A DNA stretch of 42,292 nucleotides from a virus. Position 1 is the first letter of the stretch, and each line of letters opens with the position of its first letter. Of the stretch, positions 1 to 42,292 are shown piece by piece. A program made the translations under genes and the position numbers. The stretch lies in IMG/VR virus record IMGVR_UViG_3300009161_000091, positions 1 through 42,292 of that record. The stretch is one strand, 5' to 3'. The notes below the pieces were generated by a model. It worked only from the letters and a program-made list of their open reading frames with translations. It was not told the origin of the DNA and searched no databases.

Positions 1-88
1 GCACGTACCACACATGTTTACGAATAGAACGTATGCAATCTTTGATATGCGCTTCTTCGTTATAGCATGGTATGATGAATGAAATCAT
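1..88 (-). CDS. Glycosyltransferase family 2, N-terminal fragment (runs off window)
   Basis: Only the first 29 codons lie in the window; the rest continues past base 1. The start reads MISFIIPCYNEEAHIKDC, the usual first beta strand of GT-A family 2 glycosyltransferases: hydrophobic strand, P-C-Y-N-E-E, then a helix with I-R-S-I. These enzymes transfer sugars from nucleotide-sugar donors; the acceptor cannot be told from this piece. The ATG shares bases with the TAA of the gene before it (TAATG), so the two are probably translationally coupled. Family assignment is good for a fragment; the role (glycan or DNA glycosylation) is unknown. Confidence 0.7.
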   Translation of the reverse strand, partial: MISFIIPCYNEEAHIKDCIRSIRKHVWYV

Positions 89-378
89 TATTCTTCTTTC
101 TTTTCCTTAGCTTTGTAGTACTCGTCTACGAGATCAAACCTATCGGCTTTTAAATCACCGATATACAAATCTAGACCGGTAAAGTCTTCGATTTCATCAT
201 ATTTTGCCAATCGACCAAGATATGCAACATATATTGCCATCTGCTTCTTCTGAAAAAGCCTTTCATTGTACAGCTTTATCAGTTCTGCTCGGTCCTCTTT
301 ACTGTGGAAAATTGTCCACGATGTAAAGAGAAACCAATGTTTGAATGTTACCCAACCATAATATAACCACTGTTTCAT
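88..378 (-). CDS. Hypothetical protein, 96 aa
   Basis: I do not recognise this protein. It has an aromatic-rich N-terminus (residues 4-25, many W, F and Y) that could touch a membrane, and a charged C-terminus ending in a K/E run. A GGAG motif six bases before the ATG supports the start. It sits between the zinc-ribbon gene (3 bases away) and the glycosyltransferase (TAATG overlap), so it belongs to the same transcription unit. Confidence 0.65.
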   Translation of the reverse strand: MKQWLYYGWVTFKHWFLFTSWTIFHSKEDRAELIKLYNERLFQKKQMAIYVAYLGRLAKYDEIEDFTGLDLYIGDLKADRFDLVDEYYKAKEKKEE

Positions 379-381
379 AAT

Positions 382-537
382 TTACTCCTCATCTTCCTCG
401 AGTTCTTCAATCTTCGCGTCTTCTACATCTGCGCCACAAAAGGCGCAGAATGATGGTTCGTCTTTCTTACCATTCTTCTCATACGAAACGGTATACTCAT
501 ATTCGCCGCAAGGGCATCTAATATCTCTATCTGGCAT
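382..537 (-). CDS. Small zinc-ribbon-like protein, 51 aa
   Basis: Two Cys pairs, C8-P-C10 and C31-A-F-C34, are spaced as in a zinc ribbon; the C-terminal 12 residues are nearly all acidic. Its ATG overlaps the TAA of nrdJ (TAATG), so it is the next gene in the nrdJ transcript. The sequence shows a likely metal-binding fold. Any link to the reductase, for example as a redox or regulatory partner, is inferred from adjacency only. Confidence 0.7.
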   Translation of the reverse strand: MPDRDIRCPCGEYEYTVSYEKNGKKDEPSFCAFCGADVEDAKIEELEEDEE

Positions 538-2444
538 TAGATTTCACAGCCTCCTGCAACACACGCTAATTCTTGTGCACCAGTGGTATTATCTGTCTTT
601 TCATATTGACCAAGACGAGACCAATCAATTACCTTAGGCATCTTAGCAGCGAAGGCCTCGTATTCTTCCTTTGTGCAGTCTTGATATGGTGCTTGCTTGT
701 ACACATGGTCAGAGAATGGAAGAAATGACACGCCTGACATCTTGTCAAAATGCTTATAGACCCAAGCACCAACTTCAAGCCATTCGTGTTCCTTGACAGA
801 AATGGTAACCGAAGGCTTATGTTCGCACCAATGATCCTGATAAGTGACCCACAGTTCAAGCTGTTCAATAGCCGACATATCTGTACGGAATACCGAATTC
901 TCTGGTGCCTTCATTGGGAACGAGAACACATAAACATTATTAGGGCGCATCGCACAATCTTCAACTGGAATGCCAGCATCAATCATGAGAGCAGCCAGTG
1001 GATCTTTCTTATCAGCACGAACGGTGCGGATATAATAAGGATTATGACGAGCATGAATACCGGAAGCAGCATCAGTAAGCTGAGAAACAGTCCCAGAAGG
1101 CTTAACACAGGTAACAGCAGCAGATTGCGGAATACCCAATTCTTTAGCAAACTTTGCATTCGTGGCGACTGCAATTTCACGAAGCTCTGCCAAGCGGCCT
1201 TCAATTCCTGGGAGTTTTCCATTTGTGAGGTCATTGTCCATGATTCCTGTCATTGACACACCGAGCAAACGCTCTTCTTCGCAGTTGCGCTTCCAAGATG
1301 ATGATAGATATTTAAATCCAGTTAGTGTTGACTGCCATGTACCAAGAATGGTAGCCCAATAGACCTTCTCCTTGAGAGTTTCCATCGTGTCAGTATCGCG
1401 CACAACAACTTCGGATAGATTGCAGAATTCCTTGTCGCGCAAGATAATCTCGGAACATGGATTGGTACCAAAATCATAATCAGGGTTACGACGACCATGC
1501 TTGATAACTGTAGCCTTCGCGCTCGCACGATTGAAGATACCGCGCTCACCAGACTTTGATTCATAGAGAGACTTCCACTCTTCCATGAAAAGACCCATAT
1601 CAGGCTTTTCTTTATAGACCGCTGAGTTATTAGCTAATGCTCGCTGTGATTGGTCCATCCACCATTGACCAGATTTTGCCACGCGCATACGGTCATCAGA
1701 CAAGTCAGAGAGACTAATAAGAGCGGAGCGACGAACACCACCGACAACGACAATATCAGCAATCTTACAAACGATATCATGGGCTTCCAATGTGTTTAGA
1801 CGACGACCAGCGGCCTTCTTGAATGTTTCTACGCAGAACTTGAAGAGAGCCTCAAGCGGCTCAGGGCCAGATGCACGCCCACCGAACGTCTTTAGTGGTG
1901 TACCAGCAGCACGAACCTTAGACACATCCCACTGAGGAATTTGCCCAACATAAAGCATACCGATAAGCTCCTTGAGCGACTTAGCCCAACCAAGCTTTGA
2001 ATCAGCAACTACGATTGTGGTATCGGTGTTATGAAAATCTTCGGAAACGATGGGGAGTTGTTCTACGTCTTTGGACTCTACAGAGAATCCAACGCCTGTA
2101 CCATTCATAAGAATATAAAGGATCTCATCAAATGACCGTGGGCTATTCACAGCAACATAAGAGCAATTGTAAGCTGCGATATTCTCGCGCTTCAATGCTT
2201 CACCAGCAGTCATAATGCAACGCATAGATGGCATGACCTTGAGAGACAAAACAGCATCTTCAAGTTCGGCCCTAATCTGAGCAGTATCATAACCATGGTT
2301 TGTCTTCAGGTGCGATTCAAAGAAATCAAAGAAGCGGCTGATCGTTTCACTCCAACTTTCTCGTCGCCCCTCATCCCACATGAACCTCGAATATCTTGAT
2401 AGATGAATGAACTGCTGATAGAGGGAAGGTAACGAGTTAGACAT
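537..2444 (-). CDS. nrdJ: Adenosylcobalamin-dependent (class II) ribonucleoside-triphosphate reductase
   Basis: Reduces ribonucleotides to deoxyribonucleotides for phage DNA synthesis using coenzyme B12, so it needs no oxygen or second subunit. Visible class II features are C94 (redox Cys), the active-site group NPCSE with C330 (thiyl radical) and E332, partner C341, and a C-terminal CVAGGC pair (C628/C633) that re-reduces the active site. At 635 residues it is somewhat shorter than the Lactobacillus enzyme (about 739). The frame is open 30 codons further upstream, but GGAG lies just before the ATG at 2444 and the longer version would overlap the primase gene. T4 itself uses class I NrdA/B. 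A glutaredoxin at 17065-17292 is a possible reductant. Confidence 0.93.
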   Translation of the reverse strand: MSNSLPSLYQQFIHLSRYSRFMWDEGRRESWSETISRFFDFFESHLKTNHGYDTAQIRAELEDAVLSLKVMPSMRCIMTAGEALKRENIAAYNCSYVAVNSPRSFDEILYILMNGTGVGFSVESKDVEQLPIVSEDFHNTDTTIVVADSKLGWAKSLKELIGMLYVGQIPQWDVSKVRAAGTPLKTFGGRASGPEPLEALFKFCVETFKKAAGRRLNTLEAHDIVCKIADIVVVGGVRRSALISLSDLSDDRMRVAKSGQWWMDQSQRALANNSAVYKEKPDMGLFMEEWKSLYESKSGERGIFNRASAKATVIKHGRRNPDYDFGTNPCSEIILRDKEFCNLSEVVVRDTDTMETLKEKVYWATILGTWQSTLTGFKYLSSSWKRNCEEERLLGVSMTGIMDNDLTNGKLPGIEGRLAELREIAVATNAKFAKELGIPQSAAVTCVKPSGTVSQLTDAASGIHARHNPYYIRTVRADKKDPLAALMIDAGIPVEDCAMRPNNVYVFSFPMKAPENSVFRTDMSAIEQLELWVTYQDHWCEHKPSVTISVKEHEWLEVGAWVYKHFDKMSGVSFLPFSDHVYKQAPYQDCTKEEYEAFAAKMPKVIDWSRLGQYEKTDNTTGAQELACVAGGCEI

Positions 2445-2483
2445 ATAATTCTCCAATTTTCTTTTTGAACAAACGGCATCGTT

Positions 2484-2500
2484 CCGAGAATTGCTCTCGG
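2484..2500. other. Hairpin in the primase-nrdJ gap
   Basis: A perfect 6-bp inverted repeat (CCGAGA / TCTCGG) with a 5-base loop lies between the primase stop and the nrdJ start. No T-run follows on the minus strand, so it is not a normal terminator. It could be an mRNA stability or processing element in the nrdJ leader. It is far too short to be a cobalamin riboswitch. Confidence 0.45.
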
Positions 2501-2505
2501 CTATT

Positions 2506-3510
2506 TCAACACTTTTTCCAGGAACGTATCGCAAGCTTGAGAGACAAGCCAGTATGCGTAGCTGTATTTATTATAGAGTGAATTGCTTCTGGCGACAAAC
2601 CATCAATAATTGCTTCATTTATATCTTTATATTTCCAGTGATCTGGCCAGATGACGACCCCGTACCCACCAGCGACAAATGATTCAACTTTCTTTACGAC
2701 CTGTGGATTACGCGGTTGATTATCAAATACAAGTACCACACGATCGGTAGGAATGCTTCGTACCGCGCGTGTGAAGTCGGTGCCACCAGCAGCAATTGCG
2801 TTCGGTAAGAACATGCTGTCGATGGGACCTTCTACAACGTATATAGTTTTTGTTGTATCTACCTTATCGAGCCCATAGACAAGGGCTTCGTCTTCAATAC
2901 GCATAGTGACATATCGGAGTGTGGATGTACCGAGCGCACGCCCAGACACGCCTGTTAGTTTACCATTCGCATTACGAAACGGTATGACAAGGCGAGCATC
3001 TGATACCAGGCGGCCCTCATATGCAGGGTTAAGTGTTTCTAGGGCTTTCATATCCCGTGCGAAATATAGATCGTCGTAACGATCCTTTGGTATCTTGCGA
3101 CCCTTGACATATTGCACAGCAAAATGATCTGACGGAAGATCCTTGATCTTTATCAGCATATCATCCAGAACTGTCTTGGTTATGATTTCTTTGCGAACAT
3201 CTGGAATAGAGAACTGCAATGGCTCGTTACCTAAGCCACGTTCCTTGAATGATTCCAGCTTGTATGCGCGAGCGAGATTAGGATCAATGGTATCAATCAC
3301 CTTGTACAGTGAGGTACCTAGATCGCAGTTGTGACATTTGAATATGTAGCCATCTTTCTTTGGAAAAAGATAGCCTCGGGCTTTGTATTTGTTTTTCTGG
3401 GAATCGCCACAGAAAGGACAACGAAAATTATATGCGCCGCCCTTCTTCTTGAATACCAAGAGTTTGGGAGAGATGAGGGCTATGTATTTCGAATCAGTGA
3501 TATTAGACAT
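2506..3510 (-). CDS. 61: DNA primase, T4 gp61-like
   Basis: Makes RNA primers for lagging-strand synthesis together with the gp41 helicase. The N-terminal zinc-binding domain shows C31-P-F-C34 and C59-H-N-C62. A Toprim-type centre follows, with the acidic motif VVEGPIDSMF and later VFDNQPRN. The length (334 aa) fits T4 gp61 (about 342). The gene has its own promoter at 3517-3545, whose -10 box ends 7 bases before the ATG; I see no Shine-Dalgarno, so the message may be leaderless. The nrdJ gene follows after a 61-base gap. Confidence 0.92.
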   Translation of the reverse strand: MSNITDSKYIALISPKLLVFKKKGGAYNFRCPFCGDSQKNKYKARGYLFPKKDGYIFKCHNCDLGTSLYKVIDTIDPNLARAYKLESFKERGLGNEPLQFSIPDVRKEIITKTVLDDMLIKIKDLPSDHFAVQYVKGRKIPKDRYDDLYFARDMKALETLNPAYEGRLVSDARLVIPFRNANGKLTGVSGRALGTSTLRYVTMRIEDEALVYGLDKVDTTKTIYVVEGPIDSMFLPNAIAAGGTDFTRAVRSIPTDRVVLVFDNQPRNPQVVKKVESFVAGGYGVVIWPDHWKYKDINEAIIDGLSPEAIHSIINTATHTGLSLKLAIRSWKKC

Positions 3511-3516
3511 AGGTTC

Positions 3517-3545
3517 ATTATAATCAGAATTATCGCACTAGTCAA
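3517..3545 (-). promoter_or_regulatory. Sigma-70 promoter for primase 61
   Basis: On the minus strand TTGACT (3545-3540), a 17-base spacer, then a perfect TATAAT (3522-3517). The expected start site, about 7 bases on, coincides with the A of the primase ATG at 3510. Confidence 0.8.
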
Positions 3546-3546
3546 G

Positions 3547-3906
3547 TTATTTCTGAGCCTCTAGCTTGTAGTTACGGTAGTATTTTTTGTAGCCAGCAAT
3601 TATGGTATTTTGTTGTACAACATAGCGGCGCATCTCAGCCGCATTGATTGCAAGAGTTTCATAGCCTGCAGGTGTCACAGCAAATAGTACAACTGGACCA
3701 CCACTGGCAGCCATTTCTTTTATCTTAGCTTCGATATTGTTTGGTGTGAGAACAATCCACTCCACATCGTTTTGTGTGGCTGGCATTACCGTTGGTAGAA
3801 TAAGTTCTGGGCGATCAATCAGAACTGGCTTATCAAATACCTTGGGTGTTGAATTGCAACCCGCCAACAATAGTGTAGCGCATAGCAGTAAGATTTTATT
3901 TTGCAT
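3547..3906 (-). CDS. Outer-membrane spanin (Rz1-like lipoprotein)
   Basis: A 119-residue lipoprotein: hydrophobic signal followed by the lipobox L-A-G-C with C17 as lipidation site, then a short Pro-containing periplasmic region. It starts inside the gene for a membrane-anchored coiled-coil protein (11-base overlap), the classic Rz/Rz1 arrangement. o-Spanins sit in the outer membrane and, joined to the i-spanin, fuse the two membranes in the last step of lysis of a Gram-negative host. GGAG 9 bases upstream supports the start. The assignment rests on architecture and gene order. Confidence 0.75.
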   Translation of the reverse strand: MQNKILLLCATLLLAGCNSTPKVFDKPVLIDRPELILPTVMPATQNDVEWIVLTPNNIEAKIKEMAASGGPVVLFAVTPAGYETLAINAAEMRRYVVQQNTIIAGYKKYYRNYKLEAQK

Positions 3907-4369
3907 TTGCAGCCACTCCCTTAGGCATAAGAGAAGAAATTAATTCTGGACATATTGCATTTTTCATAGTACCAGAACGCTCGTCTTTTGTCAAGGGTGA
4001 ACCTGTAGCAATCGCATTACAACGAAACGCTGCTTTTGTGCCACGGTTGATTTTCATTTGAACATCATCAGCATTTGCGATAGACGCGGCTGTTAGTCTT
4101 GGCGCTGCAACCTTCGAGCGAAGGTCAGATGCTTCCTGTTGTGTCTTGATAAAGTCTTTGGTTATTTCGGTGTTGATTTCCTGCATCTTCTGGATATCTT
4201 CATTCTGCCTATCCATCTGTGCTTTTTGCTGATTGATAACACCTTCCATGCGCTGCTGAACTTCCGCAGCAGCCTCTAACTTACCTTCTAATGCTTGAAT
4301 GTAGAAATACCCACCTGATACGATGGAAAAAAGAATTGCCGCTATTGCGACTTTGATACCTATACCCAT
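3896..4369 (-). CDS. Inner-membrane spanin (Rz-like)
   Basis: 157 residues: an N-terminal membrane segment (about residues 5-24) followed by a long Q/E/K-rich coiled coil (about 28-100) and a C-terminal domain with two Cys. This is the usual form of an i-spanin, anchored in the inner membrane with its coiled coil in the periplasm. The o-spanin gene begins inside its 3' end. GGGAG precedes the ATG, which overlaps the TAA of the upstream gene. The holin and endolysin genes lie about 20 kb away. Confidence 0.75.
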   Translation of the reverse strand: MGIGIKVAIAAILFSIVSGGYFYIQALEGKLEAAAEVQQRMEGVINQQKAQMDRQNEDIQKMQEINTEITKDFIKTQQEASDLRSKVAAPRLTAASIANADDVQMKINRGTKAAFRCNAIATGSPLTKDERSGTMKNAICPELISSLMPKGVAANAK

Positions 4370-4701
4370 TACTCGCTCCCGTCTGAACCGTCTCCCATTG
4401 CGCTTGTGCGACTGACCGCAGGCAAACGCTTCTTTAAGACTTTGTAATATACGGATTTTGATTCATTTGCACCAGCATCTTTCTTACGATCTAATTCATG
4501 CTGGTAATCCACTTCTGTGCGTCTGGCTTCTTTTATAGCTTTACGACGAAGGGTCTTGAACAGTATGGGTTGCCCATACTTTTTCATGGTACCTTTGAGG
4601 CCCAATTTTGGTTGTCTCTTACTCCAATGAACACCGCCACCTGTGCCTGCGACTGCTGCGCCTGTGGCATTTCCTGGAGCATCTTCTTTGATTTCGCTCA
4701 T
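4369..4701 (-). CDS. Hypothetical basic protein, 110 aa
   Basis: I do not recognise it. It has a Gly/Ala-rich N-terminus (residues 9-24), a strongly basic middle part (about 28-95) and a short acidic Gly/Asp tail. No membrane segment or catalytic motif is visible. The basic charge suggests nucleic-acid or membrane-surface contact, which is inference. Both ends overlap their neighbours by a few bases, so it is part of the operon that leads into the spanins. Confidence 0.7.
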   Translation of the reverse strand: MSEIKEDAPGNATGAAVAGTGGGVHWSKRQPKLGLKGTMKKYGQPILFKTLRRKAIKEARRTEVDYQHELDRKKDAGANESKSVYYKVLKKRLPAVSRTSAMGDGSDGSE

Positions 4702-5090
4702 TAGATTTTCCTTAGAACATCCATTATTTGACGATCCATCATAACGTCCGTGGATCTAATTGTCTCGTTTCTTTGACCAATGCCGTACACATTTTCGGGC
4801 CAATAATTCAATAACAACAAGAATGGTTTTAGATACTCAAGGTAATCATATAACTTAAATGTCAGCATTCGCGTCAAAGCTTCTGGCTCAAACACATTGT
4901 AAAGAACCACCAAGTGATTCAGTATCAACCGTTCCTTCAACTCACCTTTCTTTTCATAGCGATTAAACAATCGACGCAGATTTTTAATTCTATCTAGGTC
5001 TTCGTTGAACTCTATTTCGTCAATGCACGGATTGGTATAATGCTTTGCGGCAAACAGAAAAAAATTTGATTCGTCCAAGGTACCTTTCAT
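4701..5090 (-). CDS. Conserved T4-like phage protein, 129 aa
   Basis: From memory this resembles a small protein widely found in pelagic T4-like phages (DUF7207 type): an AAKHYTNP-like N-terminus, a central R-L-F-x-R-Y-E-K-x-G-E-L-K-E-R-L-I-L-N-H stretch, then a helical L/F/Y-rich C-terminal half. Its function is not known to me. It is helical and probably soluble. It lies between a basic orphan gene and a membrane-anchored coiled-coil gene. Confidence 0.75.
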   Translation of the reverse strand: MKGTLDESNFFLFAAKHYTNPCIDEIEFNEDLDRIKNLRRLFNRYEKKGELKERLILNHLVVLYNVFEPEALTRMLTFKLYDYLEYLKPFLLLLNYWPENVYGIGQRNETIRSTDVMMDRQIMDVLRKI

Positions 5091-5101
5091 ATCTCTTTCA
5101 C

Positions 5102-5485
5102 TTAGTGCCCAAGTACCTTAAAAAATGTGGCTATAAACGAAAACCCATAGCCAAGTACAGTACCACCTCCAATAGCCATCCATATGTATTTCTGAATAGC
5201 AGCTATCTTTTCATTCAAACATGCATAATGTTTATTTTGTTCTTCTCTTACTGCTTTTATTTCGTCTAATATGGCTTTGTCTTGTGTGCGGATCGTATCA
5301 TAAACATCTTTCAATTTCTGATCCAATTCTTCACGACGTTTTTCCAATTTGGTTTCAATAACCTCAGCTTGCTTTTCGTGCTGAGTCAGTCTGGCTTCTT
5401 GAACTGCAATCATAGCCTTTAGATCACTGGAAATATCAGTGAGCTTGTCTATAGCAGCTTCGATTCTTTCTGTTGCACCGACCAT
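5102..5485 (-). CDS. Coiled-coil protein with C-terminal membrane anchor, 127 aa
   Basis: Residues about 5-95 are a heptad-rich coiled coil; residues about 100-122 form one hydrophobic segment with a GGGTVLGYG core, followed by a short tail. This architecture recalls XhlA-type, holin-associated proteins, and the gene lies close to the spanins, so a role in lysis or at the membrane is plausible. There is no sequence signature to prove it. The start overlaps the stop of the next gene (TAATG). Confidence 0.7.
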   Translation of the reverse strand: MVGATERIEAAIDKLTDISSDLKAMIAVQEARLTQHEKQAEVIETKLEKRREELDQKLKDVYDTIRTQDKAILDEIKAVREEQNKHYACLNEKIAAIQKYIWMAIGGGTVLGYGFSFIATFFKVLGH

Positions 5486-5928
5486 TAGTAGACCTTTAAA
5501 TAATTGATTACGCTCTTGCGAACTTCATGTGGTAATGATATAGCAAGAGCAGCAGCCAAATGGTGTGGCTCAACTTTCTGCTCTATAAGGTTCGCGCACT
5601 CAATAACAACTAAATCTGTTTCTTGGTTTTGTATAAACGAAACAATGCGTGGGTTCTTGCGATTGCCGAACTCCCACGCTAATGCTTCTGCTTTCTCTCC
5701 GATCAAGGCACGGACTTCATCGCGCTTTGATGGATCTATGGTAACCGTATGATATGAATCTGTACCATAAATTGAGTGACACAATCCAGCATATACAACG
5801 TCACTAGAACATCCCCAGTCCATAAGTAAACTTGCTGTACCGGTTAGATGCTCTAATAAGGATCTTTGGCTGTGATTATTTTCTTCGGCGCCATTATCTA
5901 AAAGAAACTCAATTACCTTATGAATCAA
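5485..5928 (-). CDS. HD-like protein of the DUF6817 type, TTG start
   Basis: Contains the string H-L-x-G-T-x-x-L-L-x-x-W-G, then A-G-L-C-H-S-I-Y-G-T and R-D-E-V-R-A-L-I-G-E-K-A-E-A-L, which I associate with DUF6817, an HD-superfamily-like helical family found in bacteria. The reaction is unknown; HD proteins usually hydrolyse phosphoesters. There is no ATG near the N-terminus. GAGG followed by six bases and TTG at 5928 gives the best start; an in-frame TTG at 5940 lacks spacing. Length from 5928 is 147 aa. Confidence 0.75.
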   Translation of the reverse strand: MIHKVIEFLLDNGAEENNHSQRSLLEHLTGTASLLMDWGCSSDVVYAGLCHSIYGTDSYHTVTIDPSKRDEVRALIGEKAEALAWEFGNRKNPRIVSFIQNQETDLVVIECANLIEQKVEPHHLAAALAISLPHEVRKSVINYLKVY

Positions 5929-5936
5929 ATCACACC

Positions 5937-6317
5937 TCAAAATGTATTAAGCGCAACTCTCTTTATGGTAGTTGCGTTGACTGCAATGTAGATATATGTA
6001 TTAGTGAAACGCATCTCTCCTACAGCCATACCAACAGTTGTCGCATTATTGGAAGCTGGTGTGCTACCTAATGTGACGTTGACAATATTTGCAGTGAGAG
6101 TTTTTGTAACATTGACGTTTGCTGTAGTTGTGGTACGTGCGCGTACAGTGAGTGTTGACCCACTGAACACGGTGTTGGATGGAACTGCACCAAATAGCTT
6201 CTTTACAGTAATCTGTTTAGATGTAGGTGTTCCATTAGCGTCAGTAACAATCAGGAGCAAATCGGGAGATGCAGCCGTTGTCGCTGATGGTAGTTGAGAT
6301 ACTTTCTTGTCAGCCAT
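5937..6317 (-). CDS. Virion/fibre-type protein, 126 aa
   Basis: The N-terminus (KVSQLPSATTAASPDLLLIV, residues 5-24) with the following S-K-Q-I-T-V-K-K-L-F-G is a motif I know from the start of many phage tail-fibre or head-fibre proteins. The rest is Thr/Asn/Val-rich beta-type sequence typical of fibrous virion proteins. Its exact place on the particle is not evident. It is followed closely by the DUF6817-like gene and preceded by another structural-type gene. Confidence 0.75.
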   Translation of the reverse strand: MADKKVSQLPSATTAASPDLLLIVTDANGTPTSKQITVKKLFGAVPSNTVFSGSTLTVRARTTTTANVNVTKTLTANIVNVTLGSTPASNNATTVGMAVGEMRFTNTYIYIAVNATTIKRVALNTF

Positions 6318-6338
6318 TATTCAGCTCCCGATCCTTTA

Positions 6339-7085
6339 TTAGCGTCCGCCTGGTGATACTGTGAAGTTGGTAATACGCTCGCCGTTGAAGCGAGTAAGAT
6401 TGTTAGCAACTGCGCCTGTGATTACAAGGTTAGCTGTAATCGTAACACCGAAGTCTGGATTATAAAGTGGATTACCACCACCGGTTACTGAGATTGATTG
6501 TGCGTTCACATGATATGTAGCCTTCGCAGAACCAACACCACCACGCATTGCAGGTAGAGTGAAGATCATTACGTTATTGGCCACGTTTGCACGAGCGGCC
6601 GAAGCTGCTGTGATACGAGCAACTGCGTTGTTACCACCAGCAGTGTTTGCAATGCTAATTGACATAAGGTTACCTGATGGGCGCTTATGAACTGGCATAT
6701 TAAACACAACATATAGGTTAGCACCAGATGCGTTTGCAGAAATAACTCCGTTAGCATTTAGCTTCACGAAGATTTCTACAATGTCTGGACTACCAAGAAA
6801 TGTATTAGATGTATATCTAAATCCACTGCCTGGATTTGCTGCAACCAAAATTTCATCAAACTGACGTTGATTGCCATCTGATACGCGATTGGTGCGACGA
6901 ACCCATCCAGCAGATGTTGCGATGACGTTACGCTTGTTTGCATAACTACCACCATCTGGTAAATCAAATGAGTGACCAATACCGCCTGCTAGTGGAAGTG
7001 GGCGATAACCTTTGCGGATAGCAGCTTCCGTATTTGCTCCGGAAGCTACCTGTGTGCTTTCTCTACTAAAACCCCATAGTGCCAT
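6339..7085 (-). CDS. Probable virion structural protein, 248 aa
   Basis: Gly/Asn/Ala/Ser-rich, low in Lys and Cys, with a predicted beta-rich C-terminal two thirds. The N-terminus (M-A-L-W-G-F) and a G-W-V-R-R motif near residue 60 recall conserved small structural proteins of marine T4-like phages, from memory. It sits next to a fibre-type protein. I cannot say whether it decorates the head, neck or tail. Confidence 0.7.
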   Translation of the reverse strand: MALWGFSRESTQVASGANTEAAIRKGYRPLPLAGGIGHSFDLPDGGSYANKRNVIATSAGWVRRTNRVSDGNQRQFDEILVAANPGSGFRYTSNTFLGSPDIVEIFVKLNANGVISANASGANLYVVFNMPVHKRPSGNLMSISIANTAGGNNAVARITAASAARANVANNVMIFTLPAMRGGVGSAKATYHVNAQSISVTGGGNPLYNPDFGVTITANLVITGAVANNLTRFNGERITNFTVSPGGR

Positions 7086-7154
7086 TTTCTTATTCCTTTT
7101 CGCTTTTCGTTGTGACTACTCGGCATAATATAGATTTTATTCGCTATACCCTAT

Positions 7155-9185
7155 TTAGTCTCTGAGTGGTGGGTTCATTAGGATTGGCTCTTTGCCACCC
7201 TTCATTCCCTTTGCTTTATCACCGTGTGTCTCACATGTCATAGACTTTTTACCTTCAGTGCAAGAGCATTTACCCTCTTTCATTGAAGACATTTGCTTAT
7301 TAGCTTTAGACTGCATAACCTGCATTTTCTTCTGAACGATTGTCTTCTGAATCGCAGCCTTCTTTGCAGCCAATTGCTTTGCCATTGGATTCTCAGTGGC
7401 TTCATCCATACGACCATTAGCAGCAAGTCTCTCTTTGCGTCTTTGTGCCGCATAATCTGCTCCATTAGGTAACTTCTTTTTTGGCTCAGTCCAATTGTGT
7501 GCCTTCACTATTTTCTCTTTTTGACCAGGACCAACATCGACAACCTTATACCCAATGTCTTTTGTTGTCTTCACTTTAGTCATGGTCTTAGCTTCAGCAA
7601 ATCCTGGATCAGTCTCTTCTTTAGTAAGTTTACTGATTGCTTTATCAACGCCTTTACGACGATTCATAAGCTTGCCTGTATTAGATTTGTCGCCTTTACC
7701 AAGAGCATACTGACGAGAAGCAATGTCTCTTACTCCTGCTAGAGCATAATTACCAAGAGTATTTTTTGATAGTTCATCAACAGATTCTACTTCTTCAGTA
7801 GCAGGAACCTTTACCTTGTGGCCGTAATACTTACCGTAAGCCAACTTAGAACCCTTTTCACGATTGGTGCGCTTACGAAACTTATCAGGATCAGATGGTT
7901 GATTACCTTGCATTTGTCTACCGGCCTTATAACCATAAGATGCAAGAGTTCCTTTCGAGATTTCATCAATCTGAATCTCTTCTTCCATATTCTTATCACG
8001 ATCAGCACGATAGGCTTTCATCTTTGCAGACTTAGCATCCTTAGACGCCTTCTCTTTCTTCTCCTGATCCATACCCTTATCACGGAACTTATTAGCCATT
8101 CCAGCATACTTCTTGAAGATAGGACCAGAACGACCCTGAGCATCACCCATAGCTTTCTTAGCAGCCTTGTGTGCTGCGCTGTGGTATGTATCAGTTGATA
8201 GCTCATCAATTTGAGTGTCTTCTTTAGCCAATTTACCTACAGCTCTTTTGATGCCAGCTGATCTCTTGTTTATAGTATGAATGTGTGGATCCAACTTAGC
8301 CGCAGTGCCATCGGTACTGCCGGCGTTGTAACCAGCCTTTCCGAGACTTGCTGCTGATTTGTTTACATAAGAACCAAGAGTAGCCTTTGAAAGCTCGTCT
8401 ACCTGCTCGGCTTCTTCCTTAGTTAGTTTGTCGGTAGCCTTAGCGATACCCGCGCGGCGCTTCCATGACTTGTTGAACATCTTATCAGCGGTTGCATCAT
8501 CCTTCTTACCTTGCTGGTAATTTGAATAGTCGCCCTTCTTCATCTGATCCTTAACCGCATTGGCACGATCAGCATAACGACCAGTTGCAGCAGACTTAGT
8601 TGCCACATCATGTGAAGCCTTCTTAATATACGAACCCATGGTCTTCTTTGATAGCTCGTCTACCTGCTCGACTTCTTCCTTGTGTGTAGGAAGGCTCTTT
8701 GTCTTTGTACCAGCAAACTTACGAAGCTCTGAAGTCTTCATAGAAGCCATGCGGTTGATTGCGCCGCCCTTCTTGCCACCATCATACTCACCGCGCTGTG
8801 TAGCAAGTGCTGCGCCAGCTGCATGTTGCTGAGCCTTTGATACGGCCTTCTCGTCAACCTGCTCGACTTCTTCGAACTGCTTACGATCATTGCCTGACAT
8901 CTTTTCGCGACCACGAATCTTATCAGCCACAGATGGATTCATTCTGCTTAGGTACTGACTATCTCTGTTCTTAGCACCGACAGCCGCCGCAGCTGCGTTC
9001 TTCTTTTCCTTATTAGCAGGATTTCCTTCATCAACAATTTCTTCCTTACGGAGCATCTTGAAATCTTGCCCATCAATCTTGCCGTTGTGGTTCTTGTCGA
9101 TTTTGACTTGACCACCCTTGAGTGCTTCGCTTACCGCACTGATTAGCGAATCGCTAAGACCAAATGCTTTCTTATCAATAGACAT
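7155..9185 (-). CDS. 676-aa protein with an EF-hand-like loop and five to six VDELS repeats
   Basis: Residues 30-42 read D-K-N-H-N-G-K-I-D-G-Q-D-F, a good single EF-hand calcium loop. Repeats beginning near residues 171, 258, 322, 402 and 464 share E-V-E-Q-V-D-E-L-S-K-x-T-L-G-S-Y-x-x-K-A and usually end with R-R-x-G-I-x-x-A-x-x-K-L-x-K-E; a partial copy starts near 105. The C-terminus has C-S-C and C-x-x-H pairs and ends in PPLRD. Composition is very Lys/Ala/Glu-rich. The same repeat occurs once in the gene at 15095-15481. Its location among late genes suggests a head-packaged or core protein, but function is unknown. Confidence 0.8.
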   Translation of the reverse strand: MSIDKKAFGLSDSLISAVSEALKGGQVKIDKNHNGKIDGQDFKMLRKEEIVDEGNPANKEKKNAAAAAVGAKNRDSQYLSRMNPSVADKIRGREKMSGNDRKQFEEVEQVDEKAVSKAQQHAAGAALATQRGEYDGGKKGGAINRMASMKTSELRKFAGTKTKSLPTHKEEVEQVDELSKKTMGSYIKKASHDVATKSAATGRYADRANAVKDQMKKGDYSNYQQGKKDDATADKMFNKSWKRRAGIAKATDKLTKEEAEQVDELSKATLGSYVNKSAASLGKAGYNAGSTDGTAAKLDPHIHTINKRSAGIKRAVGKLAKEDTQIDELSTDTYHSAAHKAAKKAMGDAQGRSGPIFKKYAGMANKFRDKGMDQEKKEKASKDAKSAKMKAYRADRDKNMEEEIQIDEISKGTLASYGYKAGRQMQGNQPSDPDKFRKRTNREKGSKLAYGKYYGHKVKVPATEEVESVDELSKNTLGNYALAGVRDIASRQYALGKGDKSNTGKLMNRRKGVDKAISKLTKEETDPGFAEAKTMTKVKTTKDIGYKVVDVGPGQKEKIVKAHNWTEPKKKLPNGADYAAQRRKERLAANGRMDEATENPMAKQLAAKKAAIQKTIVQKKMQVMQSKANKQMSSMKEGKCSCTEGKKSMTCETHGDKAKGMKGGKEPILMNPPLRD

Positions 9186-9186
9186 T

Positions 9187-9423
9187 TTAGTTACCCTTTC
9201 TAGTAGTCATATAATCGTGGACTGTTGTTACATAATCTTCAGCCATTGTGATCTTGCTCTGTACCCAAGCTTCTAGCTGCATATCGTCTTTCATCATATC
9301 AGCAAGAGCGGAGGCGCGCTGTGCAATTATCTGCAACTGTGCGCGGGCCATCTGCCCTTCGTAGTCCTTTTCTTCTTTGATAGGGCCAAAACGAATTGTG
9401 TTTTCTAAGCTACGATATGACAT
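9187..9423 (-). CDS. Small conserved phage protein, 78 aa
   Basis: Matches, from memory, a short helical protein seen next to structural genes in many T4-like phages: D-Y-E-G-Q-M-A-R near the N-terminus, then L-E-A-W-V-Q-S-K-I-T-x-A-x-D-Y. Function unknown. The frame is open further upstream, but AAAGG seven bases before the ATG at 9423 fixes the start and avoids overlap with the Dps-like gene. Confidence 0.75.
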   Translation of the reverse strand: MSYRSLENTIRFGPIKEEKDYEGQMARAQLQIIAQRASALADMMKDDMQLEAWVQSKITMAEDYVTTVHDYMTTRKGN

Positions 9424-9434
9424 AATTACCTTTC

Positions 9435-9872
9435 TTAGCTCTTCTTTGTCGCTCTCAACATCCAAGCGTGTTTGTTATGAATATCAATACGGTCTTGTAG
9501 GTAGTTTTCAATTCCTACCGCACCAGCAACCTCCGCTGCTTTCTGTGCAGGAACAAGCGTAGCAATAACTGCATTGTTATCATCGTACAAACGATTTAAC
9601 ATACCAGCAGCATTAGGAACTGTTAGCTCATCCTGAATGGTTGATAGCTCACCAAAACGCTTGAATGAACCTGGCGCATAAACATTCAATGCGCGAATGT
9701 GTTCTGCAAGGCCATCGGTAGCTTCAAACGCATCGGTGTATAGAGTTTCAAAAAATTCATGGTACTGCGAGAAGAATGGACCTTCTACGTTCCAGTGAAA
9801 GTTATGAGCCTTCAGATAAAACGCAAAGGTTGTAGCGAGTGATTTCTTGAGTAGTTCTGAAAGCTCATCCAT
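9435..9872 (-). CDS. Dps-like ferritin family protein
   Basis: 145 residues, four-helix-bundle type, with the Dps hallmark KAHNFHWNVEGP (His23 and His26) and a second helix with H38, D53 and E57 where Dps carries its ferroxidase ligands at the subunit interface. Dps proteins form 12-mers that oxidise and store iron and may bind DNA. In a phage this could protect packaged or replicating DNA from peroxide damage. It lies in the late structural block; its ATG overlaps the stop of the upstream membrane protein. Confidence 0.85.
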   Translation of the reverse strand: MDELSELLKKSLATTFAFYLKAHNFHWNVEGPFFSQYHEFFETLYTDAFEATDGLAEHIRALNVYAPGSFKRFGELSTIQDELTVPNAAGMLNRLYDDNNAVIATLVPAQKAAEVAGAVGIENYLQDRIDIHNKHAWMLRATKKS

Positions 9873-10144
9873 TAGTTCTTCCCTTTTCTGCCTCTCTTAG
9901 GCTTAGGCGCATCTTCTGGCTCAATAACAACGACTGGTGCTTCTTCCACAACAGCTTCCACAACAGGCTCTGGCTCTGGTACAACGACGACAACCGTTTC
10001 TTCAGCCTTTACTTCTTCAACTGCTGCTTTAGCTTCTTGCTCATCAGCAACAATAAACTCTTCATTTTTCCATGGCTTTGCATATACCAAATACCCAACA
10101 ATAGCTAGAAAAATAACGCAACCAATAATTACATCCATATCCAT
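9872..10144 (-). CDS. Single-pass membrane protein with acidic Pro/Val linker, 90 aa
   Basis: One N-terminal membrane segment (about residues 5-22), then an acidic E/V/P-rich stretch with PEPEP, and a basic tail K-P-K-R-G-R-K-G-K. Low-complexity linkers of this kind separate a membrane anchor from a binding end. No family recognised. GGAG eight bases before the ATG at 10144 decides the start over a GTG two codons earlier. Confidence 0.65.
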   Translation of the reverse strand: MDMDVIIGCVIFLAIVGYLVYAKPWKNEEFIVADEQEAKAAVEEVKAEETVVVVVPEPEPVVEAVVEEAPVVVIEPEDAPKPKRGRKGKN

Positions 10145-10171
10145 TTTCACTTCTCCTTTTTTATTTTGAAC

Positions 10172-12970
10172 TTATTCTCGTTTACCAGCAAGCGCCTTAC
10201 GAATCTCTTTGAAATGTGCTGGTGTCTTTGTGACCTTATCTGGACCATCGGCTGCATCGCCAACAATCGGCTTGTCAACTGAATATTTAGCTATACTAAT
10301 AGGTTCTTCATATACCTTACGATATCTGAAGTTACTGCCGTCTTTCACGCGAATCACTTTATGGGATGCATGGCGGGCCGTAATATCTTCTGTTCTTGAA
10401 ACTCTGAGATCCTTGTTTGATGGAGATCCTTCAGAACCTGGCTTACGCATATGCTCGCCAGAACCATTCTTGATACGGTTCTGTTTAGCGTGAATATTAT
10501 CCCATAGTCCACGCTTTTCGTCAACGCTTGTTTCTTCGCTACGGCAGTTCCACTTACGCAATGCTAAGGCTTTACGAGATGGCTCACCGTTTGGTTTCTT
10601 CATCGGTCCGTCAACACCACTCATGCGAGCGCAGAATGATTTACGACGACCAGCGGCTTTTGATCCAGCTTTTAATTTAGATGGTGGTGTAGTAACTGGG
10701 GCTTGCAGATTACCACCAGTTTCTCTATTATAGCGATCTCGGCCCTTTTGAGTTAACCCACCGGTTGGACTCTTATACCCGCCATCTTCAGCTAGATCCT
10801 CATCCAACTTAGCAGCGAAGCCGCCAGCAATAAATGAGTCCACGCGATTATATGCGCGACTGACATTGTTTGATTCAGCCATTTCACGAGCGAACACCTG
10901 ATTCAAAACACCTTCAGATACACCAGACTTCTTTGCTTTCTTGCGTAGATCAGGATTTGGTTGACTATCAAGTTCCTTATTCACTACGTTATAACGAACG
11001 CGAGAATATGTTGCAGGATCTTGCGTAGTCAAATCAATAAGCTTGTCTAATAGATCAGCAAGGTTCTTACGAAGCTGTGGGCTTTGCAAAGCAAACTGCT
11101 TGCTACTACGCAACGCACGACGATAACCTTGAAGCTCGGTTGTGTCAACAAGGCCGAGACGCAATAGAACATCCATCTTTTGATTCAGACGACGCGACTG
11201 ATTTGGATCTTCCGAATCTTCCTTTACTGCTGGCTTCTTCTTTTCATTAGCTTGTGTGATACCAGGAGGTGCATCAGAATCATTTGGATTCCAATTGCGA
11301 GCATTGAATGATACCTCATCAAGCTTTCTGCCACCAAGAGAAATTTTTGGCTTGTCTTTTGGAATACCATGTGACAAAACATTTCTAAATGCAGTCAAAC
11401 TCTTACTAGCTGCAACGGTTAGCTTTTGTTTATCAGCTGGCAAACGTGTTCTATCAAATAGATCCAACATCTTTCTCGCATCAACCACAGAAATCTTTAC
11501 CTTGTGCTTATCACCAAATACCACCTCATGCTCACCGCGAGCGATGATAACCTTACGCATTTGATAGATGATATTGGTATCGCCAGCATCTACAGCATCG
11601 GCTGCGCTTGAACGTGCTTCGGTACGCATACGAAATTGAGCAAGACGCTTACCACCACCATGTGTTGTATGCTTTGGATTTGGCGCTGAACGATCAACCG
11701 TTGTAGGGTCAACATCTGTTGAAACAATTTTTGTTGCGTCAATATGCAATGGGCTATCATGTGCGACATCAGCTTTTGATTTTTCCCAATCTGATACCGA
11801 AATCTTCTTTGCTTTTGCTTGCTTGATATCTGTTGCTCTGTCTTTTGCAGAACCTTCTTTGCCTTCTAGGAACATGTGAAATGCCTCGTTTGTAGATGAG
11901 CGAGCCTGCGCTACAGAAGCCTGCGCTTTGCTACGGATACGTGGAAGAATGCGTGTGGCTATTCTATTGATAGCACCCTTTAGTGATTTACCAAAACGCT
12001 GTGTCAATGCATTATCAACTGAGATGCGCTGCGAACGTGATAGCGCATTATAATCTAGGTTCTTGCGGCCGCTTGCGCGAGCGCGAAGGATCATAATAGC
12101 AGCCTTACGCGCACGAAGGCGTAGGCGTTGCCCAGCTGGCATCTGCTTTGATTTAAGCTTACGCAGACGAGCAAGACGCTTGCTCATAGATTTCATCTTT
12201 TGTGAACGCTTCTGGCGTTGCTGAGATGTTAGGCCTTCATGAACATTCTTTGGTTCATCATCATACGCAATCATATCCAACATCATAGCATCTTCATCGC
12301 GAAGATCCAGCTCACTCATATCGGTTAGCTTGTCAAGATATCTATCAATCTCAGCGTCAGATGGTAGTGGAATTTCTTCCTCAGCAACTACGGATTCATT
12401 CATTGTTTTTCCTAGACGCGATTGGATGATGCGGATCATTTGCTTTACATCTGCATCGGTAAGATGTTCCGACATAGCATCTCTGACCTTAGCAAAGTCA
12501 CCAGCTTGGGCCCACTTGCGAATGTCGGATGCGTGAACGCCATCAAGATCACCAACGCGAGTGTTTACGATAGAGTGGCGAGAATGAACCTCGATCTTAT
12601 CGTAGTTGTAATCTGTTCCGTTGTACTTATCAACAAACGCTTTTATTTCTGCAACTCTATCGTCACCCAATACGATATGCATGGTATCATATTTACCAGA
12701 CAAACTCTTTAGTACGCCAACCATTGATGGATTAGAAATCGGTGGCACATCAAATAGTTTCTTATGACCAGGAAACATCTTATTCAGGAATCGGATCTTT
12801 TCCTGTGGTGTCAGTGGATCTTTCTTCTTATTGACGGTGCGCGAAACAAAAACTTTGGCATCGCTGTGTGTTGATTTAGCAAGCTTGATAACTGCGTCAA
12901 CTAGGTGCGCGTGTTCTTTGTGTGGCGGATTGAAACGACCAAGCGGTACGATAACGATAGATTTACTCAT
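10172..12970 (-). CDS. 932-aa protein with N-terminal nucleotidyltransferase domain
   Basis: Residues 1-190 look like the NMNAT/cytidylyltransferase HxGH superfamily: P-L-G-R-F-N-P-P-H-K-E-H (Gly of HxGH replaced by Glu), D-P-L-T-P-x-E-K, and a late motif H-A-S-D-I-R-K-W-A-x-x-G-D in place of ISGTxxR. The middle (about 240-360) is extremely Arg/Lys-rich, as in head-core or DNA-binding proteins. Near residues 800-830 it has S-F-C-A-R-M and A-L-R-K-W-N-C, common to a protein family of marine T4-like phages. It is probably a virion-associated protein. The start at 12970 overlaps the end of the upstream gene by 8 bases. Confidence 0.8.
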   Translation of the reverse strand: MSKSIVIVPLGRFNPPHKEHAHLVDAVIKLAKSTHSDAKVFVSRTVNKKKDPLTPQEKIRFLNKMFPGHKKLFDVPPISNPSMVGVLKSLSGKYDTMHIVLGDDRVAEIKAFVDKYNGTDYNYDKIEVHSRHSIVNTRVGDLDGVHASDIRKWAQAGDFAKVRDAMSEHLTDADVKQMIRIIQSRLGKTMNESVVAEEEIPLPSDAEIDRYLDKLTDMSELDLRDEDAMMLDMIAYDDEPKNVHEGLTSQQRQKRSQKMKSMSKRLARLRKLKSKQMPAGQRLRLRARKAAIMILRARASGRKNLDYNALSRSQRISVDNALTQRFGKSLKGAINRIATRILPRIRSKAQASVAQARSSTNEAFHMFLEGKEGSAKDRATDIKQAKAKKISVSDWEKSKADVAHDSPLHIDATKIVSTDVDPTTVDRSAPNPKHTTHGGGKRLAQFRMRTEARSSAADAVDAGDTNIIYQMRKVIIARGEHEVVFGDKHKVKISVVDARKMLDLFDRTRLPADKQKLTVAASKSLTAFRNVLSHGIPKDKPKISLGGRKLDEVSFNARNWNPNDSDAPPGITQANEKKKPAVKEDSEDPNQSRRLNQKMDVLLRLGLVDTTELQGYRRALRSSKQFALQSPQLRKNLADLLDKLIDLTTQDPATYSRVRYNVVNKELDSQPNPDLRKKAKKSGVSEGVLNQVFAREMAESNNVSRAYNRVDSFIAGGFAAKLDEDLAEDGGYKSPTGGLTQKGRDRYNRETGGNLQAPVTTPPSKLKAGSKAAGRRKSFCARMSGVDGPMKKPNGEPSRKALALRKWNCRSEETSVDEKRGLWDNIHAKQNRIKNGSGEHMRKPGSEGSPSNKDLRVSRTEDITARHASHKVIRVKDGSNFRYRKVYEEPISIAKYSVDKPIVGDAADGPDKVTKTPAHFKEIRKALAGKRE

Positions 12971-14144
12971 CTTTCGGTGCCGCCTTTCTGAATGAACCCT
13001 GAGCAAAGTTCTGCATACTGAATACGCGGCGCTTGACTAGCTTTGCAGTACCGTGCTTACCGAGAAGAACATAACCTTCTGGATTTGTCTTTACCAACGC
13101 ACCAAACTCATTCTCAAAATATCTACGAATAGGTTGATATGTGTCTAGCTCGTCAATAATCTTGTCCTTGATATCAGCAAGCTTGTTGTGAACATCAAGG
13201 ACATTTGTGATTAGGTTTTTATTGGATTCAATCTGGCTGGTAATGGTATCATATACCACCTGCTTTGAAGCTTTACCTTTTTCACTAGCAGCCTTGTCAA
13301 TGAACTTCTGAAGCTTCTCTTTCATATACGCAAGGAAACCAGCATACGACTGATCGGTGTTATTACGGATCACATAGTTGGCATATGCAAGAAAATGTGG
13401 ATTCATCTCTTCGGATGAAATGTATGCAAACGCATCACCCGGTATAGATGCAAGGAGCTTATCGACCTCTGTGATATGGGCCTTCAAATGACCAACATGA
13501 TCCAACGATGGCGCATCAATTGGCATCAGGAACACATGTGAGTTTTTCTTCATGTCACGCGCTTGAATTGTCACGCGACTACCAGATGCATTGTACTTAG
13601 TATGCGGTGCGAATCCAACAACCGACTTAGCAATCTCTCTACCAAGCACCGAGTTCACAGGTACCGCATTGATAACTGTGTTTGGTTTGAACAACCAGTG
13701 CTGGACACCTTCAATGTCAACCTTCTTCAGGTCAACCTTAGCGAACATCATATCGCCTTGAAGGATCTCATTCTTGTTGTTTGTAATGTAGGGGAAATAT
13801 TCTAGAGCGAGCTTTAGTTTAGCTACGAGCCCTGGTGCGTGGCCGTGATTACGCTCAATGTCGTCTACGGTGAAATTGACCTTAGGATCTTTGTTGAAGA
13901 TTGATTTGGTCGCTACAAAGAACTTACCATTCTGATAGCCATAGAATACGCTAGGAGCACCGTCGATCTTAGTTTGATTTACAGTTTCAGGAATGCCCTT
14001 TATGAGGTCATGGAAGTAACCACTGATCTTAGCAATGGACTTCTTTCCAGAAACATAAATCTCGTCTTCAATGTGGGTATAGTGCGACTTGTCTTCCTCA
14101 GACGAAAACGCAGCTTCTACCACGAAGCTCTTGAATCTTTTCAT
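12963..14144 (-). CDS. DUF6267-type protein with ligase/nucleotidyltransferase motif and capsid-targeting-like N-terminus
   Basis: K59-I-D-G62 is the lysine motif I of covalent nucleotidyltransferases (ATP-dependent DNA/RNA ligases, capping enzymes). E-I-L-Q-G-D (126-131) and a late E-G-Y-V-L ... K-L-V-K-R fit motifs III-V. I recall this family as DUF6267 in T4-like cyanophages; its activity is unknown to me. The N-terminus MKRFKSFVVEA resembles the T4 internal-protein capsid-targeting peptide cleaved after Glu, so it may be packaged in the head. A TATAAATA late promoter lies about 70 bases upstream. GGAG favours the second ATG (14144). Confidence 0.75.
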   Translation of the reverse strand: MKRFKSFVVEAAFSSEEDKSHYTHIEDEIYVSGKKSIAKISGYFHDLIKGIPETVNQTKIDGAPSVFYGYQNGKFFVATKSIFNKDPKVNFTVDDIERNHGHAPGLVAKLKLALEYFPYITNNKNEILQGDMMFAKVDLKKVDIEGVQHWLFKPNTVINAVPVNSVLGREIAKSVVGFAPHTKYNASGSRVTIQARDMKKNSHVFLMPIDAPSLDHVGHLKAHITEVDKLLASIPGDAFAYISSEEMNPHFLAYANYVIRNNTDQSYAGFLAYMKEKLQKFIDKAASEKGKASKQVVYDTITSQIESNKNLITNVLDVHNKLADIKDKIIDELDTYQPIRRYFENEFGALVKTNPEGYVLLGKHGTAKLVKRRVFSMQNFAQGSFRKAAPKDE

Positions 14145-14212
14145 CATACTCCTAGCGGGATTGGCGTACCCTAACCGCGACCATGCAGGACTGCCTTAGC
14201 TTTCTGCTCGTC

Positions 14213-14220
14213 TATTTATA
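14213..14220 (-). promoter_or_regulatory. T4-type late promoter (TATAAATA)
   Basis: Exact TATAAATA on the minus strand in a non-coding gap, 69 bases before the ATG of the DUF6267-type gene. T4 late promoters carry exactly this box, read by gp55-directed RNA polymerase with the gp45 clamp. Confidence 0.65.
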
Positions 14221-14224
14221 ATAC

Positions 14225-14253
14225 TTGACAAATTAATATTTCCATGGTATAAT
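14225..14253 (+). promoter_or_regulatory. Perfect consensus sigma-70 promoter facing the plus strand
   Basis: TTGACA (14225-14230), 17-base spacer, TATAAT (14248-14253). It reads rightward, against every gene in the window, and would make an RNA antisense to the gene at 14278-15081 from about base 14260. No plus-strand gene is visible downstream. It lies back to back with the late promoter at 14213-14220. Confidence 0.7.
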
Positions 14254-14277
14254 AAGGATGTTGTAACCGGTCAGATA

Positions 14278-15081
14278 CTACGCTTTAGTGTCAAAGCTAA
14301 CTACCACTTCATTCAATCTAACTTCTTTACCGGCAACCATTTCTTTACCACGACCCTTAAGTCTAATTCTAACTGAAGTTTTATCTGAAACGGTTTTGAT
14401 GAGTGCTGGTGTAACCAATTCTAGTTTTTTGTCGGATAAGATATGATCTGCTGCCAATTTTGATGTTGCACCAAAAGTGTATTTCCCTGTTATCGCTTCT
14501 TCAATAATAGCTAATTTTATTTTTTCATACTCTTTTGAAACCACAGGATTTTTACCAGATCCTAAAATATTTTGAAGAAGGTCATTGTATCGCTGTGCTT
14601 TCCCTAACACAACGTCAGCTTGTGTTCTACGCATTTTCCCAAGATCACCATATCCCTCATCTAATTCAGCTAGAACAGACATTATTGATTTGATTTTTTT
14701 AGCGTCATACCCAGGCTTCTTTGACACATTCTTCAATACACCATTGAGAAATTTTACTGTCGTTTTAATACCACCAGATGATAGTTGAATAGAACCACCA
14801 TGCTTTAGAGAGCATTTGATTGCTTTCTTAGCGCATGTAATATATAGATCAGTTTTCGGTTCTACCCCACCACCAGATGTTTTTTCGATATCTTTGATTT
14901 TACCATACGCTTTTTGTATCATAACGATAGCATATTCGGCATCTTTTTTTACATCTGCATCAGCCGTGGCGTAATTGGCCTTGGCTGTTTTGGCATTTGC
15001 ATCGTTAGCAAATTTTTTAGGATCCACTTTAGCTACGAGATGGTAGATGCACCATTCAAATTGTAAACCTTTATTTGCCAT
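14278..15081 (-). CDS. Hypothetical protein, 267 aa
   Basis: Helical, Lys-rich, no membrane segment. I do not recognise the family, though it sits among head-associated genes. Codon use is AT-richer than its neighbours. The start is unusual: a direct repeat ATGGCAA-ATGGCAA places a decoy ATG at 15088, which opens a 5-codon frame, closer to the GAGG site than the true ATG at 15081. The whole gene is covered by possible antisense transcription from 14225-14253. Confidence 0.7.
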   Translation of the reverse strand: MANKGLQFEWCIYHLVAKVDPKKFANDANAKTAKANYATADADVKKDAEYAIVMIQKAYGKIKDIEKTSGGGVEPKTDLYITCAKKAIKCSLKHGGSIQLSSGGIKTTVKFLNGVLKNVSKKPGYDAKKIKSIMSVLAELDEGYGDLGKMRRTQADVVLGKAQRYNDLLQNILGSGKNPVVSKEYEKIKLAIIEEAITGKYTFGATSKLAADHILSDKKLELVTPALIKTVSDKTSVRIRLKGRGKEMVAGKEVRLNEVVVSFDTKA

Positions 15082-15094
15082 TTGCCATTATACC

Positions 15095-15481
15095 TCATCT
15101 ATCCAACTTCTTAACTGCAAGCTTGATGCCTGCTTTTCTAGCTCTCATTTTATCCGCAGGATCTTTACCAAGTTCCTTGTTCTTGCCTCTGTAATGACTT
15201 GGAATACCAGCCTTGTGACTAGGACCAGTTGCATCAACTTTACCAAGCTGATTGTCTGCCTTGTAAGCATATGAACCAAGTGTCTTTCTTGATAGCTCAT
15301 CTACCTGCTCGTAGTTTTCTTCAATGTACTTTTCGGTTAGCTCAGGGAAATTTTCCATGACATAATCAAGAAAGTGTTCTACATCAAAATCAATGTCCAT
15401 TTCGGTATCATTTACCTGCTCAGCGGATTCATTGATAGGAACAATTGGTCTACGACCATTTGGTGTTAGAATATATGTCAT
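15095..15481 (-). CDS. 128-aa protein with one VDELS repeat
   Basis: Residues about 57-128 are a single copy of the repeat found in the 676-aa protein at 7155-9185: E-Q-V-D-E-L-S-R-K-T-L-G-S-Y-x-Y-K-A at the start and R-K-A-G-I-K-L-A-V-K-K-L at the end. The N-terminal half is acidic. AAAGG precedes the ATG with good spacing. The shared module suggests that both proteins bind the same partner, perhaps in the capsid core; that is inference. Confidence 0.75.
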   Translation of the reverse strand: MTYILTPNGRRPIVPINESAEQVNDTEMDIDFDVEHFLDYVMENFPELTEKYIEENYEQVDELSRKTLGSYAYKADNQLGKVDATGPSHKAGIPSHYRGKNKELGKDPADKMRARKAGIKLAVKKLDR

Positions 15482-15497
15482 GCTTATACCTTTCTTG

Positions 15498-16106
15498 TTA
15501 TCCGTTGTAACGTGTTATTCTTCCATCCTCATGGATTAGGAATGCTTCAAAATTAATCTTTGGAAACTCGGTATGCAGTTCAATGAACTTATCAAGGTTG
15601 GCCTTAGCGTCATCAAACATTCTAGCTACCTGATACTTACCAGCTTTTAGTTGGTCACGAACAATTTGCTTTTTGGCTTCTGCACCTGGGGCTTTAATAT
15701 TGCCTGCGCGATACACATGCACCTGCGTGATATCAAAGCCATACTTTTTAAACGTATCAAGGAACAGCTTCTTATCGTCTAGATCCGCGCGAGCGGTACA
15801 GATGATAATGCGCTTGTTAGGATGCGCACGGAATCTGCTAATCATTTTCTTAGCCGTCTTGAATACAGTCTCAATTGGCTTTGCGGTATCAGCGAACACC
15901 TTAGATGATCGGAATTGAGCGAAGTCAAATTCCTCACCGTCTTTTAGCTTGTACACATTGAACTCGGCTGGTGTTAATTTCTCAACAACCTTGCCATCTT
16001 TTCTGACGAGGACTTGTGTCGTGGTGCTGAATAGCGTGTCGTCAATGTCAAACACCGACAGACTACCAGAAACATCCTCAGCTATGAACTCGCGGAATTT
16101 TAGCAT
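15498..16106 (-). CDS. HAD-family phosphatase with capsid-targeting-like N-terminus
   Basis: The HAD nucleophile motif V-F-D20-I-D22-D-T is clear; a later I-I-C-T-A-R-A-D is motif II, and R-M-F-D-D-A supplies the acidic motif IV. HAD enzymes of this type remove phosphate from nucleotides or nucleic-acid 3' ends, as in polynucleotide kinase-phosphatase; the substrate is not evident. The first eleven residues, MLKFREFIAED, closely resemble the T4 internal-protein capsid-targeting peptide (MKTYQEFIAEA, from memory), suggesting packaging and injection. A TATAAATA late promoter ends 7 bases before the ATG. Confidence 0.85.
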   Translation of the reverse strand: MLKFREFIAEDVSGSLSVFDIDDTLFSTTTQVLVRKDGKVVEKLTPAEFNVYKLKDGEEFDFAQFRSSKVFADTAKPIETVFKTAKKMISRFRAHPNKRIIICTARADLDDKKLFLDTFKKYGFDITQVHVYRAGNIKAPGAEAKKQIVRDQLKAGKYQVARMFDDAKANLDKFIELHTEFPKINFEAFLIHEDGRITRYNG

Positions 16107-16113
16107 CGTACCC

Positions 16114-16121
16114 TATTTATA
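16114..16121 (-). promoter_or_regulatory. T4-type late promoter, very close to the HAD gene start
   Basis: Exact TATAAATA on the minus strand, 7 bases before ATG 16106. If transcription starts about 6 bases after the box, as in T4, the leader is only about 2 bases. Confidence 0.65.
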
Positions 16122-16123
16122 AT

Positions 16124-16158
16124 AAAACGAAAAAGGGGAAAGCGTTATTGCTTCCCCC
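16124..16158 (-). terminator. Rho-independent terminator after the CHAP lysin gene
   Basis: On the minus strand a GGGGAAGC / GCTTTCCCC stem with one bulge and a 6-base loop (16135-16157), followed by TTTTTCGTTTT. It ends the transcript from 16192-17055, and the late promoter for the HAD gene begins right after it. Confidence 0.8.
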
Positions 16159-16191
16159 TGACTAACATAATAAAAGGCACCTCCTTGTATG

Positions 16192-17055
16192 CTAGCCCAA
16201 TTTTCTGTAGCCCAGCAACTTGTTTGCTGGGTAGTAAGCTACGCTAACCTCTTTGTTCTGGTTACCACCAAGAACCTTGATGTATCTAACACCATCAACA
16301 GTTTCCTCACCGACATAGAACCCAACATGGCCTGCTGAGCTATTCTTGCCTCGTGAAAACACCGCAATATCACCTTCTCTTGGATATGTAGTAGGAATTC
16401 CGTACCCTAAAAAGCTGCGAGCTAATAGAGAACCTGTGCCCTGGTATCCAGCCTTATTTAATACCGCATTTGCGAAAGCTGCACACCATGGAATACGAAC
16501 TGGGTCCACCTTCATATCATTACCAGCTGATAGTAGCTTGGTAAGATCGGAACGGTCGTTTCTTACATTTAGCCCTTCCCACTCTCTCGCAATCCGCACT
16601 GGTTCTGGTGCAAACACAGGGCGTGGATTTTCACGGCGCATAGGTTGTTCTGGATGCGACTGAGATACATTGGTGTTACCCTTAGGAAGCTCGGTATTCA
16701 AATCAATAACAGCCATTACCGGTTTAGCTTTAGGCTTCTTATGCTCTACCGGTGGCGCATCTAGCTTTTGCCAACCAGCAAAAAACTGTGATGCTTCGGC
16801 TCTCTCCCTATCCTGTCTGAAGAAATTTGCAGGCGTGTCGTCATCATATGTAGACGCAACAATAGCAGCTGCGGCTGGGACTACTCTCTTTGCTTGCAAC
16901 TGCTTGCAGAATTTTGCAAGATGTGCGTATCTGTCTTGTACGCTTAGGTTACAGTAGCGTTCCGCGGTCTTCGCTGAAACTTTCTTCTTGGGTTCGGCTT
17001 CTGCGGTGTTACATAAGAACACCAGCATGAGTACAGCCATGGTTGTTTTTAACAT
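16192..17055 (-). CDS. Secreted CHAP-type peptidoglycan hydrolase
   Basis: Begins with a Sec signal peptide (hydrophobic residues 4-15, likely cleavage after A-E-A20). The C-terminal domain (about 155-287) is of the CHAP/TIGR02594 type with nucleophile C191 in P-W-C-A-A-F and H243 in A-G-H-V-G-F-Y-V-G. Such enzymes cut peptide bonds in peptidoglycan. The middle (100-150) is a Pro/Lys-rich linker. It may be a second lysin acting in the periplasm. GGAG supports the start; a terminator follows. Confidence 0.85.
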   Translation of the reverse strand: MLKTTMAVLMLVFLCNTAEAEPKKKVSAKTAERYCNLSVQDRYAHLAKFCKQLQAKRVVPAAAAIVASTYDDDTPANFFRQDRERAEASQFFAGWQKLDAPPVEHKKPKAKPVMAVIDLNTELPKGNTNVSQSHPEQPMRRENPRPVFAPEPVRIAREWEGLNVRNDRSDLTKLLSAGNDMKVDPVRIPWCAAFANAVLNKAGYQGTGSLLARSFLGYGIPTTYPREGDIAVFSRGKNSSAGHVGFYVGEETVDGVRYIKVLGGNQNKEVSVAYYPANKLLGYRKLG

Positions 17056-17064
17056 TTTAGTCTC

Positions 17065-17292
17065 CTATTTAAATCTAGGATCCTTAACTAAATCGTCGTA
17101 ACCACCAACATGTTCGTCATTGATAAAAATCTGAGGTACTGTACGATAGTCAGGATACTGCTTAACGAAATCTTCACGGGTAATATGTTTGCCAATCTTA
17201 AACTCGGTGAACTCAAGATGGCGGTCGTTGAAGAAATCTTTGGCCGCAGCACAATAACTGCACACGTCCTTTGTGAACATCTTAATCTGCAT
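17065..17292 (-). CDS. Glutaredoxin
   Basis: 75 residues with the redox site C11-S-Y-C14 near the N-terminus, the cis-Pro motif T-V-P-Q-I-F-I and a C-terminal G-G-Y-D-D-L, all standard for glutaredoxins. It can pass electrons from glutathione to ribonucleotide reductase; here the likely client is the phage NrdJ C-terminal Cys pair, which is inference because the genes are 15 kb apart. GGAG precedes the ATG. Confidence 0.93.
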   Translation of the reverse strand: MQIKMFTKDVCSYCAAAKDFFNDRHLEFTEFKIGKHITREDFVKQYPDYRTVPQIFINDEHVGGYDDLVKDPRFK

Positions 17293-17322
17293 TACTTAAT
17301 TCTCCAGCCGTCGAATATCTAT

Positions 17323-18744
17323 TTAGAATTTGAAATTACCAAACTTTGACTTTGGTTTGGTACGCTCACGGTCTTCCATACCAAACTTAGAGTTGTCCAT
17401 TACGGAGTCAGACCGCTTGGTCTTACCACCACGACTATCATCAATCAGATCATCCTGTGCGCTATCCTCAGCGTCAAAGAGACGCATTTTGGTTCTATCA
17501 ATACCAAGCATAAACCTTTTATTGATAGCTGGATCAGCATAGCGGTTCTTCAATTGCTTTACCATTACCTGCCCACGCTCGTCTGCGTCTTCGGTACGGA
17601 TAAGAGCAATCATAAAGTCGGCCGTGGCTGGTAAACCAAACGACTCAGATGTATCTTCAAGCCCAGGATCGCTTGAAGTATAGCCAGACCTGGTTGTCTG
17701 TGTGGCTGATACGATGGGTAGATTTTTCTCTACCGCAAGGCCACGAAGCTCTTCTGCAATAGCCTTAATGTATGTATAACTATTCACATTTGCACCAGGT
17801 TTGATTCGTGCGGACATGCAGATATTCAGGTAATCAATATAGATGATATCTGGCATAAAATTTCGCTTTAGATTTAGCTCATTCAGGAGATGCCTAAAAT
17901 GTCCCGCGTGTGCGGATGCAGTAGGATATTCCTTGATGATAAGCTTACCAGTTGTCTTCGCACGAAGGCGTTCAATCTTCTTTTCGTACATATCACGCGG
18001 TAGCTGCCCAAGGTCTTCTAGTGGCACATTCAGCAGGTTGGCATCAATGCGCTCTGCGATTTTCTCTTCGGCCATTTCCATCGTGATATAGAGAACATTC
18101 TTACCAGACGCAAGATTATTTGCTGCGAAGTGGCACATCATCAAAGTTTTACCAGCACCGGTGCCAGCGAGGATGATGTTGAGAGACTTACGAGATAGAC
18201 CACCACGAGTGATATCGTTCATCAGACCTAGATCAAACGGAATCTTTTCTTCTACGCGATGGTAGAAATCATATCGCTCACCGAAGTCCTCGATGAAATC
18301 GTGACCAACATGAGAATCAAAAGATACGCCGAGGGCCTCTGATAGGATCTCAGGGATGCTACTAGACGAGCGGTTCTTATCTTTACCATCAAGAATGGTA
18401 ATGCTTTCCATGATTGCATTATGGACAGCTTTCTCTTGGCAAAACTTTTCGGTGTTGTCAAGCAACCATTGAATGTCAGTAGGTTCTGGTTCGCTAAGAT
18501 TAGCAACTACCTCAAGAGCCCGCTTATGCTCTTCTTCTGGCATGTTGGTTGCATTGTCCAACTCAACTGCAAGAGCTTCGCGTGTGGGCCTAGAATTATA
18601 CTTCATCATAAAATCATGAACGCGCAGGAATACCGCGCGTTCACTACCATTGGTAAAATACTCGTCTTTAAGAAACGGCAGGGTCTTCCGTGCGAAGTCC
18701 TCGTTGTGCACCAGATTCTTCAGGATTGTCTGTTCTATTCTCAT
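17323..18744 (-). CDS. 41: Replicative DNA helicase, T4 gp41-like (DnaB family)
   Basis: Unwinds the fork 5' to 3' and works with primase gp61. Aligns along its length with T4 gp41: N-terminal helical domain, S-F-D-S-H-V-G-H-D linker, Walker A A-G-T-G-A-G-K-T, Y-I-T-M-E-M-A-E-E, Walker B I-I-Y-I-D-Y-L, and S-A-T-Q. Its last five residues (F-G-N-F-K-F end) follow a charged tail. The ATG at 18744 matches the T4 start; an in-frame TTG at 18753, closer to an AGGG site, is an alternative. Its first 77 bases overlap the upstream gene in another frame. Confidence 0.94.
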   Translation of the reverse strand: MRIEQTILKNLVHNEDFARKTLPFLKDEYFTNGSERAVFLRVHDFMMKYNSRPTREALAVELDNATNMPEEEHKRALEVVANLSEPEPTDIQWLLDNTEKFCQEKAVHNAIMESITILDGKDKNRSSSSIPEILSEALGVSFDSHVGHDFIEDFGERYDFYHRVEEKIPFDLGLMNDITRGGLSRKSLNIILAGTGAGKTLMMCHFAANNLASGKNVLYITMEMAEEKIAERIDANLLNVPLEDLGQLPRDMYEKKIERLRAKTTGKLIIKEYPTASAHAGHFRHLLNELNLKRNFMPDIIYIDYLNICMSARIKPGANVNSYTYIKAIAEELRGLAVEKNLPIVSATQTTRSGYTSSDPGLEDTSESFGLPATADFMIALIRTEDADERGQVMVKQLKNRYADPAINKRFMLGIDRTKMRLFDAEDSAQDDLIDDSRGGKTKRSDSVMDNSKFGMEDRERTKPKSKFGNFKF

Positions 18745-19042
18745 CGGATCCAATCTTCCCTACACTGTCAGATAAAATATGATAAATGATGGAAGCAATA
18801 ACATCTTCCATACGGCGCTTCACTTCAGGATCTTCCGGTGTTGAACCTTCAACGATATGATAATTGAAGGTAAGCAATGCACCTTCTTCATCTGGTGCGC
18901 CAATCTTTAGGTTCTCATAGTGATATACCAAACCTTCGAACTCACCATCTTGAACATGGATGCATGTGAAATTCTGTACGCTTGGATGATCTAAGTGATT
19001 ATAGCGTGGTGCAACGGGATTGTCAATAACATTATTCGGCAT
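18668..19042 (-). CDS. Conserved protein between uvsX and 41, 124 aa
   Basis: I do not recognise a named family. It has a compact N-terminal part (residues 1-95) with H-x-x-H-P-S-V-Q-N-F and Y-H-Y-E-N-L-K-I-G, and a charged, probably disordered tail. The tail is the part that overlaps the start of gene 41 in a different frame. T4 has gene 40 at this position, but I see no likeness strong enough to call it that. Its ATG lies inside the last codons of uvsX. Confidence 0.7.
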   Translation of the reverse strand: MPNNVIDNPVAPRYNHLDHPSVQNFTCIHVQDGEFEGLVYHYENLKIGAPDEEGALLTFNYHIVEGSTPEDPEVKRRMEDVIASIIYHILSDSVGKIGSDENRTDNPEESGAQRGLRTEDPAVS

Positions 19043-20084
19043 CGTCATCACCACTATCTTCCATGATAGCACCCATAGCCATCTTGTACTTGCTTTCAAT
19101 GTACTGAGAGAAATCCGTTTCCTTGAACATTTTTAGCCAAAACTCTTTGTTGTTGACAATATCTCCTGCTCGGAAGTTTGGTGTATGGACTTCTCCAGTT
19201 TCCTTATCGACTGTTGCATACCATCCATTCTTAGGCTTAATAATATAACCGCCGTCGAGAGCAACATCAAGGAGGCCTGACCAACGATTAATACCACCTT
19301 CGAAAGAGACGGTAATTGGGATCTTGGACTTCTCTTTGACATAGCGCGACTTCTCAACATTGATAACGAAATGGTAACCTTGGATCTCAGTACCGTCCTT
19401 GTCTTGCTGACGACCAAGAATCCAAATAGCATCGGATGAATAGTACGAGCCGGTACCACCGCCAACGATATCTTTTGGATATAGACCGATCTCTTTATAG
19501 GTATGATTGACGACGATCATAGGCATATCCTTGAGCGTCAAGTGTGGCGTAATCATACGGAACAAAGACTTCAACTGCTTTGCTCTGGACATATCAGCGA
19601 CCGACTTACCGTCTAGCGCATCGTCCACTTCTTTCTTTGATGCAAGATTACCAATAGAATCAATAACAATCATAACATGTTCGTCGCGAGTAATCTCTTT
19701 CATTTGCTGCATGATATCAAACTTTAGTTCCTCGATATCAGTGATCGGTGTATGCACCACACTATCAAACGGAATACCAAATGTTTCAAAATAAGACTGA
19801 GGAGTACCAAACTCAGAATCATAAAACAGTACGATACCATCAGGATACTTCTTTAGAAACGATGAAGCCATAAGCAAAGCAAAGCCAGTCTTGAAATGCT
19901 TTGATGGACCAGCGAGCATTGTAAGGCCTGGTACAATACCGCCATCAACGCTGCCAGATAGTGCTACGTTAATCATGGGAACAGAAGTAGGAATCATATC
20001 CTTCTTCGCGAAGATTCTGCTATCAGCCAATGTGGACGTGAAAGCGATTGTAGAATTTTTGATTAGCTTATCTTTGAGTGACAT
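19032..20084 (-). CDS. uvsX: UvsX recombinase (RecA family)
   Basis: Strand-exchange protein for recombination-dependent replication and repair. Walker A is G59-P-S-K-H-F-K-T66, as in T4 UvsX; Walker B lies in V-M-I-V-I-D-S-I, and L2-like G-G-G-T-G-S-Y-Y-S-S-D follows. Length 350 compares with 391 in T4. The acidic C-terminus (D-D-D-A-E) is typical. GGAGG precedes the ATG, and a strong sigma-70 promoter lies just upstream (20106-20134). Confidence 0.95.
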   Translation of the reverse strand: MSLKDKLIKNSTIAFTSTLADSRIFAKKDMIPTSVPMINVALSGSVDGGIVPGLTMLAGPSKHFKTGFALLMASSFLKKYPDGIVLFYDSEFGTPQSYFETFGIPFDSVVHTPITDIEELKFDIMQQMKEITRDEHVMIVIDSIGNLASKKEVDDALDGKSVADMSRAKQLKSLFRMITPHLTLKDMPMIVVNHTYKEIGLYPKDIVGGGTGSYYSSDAIWILGRQQDKDGTEIQGYHFVINVEKSRYVKEKSKIPITVSFEGGINRWSGLLDVALDGGYIIKPKNGWYATVDKETGEVHTPNFRAGDIVNNKEFWLKMFKETDFSQYIESKYKMAMGAIMEDSGDDDAE

Positions 20085-20105
20085 ATTACCTCCATTAATA
20101 TAAAC

Positions 20106-20134
20106 ATCATATCACAAGTTTATTAGATTGTCAA
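20106..20134 (-). promoter_or_regulatory. Sigma-70 promoter for uvsX
   Basis: TTGACA (20134-20129), 17-base spacer, TATGAT (20111-20106). Predicted leader about 15 bases including the GGAGG site. Confidence 0.8.
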
Positions 20135-20140
20135 CCACAA

Positions 20141-20725
20141 TTATTTTTCTAGCAACATATACAAAACTTTTTCATTGCTATCATTATCAGAATCGTGGGT
20201 GGCGTAGCCCACGATATTTTTCCATTCATTTAGAGTTTTATATGTAAATTCTTTGATCGTGAATTTACTTTTTGCTATTTTCTTGATAAATTCTTCGGCT
20301 GTTGATATGTGCATCCCGGGAACAATTATGTTACATATTACGGCCTTGTTTGTCAAATTATAAATGTTTTTCATAACCTCATCAAAAAAATCAGGTTCAA
20401 TCGCGTTTAATACATTATTGCATACTACGATATCTGAAGCTTGTGAAGGCTGAATAGAATATTCTTCGATAAAGGGGTCATATCTAGTAACATTGATATT
20501 ATCAGTAATTTTTTTTTGATGCGATCCATCTTTTGCATAGCTATAATCAAAGCCACATCCATAATCTAAAATTGATATAGTTTTATAAATTTTACAGAAG
20601 TTGTAGATATCTTTTATGCCATTAGGCGTGACATAAACATATCTATTTGTTCTGGAACAATGCTGCCATTTTAAATCTTTATTTTTTGTATAATCATTAT
20701 AATCTATGCTCCAGAGTTGTGTCAT
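20141..20725 (-). CDS. Class I SAM-dependent methyltransferase-like protein, 194 aa
   Basis: Motif I is S-I-L-D-Y-G-C-G-F-D, followed by an acidic strand end (R-Y-D-P-F) and a V-V-C-N-N-V-L-N-A-I-E-P motif IV, the usual order of Rossmann methyltransferases. The substrate is unknown. The gene is clearly AT-richer than uvsX and polymerase on either side, which suggests later acquisition. AAGGG supports the ATG. It lies in the unit that runs from the gp43 promoter. Confidence 0.7.
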   Translation of the reverse strand: MTQLWSIDYNDYTKNKDLKWQHCSRTNRYVYVTPNGIKDIYNFCKIYKTISILDYGCGFDYSYAKDGSHQKKITDNINVTRYDPFIEEYSIQPSQASDIVVCNNVLNAIEPDFFDEVMKNIYNLTNKAVICNIIVPGMHISTAEEFIKKIAKSKFTIKEFTYKTLNEWKNIVGYATHDSDNDSNEKVLYMLLEK

Positions 20726-20736
20726 ACGATTGCCCT

Positions 20737-20952
20737 TCAGGACTTCATGTAGTCATCCATCTTCTTGATGAAAGTTTTGATTGTCTTATCCCGGTTAGGC
20801 CATACGATGGTATCCTTTTCAGGATTCTTCATCAAGTTATTCAGCAATGGCATAATCATCTTACGCAAGCCTTCTGCCTTGTCAACAGCCTGACTTTTAA
20901 TTTCTTCGGTGTCAGAAAATGTAAAGCCAAAATCGTATTCGTCGTCTTTCAT
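20737..20952 (-). CDS. Conserved small protein after DNA polymerase, 71 aa
   Basis: Starts M-K-D-D-E-Y-D-F-G-F-T-F and contains A-V-D-K-A-E-G-L-R-K-M-I-M-P-L-L and W-P-N-R, a short acidic protein I recall next to gene 43 in many marine T4-like phages. Function unknown. Its ATG overlaps the polymerase stop (ATGA), implying coupled translation. Confidence 0.8.
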   Translation of the reverse strand: MKDDEYDFGFTFSDTEEIKSQAVDKAEGLRKMIMPLLNNLMKNPEKDTIVWPNRDKTIKTFIKKMDDYMKS

Positions 20953-23480
20953 GTGAAGAATGCCTCCAGTGTGGATTGTTTTTCGGTGTGCCAATTAATG
21001 GTGTTAAGAATAGTGCGAAGTGGATCGAGAAATGCCTTATCAAATTGCATATCATAGTCAATATATGCGTTTAATTTAAACTCAGGTGGCAACTGAGAGA
21101 TTACGGCAATCACATTCTCATGGATAGGATTTGGCATCTTCATATAAGCAAAGCGGATCTTTTCACCGTCTTTGATTTGCTCGTATTTTTTCGTAAGCTT
21201 CATCTGTTGCAGCTTCTTATTGAATACGATAGCACCACGCACATGCATGGGAACGCCTTTTGTCTCGTACTGATATTTAGTGAGGTTCTGGACACTGCGA
21301 GGGAATGCAATATCTTCAAATGGTAACTTGCAAAACTCTTTACGGAACTTTTCAATGTACCTATGCAGGTCATCTTCGCTCTGTGTCATAACGATGTTAA
21401 GAACATCTTTAATAGCCGTGCGGCAAGCTGCTGGTGTTGAGGACTTTACAGCTTCCATACCCATGATTTTTAATTTTGGCTTAGCATATCGCACACCTTC
21501 GGAATCATGGACATTGAGAATGTATCGCTTCTTTGCGGTCCAGATGCCACGGTCTGCAATTACTTCGCGCTTCATATTCATTTTTTGCTGGAAGGCACAC
21601 ATACGTTCAGCAAGATCCTGATAGATGCGATCAATAACTGGTTCCATTTTATCACTAGCCACCTTATCAAGAAAGTTAATGATCTTTTCTTTGAGTTCCG
21701 GAGTAAGCCCTTCAGCCTCAATTCTCTTTTCAAAGACGCTATGTACCAATTTATCAAAGCTAATATAAAGCGAATCTGTATCAGACGCAATAACATAATC
21801 ATAATCCTCCGTCTTCAATAATTTGTTGAGATACTTATTCATTTCATTTTCAGCCCAACGAATTGATAGTTGCCCACCAAGAGTGATAGCGGTAGCTTGG
21901 TCAATATCAAAGAAACGGAAATGCTGATTACCGATAGCGCCATATGCGGAGTTCAACTGTACTTTCTTTGCAAGCTGCATATTCTTGTAGCGTGAGATAT
22001 CTTTAACAGCCTGTTTTTTCTCAGCTTCGGTCTTTGCATTCTCGTAGGCCTTTTGAGCAAGGATCATCTTGTCCTTATACACCACACGGTCATTGTACAT
22101 GCGTTGCATAATCGTAGGCAAGAACCCTTGCTTCGCTTTACTAAAGAAACAACCGTTAGCTGCAAGGCCATAACCATCAGGCACTTCTGGCATATTACCA
22201 GCAAGCAGATCATCAATCGTAACGTCTGCTTGGATTGCATAGCCTTTCGCGTTCACATGAATGGTTTCAGGTGAAATGTTATACTGCATAATCAAATGTG
22301 GATACAGACTGTTCAAATCAAAAGACATGACCCATGAGTGCGAACCAACCTGTGGGTCTTTCACATACGCACCAACAAACACTTCGTCCTTGCTACCACC
22401 ACCGTTGAGTGGTACTGCGATTCTCTTCTTCCACAAATGGTTGTGCGTGATAACATCCCACATACGCACCTGCGTGAACACGTCCGCGATGGTAACTTTC
22501 GCGTCATACGCGAGCGCGAGGGCCATATCAATTAGTTTCATCTTATCGTCCATCTTCACGATAAGTTCCACGTCGATGATATTGTAGTCAATAAACTTAG
22601 TATGATCTTTCATGTAGAATTCGTGGAGTGTCTCAAATTCAGAATGGTCTAGTTTCTTCTCACCAAGTTCAACGAATGCAATATGGTCAAGACGATATGA
22701 TTCCTGCTGAGAGTATGTGAATTTCTTATACATCTCAAGATAATCAAGTGTAGCCACACCACCAATATCATATGCAACCTGCACCTTGTTGAATGTCATT
22801 TGAACTCGTCTCTCACGGACATTTTTCCATGGTGAGAGGCGCTTCATTTCACTTTCACCAATGACCGTTGTCATACGTTTGGCAAGATAAGGAATATCAA
22901 ACCATGTGATATTCCAACCAGTGACGATATCGGGATAACCATCGTGCGCCCACTCACTCAGAAAACGAATGAGCAATTCTTTTTCGTTGACACAGTGATG
23001 GTAGAAAACGTCATTGCGTGTTGATGTGTATGGCTTTAAACCAAACACATGAAAGATCGGGCCTTTCTTCAACGTGATGGCTGTGACGGTATCCGATGCT
23101 CGCTCTACCGCAGGAAAACCATTCTCAGAACTTACTTCGATATCAAGATATGCGACCTTGATTTGGTCACGATCATATGGCACATCGGTTGGATATTCTT
23201 CATTCAGGTATGTGTAGACGAACCGCTGTAGACCAAAGATATTGAAATTGGTTACGTCTTCATATTGCTTGAGAAAGTCCTTAGCTTCATTGATGGATTC
23301 AAATTGGATTGGCTCAAGCGAAAGCCCACGAATGTCGGTCCAGCTTGCATTCTCATGCTTTGACTGGACAAACATCGTGGGCTTGTAGGGAATCTTTTCG
23401 TTGAACTGTAGCCCGCGGTCGTAACCGCGAACCAAGATGTTGTTGCCGAACTGCATCGCATTGGTGTAAAATTTGCTCAT
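20949..23480 (-). CDS. 43: DNA polymerase, T4 gp43-like (family B)
   Basis: Phage replicase with 3'-5' proofreading. Exo I is D113-I-E115; exo II and III regions follow (T-G-W-N-I-T-W-F-D; Y-N-I-I-D-V-E). Polymerase motif A is S-F-D388-L-N-S-L-Y-P, motif B K-K-V-Q-L-N-S-A-Y-G, motif C S-D567-T-D-S. The length (843) is near T4 gp43 (898). A promoter at 23486-23514 ends so close that the start site falls on the ATG, and a 15-bp palindrome lies directly before the ATG. Confidence 0.96.
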   Translation of the reverse strand: MSKFYTNAMQFGNNILVRGYDRGLQFNEKIPYKPTMFVQSKHENASWTDIRGLSLEPIQFESINEAKDFLKQYEDVTNFNIFGLQRFVYTYLNEEYPTDVPYDRDQIKVAYLDIEVSSENGFPAVERASDTVTAITLKKGPIFHVFGLKPYTSTRNDVFYHHCVNEKELLIRFLSEWAHDGYPDIVTGWNITWFDIPYLAKRMTTVIGESEMKRLSPWKNVRERRVQMTFNKVQVAYDIGGVATLDYLEMYKKFTYSQQESYRLDHIAFVELGEKKLDHSEFETLHEFYMKDHTKFIDYNIIDVELIVKMDDKMKLIDMALALAYDAKVTIADVFTQVRMWDVITHNHLWKKRIAVPLNGGGSKDEVFVGAYVKDPQVGSHSWVMSFDLNSLYPHLIMQYNISPETIHVNAKGYAIQADVTIDDLLAGNMPEVPDGYGLAANGCFFSKAKQGFLPTIMQRMYNDRVVYKDKMILAQKAYENAKTEAEKKQAVKDISRYKNMQLAKKVQLNSAYGAIGNQHFRFFDIDQATAITLGGQLSIRWAENEMNKYLNKLLKTEDYDYVIASDTDSLYISFDKLVHSVFEKRIEAEGLTPELKEKIINFLDKVASDKMEPVIDRIYQDLAERMCAFQQKMNMKREVIADRGIWTAKKRYILNVHDSEGVRYAKPKLKIMGMEAVKSSTPAACRTAIKDVLNIVMTQSEDDLHRYIEKFRKEFCKLPFEDIAFPRSVQNLTKYQYETKGVPMHVRGAIVFNKKLQQMKLTKKYEQIKDGEKIRFAYMKMPNPIHENVIAVISQLPPEFKLNAYIDYDMQFDKAFLDPLRTILNTINWHTEKQSTLEAFFT

Positions 23481-23495
23481 GGTGTATAGTACACC
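23481..23495. promoter_or_regulatory. Palindrome over the -10 box of the polymerase promoter
   Basis: GGTGTA-TAG-TACACC, a perfect 6-bp inverted repeat with a 3-base centre, spans from the base before the polymerase ATG into the -10 hexamer. It is well placed for a dimeric repressor. T4 polymerase represses its own mRNA at a hairpin operator, but this element would act on DNA because it lies upstream of the likely start site. Confidence 0.55.
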
Positions 23496-23514
23496 ATCGT
23501 CATCAAAATGTCAA
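23486..23514 (-). promoter_or_regulatory. Sigma-70 promoter for DNA polymerase 43
   Basis: TTGACA (23514-23509), 17-base spacer, TACTAT (23491-23486). The -10 box ends 5 bases before the ATG at 23480, so the transcript should begin at or next to the start codon. Confidence 0.75.
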
Positions 23515-23814
23515 CCCGCTTTTCGGCAATACCAATCCAGAACCAAATGAGGTGTTGTAAGCATTTTCAACATCAAGCATTGGCTCATAGACAAAGAGAA
23601 TATTGGACGAACTAACCACAATCTCTTTACTCTTTGCCATTGGTAGGTAATCAAGAAGGCCCATACTGGCTTTACCATTTGTGCCCTGTTGCATCACAAT
23701 AGCGGCGGGCTTTTTGATTACAATATTATGCTGACCAAACGCACTCACTTTACCAATCACTTCATCGCCAGTGAAAAACCTAACGACCATCACACTTTCA
23801 ACATCATCATTCAT
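23503..23814 (-). CDS. Conserved small T4-like protein, 103 aa, LSM/Hfq-like
   Basis: Has the pattern V-R-F-x-T-G-D-E-V-I-G-K-V followed by alternating strands and A-Y-N-T-S-F-G-S-G, seen from memory in a family of short beta-rich proteins near gene 43 in marine T4-like phages. The strand pattern resembles an Sm fold, so RNA binding is possible but unproven. AAGGA precedes the ATG. The polymerase promoter overlaps its last codons. Confidence 0.75.
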   Translation of the reverse strand: MNDDVESVMVVRFFTGDEVIGKVSAFGQHNIVIKKPAAIVMQQGTNGKASMGLLDYLPMAKSKEIVVSSSNILFVYEPMLDVENAYNTSFGSGLVLPKSGLTF

Positions 23815-23824
23815 TTTAAAATCC

Positions 23825-24286
23825 TTATTTTGTTACACCTTGCATTTTCTCTTGTCCTCTTGACCAAGCAGAGATACCAAGAACTGCACCCATTGCTAGA
23901 TGGAACAAACCAGCGCCTTGCAGCGTAAGTGGATTCCATTGGGTTAGTGGTTGCTTCATCATAACTTGGATCACATTCCACATGATTGGAAAGATAGCCA
24001 TGTCTAAGCAACAGATGACCATATAGCACCAACCCATTGCGGGTCGCCACTTCTTGACCATCCAGTCTTCATTCTGCTTTGCGTTCTCTGCTTCCCACTG
24101 TTTCTTTTCCAGTTCAATCTTAGCAAGCTGAGCTGCTTCGGATAACTGTGGGGCTGATGGTGCACCTGCTCTAGGGGTTGAGTCGATATATGTAGTCTGG
24201 ATTGAAGCGCCTGCTCCTTTAGTTGCAGGGGGAATCTGATCCATTGCTGGTTTAGGTTCATCCGTTTCTACTGTAAATTTAGGCAT
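23825..24286 (-). CDS. Holin with two membrane segments
   Basis: 153 residues: soluble Pro/Gln-rich N-terminus (1-70), then K-W-R-P-A-M-G-W starting a first membrane segment (about 80-103) and L-T-L-Q-G-A-G-L-F-H-L-A-M-G-A-V-L-G starting a second (about 121-140). This matches a holin family I know from alphaproteobacterial phages and gene transfer agents (W-R-P-x-x-G-W and G-A-V-L-G). It sits ten bases before the endolysin gene. Holins open the inner membrane at lysis time. Confidence 0.85.
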   Translation of the reverse strand: MPKFTVETDEPKPAMDQIPPATKGAGASIQTTYIDSTPRAGAPSAPQLSEAAQLAKIELEKKQWEAENAKQNEDWMVKKWRPAMGWCYMVICCLDMAIFPIMWNVIQVMMKQPLTQWNPLTLQGAGLFHLAMGAVLGISAWSRGQEKMQGVTK

Positions 24287-24295
24287 CGCATTTCC

Positions 24296-24913
24296 TTATG
24301 CTGTGAATATCTCCAGGGCAGCAGCATAATGAGATTTACGATCTTCAAGTCCAATGGTACCACCATTGATTTTTTTAGTTACATTAACAACGTCACCTTT
24401 ATCAGCCCAATTGTTTAGTTCACGCGAGTCCCAGAACCATCCAGCACTCCACGCAGCTCCTTCTTCTGTACTCAACCACTCGGTTGCTTCTTCTAGTGGC
24501 CACCCCATGTCTTTGGCAAAAGCTTCATAATTTGATTTGCCTGTCAATTGGATAAGCCCACGTCCGCAGTAGCGATACCCATCTCCTGATGCTTCATCAC
24601 CGTTACCCATGCGCGAAGCATAGACACGATTGGCAATTTTCTGTGGGTTCTTAGCGAACGGTGCTGTATCTACTCCACGAAAATACTTAGGGAAAATTAC
24701 CTTCAAGCGATCTGCTGAATAGTTTAGATTTTCCTTGATCGTTCTTAGTCCACCAGATTCATGGCCTACCTGAGCAAGGAACATTGAGATACGTTGAGGG
24801 GTGTTGATTTCATAAAAATCCATAACCTCATTTAGAGGTTCCACATATTTCTGAATAACATCTTCGCCCGTATCTTCGAAGAACTCATTCAACTGTTCGA
24901 ATGTAATAGCCAT
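24296..24913 (-). CDS. Endolysin, glycoside hydrolase family 19
   Basis: Cuts the glycan of peptidoglycan. Catalytic Glu is E52 in Q-V-G-H-E-S-G-G; the family string R-Y-C-G-R-G-L-I-Q-L-T-G-K-S-N-Y is present around residue 110-125. No signal peptide, so it needs the neighbouring holin to reach the wall. GGAG five bases before ATG 24913 sets the start. A second, secreted hydrolase lies at 16192-17055. Confidence 0.92.
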   Translation of the reverse strand: MAITFEQLNEFFEDTGEDVIQKYVEPLNEVMDFYEINTPQRISMFLAQVGHESGGLRTIKENLNYSADRLKVIFPKYFRGVDTAPFAKNPQKIANRVYASRMGNGDEASGDGYRYCGRGLIQLTGKSNYEAFAKDMGWPLEEATEWLSTEEGAAWSAGWFWDSRELNNWADKGDVVNVTKKINGGTIGLEDRKSHYAAALEIFTA

Positions 24914-24930
24914 AGTCACTCCTTATTGAG

Positions 24931-25095
24931 TTACTTTCTATTTAGTACCGTCATAGCAATCATAGGAATTTCACCACGATATAATCCAATGTCAGATAGT
25001 TCTCTATCCGATAGACGATTCAATTCATTCAACGCCTTGTAGTAGCGGCGTGTGTCTTCTACTTTCTTTGCGATTAAGTTAAAAATATTTTGCAT
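24931..25095 (-). CDS. DUF1127 protein, 54 aa
   Basis: Contains the DUF1127 core L-N-x-L-S-D-R-E-L-S-D-I-G-L-Y-R-G-E-I. These short basic proteins are abundant in alphaproteobacteria, where some affect RNA turnover and phosphate or carbon metabolism. Its presence in a phage points to gene capture from such a host. GGAG before the ATG at 25095 defines the start. A hairpin terminator lies just upstream, ending the Hsp20 transcript. Confidence 0.85.
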   Translation of the reverse strand: MQNIFNLIAKKVEDTRRYYKALNELNRLSDRELSDIGLYRGEIPMIAMTVLNRK

Positions 25096-25110
25096 TTGTC
25101 TTTCTCCGAA

Positions 25111-25141
25111 CAATAATAGCGAGCCAGTTTCCCAGCTCGCT
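25111..25141 (-). terminator. Hairpin terminator after Hsp20
   Basis: On the minus strand AGCGAGC / GCTCGCT, a 7-bp stem (25118-25141) with a 10-base loop, followed by T-rich ATTATTGTT. Confidence 0.6.
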
Positions 25142-25170
25142 TGCATGATGTAGGATTCAATGGGTTGTAA

Positions 25171-25626
25171 TTAGTCGATCTTGATGTTCTTAGGCTTCTG
25201 GTTCTCAGGGATAAAGTTTTCCAACCACACCTTGAGAATGCCGTTCATCAATTCGGCATTGTTTACCACTACAGTATCAGCAAGAGTGAATGTGCGATTG
25301 AAGGCACGCTCTGCAATTCCCTTGTAGTAGTAGAATTCGGTAGCCTTATCCATATCACTGGAGTCTTTAGTCTTACCAGCGATGGTTAGCTTACCACCAT
25401 CGAGAGTCAGCTCGATATCTGTCTTTGCGAATCCCGCGACAGCCATTTCGATAACATACTTGTTATCATCGACCTTCTTGATATTGTAAGGTGGATATCC
25501 AGGAAGGTTCTTACCGATGCCATCCAACTGCGAAGATAGCAGCTTAAATGTCTTGTCGAAGCCGACAGAGAAAGGATCGAAAGATGCGAATGGAGATGGG
25601 ATTTGTGCGTAGTCGTTCTTAGTCAT
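25171..25626 (-). CDS. Small heat-shock protein, Hsp20/alpha-crystallin family (IbpA-like)
   Basis: 151 residues with the alpha-crystallin domain at about 45-135: G-Y-P-P-Y-N-I, then D-K-Y-V-I-E-M-A-V-A-G-F, the I-E-L-T-L-D-G-G-K-L-T-I-A-G strand and a G-I-A-x-R-A-F core typical of IbpA. T4-like phages often carry one. It holds unfolded proteins in solution, probably during virion assembly. AGGAGG-type ribosome site fixes the ATG at 25626; a TATAAATA late promoter is at 25683-25690. Confidence 0.92.
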   Translation of the reverse strand: MTKNDYAQIPSPFASFDPFSVGFDKTFKLLSSQLDGIGKNLPGYPPYNIKKVDDNKYVIEMAVAGFAKTDIELTLDGGKLTIAGKTKDSSDMDKATEFYYYKGIAERAFNRTFTLADTVVVNNAELMNGILKVWLENFIPENQKPKNIKID

Positions 25627-25682
25627 AGTATGACCTCCTATTAGGCAAGGTTGATTATGTGACCCCGAGGGCATCACGGTTT

Positions 25683-25690
25683 TATTTATA
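25683..25690 (-). promoter_or_regulatory. T4-type late promoter for Hsp20
   Basis: Exact TATAAATA in a 127-base non-coding gap, about 57 bases before the Hsp20 ATG, leaving room for a leader with a strong Shine-Dalgarno. Confidence 0.7.
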
Positions 25691-25753
25691 TGTAGCGAAG
25701 GAGATATACCCCCAACACTACACATAAATTCAAGAGGGTAGAAGCTGCGTCGA

Positions 25754-26164
25754 TCAAGCGACCTTTCCGCGGTTCTTACCGATGTTGTATTTAGCTTCCA
25801 GTTTCCAATCACTCTTCTCCTTGTGTGTGAGAATTTTGATTTGATTTAATGAAGCAATAGGGTCTTCCGATGCTTTAGGATCGACGAGATCAATCAACTC
25901 CCATTCAGCGAGTAGATTAGCGATCTTGTTTCGACGAGCCTTATCATCATCAGAGAAGTTGGTTGGCTTGCCATCAAGCGCGAATAGTTCCTTGAAGTGA
26001 ACCACATAGTAGCGGCCCTGCTTGTGGAAAATATGGCAAGATTGATAGAGTGTTGATTTTTCTGCGGACGCGACACCGATGCGGCTGAGCGTTTCGCGAA
26101 TCTTTAGGAAATCTTCTGGTGTCTTTAGTCGTACCTCAATCATGGATTCAATAATGGATTGCAT
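25754..26164 (-). CDS. regA: RegA translational repressor
   Basis: Binds ribosome-binding sites of early mRNAs and blocks their translation. Clear match to T4 RegA: M-I-E-V-R-L-K-T-P-E-D-F-L-K-I-R-E-T-L, L-Y-Q-S-C-H-I, Y-Y-V-V-H-F-K-E-L and W-K-L-x-x-K-Y-x-I-G. AAAGG eight bases before ATG 26164 favours a start 7 codons upstream of the T4-like Met (26143), giving a short N-terminal extension; the inner start has no visible Shine-Dalgarno. RegA usually regulates itself. Confidence 0.93.
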   Translation of the reverse strand: MQSIIESMIEVRLKTPEDFLKIRETLSRIGVASAEKSTLYQSCHIFHKQGRYYVVHFKELFALDGKPTNFSDDDKARRNKIANLLAEWELIDLVDPKASEDPIASLNQIKILTHKEKSDWKLEAKYNIGKNRGKVA

Positions 26165-26169
26165 TGTGT

Positions 26170-26553
26170 TCACCTTTTGCCAAGTAACGACCCGATCTGG
26201 TCTACTTGGCTGGGTGTCAATACGGTCAGTGCTTGTTTAGCTTCTGAACGCCCATAGCCGAAGAACTCCATAACCAGGTCGACAGAATCGTTCTTTTCTT
26301 CTTTTTGCCACTTGGCAAACTTACGGTTCTGTTTCCTGATTATATTTATAAAATACTCATACTGGAGTAATTTGTCTAGATGCCCACGCATGTTCATCTC
26401 GTTGGCATACAGTACACAGTCTTGGTGGTACGACAGCGATCGGTTAGTGAGAAAAGGCACATAAGCCTTCTCTTCTGCTTCTCCATGTCCGCGCATCATG
26501 TTTGGTTGTTTTGGCTTCATAATCGAGTTTACATAATCAAAAGGACTAGCCAT
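26170..26553 (-). CDS. 62: Clamp loader small subunit, gp62-like (short form)
   Basis: At 127 residues it is the short gp62 form of marine T4-like phages (T4: 187): F-D-Y-V-N-S-I, P-F-L-T-N-R-S-L-S-Y, L-Y-A-N-E-M-N and R-K-Q-N-R-K-F-A-K-W. With gp44 it loads the gp45 clamp. In T4 it directly adjoins gene 44; here a two-gene insertion separates them, and a likely own promoter lies at 26586-26614. Confidence 0.88.
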   Translation of the reverse strand: MASPFDYVNSIMKPKQPNMMRGHGEAEEKAYVPFLTNRSLSYHQDCVLYANEMNMRGHLDKLLQYEYFINIIRKQNRKFAKWQKEEKNDSVDLVMEFFGYGRSEAKQALTVLTPSQVDQIGSLLGKR

Positions 26554-26585
26554 AAAACACTCTCTTGTATTTTTGAAGAACCATT

Positions 26586-26614
26586 AGTGTATCACCAAAC
26601 ACTTTCAATGTCTA
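26586..26614 (-). promoter_or_regulatory. Probable sigma-70 promoter for 62-regA
   Basis: TAGACA (26614-26609), 17-base spacer, TACACT (26591-26586). Weaker than the others, but with the same spacing, and it lies immediately after the inserted methyltransferase gene. Confidence 0.45.
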
Positions 26615-26615
26615 G

Positions 26616-27866
26616 CTATTTTGTGAAAACCCAAAGGTCTTCAAAATTTCCGCCTCTAGTTTTTTTTGCTTGCCGTCCAGTTCCAATAGCTGACCACTGA
26701 ATCTTATATCTGGCTTTAAGATTCAGGTGCTTGCTTACCACTCTCATCATATCTTCGCTGATATTCACTTCTTGTTTGGCTTTATTTCTATAGTTAGAGA
26801 TAACAAACGCAAAATTGGCATCTGGCTTCATCACTTCCTTTGCTGTAAGGACGGTAGCTTCCCAGTATTTTTCTAGCCATTCTTCATAGTTAGGATAATT
26901 GGTAAAACTTTGATCTTCGCTATCATAAATTTCAAGGTCATAATATGGCGGGCTAAACAGAACCGCATCTACCTTCTCTCGATATGTATCTTCGAATCCA
27001 ATCGACTTCAGTTTTTCTGAGGGGCAACAATATAGATCGACAGACTTATCCGCTACTCCAAAAAAACTCTTGTCTGAAAAATCTTGCCAGACTTTGTGCA
27101 ATGTTTTTCCGTTTTCAACAACCTCAGGTATAACATCAGTTGCGATAAACTTCTCGAATCCGCTCGAATAAAATGCGAACTGATAGCTATTCCAACCCAT
27201 AACTGGAGCAAACAAAATTTTACCAGGAAGAATTTCGTCTAAGATGCCCTTGTATGTTGCTGGATTAAAAATGCTAGCCCTATTACAACCAATCATAAAA
27301 TCGGTCCAGAATTGTCCATAGTTACTGTTTTCAATTTTGCATATATGGTCAAAGAAAGCGGGGCTGGCTAAACTGTTGCGTATTTTAAATTGTTCAAACA
27401 TCACTTTTAGTAAACCAAAAGTGTACTCGAAATCGTTACTGTAAAGTTTGCGTGTGCTGAAAAATTTTTCGAAATTAATGTTTTTGCAGATACGACCATA
27501 TTTGCTGTATGTACGGCCAGCAAATGTGTCACCATTTAAAATCTGAGCGGGTGGTATTTGAAAATAATGCTCAATCGGTTCTGCGATTTTAGCAGTCTTA
27601 CGAAACCATTCTGTAAGAGCTACCTCTGGTTCTAGAACGAGCATCTTATACATTTGTTCTTTGTATAAGTTCAGTCTATCTTTTCTGTCATCGCTTTTTG
27701 CAACTCTTTCGATGAATGTATCAAGGTCGCTCCTGACGACGAAATTTCCTGAGGTATCGCTACCATTCAACACAGAAATTTGGTTGCTAAAGTCTTCAAA
27801 ACTGACTGTCTTGTTAAAACTGAACAGCGATAGAAATTCATTTTCTGTGTAGATCAGATTTGCCAT
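26616..27866 (-). CDS. DNA methyltransferase with SPPY motif (N6-adenine or N4-cytosine)
   Basis: 416 residues. The SAM-binding motif I is F-A-P-V-M-G-W (219-225) with A-T-D-V (242-245), followed by catalytic S305-P-P-Y308 in V-L-F-S-P-P-Y-Y-D-L. The N-terminal 210 residues would hold target recognition. SPPY suits N4-cytosine or N6-adenine methylation; the target site cannot be read from sequence. AT-rich compared with 62 and 44, it is inserted between them with an unknown partner. GAGG sets the ATG at 27866. Confidence 0.8.
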   Translation of the reverse strand: MANLIYTENEFLSLFSFNKTVSFEDFSNQISVLNGSDTSGNFVVRSDLDTFIERVAKSDDRKDRLNLYKEQMYKMLVLEPEVALTEWFRKTAKIAEPIEHYFQIPPAQILNGDTFAGRTYSKYGRICKNINFEKFFSTRKLYSNDFEYTFGLLKVMFEQFKIRNSLASPAFFDHICKIENSNYGQFWTDFMIGCNRASIFNPATYKGILDEILPGKILFAPVMGWNSYQFAFYSSGFEKFIATDVIPEVVENGKTLHKVWQDFSDKSFFGVADKSVDLYCCPSEKLKSIGFEDTYREKVDAVLFSPPYYDLEIYDSEDQSFTNYPNYEEWLEKYWEATVLTAKEVMKPDANFAFVISNYRNKAKQEVNISEDMMRVVSKHLNLKARYKIQWSAIGTGRQAKKTRGGNFEDLWVFTK

Positions 27867-27868
27867 TG

Positions 27869-28426
27869 TCAACCTCTAATAACTTCACATGTATATATCT
27901 TGATTTTAGATAAGCTTGTCAGTTGTTCTTTCATCATTTTCTCAGACAGCAAAACGACATCCCTTTTCATTTTGCTTTGATCTTTTCTGCCTCGTTCTAA
28001 CCAAGCATCTCGTTCTGCCGTCAAATGCTTATGAATGATTTTCAGATTTTTTTTCTGACTTATATCATAGATCCTGAGTAGGTCTAGATTGTCTTTGTGG
28101 CGCGCAACAAAGATATACCGATCATAGATAAGGTTACCCATAGCATGAAACATAAATGAAGCCAGTTTCTTATCGTTTTCGACTCTGCTACATTTCTGTT
28201 CAATTTCAATTCGATTAGAAATCGCATCTTCACCATTTCTAGCAAAGTTGATATTGTAATCTGGATCATATTGAGAAACCAAATTGTAGATTGATACGGA
28301 GCTTAGAGTATCGTTATCCAATATATCAATACCATGCTTTGCATATGCTCTTTCTCTAATCGCAAATATCTCTTGTCTATAAGAGTCAAGGTCTTCTATC
28401 GCTGATCTATCTAAGTATTTTGCCAT
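27869..28426 (-). CDS. Hypothetical partner of the SPPY methyltransferase, 185 aa
   Basis: No family recognised. Helical, rich in Lys, Asp and Ile, AT-rich like the methyltransferase that starts 2 bases after its stop, so the two probably arrived together. It could be a specificity or control protein, or a nuclease; I see no PD-(D/E)XK, HNH or GIY-YIG motif. AGGA eight bases before ATG 28426 sets the start, inside the end of gene 44. Confidence 0.65.
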   Translation of the reverse strand: MAKYLDRSAIEDLDSYRQEIFAIRERAYAKHGIDILDNDTLSSVSIYNLVSQYDPDYNINFARNGEDAISNRIEIEQKCSRVENDKKLASFMFHAMGNLIYDRYIFVARHKDNLDLLRIYDISQKKNLKIIHKHLTAERDAWLERGRKDQSKMKRDVVLLSEKMMKEQLTSLSKIKIYTCEVIRG

Positions 28427-28436
28427 CGTATTTGTC

Positions 28437-29378
28437 CTATGACTTGAACTCACAATCAATCATAATCTGCGTCATACATGCAGCAAGGTTGATTTCTTGG
28501 TCAACAACAAAAGCAGCTTTGTACTGATAGTCCGCAAGAATGAGGATCAACTGCGGTACAGAATTCTGATCTAGGATATCATAAGCGGTATCATACAGAG
28601 AACGGAATAGAGTATTCACGTCCGCGCTAGAGTTAGTGCCAATCCACTTTCGCATGTTCTCAAACTCGCGGTTCTTCAAACACTTGACAAGTTCGCTGAT
28701 ATTGGTATTATCGACCGACGCAAGGATACCAGTGTCAATCTTACCACGCGCAGCATACCTCTGGAACTCATTGAGTACACGCCGCCAATCGGGCAGATGC
28801 TTCTTGATTACCTCTGCGACTGCACCTTTATCATACTCAACATTCTCAGCCTCAAGGATCCAAATGGCTCGCTTCATAAACTCAACAGCAAGACCACCAA
28901 GTTGCTTCTTCTGGATCTTAAAGTCTACAACAGCGCACCGAGAATGTAGTGGTTGGATAATTCGGTTCTTGAAATTGCAGGTGAGAATAAATCCACAGTT
29001 ACTTGAGAACTCCTCCATGAAGTTTCTGAGTGCGGGCTGTGTGGAACTAGCGTTGAGGTAATCCGCCTCATCCAAGATAACATACTTACGACCTCCACCA
29101 AATGATACGGTACCTGCATAGTTGCGAATTTCATTTCGCAGTGTGTCAATGTTACCATTCATTGACCCATTGATAATTAAATAGTCAGCATTGATCTCGT
29201 CAAGCATAGCACGAGCGACCGTTGTCTTACCGACACCAGCAGTGCCAGCAAGCAACAGATTAGGAATGCTGCCGTCGTTTACGAATTGTTGGAATGTTTG
29301 CTTCAGGTCATCAGGTAGAATGCAATCGGCAATCTTATGCGGCCGATACTTTTCTACCCAGAGAAATTCTTCACGCAT
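28437..29378 (-). CDS. 44: Clamp loader large subunit, gp44-like (AAA+)
   Basis: ATPase that opens and places the gp45 clamp. W-V-E-K-Y-R-P at the start, Walker A G-T-A-G-V-G-K-T-T, Walker B Y-V-I-L-D-E-A-D, the S-S-N-C-G-F-I-L-T-C-N sensor 1 strand and L-x-S-R-C arginine finger are all present. Length 313 (T4: 319). GGAG precedes the ATG. Confidence 0.95.
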   Translation of the reverse strand: MREEFLWVEKYRPHKIADCILPDDLKQTFQQFVNDGSIPNLLLAGTAGVGKTTVARAMLDEINADYLIINGSMNGNIDTLRNEIRNYAGTVSFGGGRKYVILDEADYLNASSTQPALRNFMEEFSSNCGFILTCNFKNRIIQPLHSRCAVVDFKIQKKQLGGLAVEFMKRAIWILEAENVEYDKGAVAEVIKKHLPDWRRVLNEFQRYAARGKIDTGILASVDNTNISELVKCLKNREFENMRKWIGTNSSADVNTLFRSLYDTAYDILDQNSVPQLILILADYQYKAAFVVDQEINLAACMTQIMIDCEFKS

Positions 29379-29388
29379 GTTGGCTCCA

Positions 29389-29847
29389 TCAGTTCCAAGA
29401 AGACACAGAATATCGCTGAAGGATCTTCTGTTCCTCTTCGGTCATTTCAAAAATTTCACGCATACCATCTTGCTTGATCGGAATGAGTATCATTTCACGC
29501 CCATCTTTGGTGGTATACTTATTGTATTGTAACCCATCTTCTGGAAAAATGCAATACACTTTTCCTGCGCTATAGTGTTTTTCTTTTGAGTTTGGTACAG
29601 AAACGAAAATCAATCGACAAACATTTTGGCATTTGCGTAACTGATTTGGCTTTATGGTAAATGAATCTCGGTAGACGAATGGAACCTGTGTCTTGACTTC
29701 TGCCCACTTACCATCTATCAAAGCATCTTTGTAGCTATCATATTGGTCAATAGATGCCTTAACCTTCATACCCTGTTCACTATACCAATTCAACACAATA
29801 CTCTCGCCCGCGCGGCCGAGCTTAGACTGCTTGCTATCTTGTGTCAT
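29389..29847 (-). CDS. PD-(D/E)XK nuclease-like protein, 152 aa
   Basis: Pattern G11-R-A-G-E15, then D45 and E50-V-K52 (I-D-G-K-W-A-E-V-K), fits the core of PD-(D/E)XK endonucleases, such as Holliday-junction resolvases or small restriction enzymes. The real substrate is unknown. It lies between genes 45 and 44, where T4 has no gene. The 45 terminator lies just upstream, so this gene may be expressed by read-through or from a weak promoter I did not find. Confidence 0.65.
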   Translation of the reverse strand: MTQDSKQSKLGRAGESIVLNWYSEQGMKVKASIDQYDSYKDALIDGKWAEVKTQVPFVYRDSFTIKPNQLRKCQNVCRLIFVSVPNSKEKHYSAGKVYCIFPEDGLQYNKYTTKDGREMILIPIKQDGMREIFEMTEEEQKILQRYSVSSWN

Positions 29848-29854
29848 TTCACAT

Positions 29855-29887
29855 ATCCATAACGAAAGATGGGGGCTTTCGCCCCCA
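29855..29887 (-). terminator. Terminator after sliding clamp 45
   Basis: On the minus strand TGGGGGC-GAAA-GCCCCCA, a 7-bp GC stem with a stable GAAA tetraloop (29870-29887), followed by TCTTTCGTT. The T-run is weak, so partial read-through to the downstream nuclease gene is likely. Confidence 0.7.
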
Positions 29888-29891
29888 CCGA

Positions 29892-30563
29892 TTAGGCATC
29901 AAAAGACGAACCAGATTCCGTTGCGACCCAGTAATGACAGATGCCATCAGTGGATGCAAAGTATGCGATACCCTTTGAAGATACCTTCACATCATAGTCC
30001 TTACCACCCATGACCTTAAGGTTATCAACCTTGAAGATCATCTTATAACTCTTCTCAGCCTTGCCTACAGGGCTCTTGAAACGATTCGTGGAATCGCTGC
30101 GCGAATCAATAGCGCAGAAGTATGCGTTACCATGTTCACCAACAAGAGCAATTTCTGGCAGAACGAGAAGCGAAGCTTGACGCAATGCTCTTTGAAGCTT
30201 CGCTGCTTCCAGAACAAAAGCTACATCGACCGAAGGTAGAGTAACTTCCTTGGTAGGAAGACTGGGAAGAAGCTCTGCCTTTGCACGAACGATATCTGAG
30301 ATATCGCCAGTTCCATTTGTGATGGAGATGAACGTGTTATTGACAGAGATATCGGGATTTTCGTAGTCACTCAAAACATTAATGAACTGAGACAAATCGA
30401 AGACACCAAATTCAGTGTCGATTGTATCTTCGATCTTTACCTTTGCGAAGACGGTCTTTTGTGGTGAGACCGTCTTCAATTCTGAGCCAGCAGAAAACAA
30501 CATGCTGGGATTGATTGTCGCAAAATTCTTTAGTACGTCGATTGTGGTCTTAGAGATTTTCAT
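29892..30563 (-). CDS. 45: Sliding clamp, gp45-like
   Basis: Trimeric processivity ring for polymerase and, in T4, activator of late transcription. Start M-K-I-S-K-T-T-I-D-V-L-K-N-F-A-T-I-N is nearly that of T4 gp45; length 223 (T4: 228). AAGGA seven bases before ATG 30563 rejects a GTG five codons upstream. Promoter at 30590-30618, terminator at 29855-29887, so it is strongly and separately expressed. Confidence 0.94.
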   Translation of the reverse strand: MKISKTTIDVLKNFATINPSMLFSAGSELKTVSPQKTVFAKVKIEDTIDTEFGVFDLSQFINVLSDYENPDISVNNTFISITNGTGDISDIVRAKAELLPSLPTKEVTLPSVDVAFVLEAAKLQRALRQASLLVLPEIALVGEHGNAYFCAIDSRSDSTNRFKSPVGKAEKSYKMIFKVDNLKVMGGKDYDVKVSSKGIAYFASTDGICHYWVATESGSSFDA

Positions 30564-30589
30564 GGTATATTCCTTCACTCAAGATAATC

Positions 30590-30618
30590 ATAATAGCAGG
30601 TGTGAATGCGAATGTCAA
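30590..30618 (-). promoter_or_regulatory. Sigma-70 promoter for clamp 45
   Basis: TTGACA (30618-30613), 17-base spacer, TATTAT (30595-30590). The -10 is followed by a leader of about 20 bases with AAGGA. Confidence 0.8.
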
Positions 30619-30619
30619 G

Positions 30620-31477
30620 TTACTTTTTACGAGGAGCTAATTCACCTACGTCAGCGGTAGCACCAGCGCCGATCTGAGCCAGATCAATAAGAGAACCAGC
30701 AAACACATATGAACCCATGTGCTGAAGCTTCATCCATGGGCAAAGCCATGTCTTCACATTGATGTCCCACATCTTCTGGCAGAACCAATAATCTTCTGAT
30801 AGGTACCGCTTAGACTTAGGATCAATCTCAGCCTGGAAGAACTGCATGATTTCGCGGGTACCATCAAAGTGTGCGGTACGCACATGGTCAGGCAGATATG
30901 TGTATTGTGGGTAAGCGGCTGCAAACTTTTCCAACGCAGAACGCTGGATCATCATAAAGCCAGTGCCACCTTCAAGCACCTCTACTGGTTGATCGAGAGC
31001 AATGGATCCAGATCCTTCCTTAGGATTGAAAACATAATCGCCAACATACTTCTCGAGGTTCTCTGGATCCTTGTCAGCGAAGCCACGGTCGACCGCGCGC
31101 TTGATCTTTTCCCAAGCAATACATTTCTTGGGATACGGACCACATACGATTTCCTTATCACTGCCAGCTTCCGCAATGACCGACAATGCAATAACATCAT
31201 TCGGATCAAAACCAATGTCGGCGTCGATGAACATCAAGTGAGTACAATCAGAACGCAGAAATTCGTCCACGAGGTAATTTCGCGCACGAGTAATTAGGGA
31301 TTCATTGAAGAGATAATAGAAGCGAACATCCATGCCATACTGTGCTGCCATGGACGCAAGATCGGCAGTTGACTTTGTATATGTACCACCACACATACCG
31401 CCGTACATAGGTGTGGCTACTAAAATCTTACGCTTGCGTAGTTCTTCAATTGTTACAGAAACTTCTAGTGCGGACAT
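30620..31477 (-). CDS. Glycosyltransferase-like protein (GT-A fold)
   Basis: 285 residues: K-I-L-V-A-T-P-M-Y-G-G at the first strand, D85-A-D87 (metal and sugar-nucleotide site) in L-M-F-I-D-A-D-I-G-F, and a later S-E-D-Y-W-F-C acid/base-like motif. This is a family common in T4-like phages. Acceptor unknown: DNA bases, virion proteins or host surface are possible. GGAG supports the ATG. Confidence 0.75.
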   Translation of the reverse strand: MSALEVSVTIEELRKRKILVATPMYGGMCGGTYTKSTADLASMAAQYGMDVRFYYLFNESLITRARNYLVDEFLRSDCTHLMFIDADIGFDPNDVIALSVIAEAGSDKEIVCGPYPKKCIAWEKIKRAVDRGFADKDPENLEKYVGDYVFNPKEGSGSIALDQPVEVLEGGTGFMMIQRSALEKFAAAYPQYTYLPDHVRTAHFDGTREIMQFFQAEIDPKSKRYLSEDYWFCQKMWDINVKTWLCPWMKLQHMGSYVFAGSLIDLAQIGAGATADVGELAPRKK

Positions 31478-31518
31478 AACGACTCCATGTTAAAAATTGC
31501 AATAATATATATGGAAAT

Positions 31519-31755
31519 TCAAAGCTGTTCAGCAGCTTCCTGCTGCTTCTTTTTCCAACGGCGAATAGCCTGAATTTTATTCAGACGGCGTTGCATGGAA
31601 GGCTTCGTGTAATGTTCGCGCTCAGAAAGGTCTCGCATTATACCATCAGCTTGAATTTTCTTCTTCAGGACGCGCAATGCACCATTGATATCATTGTTCC
31701 GAACTGTAACACTCAGACCACGAAGATGGGCGTAGGGAATTTCATCGTTATTCAA
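31519..31755 (-). CDS. rpsU: Ribosomal protein bS21 homologue, TTG start
   Basis: Residues about 14-70 follow bS21: L-S-V-T-V-R-x-N-D-x-x-x-A-L-R-V-L-K-K-K, R-E-H-Y-T-K-P-S-x-x-R-R and a basic helical tail. bS21 sits near the anti-Shine-Dalgarno end of 16S rRNA and helps mRNA selection. Phage-encoded bS21 is known from several phages. GGAG seven bases before TTG at 31755 makes this the start; no in-frame ATG is near. A strong terminator stands just downstream of the upstream winged-helix gene. Confidence 0.88.
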   Translation of the reverse strand: MNNDEIPYAHLRGLSVTVRNNDINGALRVLKKKIQADGIMRDLSEREHYTKPSMQRRLNKIQAIRRWKKKQQEAAEQL

Positions 31756-31767
31756 TTTTAGACTCCA

Positions 31768-31799
31768 TTAAAAATAGGGTGAGGAATGCTCCCCACCCT
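31768..31799 (-). terminator. Strong rho-independent terminator
   Basis: On the minus strand a 10-bp stem AGGGTGGGGA / TCCTCACCCT (one G-U) with a GCAT loop (31776-31799), followed by ATTTTTA. It closes the winged-helix gene transcript and stands between it and bS21. Confidence 0.85.
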
Positions 31800-31811
31800 A
31801 TATAGCATAAA

Positions 31812-32018
31812 TTAGGCAGCGATGCGATAGTAAAGCTTGCGCTCGCCATTTACCTTGCGGTAGTTGCTGTAGATTGTGTGCGCTTCGCGAAGGTCACTAA
31901 CACGCTTATAGATACCTTCCTTAGAAATGCCAGTGAGCTTAGAAAGCTTAGCGACAGTGACACCAGGACCGGTGTTGTTACGACGAAGGTGCTTTTCAAT
32001 CAAGGACAACTGTGACAT
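31812..32018 (-). CDS. Small winged-helix protein, 68 aa
   Basis: Helix-turn-helix pattern V-A-K-L-S-K-L-T-G-I-S-K-E-G-I-Y-K-R-V-S-D-L-R followed by a wing (I-Y-S-N ... R-K-L-Y-Y-R), as in a short winged-helix family of T4-like phages. Likely a DNA-binding transcription regulator; targets unknown. GGAG six bases before ATG 32018 decides the start. It follows the CobS-like ATPase gene in the same transcript. Confidence 0.75.
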   Translation of the reverse strand: MSQLSLIEKHLRRNNTGPGVTVAKLSKLTGISKEGIYKRVSDLREAHTIYSNYRKVNGERKLYYRIAA

Positions 32019-32049
32019 ATATTTCTCCATAATTTAGGTTATATTAATC

Positions 32050-33252
32050 TCAGAAAGAAATTTCCTGAGACTTCTCCGAGGCAGCATCAACTGCCGGAGT
32101 GGCGGGGATGGGATTGATCGTAGGATCAACCTTGCTATAGAGATCAAGGAACGCGGTCTTGGTCTCTTCATCGAAACGGTTAATGCAGAACTTGATGGCC
32201 TTCATGCGGTCACCGAGCATCAGGAACGTCTGTGCGATATGCACCAGACGGCGAGTGGAAATGAGTTCATCAATGGCACCATCAGCAAAGGTCTTGCGGA
32301 TGATTTCAGACCAGACGGTCAGATGGTCGATGAACGAAACATCAGCCTCGGGCAAATCTTTGCCAAGATAGTTGACGAGGATCTTCTTTTCGATCTGGAC
32401 AGTAGGATATTCCTGCTCGACCGTGATCGGGAAACGCTCAAGCCAAGCATCGTCAAGCATGGTCGCAGCAACATAACGCCCATCCTCAGAGCCACGGCCC
32501 TTGGTGTTTGCAGTGACCATGATATTAAAGCCATCGGCTGGCTTTACAATCTCACCAGTCTTCTTCACATAGTAAGACTTGCCCTCGAGGATACCCTGGA
32601 GGCACATAGCCTTGCCAGGATCAGCACGGTCGGCCTCGTCAATCAGAAGCAAAGCACCGATTTCCATCGCACGAAGTACCGGGCCTTTCATGAACTTGGT
32701 CTCGCCATTGATAAGACGGAAACCACCGATCAGATCGTCCTCGTCGGTCTCACGCGACATCTGCACACGGATCATGGCTCGTTTGGCTTTGCTGCAAGCC
32801 TGCTCAACCATGAAAGTCTTGCCGTTGCCAGAATGCCCAGAAATAAACACAGGGAAAAACTTGCCAGACGCAATGATTTTTTCGATCATCTTGAACTCGC
32901 CAAAAGGCACATAGTTCTTGTCCTTCTCGGGCACCGCAGCATAATCATGCTCCGACACGGCGTTAGGATCGAACTTGGTAGTGGTAACCACTGGCTGAGC
33001 CTTGCGAATGGGAACGATATCGGCCGCCATAGCAGCAATGGACGTAGTATCAACACTAGCAGCGCCAGAGACGGCAGGCAGCTTGTACTTGCCATGGCTA
33101 GCACGATACTCGTCTTTAAAAATCCAACGATAAGAACCCCGCTTGAAATTGCTTGCCAAAGCAAAATCGCAAAGCTCAGAACGAGCTACCACTGCGTCAG
33201 TACCGAACTTGCTGATGGCTTTCTCAAGGAACTTGGACTGATTGGTATTCAT
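32050..33252 (-). CDS. cobS: CobS-like/MoxR-type AAA+ ATPase
   Basis: 400 residues: N-terminal region, then the AAA+ core with Walker A G-H-S-G-N-G-K-T (139-146), Walker B L-L-L-I-D-E-A-D (201-208), G-x-F-x-x-I-N-G and R-L-V-H sensor parts. CobS is the ATPase of aerobic cobaltochelatase (with CobN and CobT), and phages of this superfamily often carry such a gene. Its partner, a VWA protein, is encoded 300 bases upstream. Own promoter at 33284-33313 and GAGGG site. Whether it serves B12 synthesis or another MoxR-type remodelling job is open. Confidence 0.85.
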   Translation of the reverse strand: MNTNQSKFLEKAISKFGTDAVVARSELCDFALASNFKRGSYRWIFKDEYRASHGKYKLPAVSGAASVDTTSIAAMAADIVPIRKAQPVVTTTKFDPNAVSEHDYAAVPEKDKNYVPFGEFKMIEKIIASGKFFPVFISGHSGNGKTFMVEQACSKAKRAMIRVQMSRETDEDDLIGGFRLINGETKFMKGPVLRAMEIGALLLIDEADRADPGKAMCLQGILEGKSYYVKKTGEIVKPADGFNIMVTANTKGRGSEDGRYVAATMLDDAWLERFPITVEQEYPTVQIEKKILVNYLGKDLPEADVSFIDHLTVWSEIIRKTFADGAIDELISTRRLVHIAQTFLMLGDRMKAIKFCINRFDEETKTAFLDLYSKVDPTINPIPATPAVDAASEKSQEISF

Positions 33253-33283
33253 TTCATCGCCCTCTTTTCATCATCATATAAGT

Positions 33284-33313
33284 ATTATAGCACGGATTAG
33301 GTCGGATTGTCAA
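33284..33313 (-). promoter_or_regulatory. Sigma-70 promoter for the CobS-like gene
   Basis: TTGACA (33313-33308), 18-base spacer, TATAAT (33289-33284). Confidence 0.75.
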
Positions 33314-33316
33314 TGG

Positions 33317-33469
33317 TCAAAGCCGCTCGATGGTGGGTTTACCAACAAGTCCAGTAGAAGCCAACAAACGACGCATGAAATCGAAAGCATCCTGTAGGTA
33401 ACGAAACTTGGCCGTCTCGTCCGACAGAAGCTTGTTTTCATCCTTGAGAGTATATGATACTTTAAACAT
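33317..33469 (-). CDS. Small orphan protein, 50 aa
   Basis: No family recognised; a mixed-charge, probably helical protein with F-R-Y-L-Q-D-A-F-D-F-M-R-R-L in the middle. Evidence for coding is its own consensus promoter (33498-33526), AGGAG six bases before ATG 33469 (an earlier in-frame ATG touches the AGGAG), and a fit between two larger genes. It lies between the CobS-like and CobT-like genes. Confidence 0.65.
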   Translation of the reverse strand: MFKVSYTLKDENKLLSDETAKFRYLQDAFDFMRRLLASTGLVGKPTIERL

Positions 33470-33497
33470 AGCCATCTCCTTTTGTCATCATGTTACC

Positions 33498-33526
33498 ATT
33501 GTAGTTGGTAATGAGGGATTTGTCAA
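33498..33526 (-). promoter_or_regulatory. Sigma-70 promoter for the 50-aa gene
   Basis: TTGACA (33526-33521), 17-base spacer, TACAAT (33503-33498). The -35 box sits in the loop of a perfect inverted repeat (ATGAGGG 33511-33517 / CCCTCAT 33528-33534). Confidence 0.75.
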
Positions 33527-33547
33527 CCCCTCATTTTTGCTTTGTAT

Positions 33548-35845
33548 TTATACGGCGATCTTGTCGATAAACTTAGCCAACACAACACGGGACGTACCGC
33601 GCTTGGATTGTGCGTTGGCAAACGCGGTTTTCAGTTTACCCTTCGAAGAATCCGCAGCAATATCACCCATGCCAGAACTCTCGGTACGCAAGTCTTTGCC
33701 GCCCTTGATATAATAGAACTCATTGTGACCATACAAGCCAGGCACAATTGCGTACTGATTAGAACGGAAAGACTTAGCCATCAGGTCAGCATCATACCAG
33801 TTTGACCCAGCCATCTGGGCGCCGCTGGTAACGTCACGGGCACTGTTGGTAATGTAGAAGCCAACAAGATTGACCTTCATCGTGTCACGGATGAGTTTAG
33901 CATACATTGAGGTATATTGATGGTTATGCTCAAAATTCAAACGAATTTGGCGCCTGCTATGCTCGTCGGTCAGGAACGAGGTGCGGTTATTGTGGATGAT
34001 ACTAGAACCAGCCAAATTACCACGTTGCCCATTCTGCTTGTGCAGAATATATGATGGATGATCGGACTCGCCGTCAGTGATAGTTACCATGTTCACAATC
34101 TCGAGGTTCTTCTCCTTCGTGAACTTGGTAATGATATCGCGACCAAGCATCAAGGAATCATTGAACGGGGTCGATCCAAGGCTGAGGAACTCAAACGGGT
34201 CACGGAATTTATTGAAGATAACATCACGGACATAATGCTTCACATTATTATAGCCAGCAGGAACCAGATCGCATGTGGTATAGTTCTGGATCATACCTGA
34301 AATAAGCAATGTGGAACACATGAAATTAAAATCACGCAGGTTCATGCCCTCGTGAAACAATTCCAGCAGTGACAGTTCCGTGTTAGGGTATACGAAATGC
34401 TTGTCAACACGATTGTCAATGTTACGCCATTCCGTATTGATTTTAGACCGCATATCGTGGTATTTCAGAGTAGCAGGATGATTGTAACCTGCACCAGCCA
34501 GGCTGGTCGAGAAACCATAGATACGGTGTGGGATGTTAGCACGGCGACAAAAAGTAGCCAGGGTAATCATCTGTTCAACCGCACCGCGGATATGACCAGA
34601 CATGGAACCAGATAGGTCGAGATAGACGACAAGCCCGTGGTTCTTGCCGGTCGGCAGTACCGTGAGACGACGGAAGATATCCTCGCTGAACTTATAGCTA
34701 TGGATCTTTGTCGTATCAATGGTACCAGTCTTGGATTGCTTGCTACGGGAATAGGCCGTAGCAGCCTTCTTCATTTCAAACTCCTTGACCATATAATTGA
34801 TGGCATTGTTATTGTCGCTGCGGAACTTGGAGAACACACGATTGGCAAAAGCTTGATAATCGGCCACCTTGCCGAGGTTGATATCATGCTGAGCATACTT
34901 CAGGATATCGCCATACTTCACAATGAAGTTATCCGAATTGATATCCTTCGGCAGCACCACATAACGGAGTTCCCTGCCGAGCATAGTAGGATCAACCAAA
35001 TCCTGCATCTTATCAGACAGAGCCTTATCAGTGGTAGCCTCTTCTATCTGACCACCAGACTTACGGCGCGAGGGCTTCGGTTTGTCCTCATCATTACCAT
35101 CGCCGACTTCATCTTGATCGGACTCGCCTTTTAACCCTTCATCGCCATCTTCACCATCTTCCCAATCGTCACCTTCCTCGCCGTCATCATCATCAAGGGT
35201 GCGGGTAGAAACGTCACGCTTTTCTTCATCCAGGTCTTCCTCTTCCTGCTCCGCCTTTTCTTTGGCAAAAGCAAGGAGATCATTAGCAAGCTGGACGGCC
35301 TCATCCCATGTGTGGATGTCCTCAGCCCGCTTTACAAACACCTGTTCTTCATCCGAGAACGGCACCTGCATATGAGAACCAACCTTGAAGTAAAGGTTGA
35401 TACGGTCAATGGTTGACAGTTCATCGGGATTGGTAGACTTCACATTGAAAAAGTCCGACTCAAAAAGCCACTTGTAGCCATCGTGAAAATCACGGCGCGA
35501 GCCGGGGAACTTAGCCTTAATCTTACGCTCAATCCGCGCGTCCTCAACAACATTCAAATAGCCTTGGAATGTGCGCGACACACGGCGGCCGTCTGATTCC
35601 TCAACGGCGTCAATAGCACCTTTCCAGCCATCGCACGGAGTTTCCAGTGCATGACCGACCTCGTGAAGCACCAGCAGATGGTACAAGCTTTCGGTCATTT
35701 CCTGCCACATAGGCAGACGTAGGACGCGGTTCTTAACATCAAAAGACGCGGTGACCACGGGTGCATGTTCCACAGCAATGTTCTCAGCCGCAAGCAGTTT
35801 AGCCAACTTGTCAAGCGCGCCAGGCGATACCAGTTTCTCAGCCAT
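33548..35845 (-). CDS. cobT: CobT-like protein: zinc-metalloprotease motif plus VWA domain
   Basis: 765 residues. The N-terminal part has H61-E-V-G-H65 and a downstream V-V-E-D-A-R-I-E, the zinc-ligand set of a gluzincin-like peptidase. Residues 196-256 are an acidic low-complexity linker. The C-terminal half is a VWA domain with MIDAS D410-L-S-G-S414. VWA proteins pair with MoxR/CobS ATPases, here encoded next in line. Linked acidic and VWA parts resemble CobT of cobaltochelatase. Own promoter at 35870-35898 and GGAG site. Confidence 0.85.
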   Translation of the reverse strand: MAEKLVSPGALDKLAKLLAAENIAVEHAPVVTASFDVKNRVLRLPMWQEMTESLYHLLVLHEVGHALETPCDGWKGAIDAVEESDGRRVSRTFQGYLNVVEDARIERKIKAKFPGSRRDFHDGYKWLFESDFFNVKSTNPDELSTIDRINLYFKVGSHMQVPFSDEEQVFVKRAEDIHTWDEAVQLANDLLAFAKEKAEQEEEDLDEEKRDVSTRTLDDDDGEEGDDWEDGEDGDEGLKGESDQDEVGDGNDEDKPKPSRRKSGGQIEEATTDKALSDKMQDLVDPTMLGRELRYVVLPKDINSDNFIVKYGDILKYAQHDINLGKVADYQAFANRVFSKFRSDNNNAINYMVKEFEMKKAATAYSRSKQSKTGTIDTTKIHSYKFSEDIFRRLTVLPTGKNHGLVVYLDLSGSMSGHIRGAVEQMITLATFCRRANIPHRIYGFSTSLAGAGYNHPATLKYHDMRSKINTEWRNIDNRVDKHFVYPNTELSLLELFHEGMNLRDFNFMCSTLLISGMIQNYTTCDLVPAGYNNVKHYVRDVIFNKFRDPFEFLSLGSTPFNDSLMLGRDIITKFTKEKNLEIVNMVTITDGESDHPSYILHKQNGQRGNLAGSSIIHNNRTSFLTDEHSRRQIRLNFEHNHQYTSMYAKLIRDTMKVNLVGFYITNSARDVTSGAQMAGSNWYDADLMAKSFRSNQYAIVPGLYGHNEFYYIKGGKDLRTESSGMGDIAADSSKGKLKTAFANAQSKRGTSRVVLAKFIDKIAV

Positions 35846-35869
35846 TACCTTCTCCTCAATTCATTATGT

Positions 35870-35898
35870 ATAGTACCACATGGCGCGCGGTTTGTCAA
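35870..35898 (-). promoter_or_regulatory. Sigma-70 promoter for the CobT-like gene
   Basis: TTGACA (35898-35893), 17-base spacer, TACTAT (35875-35870). Shares GTACTATACA with the polymerase promoter. Confidence 0.75.
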
Positions 35899-36096
35899 CT
35901 AGCAATCTCGGTCATAATCTTGCCATTCTTGCATCTCGGATGGCTGACCATCATCCTCATAATCATCGCCTTCGTTAATCGCGTCAATTTGCATGACACA
36001 TTCCAGCATTTCATGCCAATATTCTTCGGCGTCAACATCACCGGTCATTTCAGCCATGCGGATCTGATCCATTATTTCGGCGTAAGAAAAGTCCAT
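35899..36096 (-). CDS. Small acidic protein, 65 aa
   Basis: Very rich in Asp, Glu and Met, with Y-W-H-E-M-L and a D-D-Y-E-D-D cluster; no family recognised. GGAG seven bases before ATG 36096 sets the start. Last gene of the small-gene run; the CobT promoter begins at its stop. Small acidic phage proteins often bind host enzymes, but that is only a guess here. Confidence 0.65.
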   Translation of the reverse strand: MDFSYAEIMDQIRMAEMTGDVDAEEYWHEMLECVMQIDAINEGDDYEDDGQPSEMQEWQDYDRDC

Positions 36097-36107
36097 CTCA
36101 ATTCTCC

Positions 36108-36287
36108 TCAGTCGGAAGCCCAATCGTCCAGTTTGTAGTTCCAATAGTCGGCGTAGTTCTTGGCTTCCTCAGCCACTTTCTCCACAGCCCACGCCTTAGA
36201 CTTGAAACCCTGCCCATCTTTAGCGGCTTCGAGTTGCTTGATGAGAGCATCAATACCCTCGTTCATTTTGTGTTCCAACTGGGTCAT
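36108..36287 (-). CDS. Small orphan protein, 59 aa
   Basis: Helical, with K-A-W-A-V-E-K-V-A-E-E-A-K-N-Y-A-D-Y-W-N-Y; no family recognised. The frame stays open 78 codons further upstream but with non-phage-like composition; GAGGAG before ATG 36287 marks the real start. Same transcript as its neighbours. Confidence 0.65.
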   Translation of the reverse strand: MTQLEHKMNEGIDALIKQLEAAKDGQGFKSKAWAVEKVAEEAKNYADYWNYKLDDWASD

Positions 36288-36297
36288 AGGATTCTCC

Positions 36298-36570
36298 TCA
36301 GAGGTAAACACGGCGGGTGTTGTCGGTGTCGGCAAACTGGTTGGTAACGCCACGCTCGGGCCGAATGCCGGGCTGCACACCTTCAAAGCCAATCTGCTCG
36401 GCATCAAGGTAGTTATAGCCACGGTAGGCGTCGTCGGTGAGAAGTGAAGACTCCAAGAGAACGATAACACCGACCCGCTCATCCCGCGTGGACGAGGGCG
36501 AAGCCAACAGACGGTTAGCAATCTCGGTGAGGGTAGAAGCGCGGACGGTCTTGCGAAGGACTTTTCTCAT
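36298..36570 (-). CDS. Small orphan protein, 90 aa
   Basis: Basic N-terminus (M-R-K-V-L-R-K-T-V-R), acidic C-terminal half with many Asp, no recognised family. AAAGG eight bases before ATG 36570 fixes the start 11 codons inside the open frame. Lies in the GC-richer small-gene run. Confidence 0.6.
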   Translation of the reverse strand: MRKVLRKTVRASTLTEIANRLLASPSSTRDERVGVIVLLESSLLTDDAYRGYNYLDAEQIGFEGVQPGIRPERGVTNQFADTDNTRRVYL

Positions 36571-36584
36571 GGTGTAAACCTTTC

Positions 36585-36932
36585 TCAGATGATGCCGGTC
36601 CATTGGACGGTGGGGTAATCGCGGAGCACTACATTGCCGCGAGCATGATTCCTAGCGGGAGCCTTCCAGCTTGCGGCCTTCAGGATATCGCCCTTGCAGA
36701 ATTTGCCCATATCGTTCATGCAAATGAAGGAGTGGACAGAGGCGTTGGGTGTGCCGGCGTATTTGACGACCTTCACATAACGGCTACCAATCTCGTAGGT
36801 CAGGGTACGGTTGAATTCATCAACCATCTCAGCGGTCCAAGGAGAGTTGGCATGTTCGCCGCGGAACTTGAAAGCGGCATAATCAGCGCGGATAGCGGCA
36901 AGGTAGAGGTCGAGCTTGCGAATGGAGAACAT
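36585..36932 (-). CDS. Small orphan protein, 115 aa
   Basis: Compact, mixed alpha/beta composition with K-V-V-K-Y-A-G-T-P-N-A-S-V-H-S-F and an M-G-K-F-C-K-G-D-I-L-K motif; no family recognised. AAAGG seven bases before ATG 36932 defines the start. Same transcript as the flanking small genes. Confidence 0.65.
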   Translation of the reverse strand: MFSIRKLDLYLAAIRADYAAFKFRGEHANSPWTAEMVDEFNRTLTYEIGSRYVKVVKYAGTPNASVHSFICMNDMGKFCKGDILKAASWKAPARNHARGNVVLRDYPTVQWTGII

Positions 36933-36947
36933 GGTTGAACCTTTCAA

Positions 36948-37154
36948 TTAGCGAGAAGCAAAGCCGGCATTGCGGAGGGTGGTCAATTTGCGGCCTTGCG
37001 AGGCAATGGAAGCAAAGTGGCGAAACGTCTTGACCTTAGCAGTAGAAGTCTCGCAACGGGTCACATAGCCGCCGTTCTGCATGAACTGAGCAATAGCATC
37101 TTGGGTTGCTTCGCGAAGGGCTTGACGGCGGTTGGGGTTTGTTGCTACGCTCAT
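36948..37154 (-). CDS. Small basic orphan protein, 68 aa
   Basis: First gene after promoter 37192-37220. Basic (many Arg), with Q-A-L-R-E-A-T-Q-D-A-I-A-Q-F-M-Q-N-G-G and a T-L-R-N-A-G-F end; no family recognised. A TTG seven codons upstream is in frame but ATG 37154 is the likelier start, although its ribosome site is weak. Confidence 0.6.
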   Translation of the reverse strand: MSVATNPNRRQALREATQDAIAQFMQNGGYVTRCETSTAKVKTFRHFASIASQGRKLTTLRNAGFASR

Positions 37155-37191
37155 GGTGTGTCTCTCGTCTTTCAATTCATCTTATATTCTT

Positions 37192-37220
37192 ATAATAGCA
37201 AAGAACCACCTCATTGTCAA
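37192..37220 (-). promoter_or_regulatory. Sigma-70 promoter for the small-gene run
   Basis: TTGACA (37220-37215), 17-base spacer, TATTAT (37197-37192). It lies just downstream of the terminator of the CmoA-like gene, so it starts a separate unit. Confidence 0.8.
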
Positions 37221-37224
37221 GGCT

Positions 37225-37275
37225 AGAAAAACAAGCAAAAACAATGGCTTAGGGATCATCTCCGCTAAGCCATTG
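37225..37275 (-). terminator. Strong terminator after the CmoA-like gene
   Basis: An 11-bp perfect stem, CAATGGCTTAG (37242-37252) / CTAAGCCATTG (37265-37275), with a 12-base loop; on the minus strand it is followed by TTTTTGCTTGTTTTT. It insulates the modification genes from the small-gene run. Confidence 0.85.
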
Positions 37276-37340
37276 AAATTGTTTGCCAATTATTTTCAGG
37301 TATTTTGGTGTTTTTTCAATTATTTTTGAAACATTTTATG

Positions 37341-38033
37341 TTACTTTTGTGTCGTTCCCTTCAACGCAATGAACCCTGTAAAGGCGTGGTTCTGCCAGAA
37401 GGTGTCAACCGCTTGAAAGCCGGCGTCTAGACAGACCTTGATTAGCTCGCCACGGGTGTTTGGTTTGGTCATATGACGGAGCTGATGCTCCTTGTCCATG
37501 ATATCGTCGGTGGTAAACGTGCGGCGCTTGTAATCATAATAGGTAAAGGTGCGAATTTCATGGATTCGTACATTCTCAGGCATCGTCTTCTCCGCGAAGA
37601 CAAAAGCACCACCAGGGTTCAATCCATTGAATACGCGACTGATTAGATGCATACGATCATGGTACGGCATGAACTGAAGTGTGAAGATGGACGTGACATA
37701 TGAACAGTTGTCGAAATAATACCCATTAGCATCACCCTTGTGATATGTGAGGTTGTCGAAATCCTTTTCGTCCTGATCGTATGGTCCCCAAAACTCAGGT
37801 TCAATCTCTAGACCTGTATAAATTGCGTTAGGTGCAAACGTGTTCTGGTTAATCATACTCTTTAACATCTTACCTGTCGAGCAACCAATATCGACCACGC
37901 TGGTATCATTCTCAACAAAGTACTGGGAGATATCCACAACGTCTTGCCACAGATCACTGTAGCCGCGAATGGATGTGTCGATGTGCGTATCAAAGCCTTC
38001 TTCGCGTGTCGCGAACGTGAACTGACCTGTCAT
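37341..38033 (-). CDS. CmoA-like enzyme (carboxy-S-adenosyl-methionine synthase family)
   Basis: CmoA turns SAM plus prephenate into carboxy-SAM. Shared with E. coli CmoA (by hand, from memory): G-Y25-S near the start, V-D-I-G50-C-S52 (SAM site, E. coli G64-C-S66), G-D101 (E. coli D117), F-T-L-Q-F (117-121), G-L-N-P-G-G-A (137-143), E-K, and the Y-K-R before the last helices. The length fits (230 vs 247). Two E. coli contacts, N132 and R199, align with I116 and E182, though R186 is near. The gene overlaps the DNA C5-methyltransferase by ATGA. Plausible carboxy-SAM supplier; a plain methyltransferase is the alternative. Confidence 0.8.
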   Translation of the reverse strand: MTGQFTFATREEGFDTHIDTSIRGYSDLWQDVVDISQYFVENDTSVVDIGCSTGKMLKSMINQNTFAPNAIYTGLEIEPEFWGPYDQDEKDFDNLTYHKGDANGYYFDNCSYVTSIFTLQFMPYHDRMHLISRVFNGLNPGGAFVFAEKTMPENVRIHEIRTFTYYDYKRRTFTTDDIMDKEHQLRHMTKPNTRGELIKVCLDAGFQAVDTFWQNHAFTGFIALKGTTQK

Positions 38034-39325
38034 TGTGTAGCTTCCTTATAGGGTTTCAATATTTTATTGTAGATGTTAGACGCAAGCGCACCCATCATTT
38101 TAGGAGCAACCATGCGCCCGATTCGTTCTGCTTGCTTATCAAAGTTTCCAGACAATATGTAGTCTTCTGGAAGACTCATGATTCGTTTCAACTCTTTGAT
38201 GGTAAACTTTCTATTCTCTGCGTAATGAAACACACCAGACACAGAAAGCTGTTGCCCTCTCTGCGTTAGAGTAGGGCATGGAAGTTCTGGGCAAGGGCGA
38301 ATCATATTGAAACATGAACCTGTAGGATTCCATGACCGATACTCAGTATCGCTCGGCTTGGTATGACGCTTGGGATTAAATGGAAGCTTCGTGATCCAAT
38401 CTTTTTGAAAGCCACCCATCACATAATCCTTAAGCATCTGGATTTCTTCAGGATCATTTTCGATATCTTCAATTGCTTCGCGCAATGAGATGTGTTGACT
38501 ATTCTCGCTTAGACGACGCCCACCAGAACGAATGATAGGAGTTGTTTCGGGTGGCTTTGTCATTGTCTCGGCATTCATCCAGTTCATACCGATCACACTA
38601 GCAACATCACTACGCACACAGACAAAGAACAGTCTCTCACGCGCTTGCGGAACTCCATAATTTGCGGCGCTCAAAACGTGATGCGTGACAACATAACCAG
38701 GTTCAATGTTTTCAAATGCGTTCTGAAACTCTACAAGCTTCTTGCGCGCTTCGCCCATTGTGATACCCTTGACGTTTTCTGCAACGATAACCTTAGGCTT
38801 GATATCTTTTGCGATGCGAACGAACTCTAGGAATAAATCTTCAATAGCTTCAACAACCATACCATCACTATAAGTTTTGATGCCTGTTTTCGTAAACGTC
38901 TCACCCTCGACGAATTCTAGCTCACCATATTCGTCAATCTCAAACGAGCTATCGGTTTTCTTTATAGCACCCTTCCATTGCTTCTCTCGTTTACCAGCAA
39001 CAGAGAACGCGGAGCAAGGAGGTGACCCATCGAAGATATCAAGTTCACCAGGCTTGAGATTTGCTTCACGAAGAAAATCAAGCCCAGTAAGCTTTTTGAT
39101 ATCGCCTGGGATAATCTTGGTATCTGGAAAATTTGTTGAATATGTTTTTATGGCTTCTTCTACAAATTCATTCATGGCAATAACTTTACCGCCGGCGATG
39201 CGATAGCCAGTTGATGAACCACCACCACCAGCAAAAGTGGATACGACGGTGAATAGCTCTCGGGCTGAAGACTTTTTGATATCGTCAACTGTGTATGGAA
39301 TATATTTTGTCAATGTTTTGTCCAA
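38030..39325 (-). CDS. DNA cytosine-C5 methyltransferase with Arg in motif X; candidate carboxymethyltransferase
   Basis: Motif I F31-A-G-G-G-G, catalytic P-P-C104 in D-G-S-P-P-C-S-A-F-S, motif VI E183-N-V, motif VIII Q227-A-R-E-R231 and motif X I-G-R404-M-V-A-P. Motif X normally reads G-N-x-V; here Asn is Arg (codon at 38114-38116). Target recognition probably lies at about 235-360. The reaction adds a C1 unit, or with carboxy-SAM a carboxymethyl group, to C5 of cytosine. Start is TTG at 39325; the first in-frame ATG would remove motif I. Its promoter (39340-39368) leaves a leader of about 8 bases. Confidence 0.88.
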   Translation of the reverse strand: MDKTLTKYIPYTVDDIKKSSARELFTVVSTFAGGGGSSTGYRIAGGKVIAMNEFVEEAIKTYSTNFPDTKIIPGDIKKLTGLDFLREANLKPGELDIFDGSPPCSAFSVAGKREKQWKGAIKKTDSSFEIDEYGELEFVEGETFTKTGIKTYSDGMVVEAIEDLFLEFVRIAKDIKPKVIVAENVKGITMGEARKKLVEFQNAFENIEPGYVVTHHVLSAANYGVPQARERLFFVCVRSDVASVIGMNWMNAETMTKPPETTPIIRSGGRRLSENSQHISLREAIEDIENDPEEIQMLKDYVMGGFQKDWITKLPFNPKRHTKPSDTEYRSWNPTGSCFNMIRPCPELPCPTLTQRGQQLSVSGVFHYAENRKFTIKELKRIMSLPEDYILSGNFDKQAERIGRMVAPKMMGALASNIYNKILKPYKEATQ

Positions 39326-39339
39326 TCTCTATTATTTGC

Positions 39340-39368
39340 ATTATAAACAGATTTGAAGAGTTTGTCAA
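39340..39368 (-). promoter_or_regulatory. Sigma-70 promoter for the C5-methyltransferase/CmoA-like unit
   Basis: TTGACA (39368-39363), 17-base spacer, perfect TATAAT (39345-39340). Predicted start near 39333, about 8 bases before the TTG start codon. Confidence 0.8.
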
Positions 39369-39375
39369 GCGTTTT

Positions 39376-39903
39376 CTATGCATGTTTCTTTATTCTATTC
39401 ATTTTCTTTAATTGATTGATAGCTTGTTCCAAATGAAAACGACTAGCCTTACTTTGAAAGGTAATGCCATCGAGATGGTCTAGCTCATGGAGAAATACTC
39501 TGGCTGTGTAGCCCTTGAACATCGTGGTACCAGCAACGCCATCCCAACCAGAGAAACGAACCTCAAACTCTTTGGGGCGCTTCACTTTCATAAACAAACC
39601 AGGGTATGAAATGCAACCCTCTTCATACACAACAGTATCATCATTCATTGTTACGATGCGCGGATTGAAAACAGAAATCACACTATCGGGGTCGGTAAAG
39701 TTGCCAATAACAAATGCGCGTGTCATAATGCCAATCTGACAAGCAGACAAACCTACACCTTTGTTAGCAATCATCTGTTCTTTGAGAAGATAGAAAAGCT
39801 TCTCGGCTGAGAGGATGCTACCATCTTCCATTGTGTAGCCAACATCAAAATTGAATGGCTTACACACTTGCTTCAAACGTGGATCGTTGCCCGGAATAAT
39901 CAT
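39376..39903 (-). CDS. def: Peptide deformylase
   Basis: Removes the formyl group from new proteins. The three metal-site motifs are present: G49-V-G-L-S-A-C-Q, E95-G-C97-I-S and H139-E140-L-D-H143. Length 175 is near bacterial Def (about 169). Phage deformylases are common in marine T4-like phages. The ATG overlaps the gp46 stop (ATGA), so it is read after the 47-46 recombination genes. Confidence 0.93.
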   Translation of the reverse strand: MIIPGNDPRLKQVCKPFNFDVGYTMEDGSILSAEKLFYLLKEQMIANKGVGLSACQIGIMTRAFVIGNFTDPDSVISVFNPRIVTMNDDTVVYEEGCISYPGLFMKVKRPKEFEVRFSGWDGVAGTTMFKGYTARVFLHELDHLDGITFQSKASRFHLEQAINQLKKMNRIKKHA

Positions 39904-41609
39904 GATATCATCCTACTAAAGTTTTTCTGTTTTGTGAATCGGAGTGTGCTTGTGAACTTATCTTGTAGAACATCGCCCTTATGAGAGATGACGAAGATGT
40001 TGGTGTCTTCCACATTATGTATAAGCTTCAGAAACTCGTCACAACCGTTAGCATCAAGCGAGGCATCAAAAACCTCATCGAGGATAAGTAGATTGGTGTT
40101 GACGCTATTCTTCATACGAGCGATGGAACGCCATGTAAACAATAGCGAAAGGTCGATACGCATTTTTTCGCCTTCGCTAAATGAATCGTATGTGAAATCA
40201 TCGCGATGGCGTGACAAAATCTTTTCTTCAAATTGCTCGTTTAGTTCGAACTTGACAAAGAAATCCATAGCAGCAAGGTACTTGTTGACAAGCGTATTGA
40301 TAACGGGCACATATTGCTTGATGATTCGAGACTTGATACCTGAGTCGCGCAGAATTATTCCTGCCAGATCGTGCATTTCTCTCTGTGCAAGTAGATGCTT
40401 TTTGCGTTCCAAGAGATTGCTATATTTCTCTTGTAGGTCTTTGATGATTTCGTCGTGACTGGTAATGACGGTCTCTTTCTCGAGGCCTTCAATTTCTTTT
40501 TGCCAGATAGAGATTTCTTTTTGGCTTGTGCGAACATCGGCTTGGATGCTATTGAGGCTCGATTGATGTTTATGGATTTGCCGAAGTACTCGCTCAATCG
40601 CTTCTCTACGAGCTTCGCATGTTGCAATTTCTCCAGATAGCTTAGTGAGCGCAGCTTCGATCTCTGCAATTGTTTTTTCTTTTTCATCTATCTTCTCACA
40701 CTTGATTGCTTGGTCGATATCCTGTGTGCATGTTGGGCACTCATTGTTATCGTGGTAGAATGCGATTGACTTCTTTGCGTTAGTCTTCTTTAGTGTCAAG
40801 CTTTTCTCTAACGCGAGGAGCTTGCGTTGCCTCTCAATCACAGAATCGTGGTCATCTGTAGACTCGGTTAGCTGTGCGATAGTTTCTTGCTCTTCCTGTG
40901 CATTGACCATCGCACTATCAATAGCTTGTTCCAGCTCAGCAATGCGCTCACGGCGCTCTTGGATTTTTTCACCCTTATGATCCTCTTGCTGCTTGCGAAG
41001 CTTTTCTTGGACAAGAACGGAATCGGATGTGGATGTCATATCGCGTTCGTTTAGATTGTAGTTCTCACGCGCACCCGTGACGCGATCCTTCAATAGCAAG
41101 GCCATTGACGAGAACACACGGATGTCCAACAGGTCTTCAATGACCTCACGGCGATTGTTAGTTGATAGCTGCATGAATGGTACGAACGATGACGAACCAA
41201 GAATGACAACCTGCGTGAAGGACTTCATTGTCAACCGCAGAATATTCTTCTCAAGCATCTCTTGATAATCACGCGCAGCAGCTTCCTGATCTAGGAGCTT
41301 GCCATTCTCTATGATTTCAAAGATAGCTGGCTTGATACCACGCCGAATTAGATATTGCTTATCACCAATAGTAAACTCAACTTCAACGATAACATCTCGG
41401 CCATTGACCGAGTTGACTAGCTGATCCTTTTTGATCTTACGAAATGGCTTACCATACAATGAAAAGCACAATGCATCCAACACAGTAGATTTACCAGCAC
41501 CATTCTCACCAACAATGAGCGTTGATGGATTGGCATCTAGTGAAATCTCTGTGAAGGCGTTGCCAGTGGATAGAAAATTCTTCCAACGAACGGATGTAAA
41601 ATGTATCAT
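39900..41609 (-). CDS. 46: Recombination nuclease subunit, gp46-like (Rad50/SbcC family)
   Basis: ATPase subunit of the gp46/47 complex that resects DNA ends for recombination-dependent replication. Walker A G34-E-N-G-A-G-K-S41, long coiled coil (about 185-400) with the zinc hook C291-P-T-C294 at its tip, then S-F-S-E-G-E-K signature and L-L-I-L-D-E-V-F-D Walker B. Length 569 (T4: 560). ATG 41609 overlaps the gp47 stop (TGATG); the codon before it is not an ATG. Confidence 0.95.
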   Translation of the reverse strand: MIHFTSVRWKNFLSTGNAFTEISLDANPSTLIVGENGAGKSTVLDALCFSLYGKPFRKIKKDQLVNSVNGRDVIVEVEFTIGDKQYLIRRGIKPAIFEIIENGKLLDQEAAARDYQEMLEKNILRLTMKSFTQVVILGSSSFVPFMQLSTNNRREVIEDLLDIRVFSSMALLLKDRVTGARENYNLNERDMTSTSDSVLVQEKLRKQQEDHKGEKIQERRERIAELEQAIDSAMVNAQEEQETIAQLTESTDDHDSVIERQRKLLALEKSLTLKKTNAKKSIAFYHDNNECPTCTQDIDQAIKCEKIDEKEKTIAEIEAALTKLSGEIATCEARREAIERVLRQIHKHQSSLNSIQADVRTSQKEISIWQKEIEGLEKETVITSHDEIIKDLQEKYSNLLERKKHLLAQREMHDLAGIILRDSGIKSRIIKQYVPVINTLVNKYLAAMDFFVKFELNEQFEEKILSRHRDDFTYDSFSEGEKMRIDLSLLFTWRSIARMKNSVNTNLLILDEVFDASLDANGCDEFLKLIHNVEDTNIFVISHKGDVLQDKFTSTLRFTKQKNFSRMIS

Positions 41610-42292
41610 CAAACTTCCATTTTCATTGCTTCATTGTATAGAGAATGCATTAGATTGTCAAGCTCTTTTGTGTCAACGCTTGTTTCTAGTGTGCCAATAT
41701 ACTTAGACAAAATCGTAAGGGTATCTTCGGCCTCGTTCAATAGGTCATTCTCGTCAATGGTGTCCATGTTGCGATGGTCTTCAACGATTACCACTTCGAT
41801 AGGATTGGCTTCATAAAGTTTCGTGGTAAACAAATCGAACGCGAAAGGATTATCTTTACCCTGCACGATAAGCTTCACATACGCACCTGCGTATTTTGAA
41901 AAGTCTCTGTCAAGCAAAGCTTCGGTGGTAATGTCTTTGTCATTGTACCACATTTTGCGGAACATCTTGAATGGGTTTTCTATAAACGCCAGTTCACGAG
42001 TTTCCGTATCAAGGATATGGAATCCTTTGGGGTCATCGTAGTCGCTCCAAGTAAACTCAGCATGGCTACCAAGGTAGTGAATGTTCCCAGCAGAAGACCT
42101 GTGATGATAATGACCGCTAAGTACCATGTCGAACCTACCAAACAAACCACGATCATCTCCATGGCTGACTGGACTACCTCGATACATTTCAAAACCTGCA
42201 AGCTCGAGGTGGCCCATGCAGATTTGAGCGTTTGTTGTGCTGATAAGCTGTAGCGTTTCATCGCGGTTATCATCGCAGATCCATGGAATGAA
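41609..42292 (-). CDS. 47: Recombination nuclease subunit, gp47-like (Mre11 family), 5' end missing
   Basis: Catalytic partner of gp46. The reading frame is open to the window edge and matches the C-terminal two thirds of T4 gp47: F-I-P-W-I-C-D-D-N, G-H-L-E-L-A-G-F, and the metal-site motif S-G-H-Y-H-H. The N-terminal D-x-H metal motif lies outside the window. 227 residues are visible. Confidence 0.93.
   Translation of the reverse strand, partial: FIPWICDDNRDETLQLISTTNAQICMGHLELAGFEMYRGSPVSHGDDRGLFGRFDMVLSGHYHHRSSAGNIHYLGSHAEFTWSDYDDPKGFHILDTETRELAFIENPFKMFRKMWYNDKDITTEALLDRDFSKYAGAYVKLIVQGKDNPFAFDLFTTKLYEANPIEVVIVEDHRNMDTIDENDLLNEAEDTLTILSKYIGTLETSVDTKELDNLMHSLYNEAMKMEV

Follow-up and report, generated by a model that had tools for sequence, protein, structure and literature searches.

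A cmoX-cmoA gene pair in a viral genome fragment, with no CmoY ligase gene found in the available sequence

Introduction

A CmoA-CmoX-CmoY system is known from Synechococcus phage S-B43 (Yang et al., Nat Commun, December 2025, PMC12783734): CmoA produces carboxy-SAM (Cx-SAM), CmoX writes 5-carboxymethylcytosine (5cxmC), and the ligase CmoY adds glycine. That work combined enzymology, a crystal structure, and LC-MS of phage DNA, in which 5gcxmC was present and 5cxmC was not, and it reported that ligases typically accompany CmoA-CmoX (PMC12783734). In the S-B43 CmoX (SpCmoX), Arg350 contacts the carboxymethyl group, and the enzyme with this motif X arginine accepts only Cx-SAM (PMC12783734). The engineered methyltransferase M.MpeI N374K, which acts at a CG motif, likewise uses Cx-SAM through a basic residue at the motif X asparagine position (PMC12783734), but there the residue is an introduced lysine, whereas the enzyme described below has a natural arginine.

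Here we describe a pair of genes of a T4-like phage in a viral record of 42,292 nucleotides (IMGVR_UViG_3300009161_000091), the whole of which is hereafter called the window. Judged from its sequence, the pair is a further member of the published phage CmoA-CmoX system rather than a new one. The first-pass annotation had proposed that the cmoA product makes a donor which the adjacent C5-methyltransferase transfers, and knew of no natural system of this kind. The type of CmoA, Arg404 of the methyltransferase, the tight linkage, and the co-occurrence of the two genes all support the proposed roles; the system is no longer new, having already been published for S-B43 (PMC12783734). Raw sequence alone hereby supports this modification system, and places it in a branch of phages far removed from S-B43.

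The cmoX-cmoA locus

The 42-kb record is probably a genome fragment. The neighbors of the pair in the window include genes for a peptide deformylase (pdf), T4-like gp46 and gp47, a peptidase, a CobS-like ATPase, a sliding clamp, and a clamp loader, and the window further encodes RegA, DNA polymerase gp43, UvsX, and helicase gp41. The DNA polymerase is ~51% identical to cyanophage polymerases, and a megablast of positions 30000-42292 against phage records retrieved no near relative. The pair occupies positions 37341-39325 as two minus-strand ORFs of 431 aa (cmoX) and 230 aa (cmoA), with the following features:

39340..39368, minus strand: sigma-70 promoter TTGACA-N17-TATAAT before cmoX, 12/12 consensus match
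38030..39325, minus strand: cmoX, predicted DNA cytosine-C5 carboxymethyltransferase; PF00145, 5e-51; best PDB match 8YF3, 7.6e-103; 46% identity to S-B43 CmoX
37341..38033, minus strand: cmoA, predicted carboxy-SAM synthase; 48.5% identity to SpCmoA and 53.7% to S-CRM01 CmoA; 4gek/4iwn, 1e-19; 4-base overlap with cmoX
37242..37275, minus strand: terminator hairpin behind cmoA; -20.7 kcal/mol, z -5.1, T-rich tail

This layout agrees with the first-pass annotation, which had listed the overlap, the consensus promoter, and a terminator with an 11-bp stem: the two genes share an ATGA, the promoter is exact with a 17-nucleotide spacer, and the hairpin consists of the 11-bp stem plus three inner pairs, followed by T-rich sequence on its 3' side. 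The hairpin is absent from the list of a consensus terminator scan because its loop and bulge exceed the limits of that scan. The cmoX gene of three relatives (G024, G025, and G026) overlaps the pdf gene in front of it, and a separate transcription unit is therefore not general. The true start of cmoX is probably the TTG at 39313 and not the listed TTG at 39325, since translation from this second TTG, four codons on, yields MTKYIPYT..., which aligns in register with the MTYTPYT... of S-CRM01 CmoX.

Exact sigma-70 promoter matches (spacing 16-18) number four in the whole window, against 0.03 expected. The three others lie at 14225-14253 (plus strand), 18998-19026 (minus strand), and 33284-33313 (minus strand), and together the four probably serve as early promoters of the phage.

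CmoA and CmoX sequence features

The cmoA product matches TIGR00740 (E 8.5e-26), scoring below the equivalog cut-off of that NCBIfam model in the run on the window's proteins (91.1 bits vs. 193.3). It is homologous to proven Cx-SAM synthases, with the identity of 48.5% being to the biochemically proven SpCmoA, and it matches the E. coli CmoA structures 4gek and 4iwn along its whole length. E. coli CmoA binds the carboxylate by a salt bridge from Arg199 (PMC3663124). No equivalent of this residue was found in the window CmoA, which has Glu183 there, a glutamate as in the active SpCmoA, and Arg187 four residues on; the partners also differ, being the tRNA enzyme CmoB in E. coli and a DNA enzyme here. 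The later arginine is invariant in this CmoA branch. None of the phage CmoAs gathered has the E. coli Arg199, and nearly all have an arginine one helical turn later, the protein of Moraxella phage Mcat8 being without it. This shifted (+4) arginine is a candidate for the carboxylate contact of phage CmoAs.

The CmoX ORF matches PF00145 and, above the cut-off, TIGR00675 (dcm), and the solved structure that it matches best, 8YF3, is SpCmoX itself. Numbering from the listed TTG, the predicted nucleophile is Cys104 in the SPPC catalytic motif (DGSPPCSAFS). Arg404 within motif X (RIGRMVAP) aligns with Arg350 of SpCmoX (RVGRMVPP), confirming the earlier placement of an arginine at the position of M.MpeI N374. 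Both SPPC and the motif X arginine (GRMV) are invariant in all gathered CmoX relatives that cover them.

In the mechanism we propose, CmoA would convert SAM and host prephenate to Cx-SAM, and CmoX would flip the cytosine out, with Cys104 attacking C6 and the carboxymethyl group passing to C5, while Arg404 would select the Cx-SAM carboxylate over plain SAM. The product would be 5cxmC within some short motif of the phage DNA, where it presumably blocks host restriction. By close homology, we consider it highly likely that both reactions, Cx-SAM synthesis by CmoA and C5-carboxymethyl transfer by CmoX, occur as in S-B43, and the two genes very probably put 5cxmC on the phage DNA.

Compared with that of S-B43, the window CmoX has additional residues following SPPC, and its recognition region is longer and divergent. 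Because identity to SpCmoX in this region is only ~34%, a GC target cannot be assumed and the motif may differ. Two types of cmoX occur within one conserved locus, one in the window, G004, and G027 (72-86% alike) and one in G018, G024, G025, and G026 (88-93% alike); between the types, identity drops to 60-64%. As cmoA has no matching split, and as the distant phage G005 has a window-like cmoX (71%), cmoX alleles may have been exchanged.

Two further arrangements of cmoX were seen. Four contigs (L018, L019, L020, and L021) carry two tandem cmoX genes, ~55% and 44% identical to that of the window, before one cmoA, some of them with cmoY, possibly giving one phage two target motifs. The CmoX homologue of Dickeya phage AD1 (L067, 2902-5031) has an insert of ~350 aa with intein-like ends inside SPPC, directly before the catalytic cysteine.

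Linkage of cmoX and cmoA across phages

Searching with the window CmoX found 25 viral contigs, of which 23 run past the end of the gene (the other two, L017 and L026, end inside it). In 23/23 of these cmoA adjoins cmoX, which is the co-occurrence of the two genes that the first-pass annotation had proposed looking for; many of the 25 are near copies, representing perhaps eight lineages. The linkage is kept in five gene orders (X-A, A-X, X-Y-A, Y-X-A, and A-Y-X).

Both proteins come from large families usually annotated as methyltransferases, and PHROGs and several records label the second a tRNA methyltransferase, so an ordinary 5mC methyltransferase beside a CmoA serving tRNA wobble modification had to be weighed. 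We regard this as very unlikely: Arg404 occupies the position of the Cx-SAM carboxylate contact, SpCmoX with this arginine takes only Cx-SAM (PMC12783734), and the two genes stay together despite changing order. Least probable of the readings weighed here is that CmoA mainly depletes host SAM against SAM-dependent defenses, with DNA modification secondary; the possibility was raised in PMC12783734, but it leaves unexplained a conserved neighbor with the matching arginine. A CmoA that supplies Cx-SAM to CmoX remains the preferred reading of the pair.

Phage isolates having both the motif X arginine and CmoA are S-B43, S-CRM01, RN05-S, TurkishDelight, PaBG, and AD1, joined by Mcat8 with a divergent CmoA-like neighbor. 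At the same place, seven C5-methyltransferases of phages without a detected CmoA have leucine (Melnitz), methionine (Flavobacterium, Cellulophaga, and Bacteroides phages), or asparagine (Thermus, Anabaena, and Fusobacterium phages). Since the published survey demanded the motif X arginine beforehand (PMC12783734), this association in isolates is a partly independent check. The arginine rule is not absolute, as in two Staphylococcus phages the C5-methyltransferase next to CmoA has glycine at this place.

These two are vB-SscS-F1 (L080, 4950-7468), which also has a CmoY homologue (35%), and a Staphylococcus SPbeta-like phage (L069, 4983-6682), both with VVGGVI at motif X. Their enzymes may bind Cx-SAM differently or have another role, and an arginine-based search misses such pairs. 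In Mcat8 (L078, 2387-4094), a CmoX-like gene with the motif X arginine precedes a CmoA-like gene that has diverged strongly (23%, E 2e-10); the annotation lists both products as hypothetical proteins. In Methylophilales phage Melnitz (L065, 3998-6182), the ORF after the CmoX-like methyltransferase with leucine resembles, by eye, a 2OG-Fe(II) dioxygenase, and the polymerase gene has a RimK-like ATP-grasp gene immediately upstream; no CmoA was detected in this phage.

Absence of cmoY

The window shares with S-B43 the similarity of both proteins, SPPC, the motif X arginine, the linkage, and a T4-like neighborhood. In contrast, S-B43 has CmoY and the order A-Y-X, whereas the window has the order X-A. 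CmoY is an AMP-forming amide ligase, and its profile, PF00733, had no match in the 42-kb window. A search with the profile that detected S-B43 CmoY and 16 relatives gave no match either in G001, a 58-kb record near-identical to the window, or in the relative G018, of which 139 kb were covered. A search of the window with the SpCmoY protein also found no similar stretch, which shows little alone. In three syntenic relatives (G004, G024, and G026), cmoY lies 15-18 kb from cmoX, directly behind gp43 and before a small ORF, which in the window is the following feature:

20737..20994, minus strand: small ORF directly after gp43 (synteny map); its homologue is separated from gp43 by cmoY in G004, G024, and G026

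In the window and in G018, gp43 is followed directly by this ORF with nothing between, so that the place of cmoY is sequenced and empty. The Synechococcus phage isolates S-CRM01 and RN05-S likewise have a cmoA-cmoX pair (unlike the window, in the order A-X) and no PF00733 ligase in their complete genomes. RN05-S is otherwise S-B43-like, being 92-97% identical to it around the locus, and its cmoX starts ~25 bases downstream of cmoA, a position taken up by cmoY in S-B43. RN05-S is a clean natural absence of cmoY.

Because CmoY is absent from all available sequence of this phage, including the syntenic place, its mark most likely stays bare 5cxmC, with a ligase elsewhere possible in view of the incomplete genome. 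A less likely but plausible reading is that the same CmoA-CmoX pair serves a hypermodified final base, either through a CmoY-type or other ligase encoded beyond the sequenced part or through an unrelated enzyme acting on the carboxylate; such an enzyme is conceivable in any of the ligase-less phages. Ligases do typically accompany CmoA-CmoX (PMC12783734), relatives do keep cmoY at a distance from cmoX, and the ORF at 20141-20725 (194 aa, weak methyltransferase matches) exemplifies an unrelated candidate for acting on the carboxylate. Against this stand the empty place in the window, the lack of CmoY in G001 and in the 139 kb of G018, and the two complete ligase-less isolates. On balance, we lean modestly toward a ligase-less branch (the window phage, G018, S-CRM01, and RN05-S) that uses bare 5cxmC as its finished DNA base.

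If so, cmoY would be a dispensable module that comes and goes at fixed places, and ligase-less phages would be predicted to contain unconjugated 5cxmC, which was not found in the DNA of S-B43, the one natural DNA examined (PMC12783734). RN05-S and S-B43 have a common host, Synechococcus MW02, and the comparison of the two would be a natural experiment on the role of the glycine cap and on whether a bare base with its negative charge is enough to withstand restriction.

Other candidate modification genes

A replacement hypermodification gene was also sought. In the additional 15 kb that G001 covers, the larger genes encode tail and head proteins and a helicase. The ORF at 20141-20725 lies between gp43 and uvsX, an interval that in G004, G018, and G024 contains a membrane-protein-like ORF of 272 aa; as its only matches in isolates are partial ones in Caulobacter phages, no link to cmoX was established and it was set aside as a replacement.

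Between gp44 and gp62 (26616-28459), the window has an SPPY-motif methyltransferase-like gene and a gene of unknown function. The former was likewise rejected as a replacement: this interval is a cargo slot of varying contents and not part of the system, since other relatives have there ORFs that by eye look GIY-YIG-like, HNH-like, or ParB-like.
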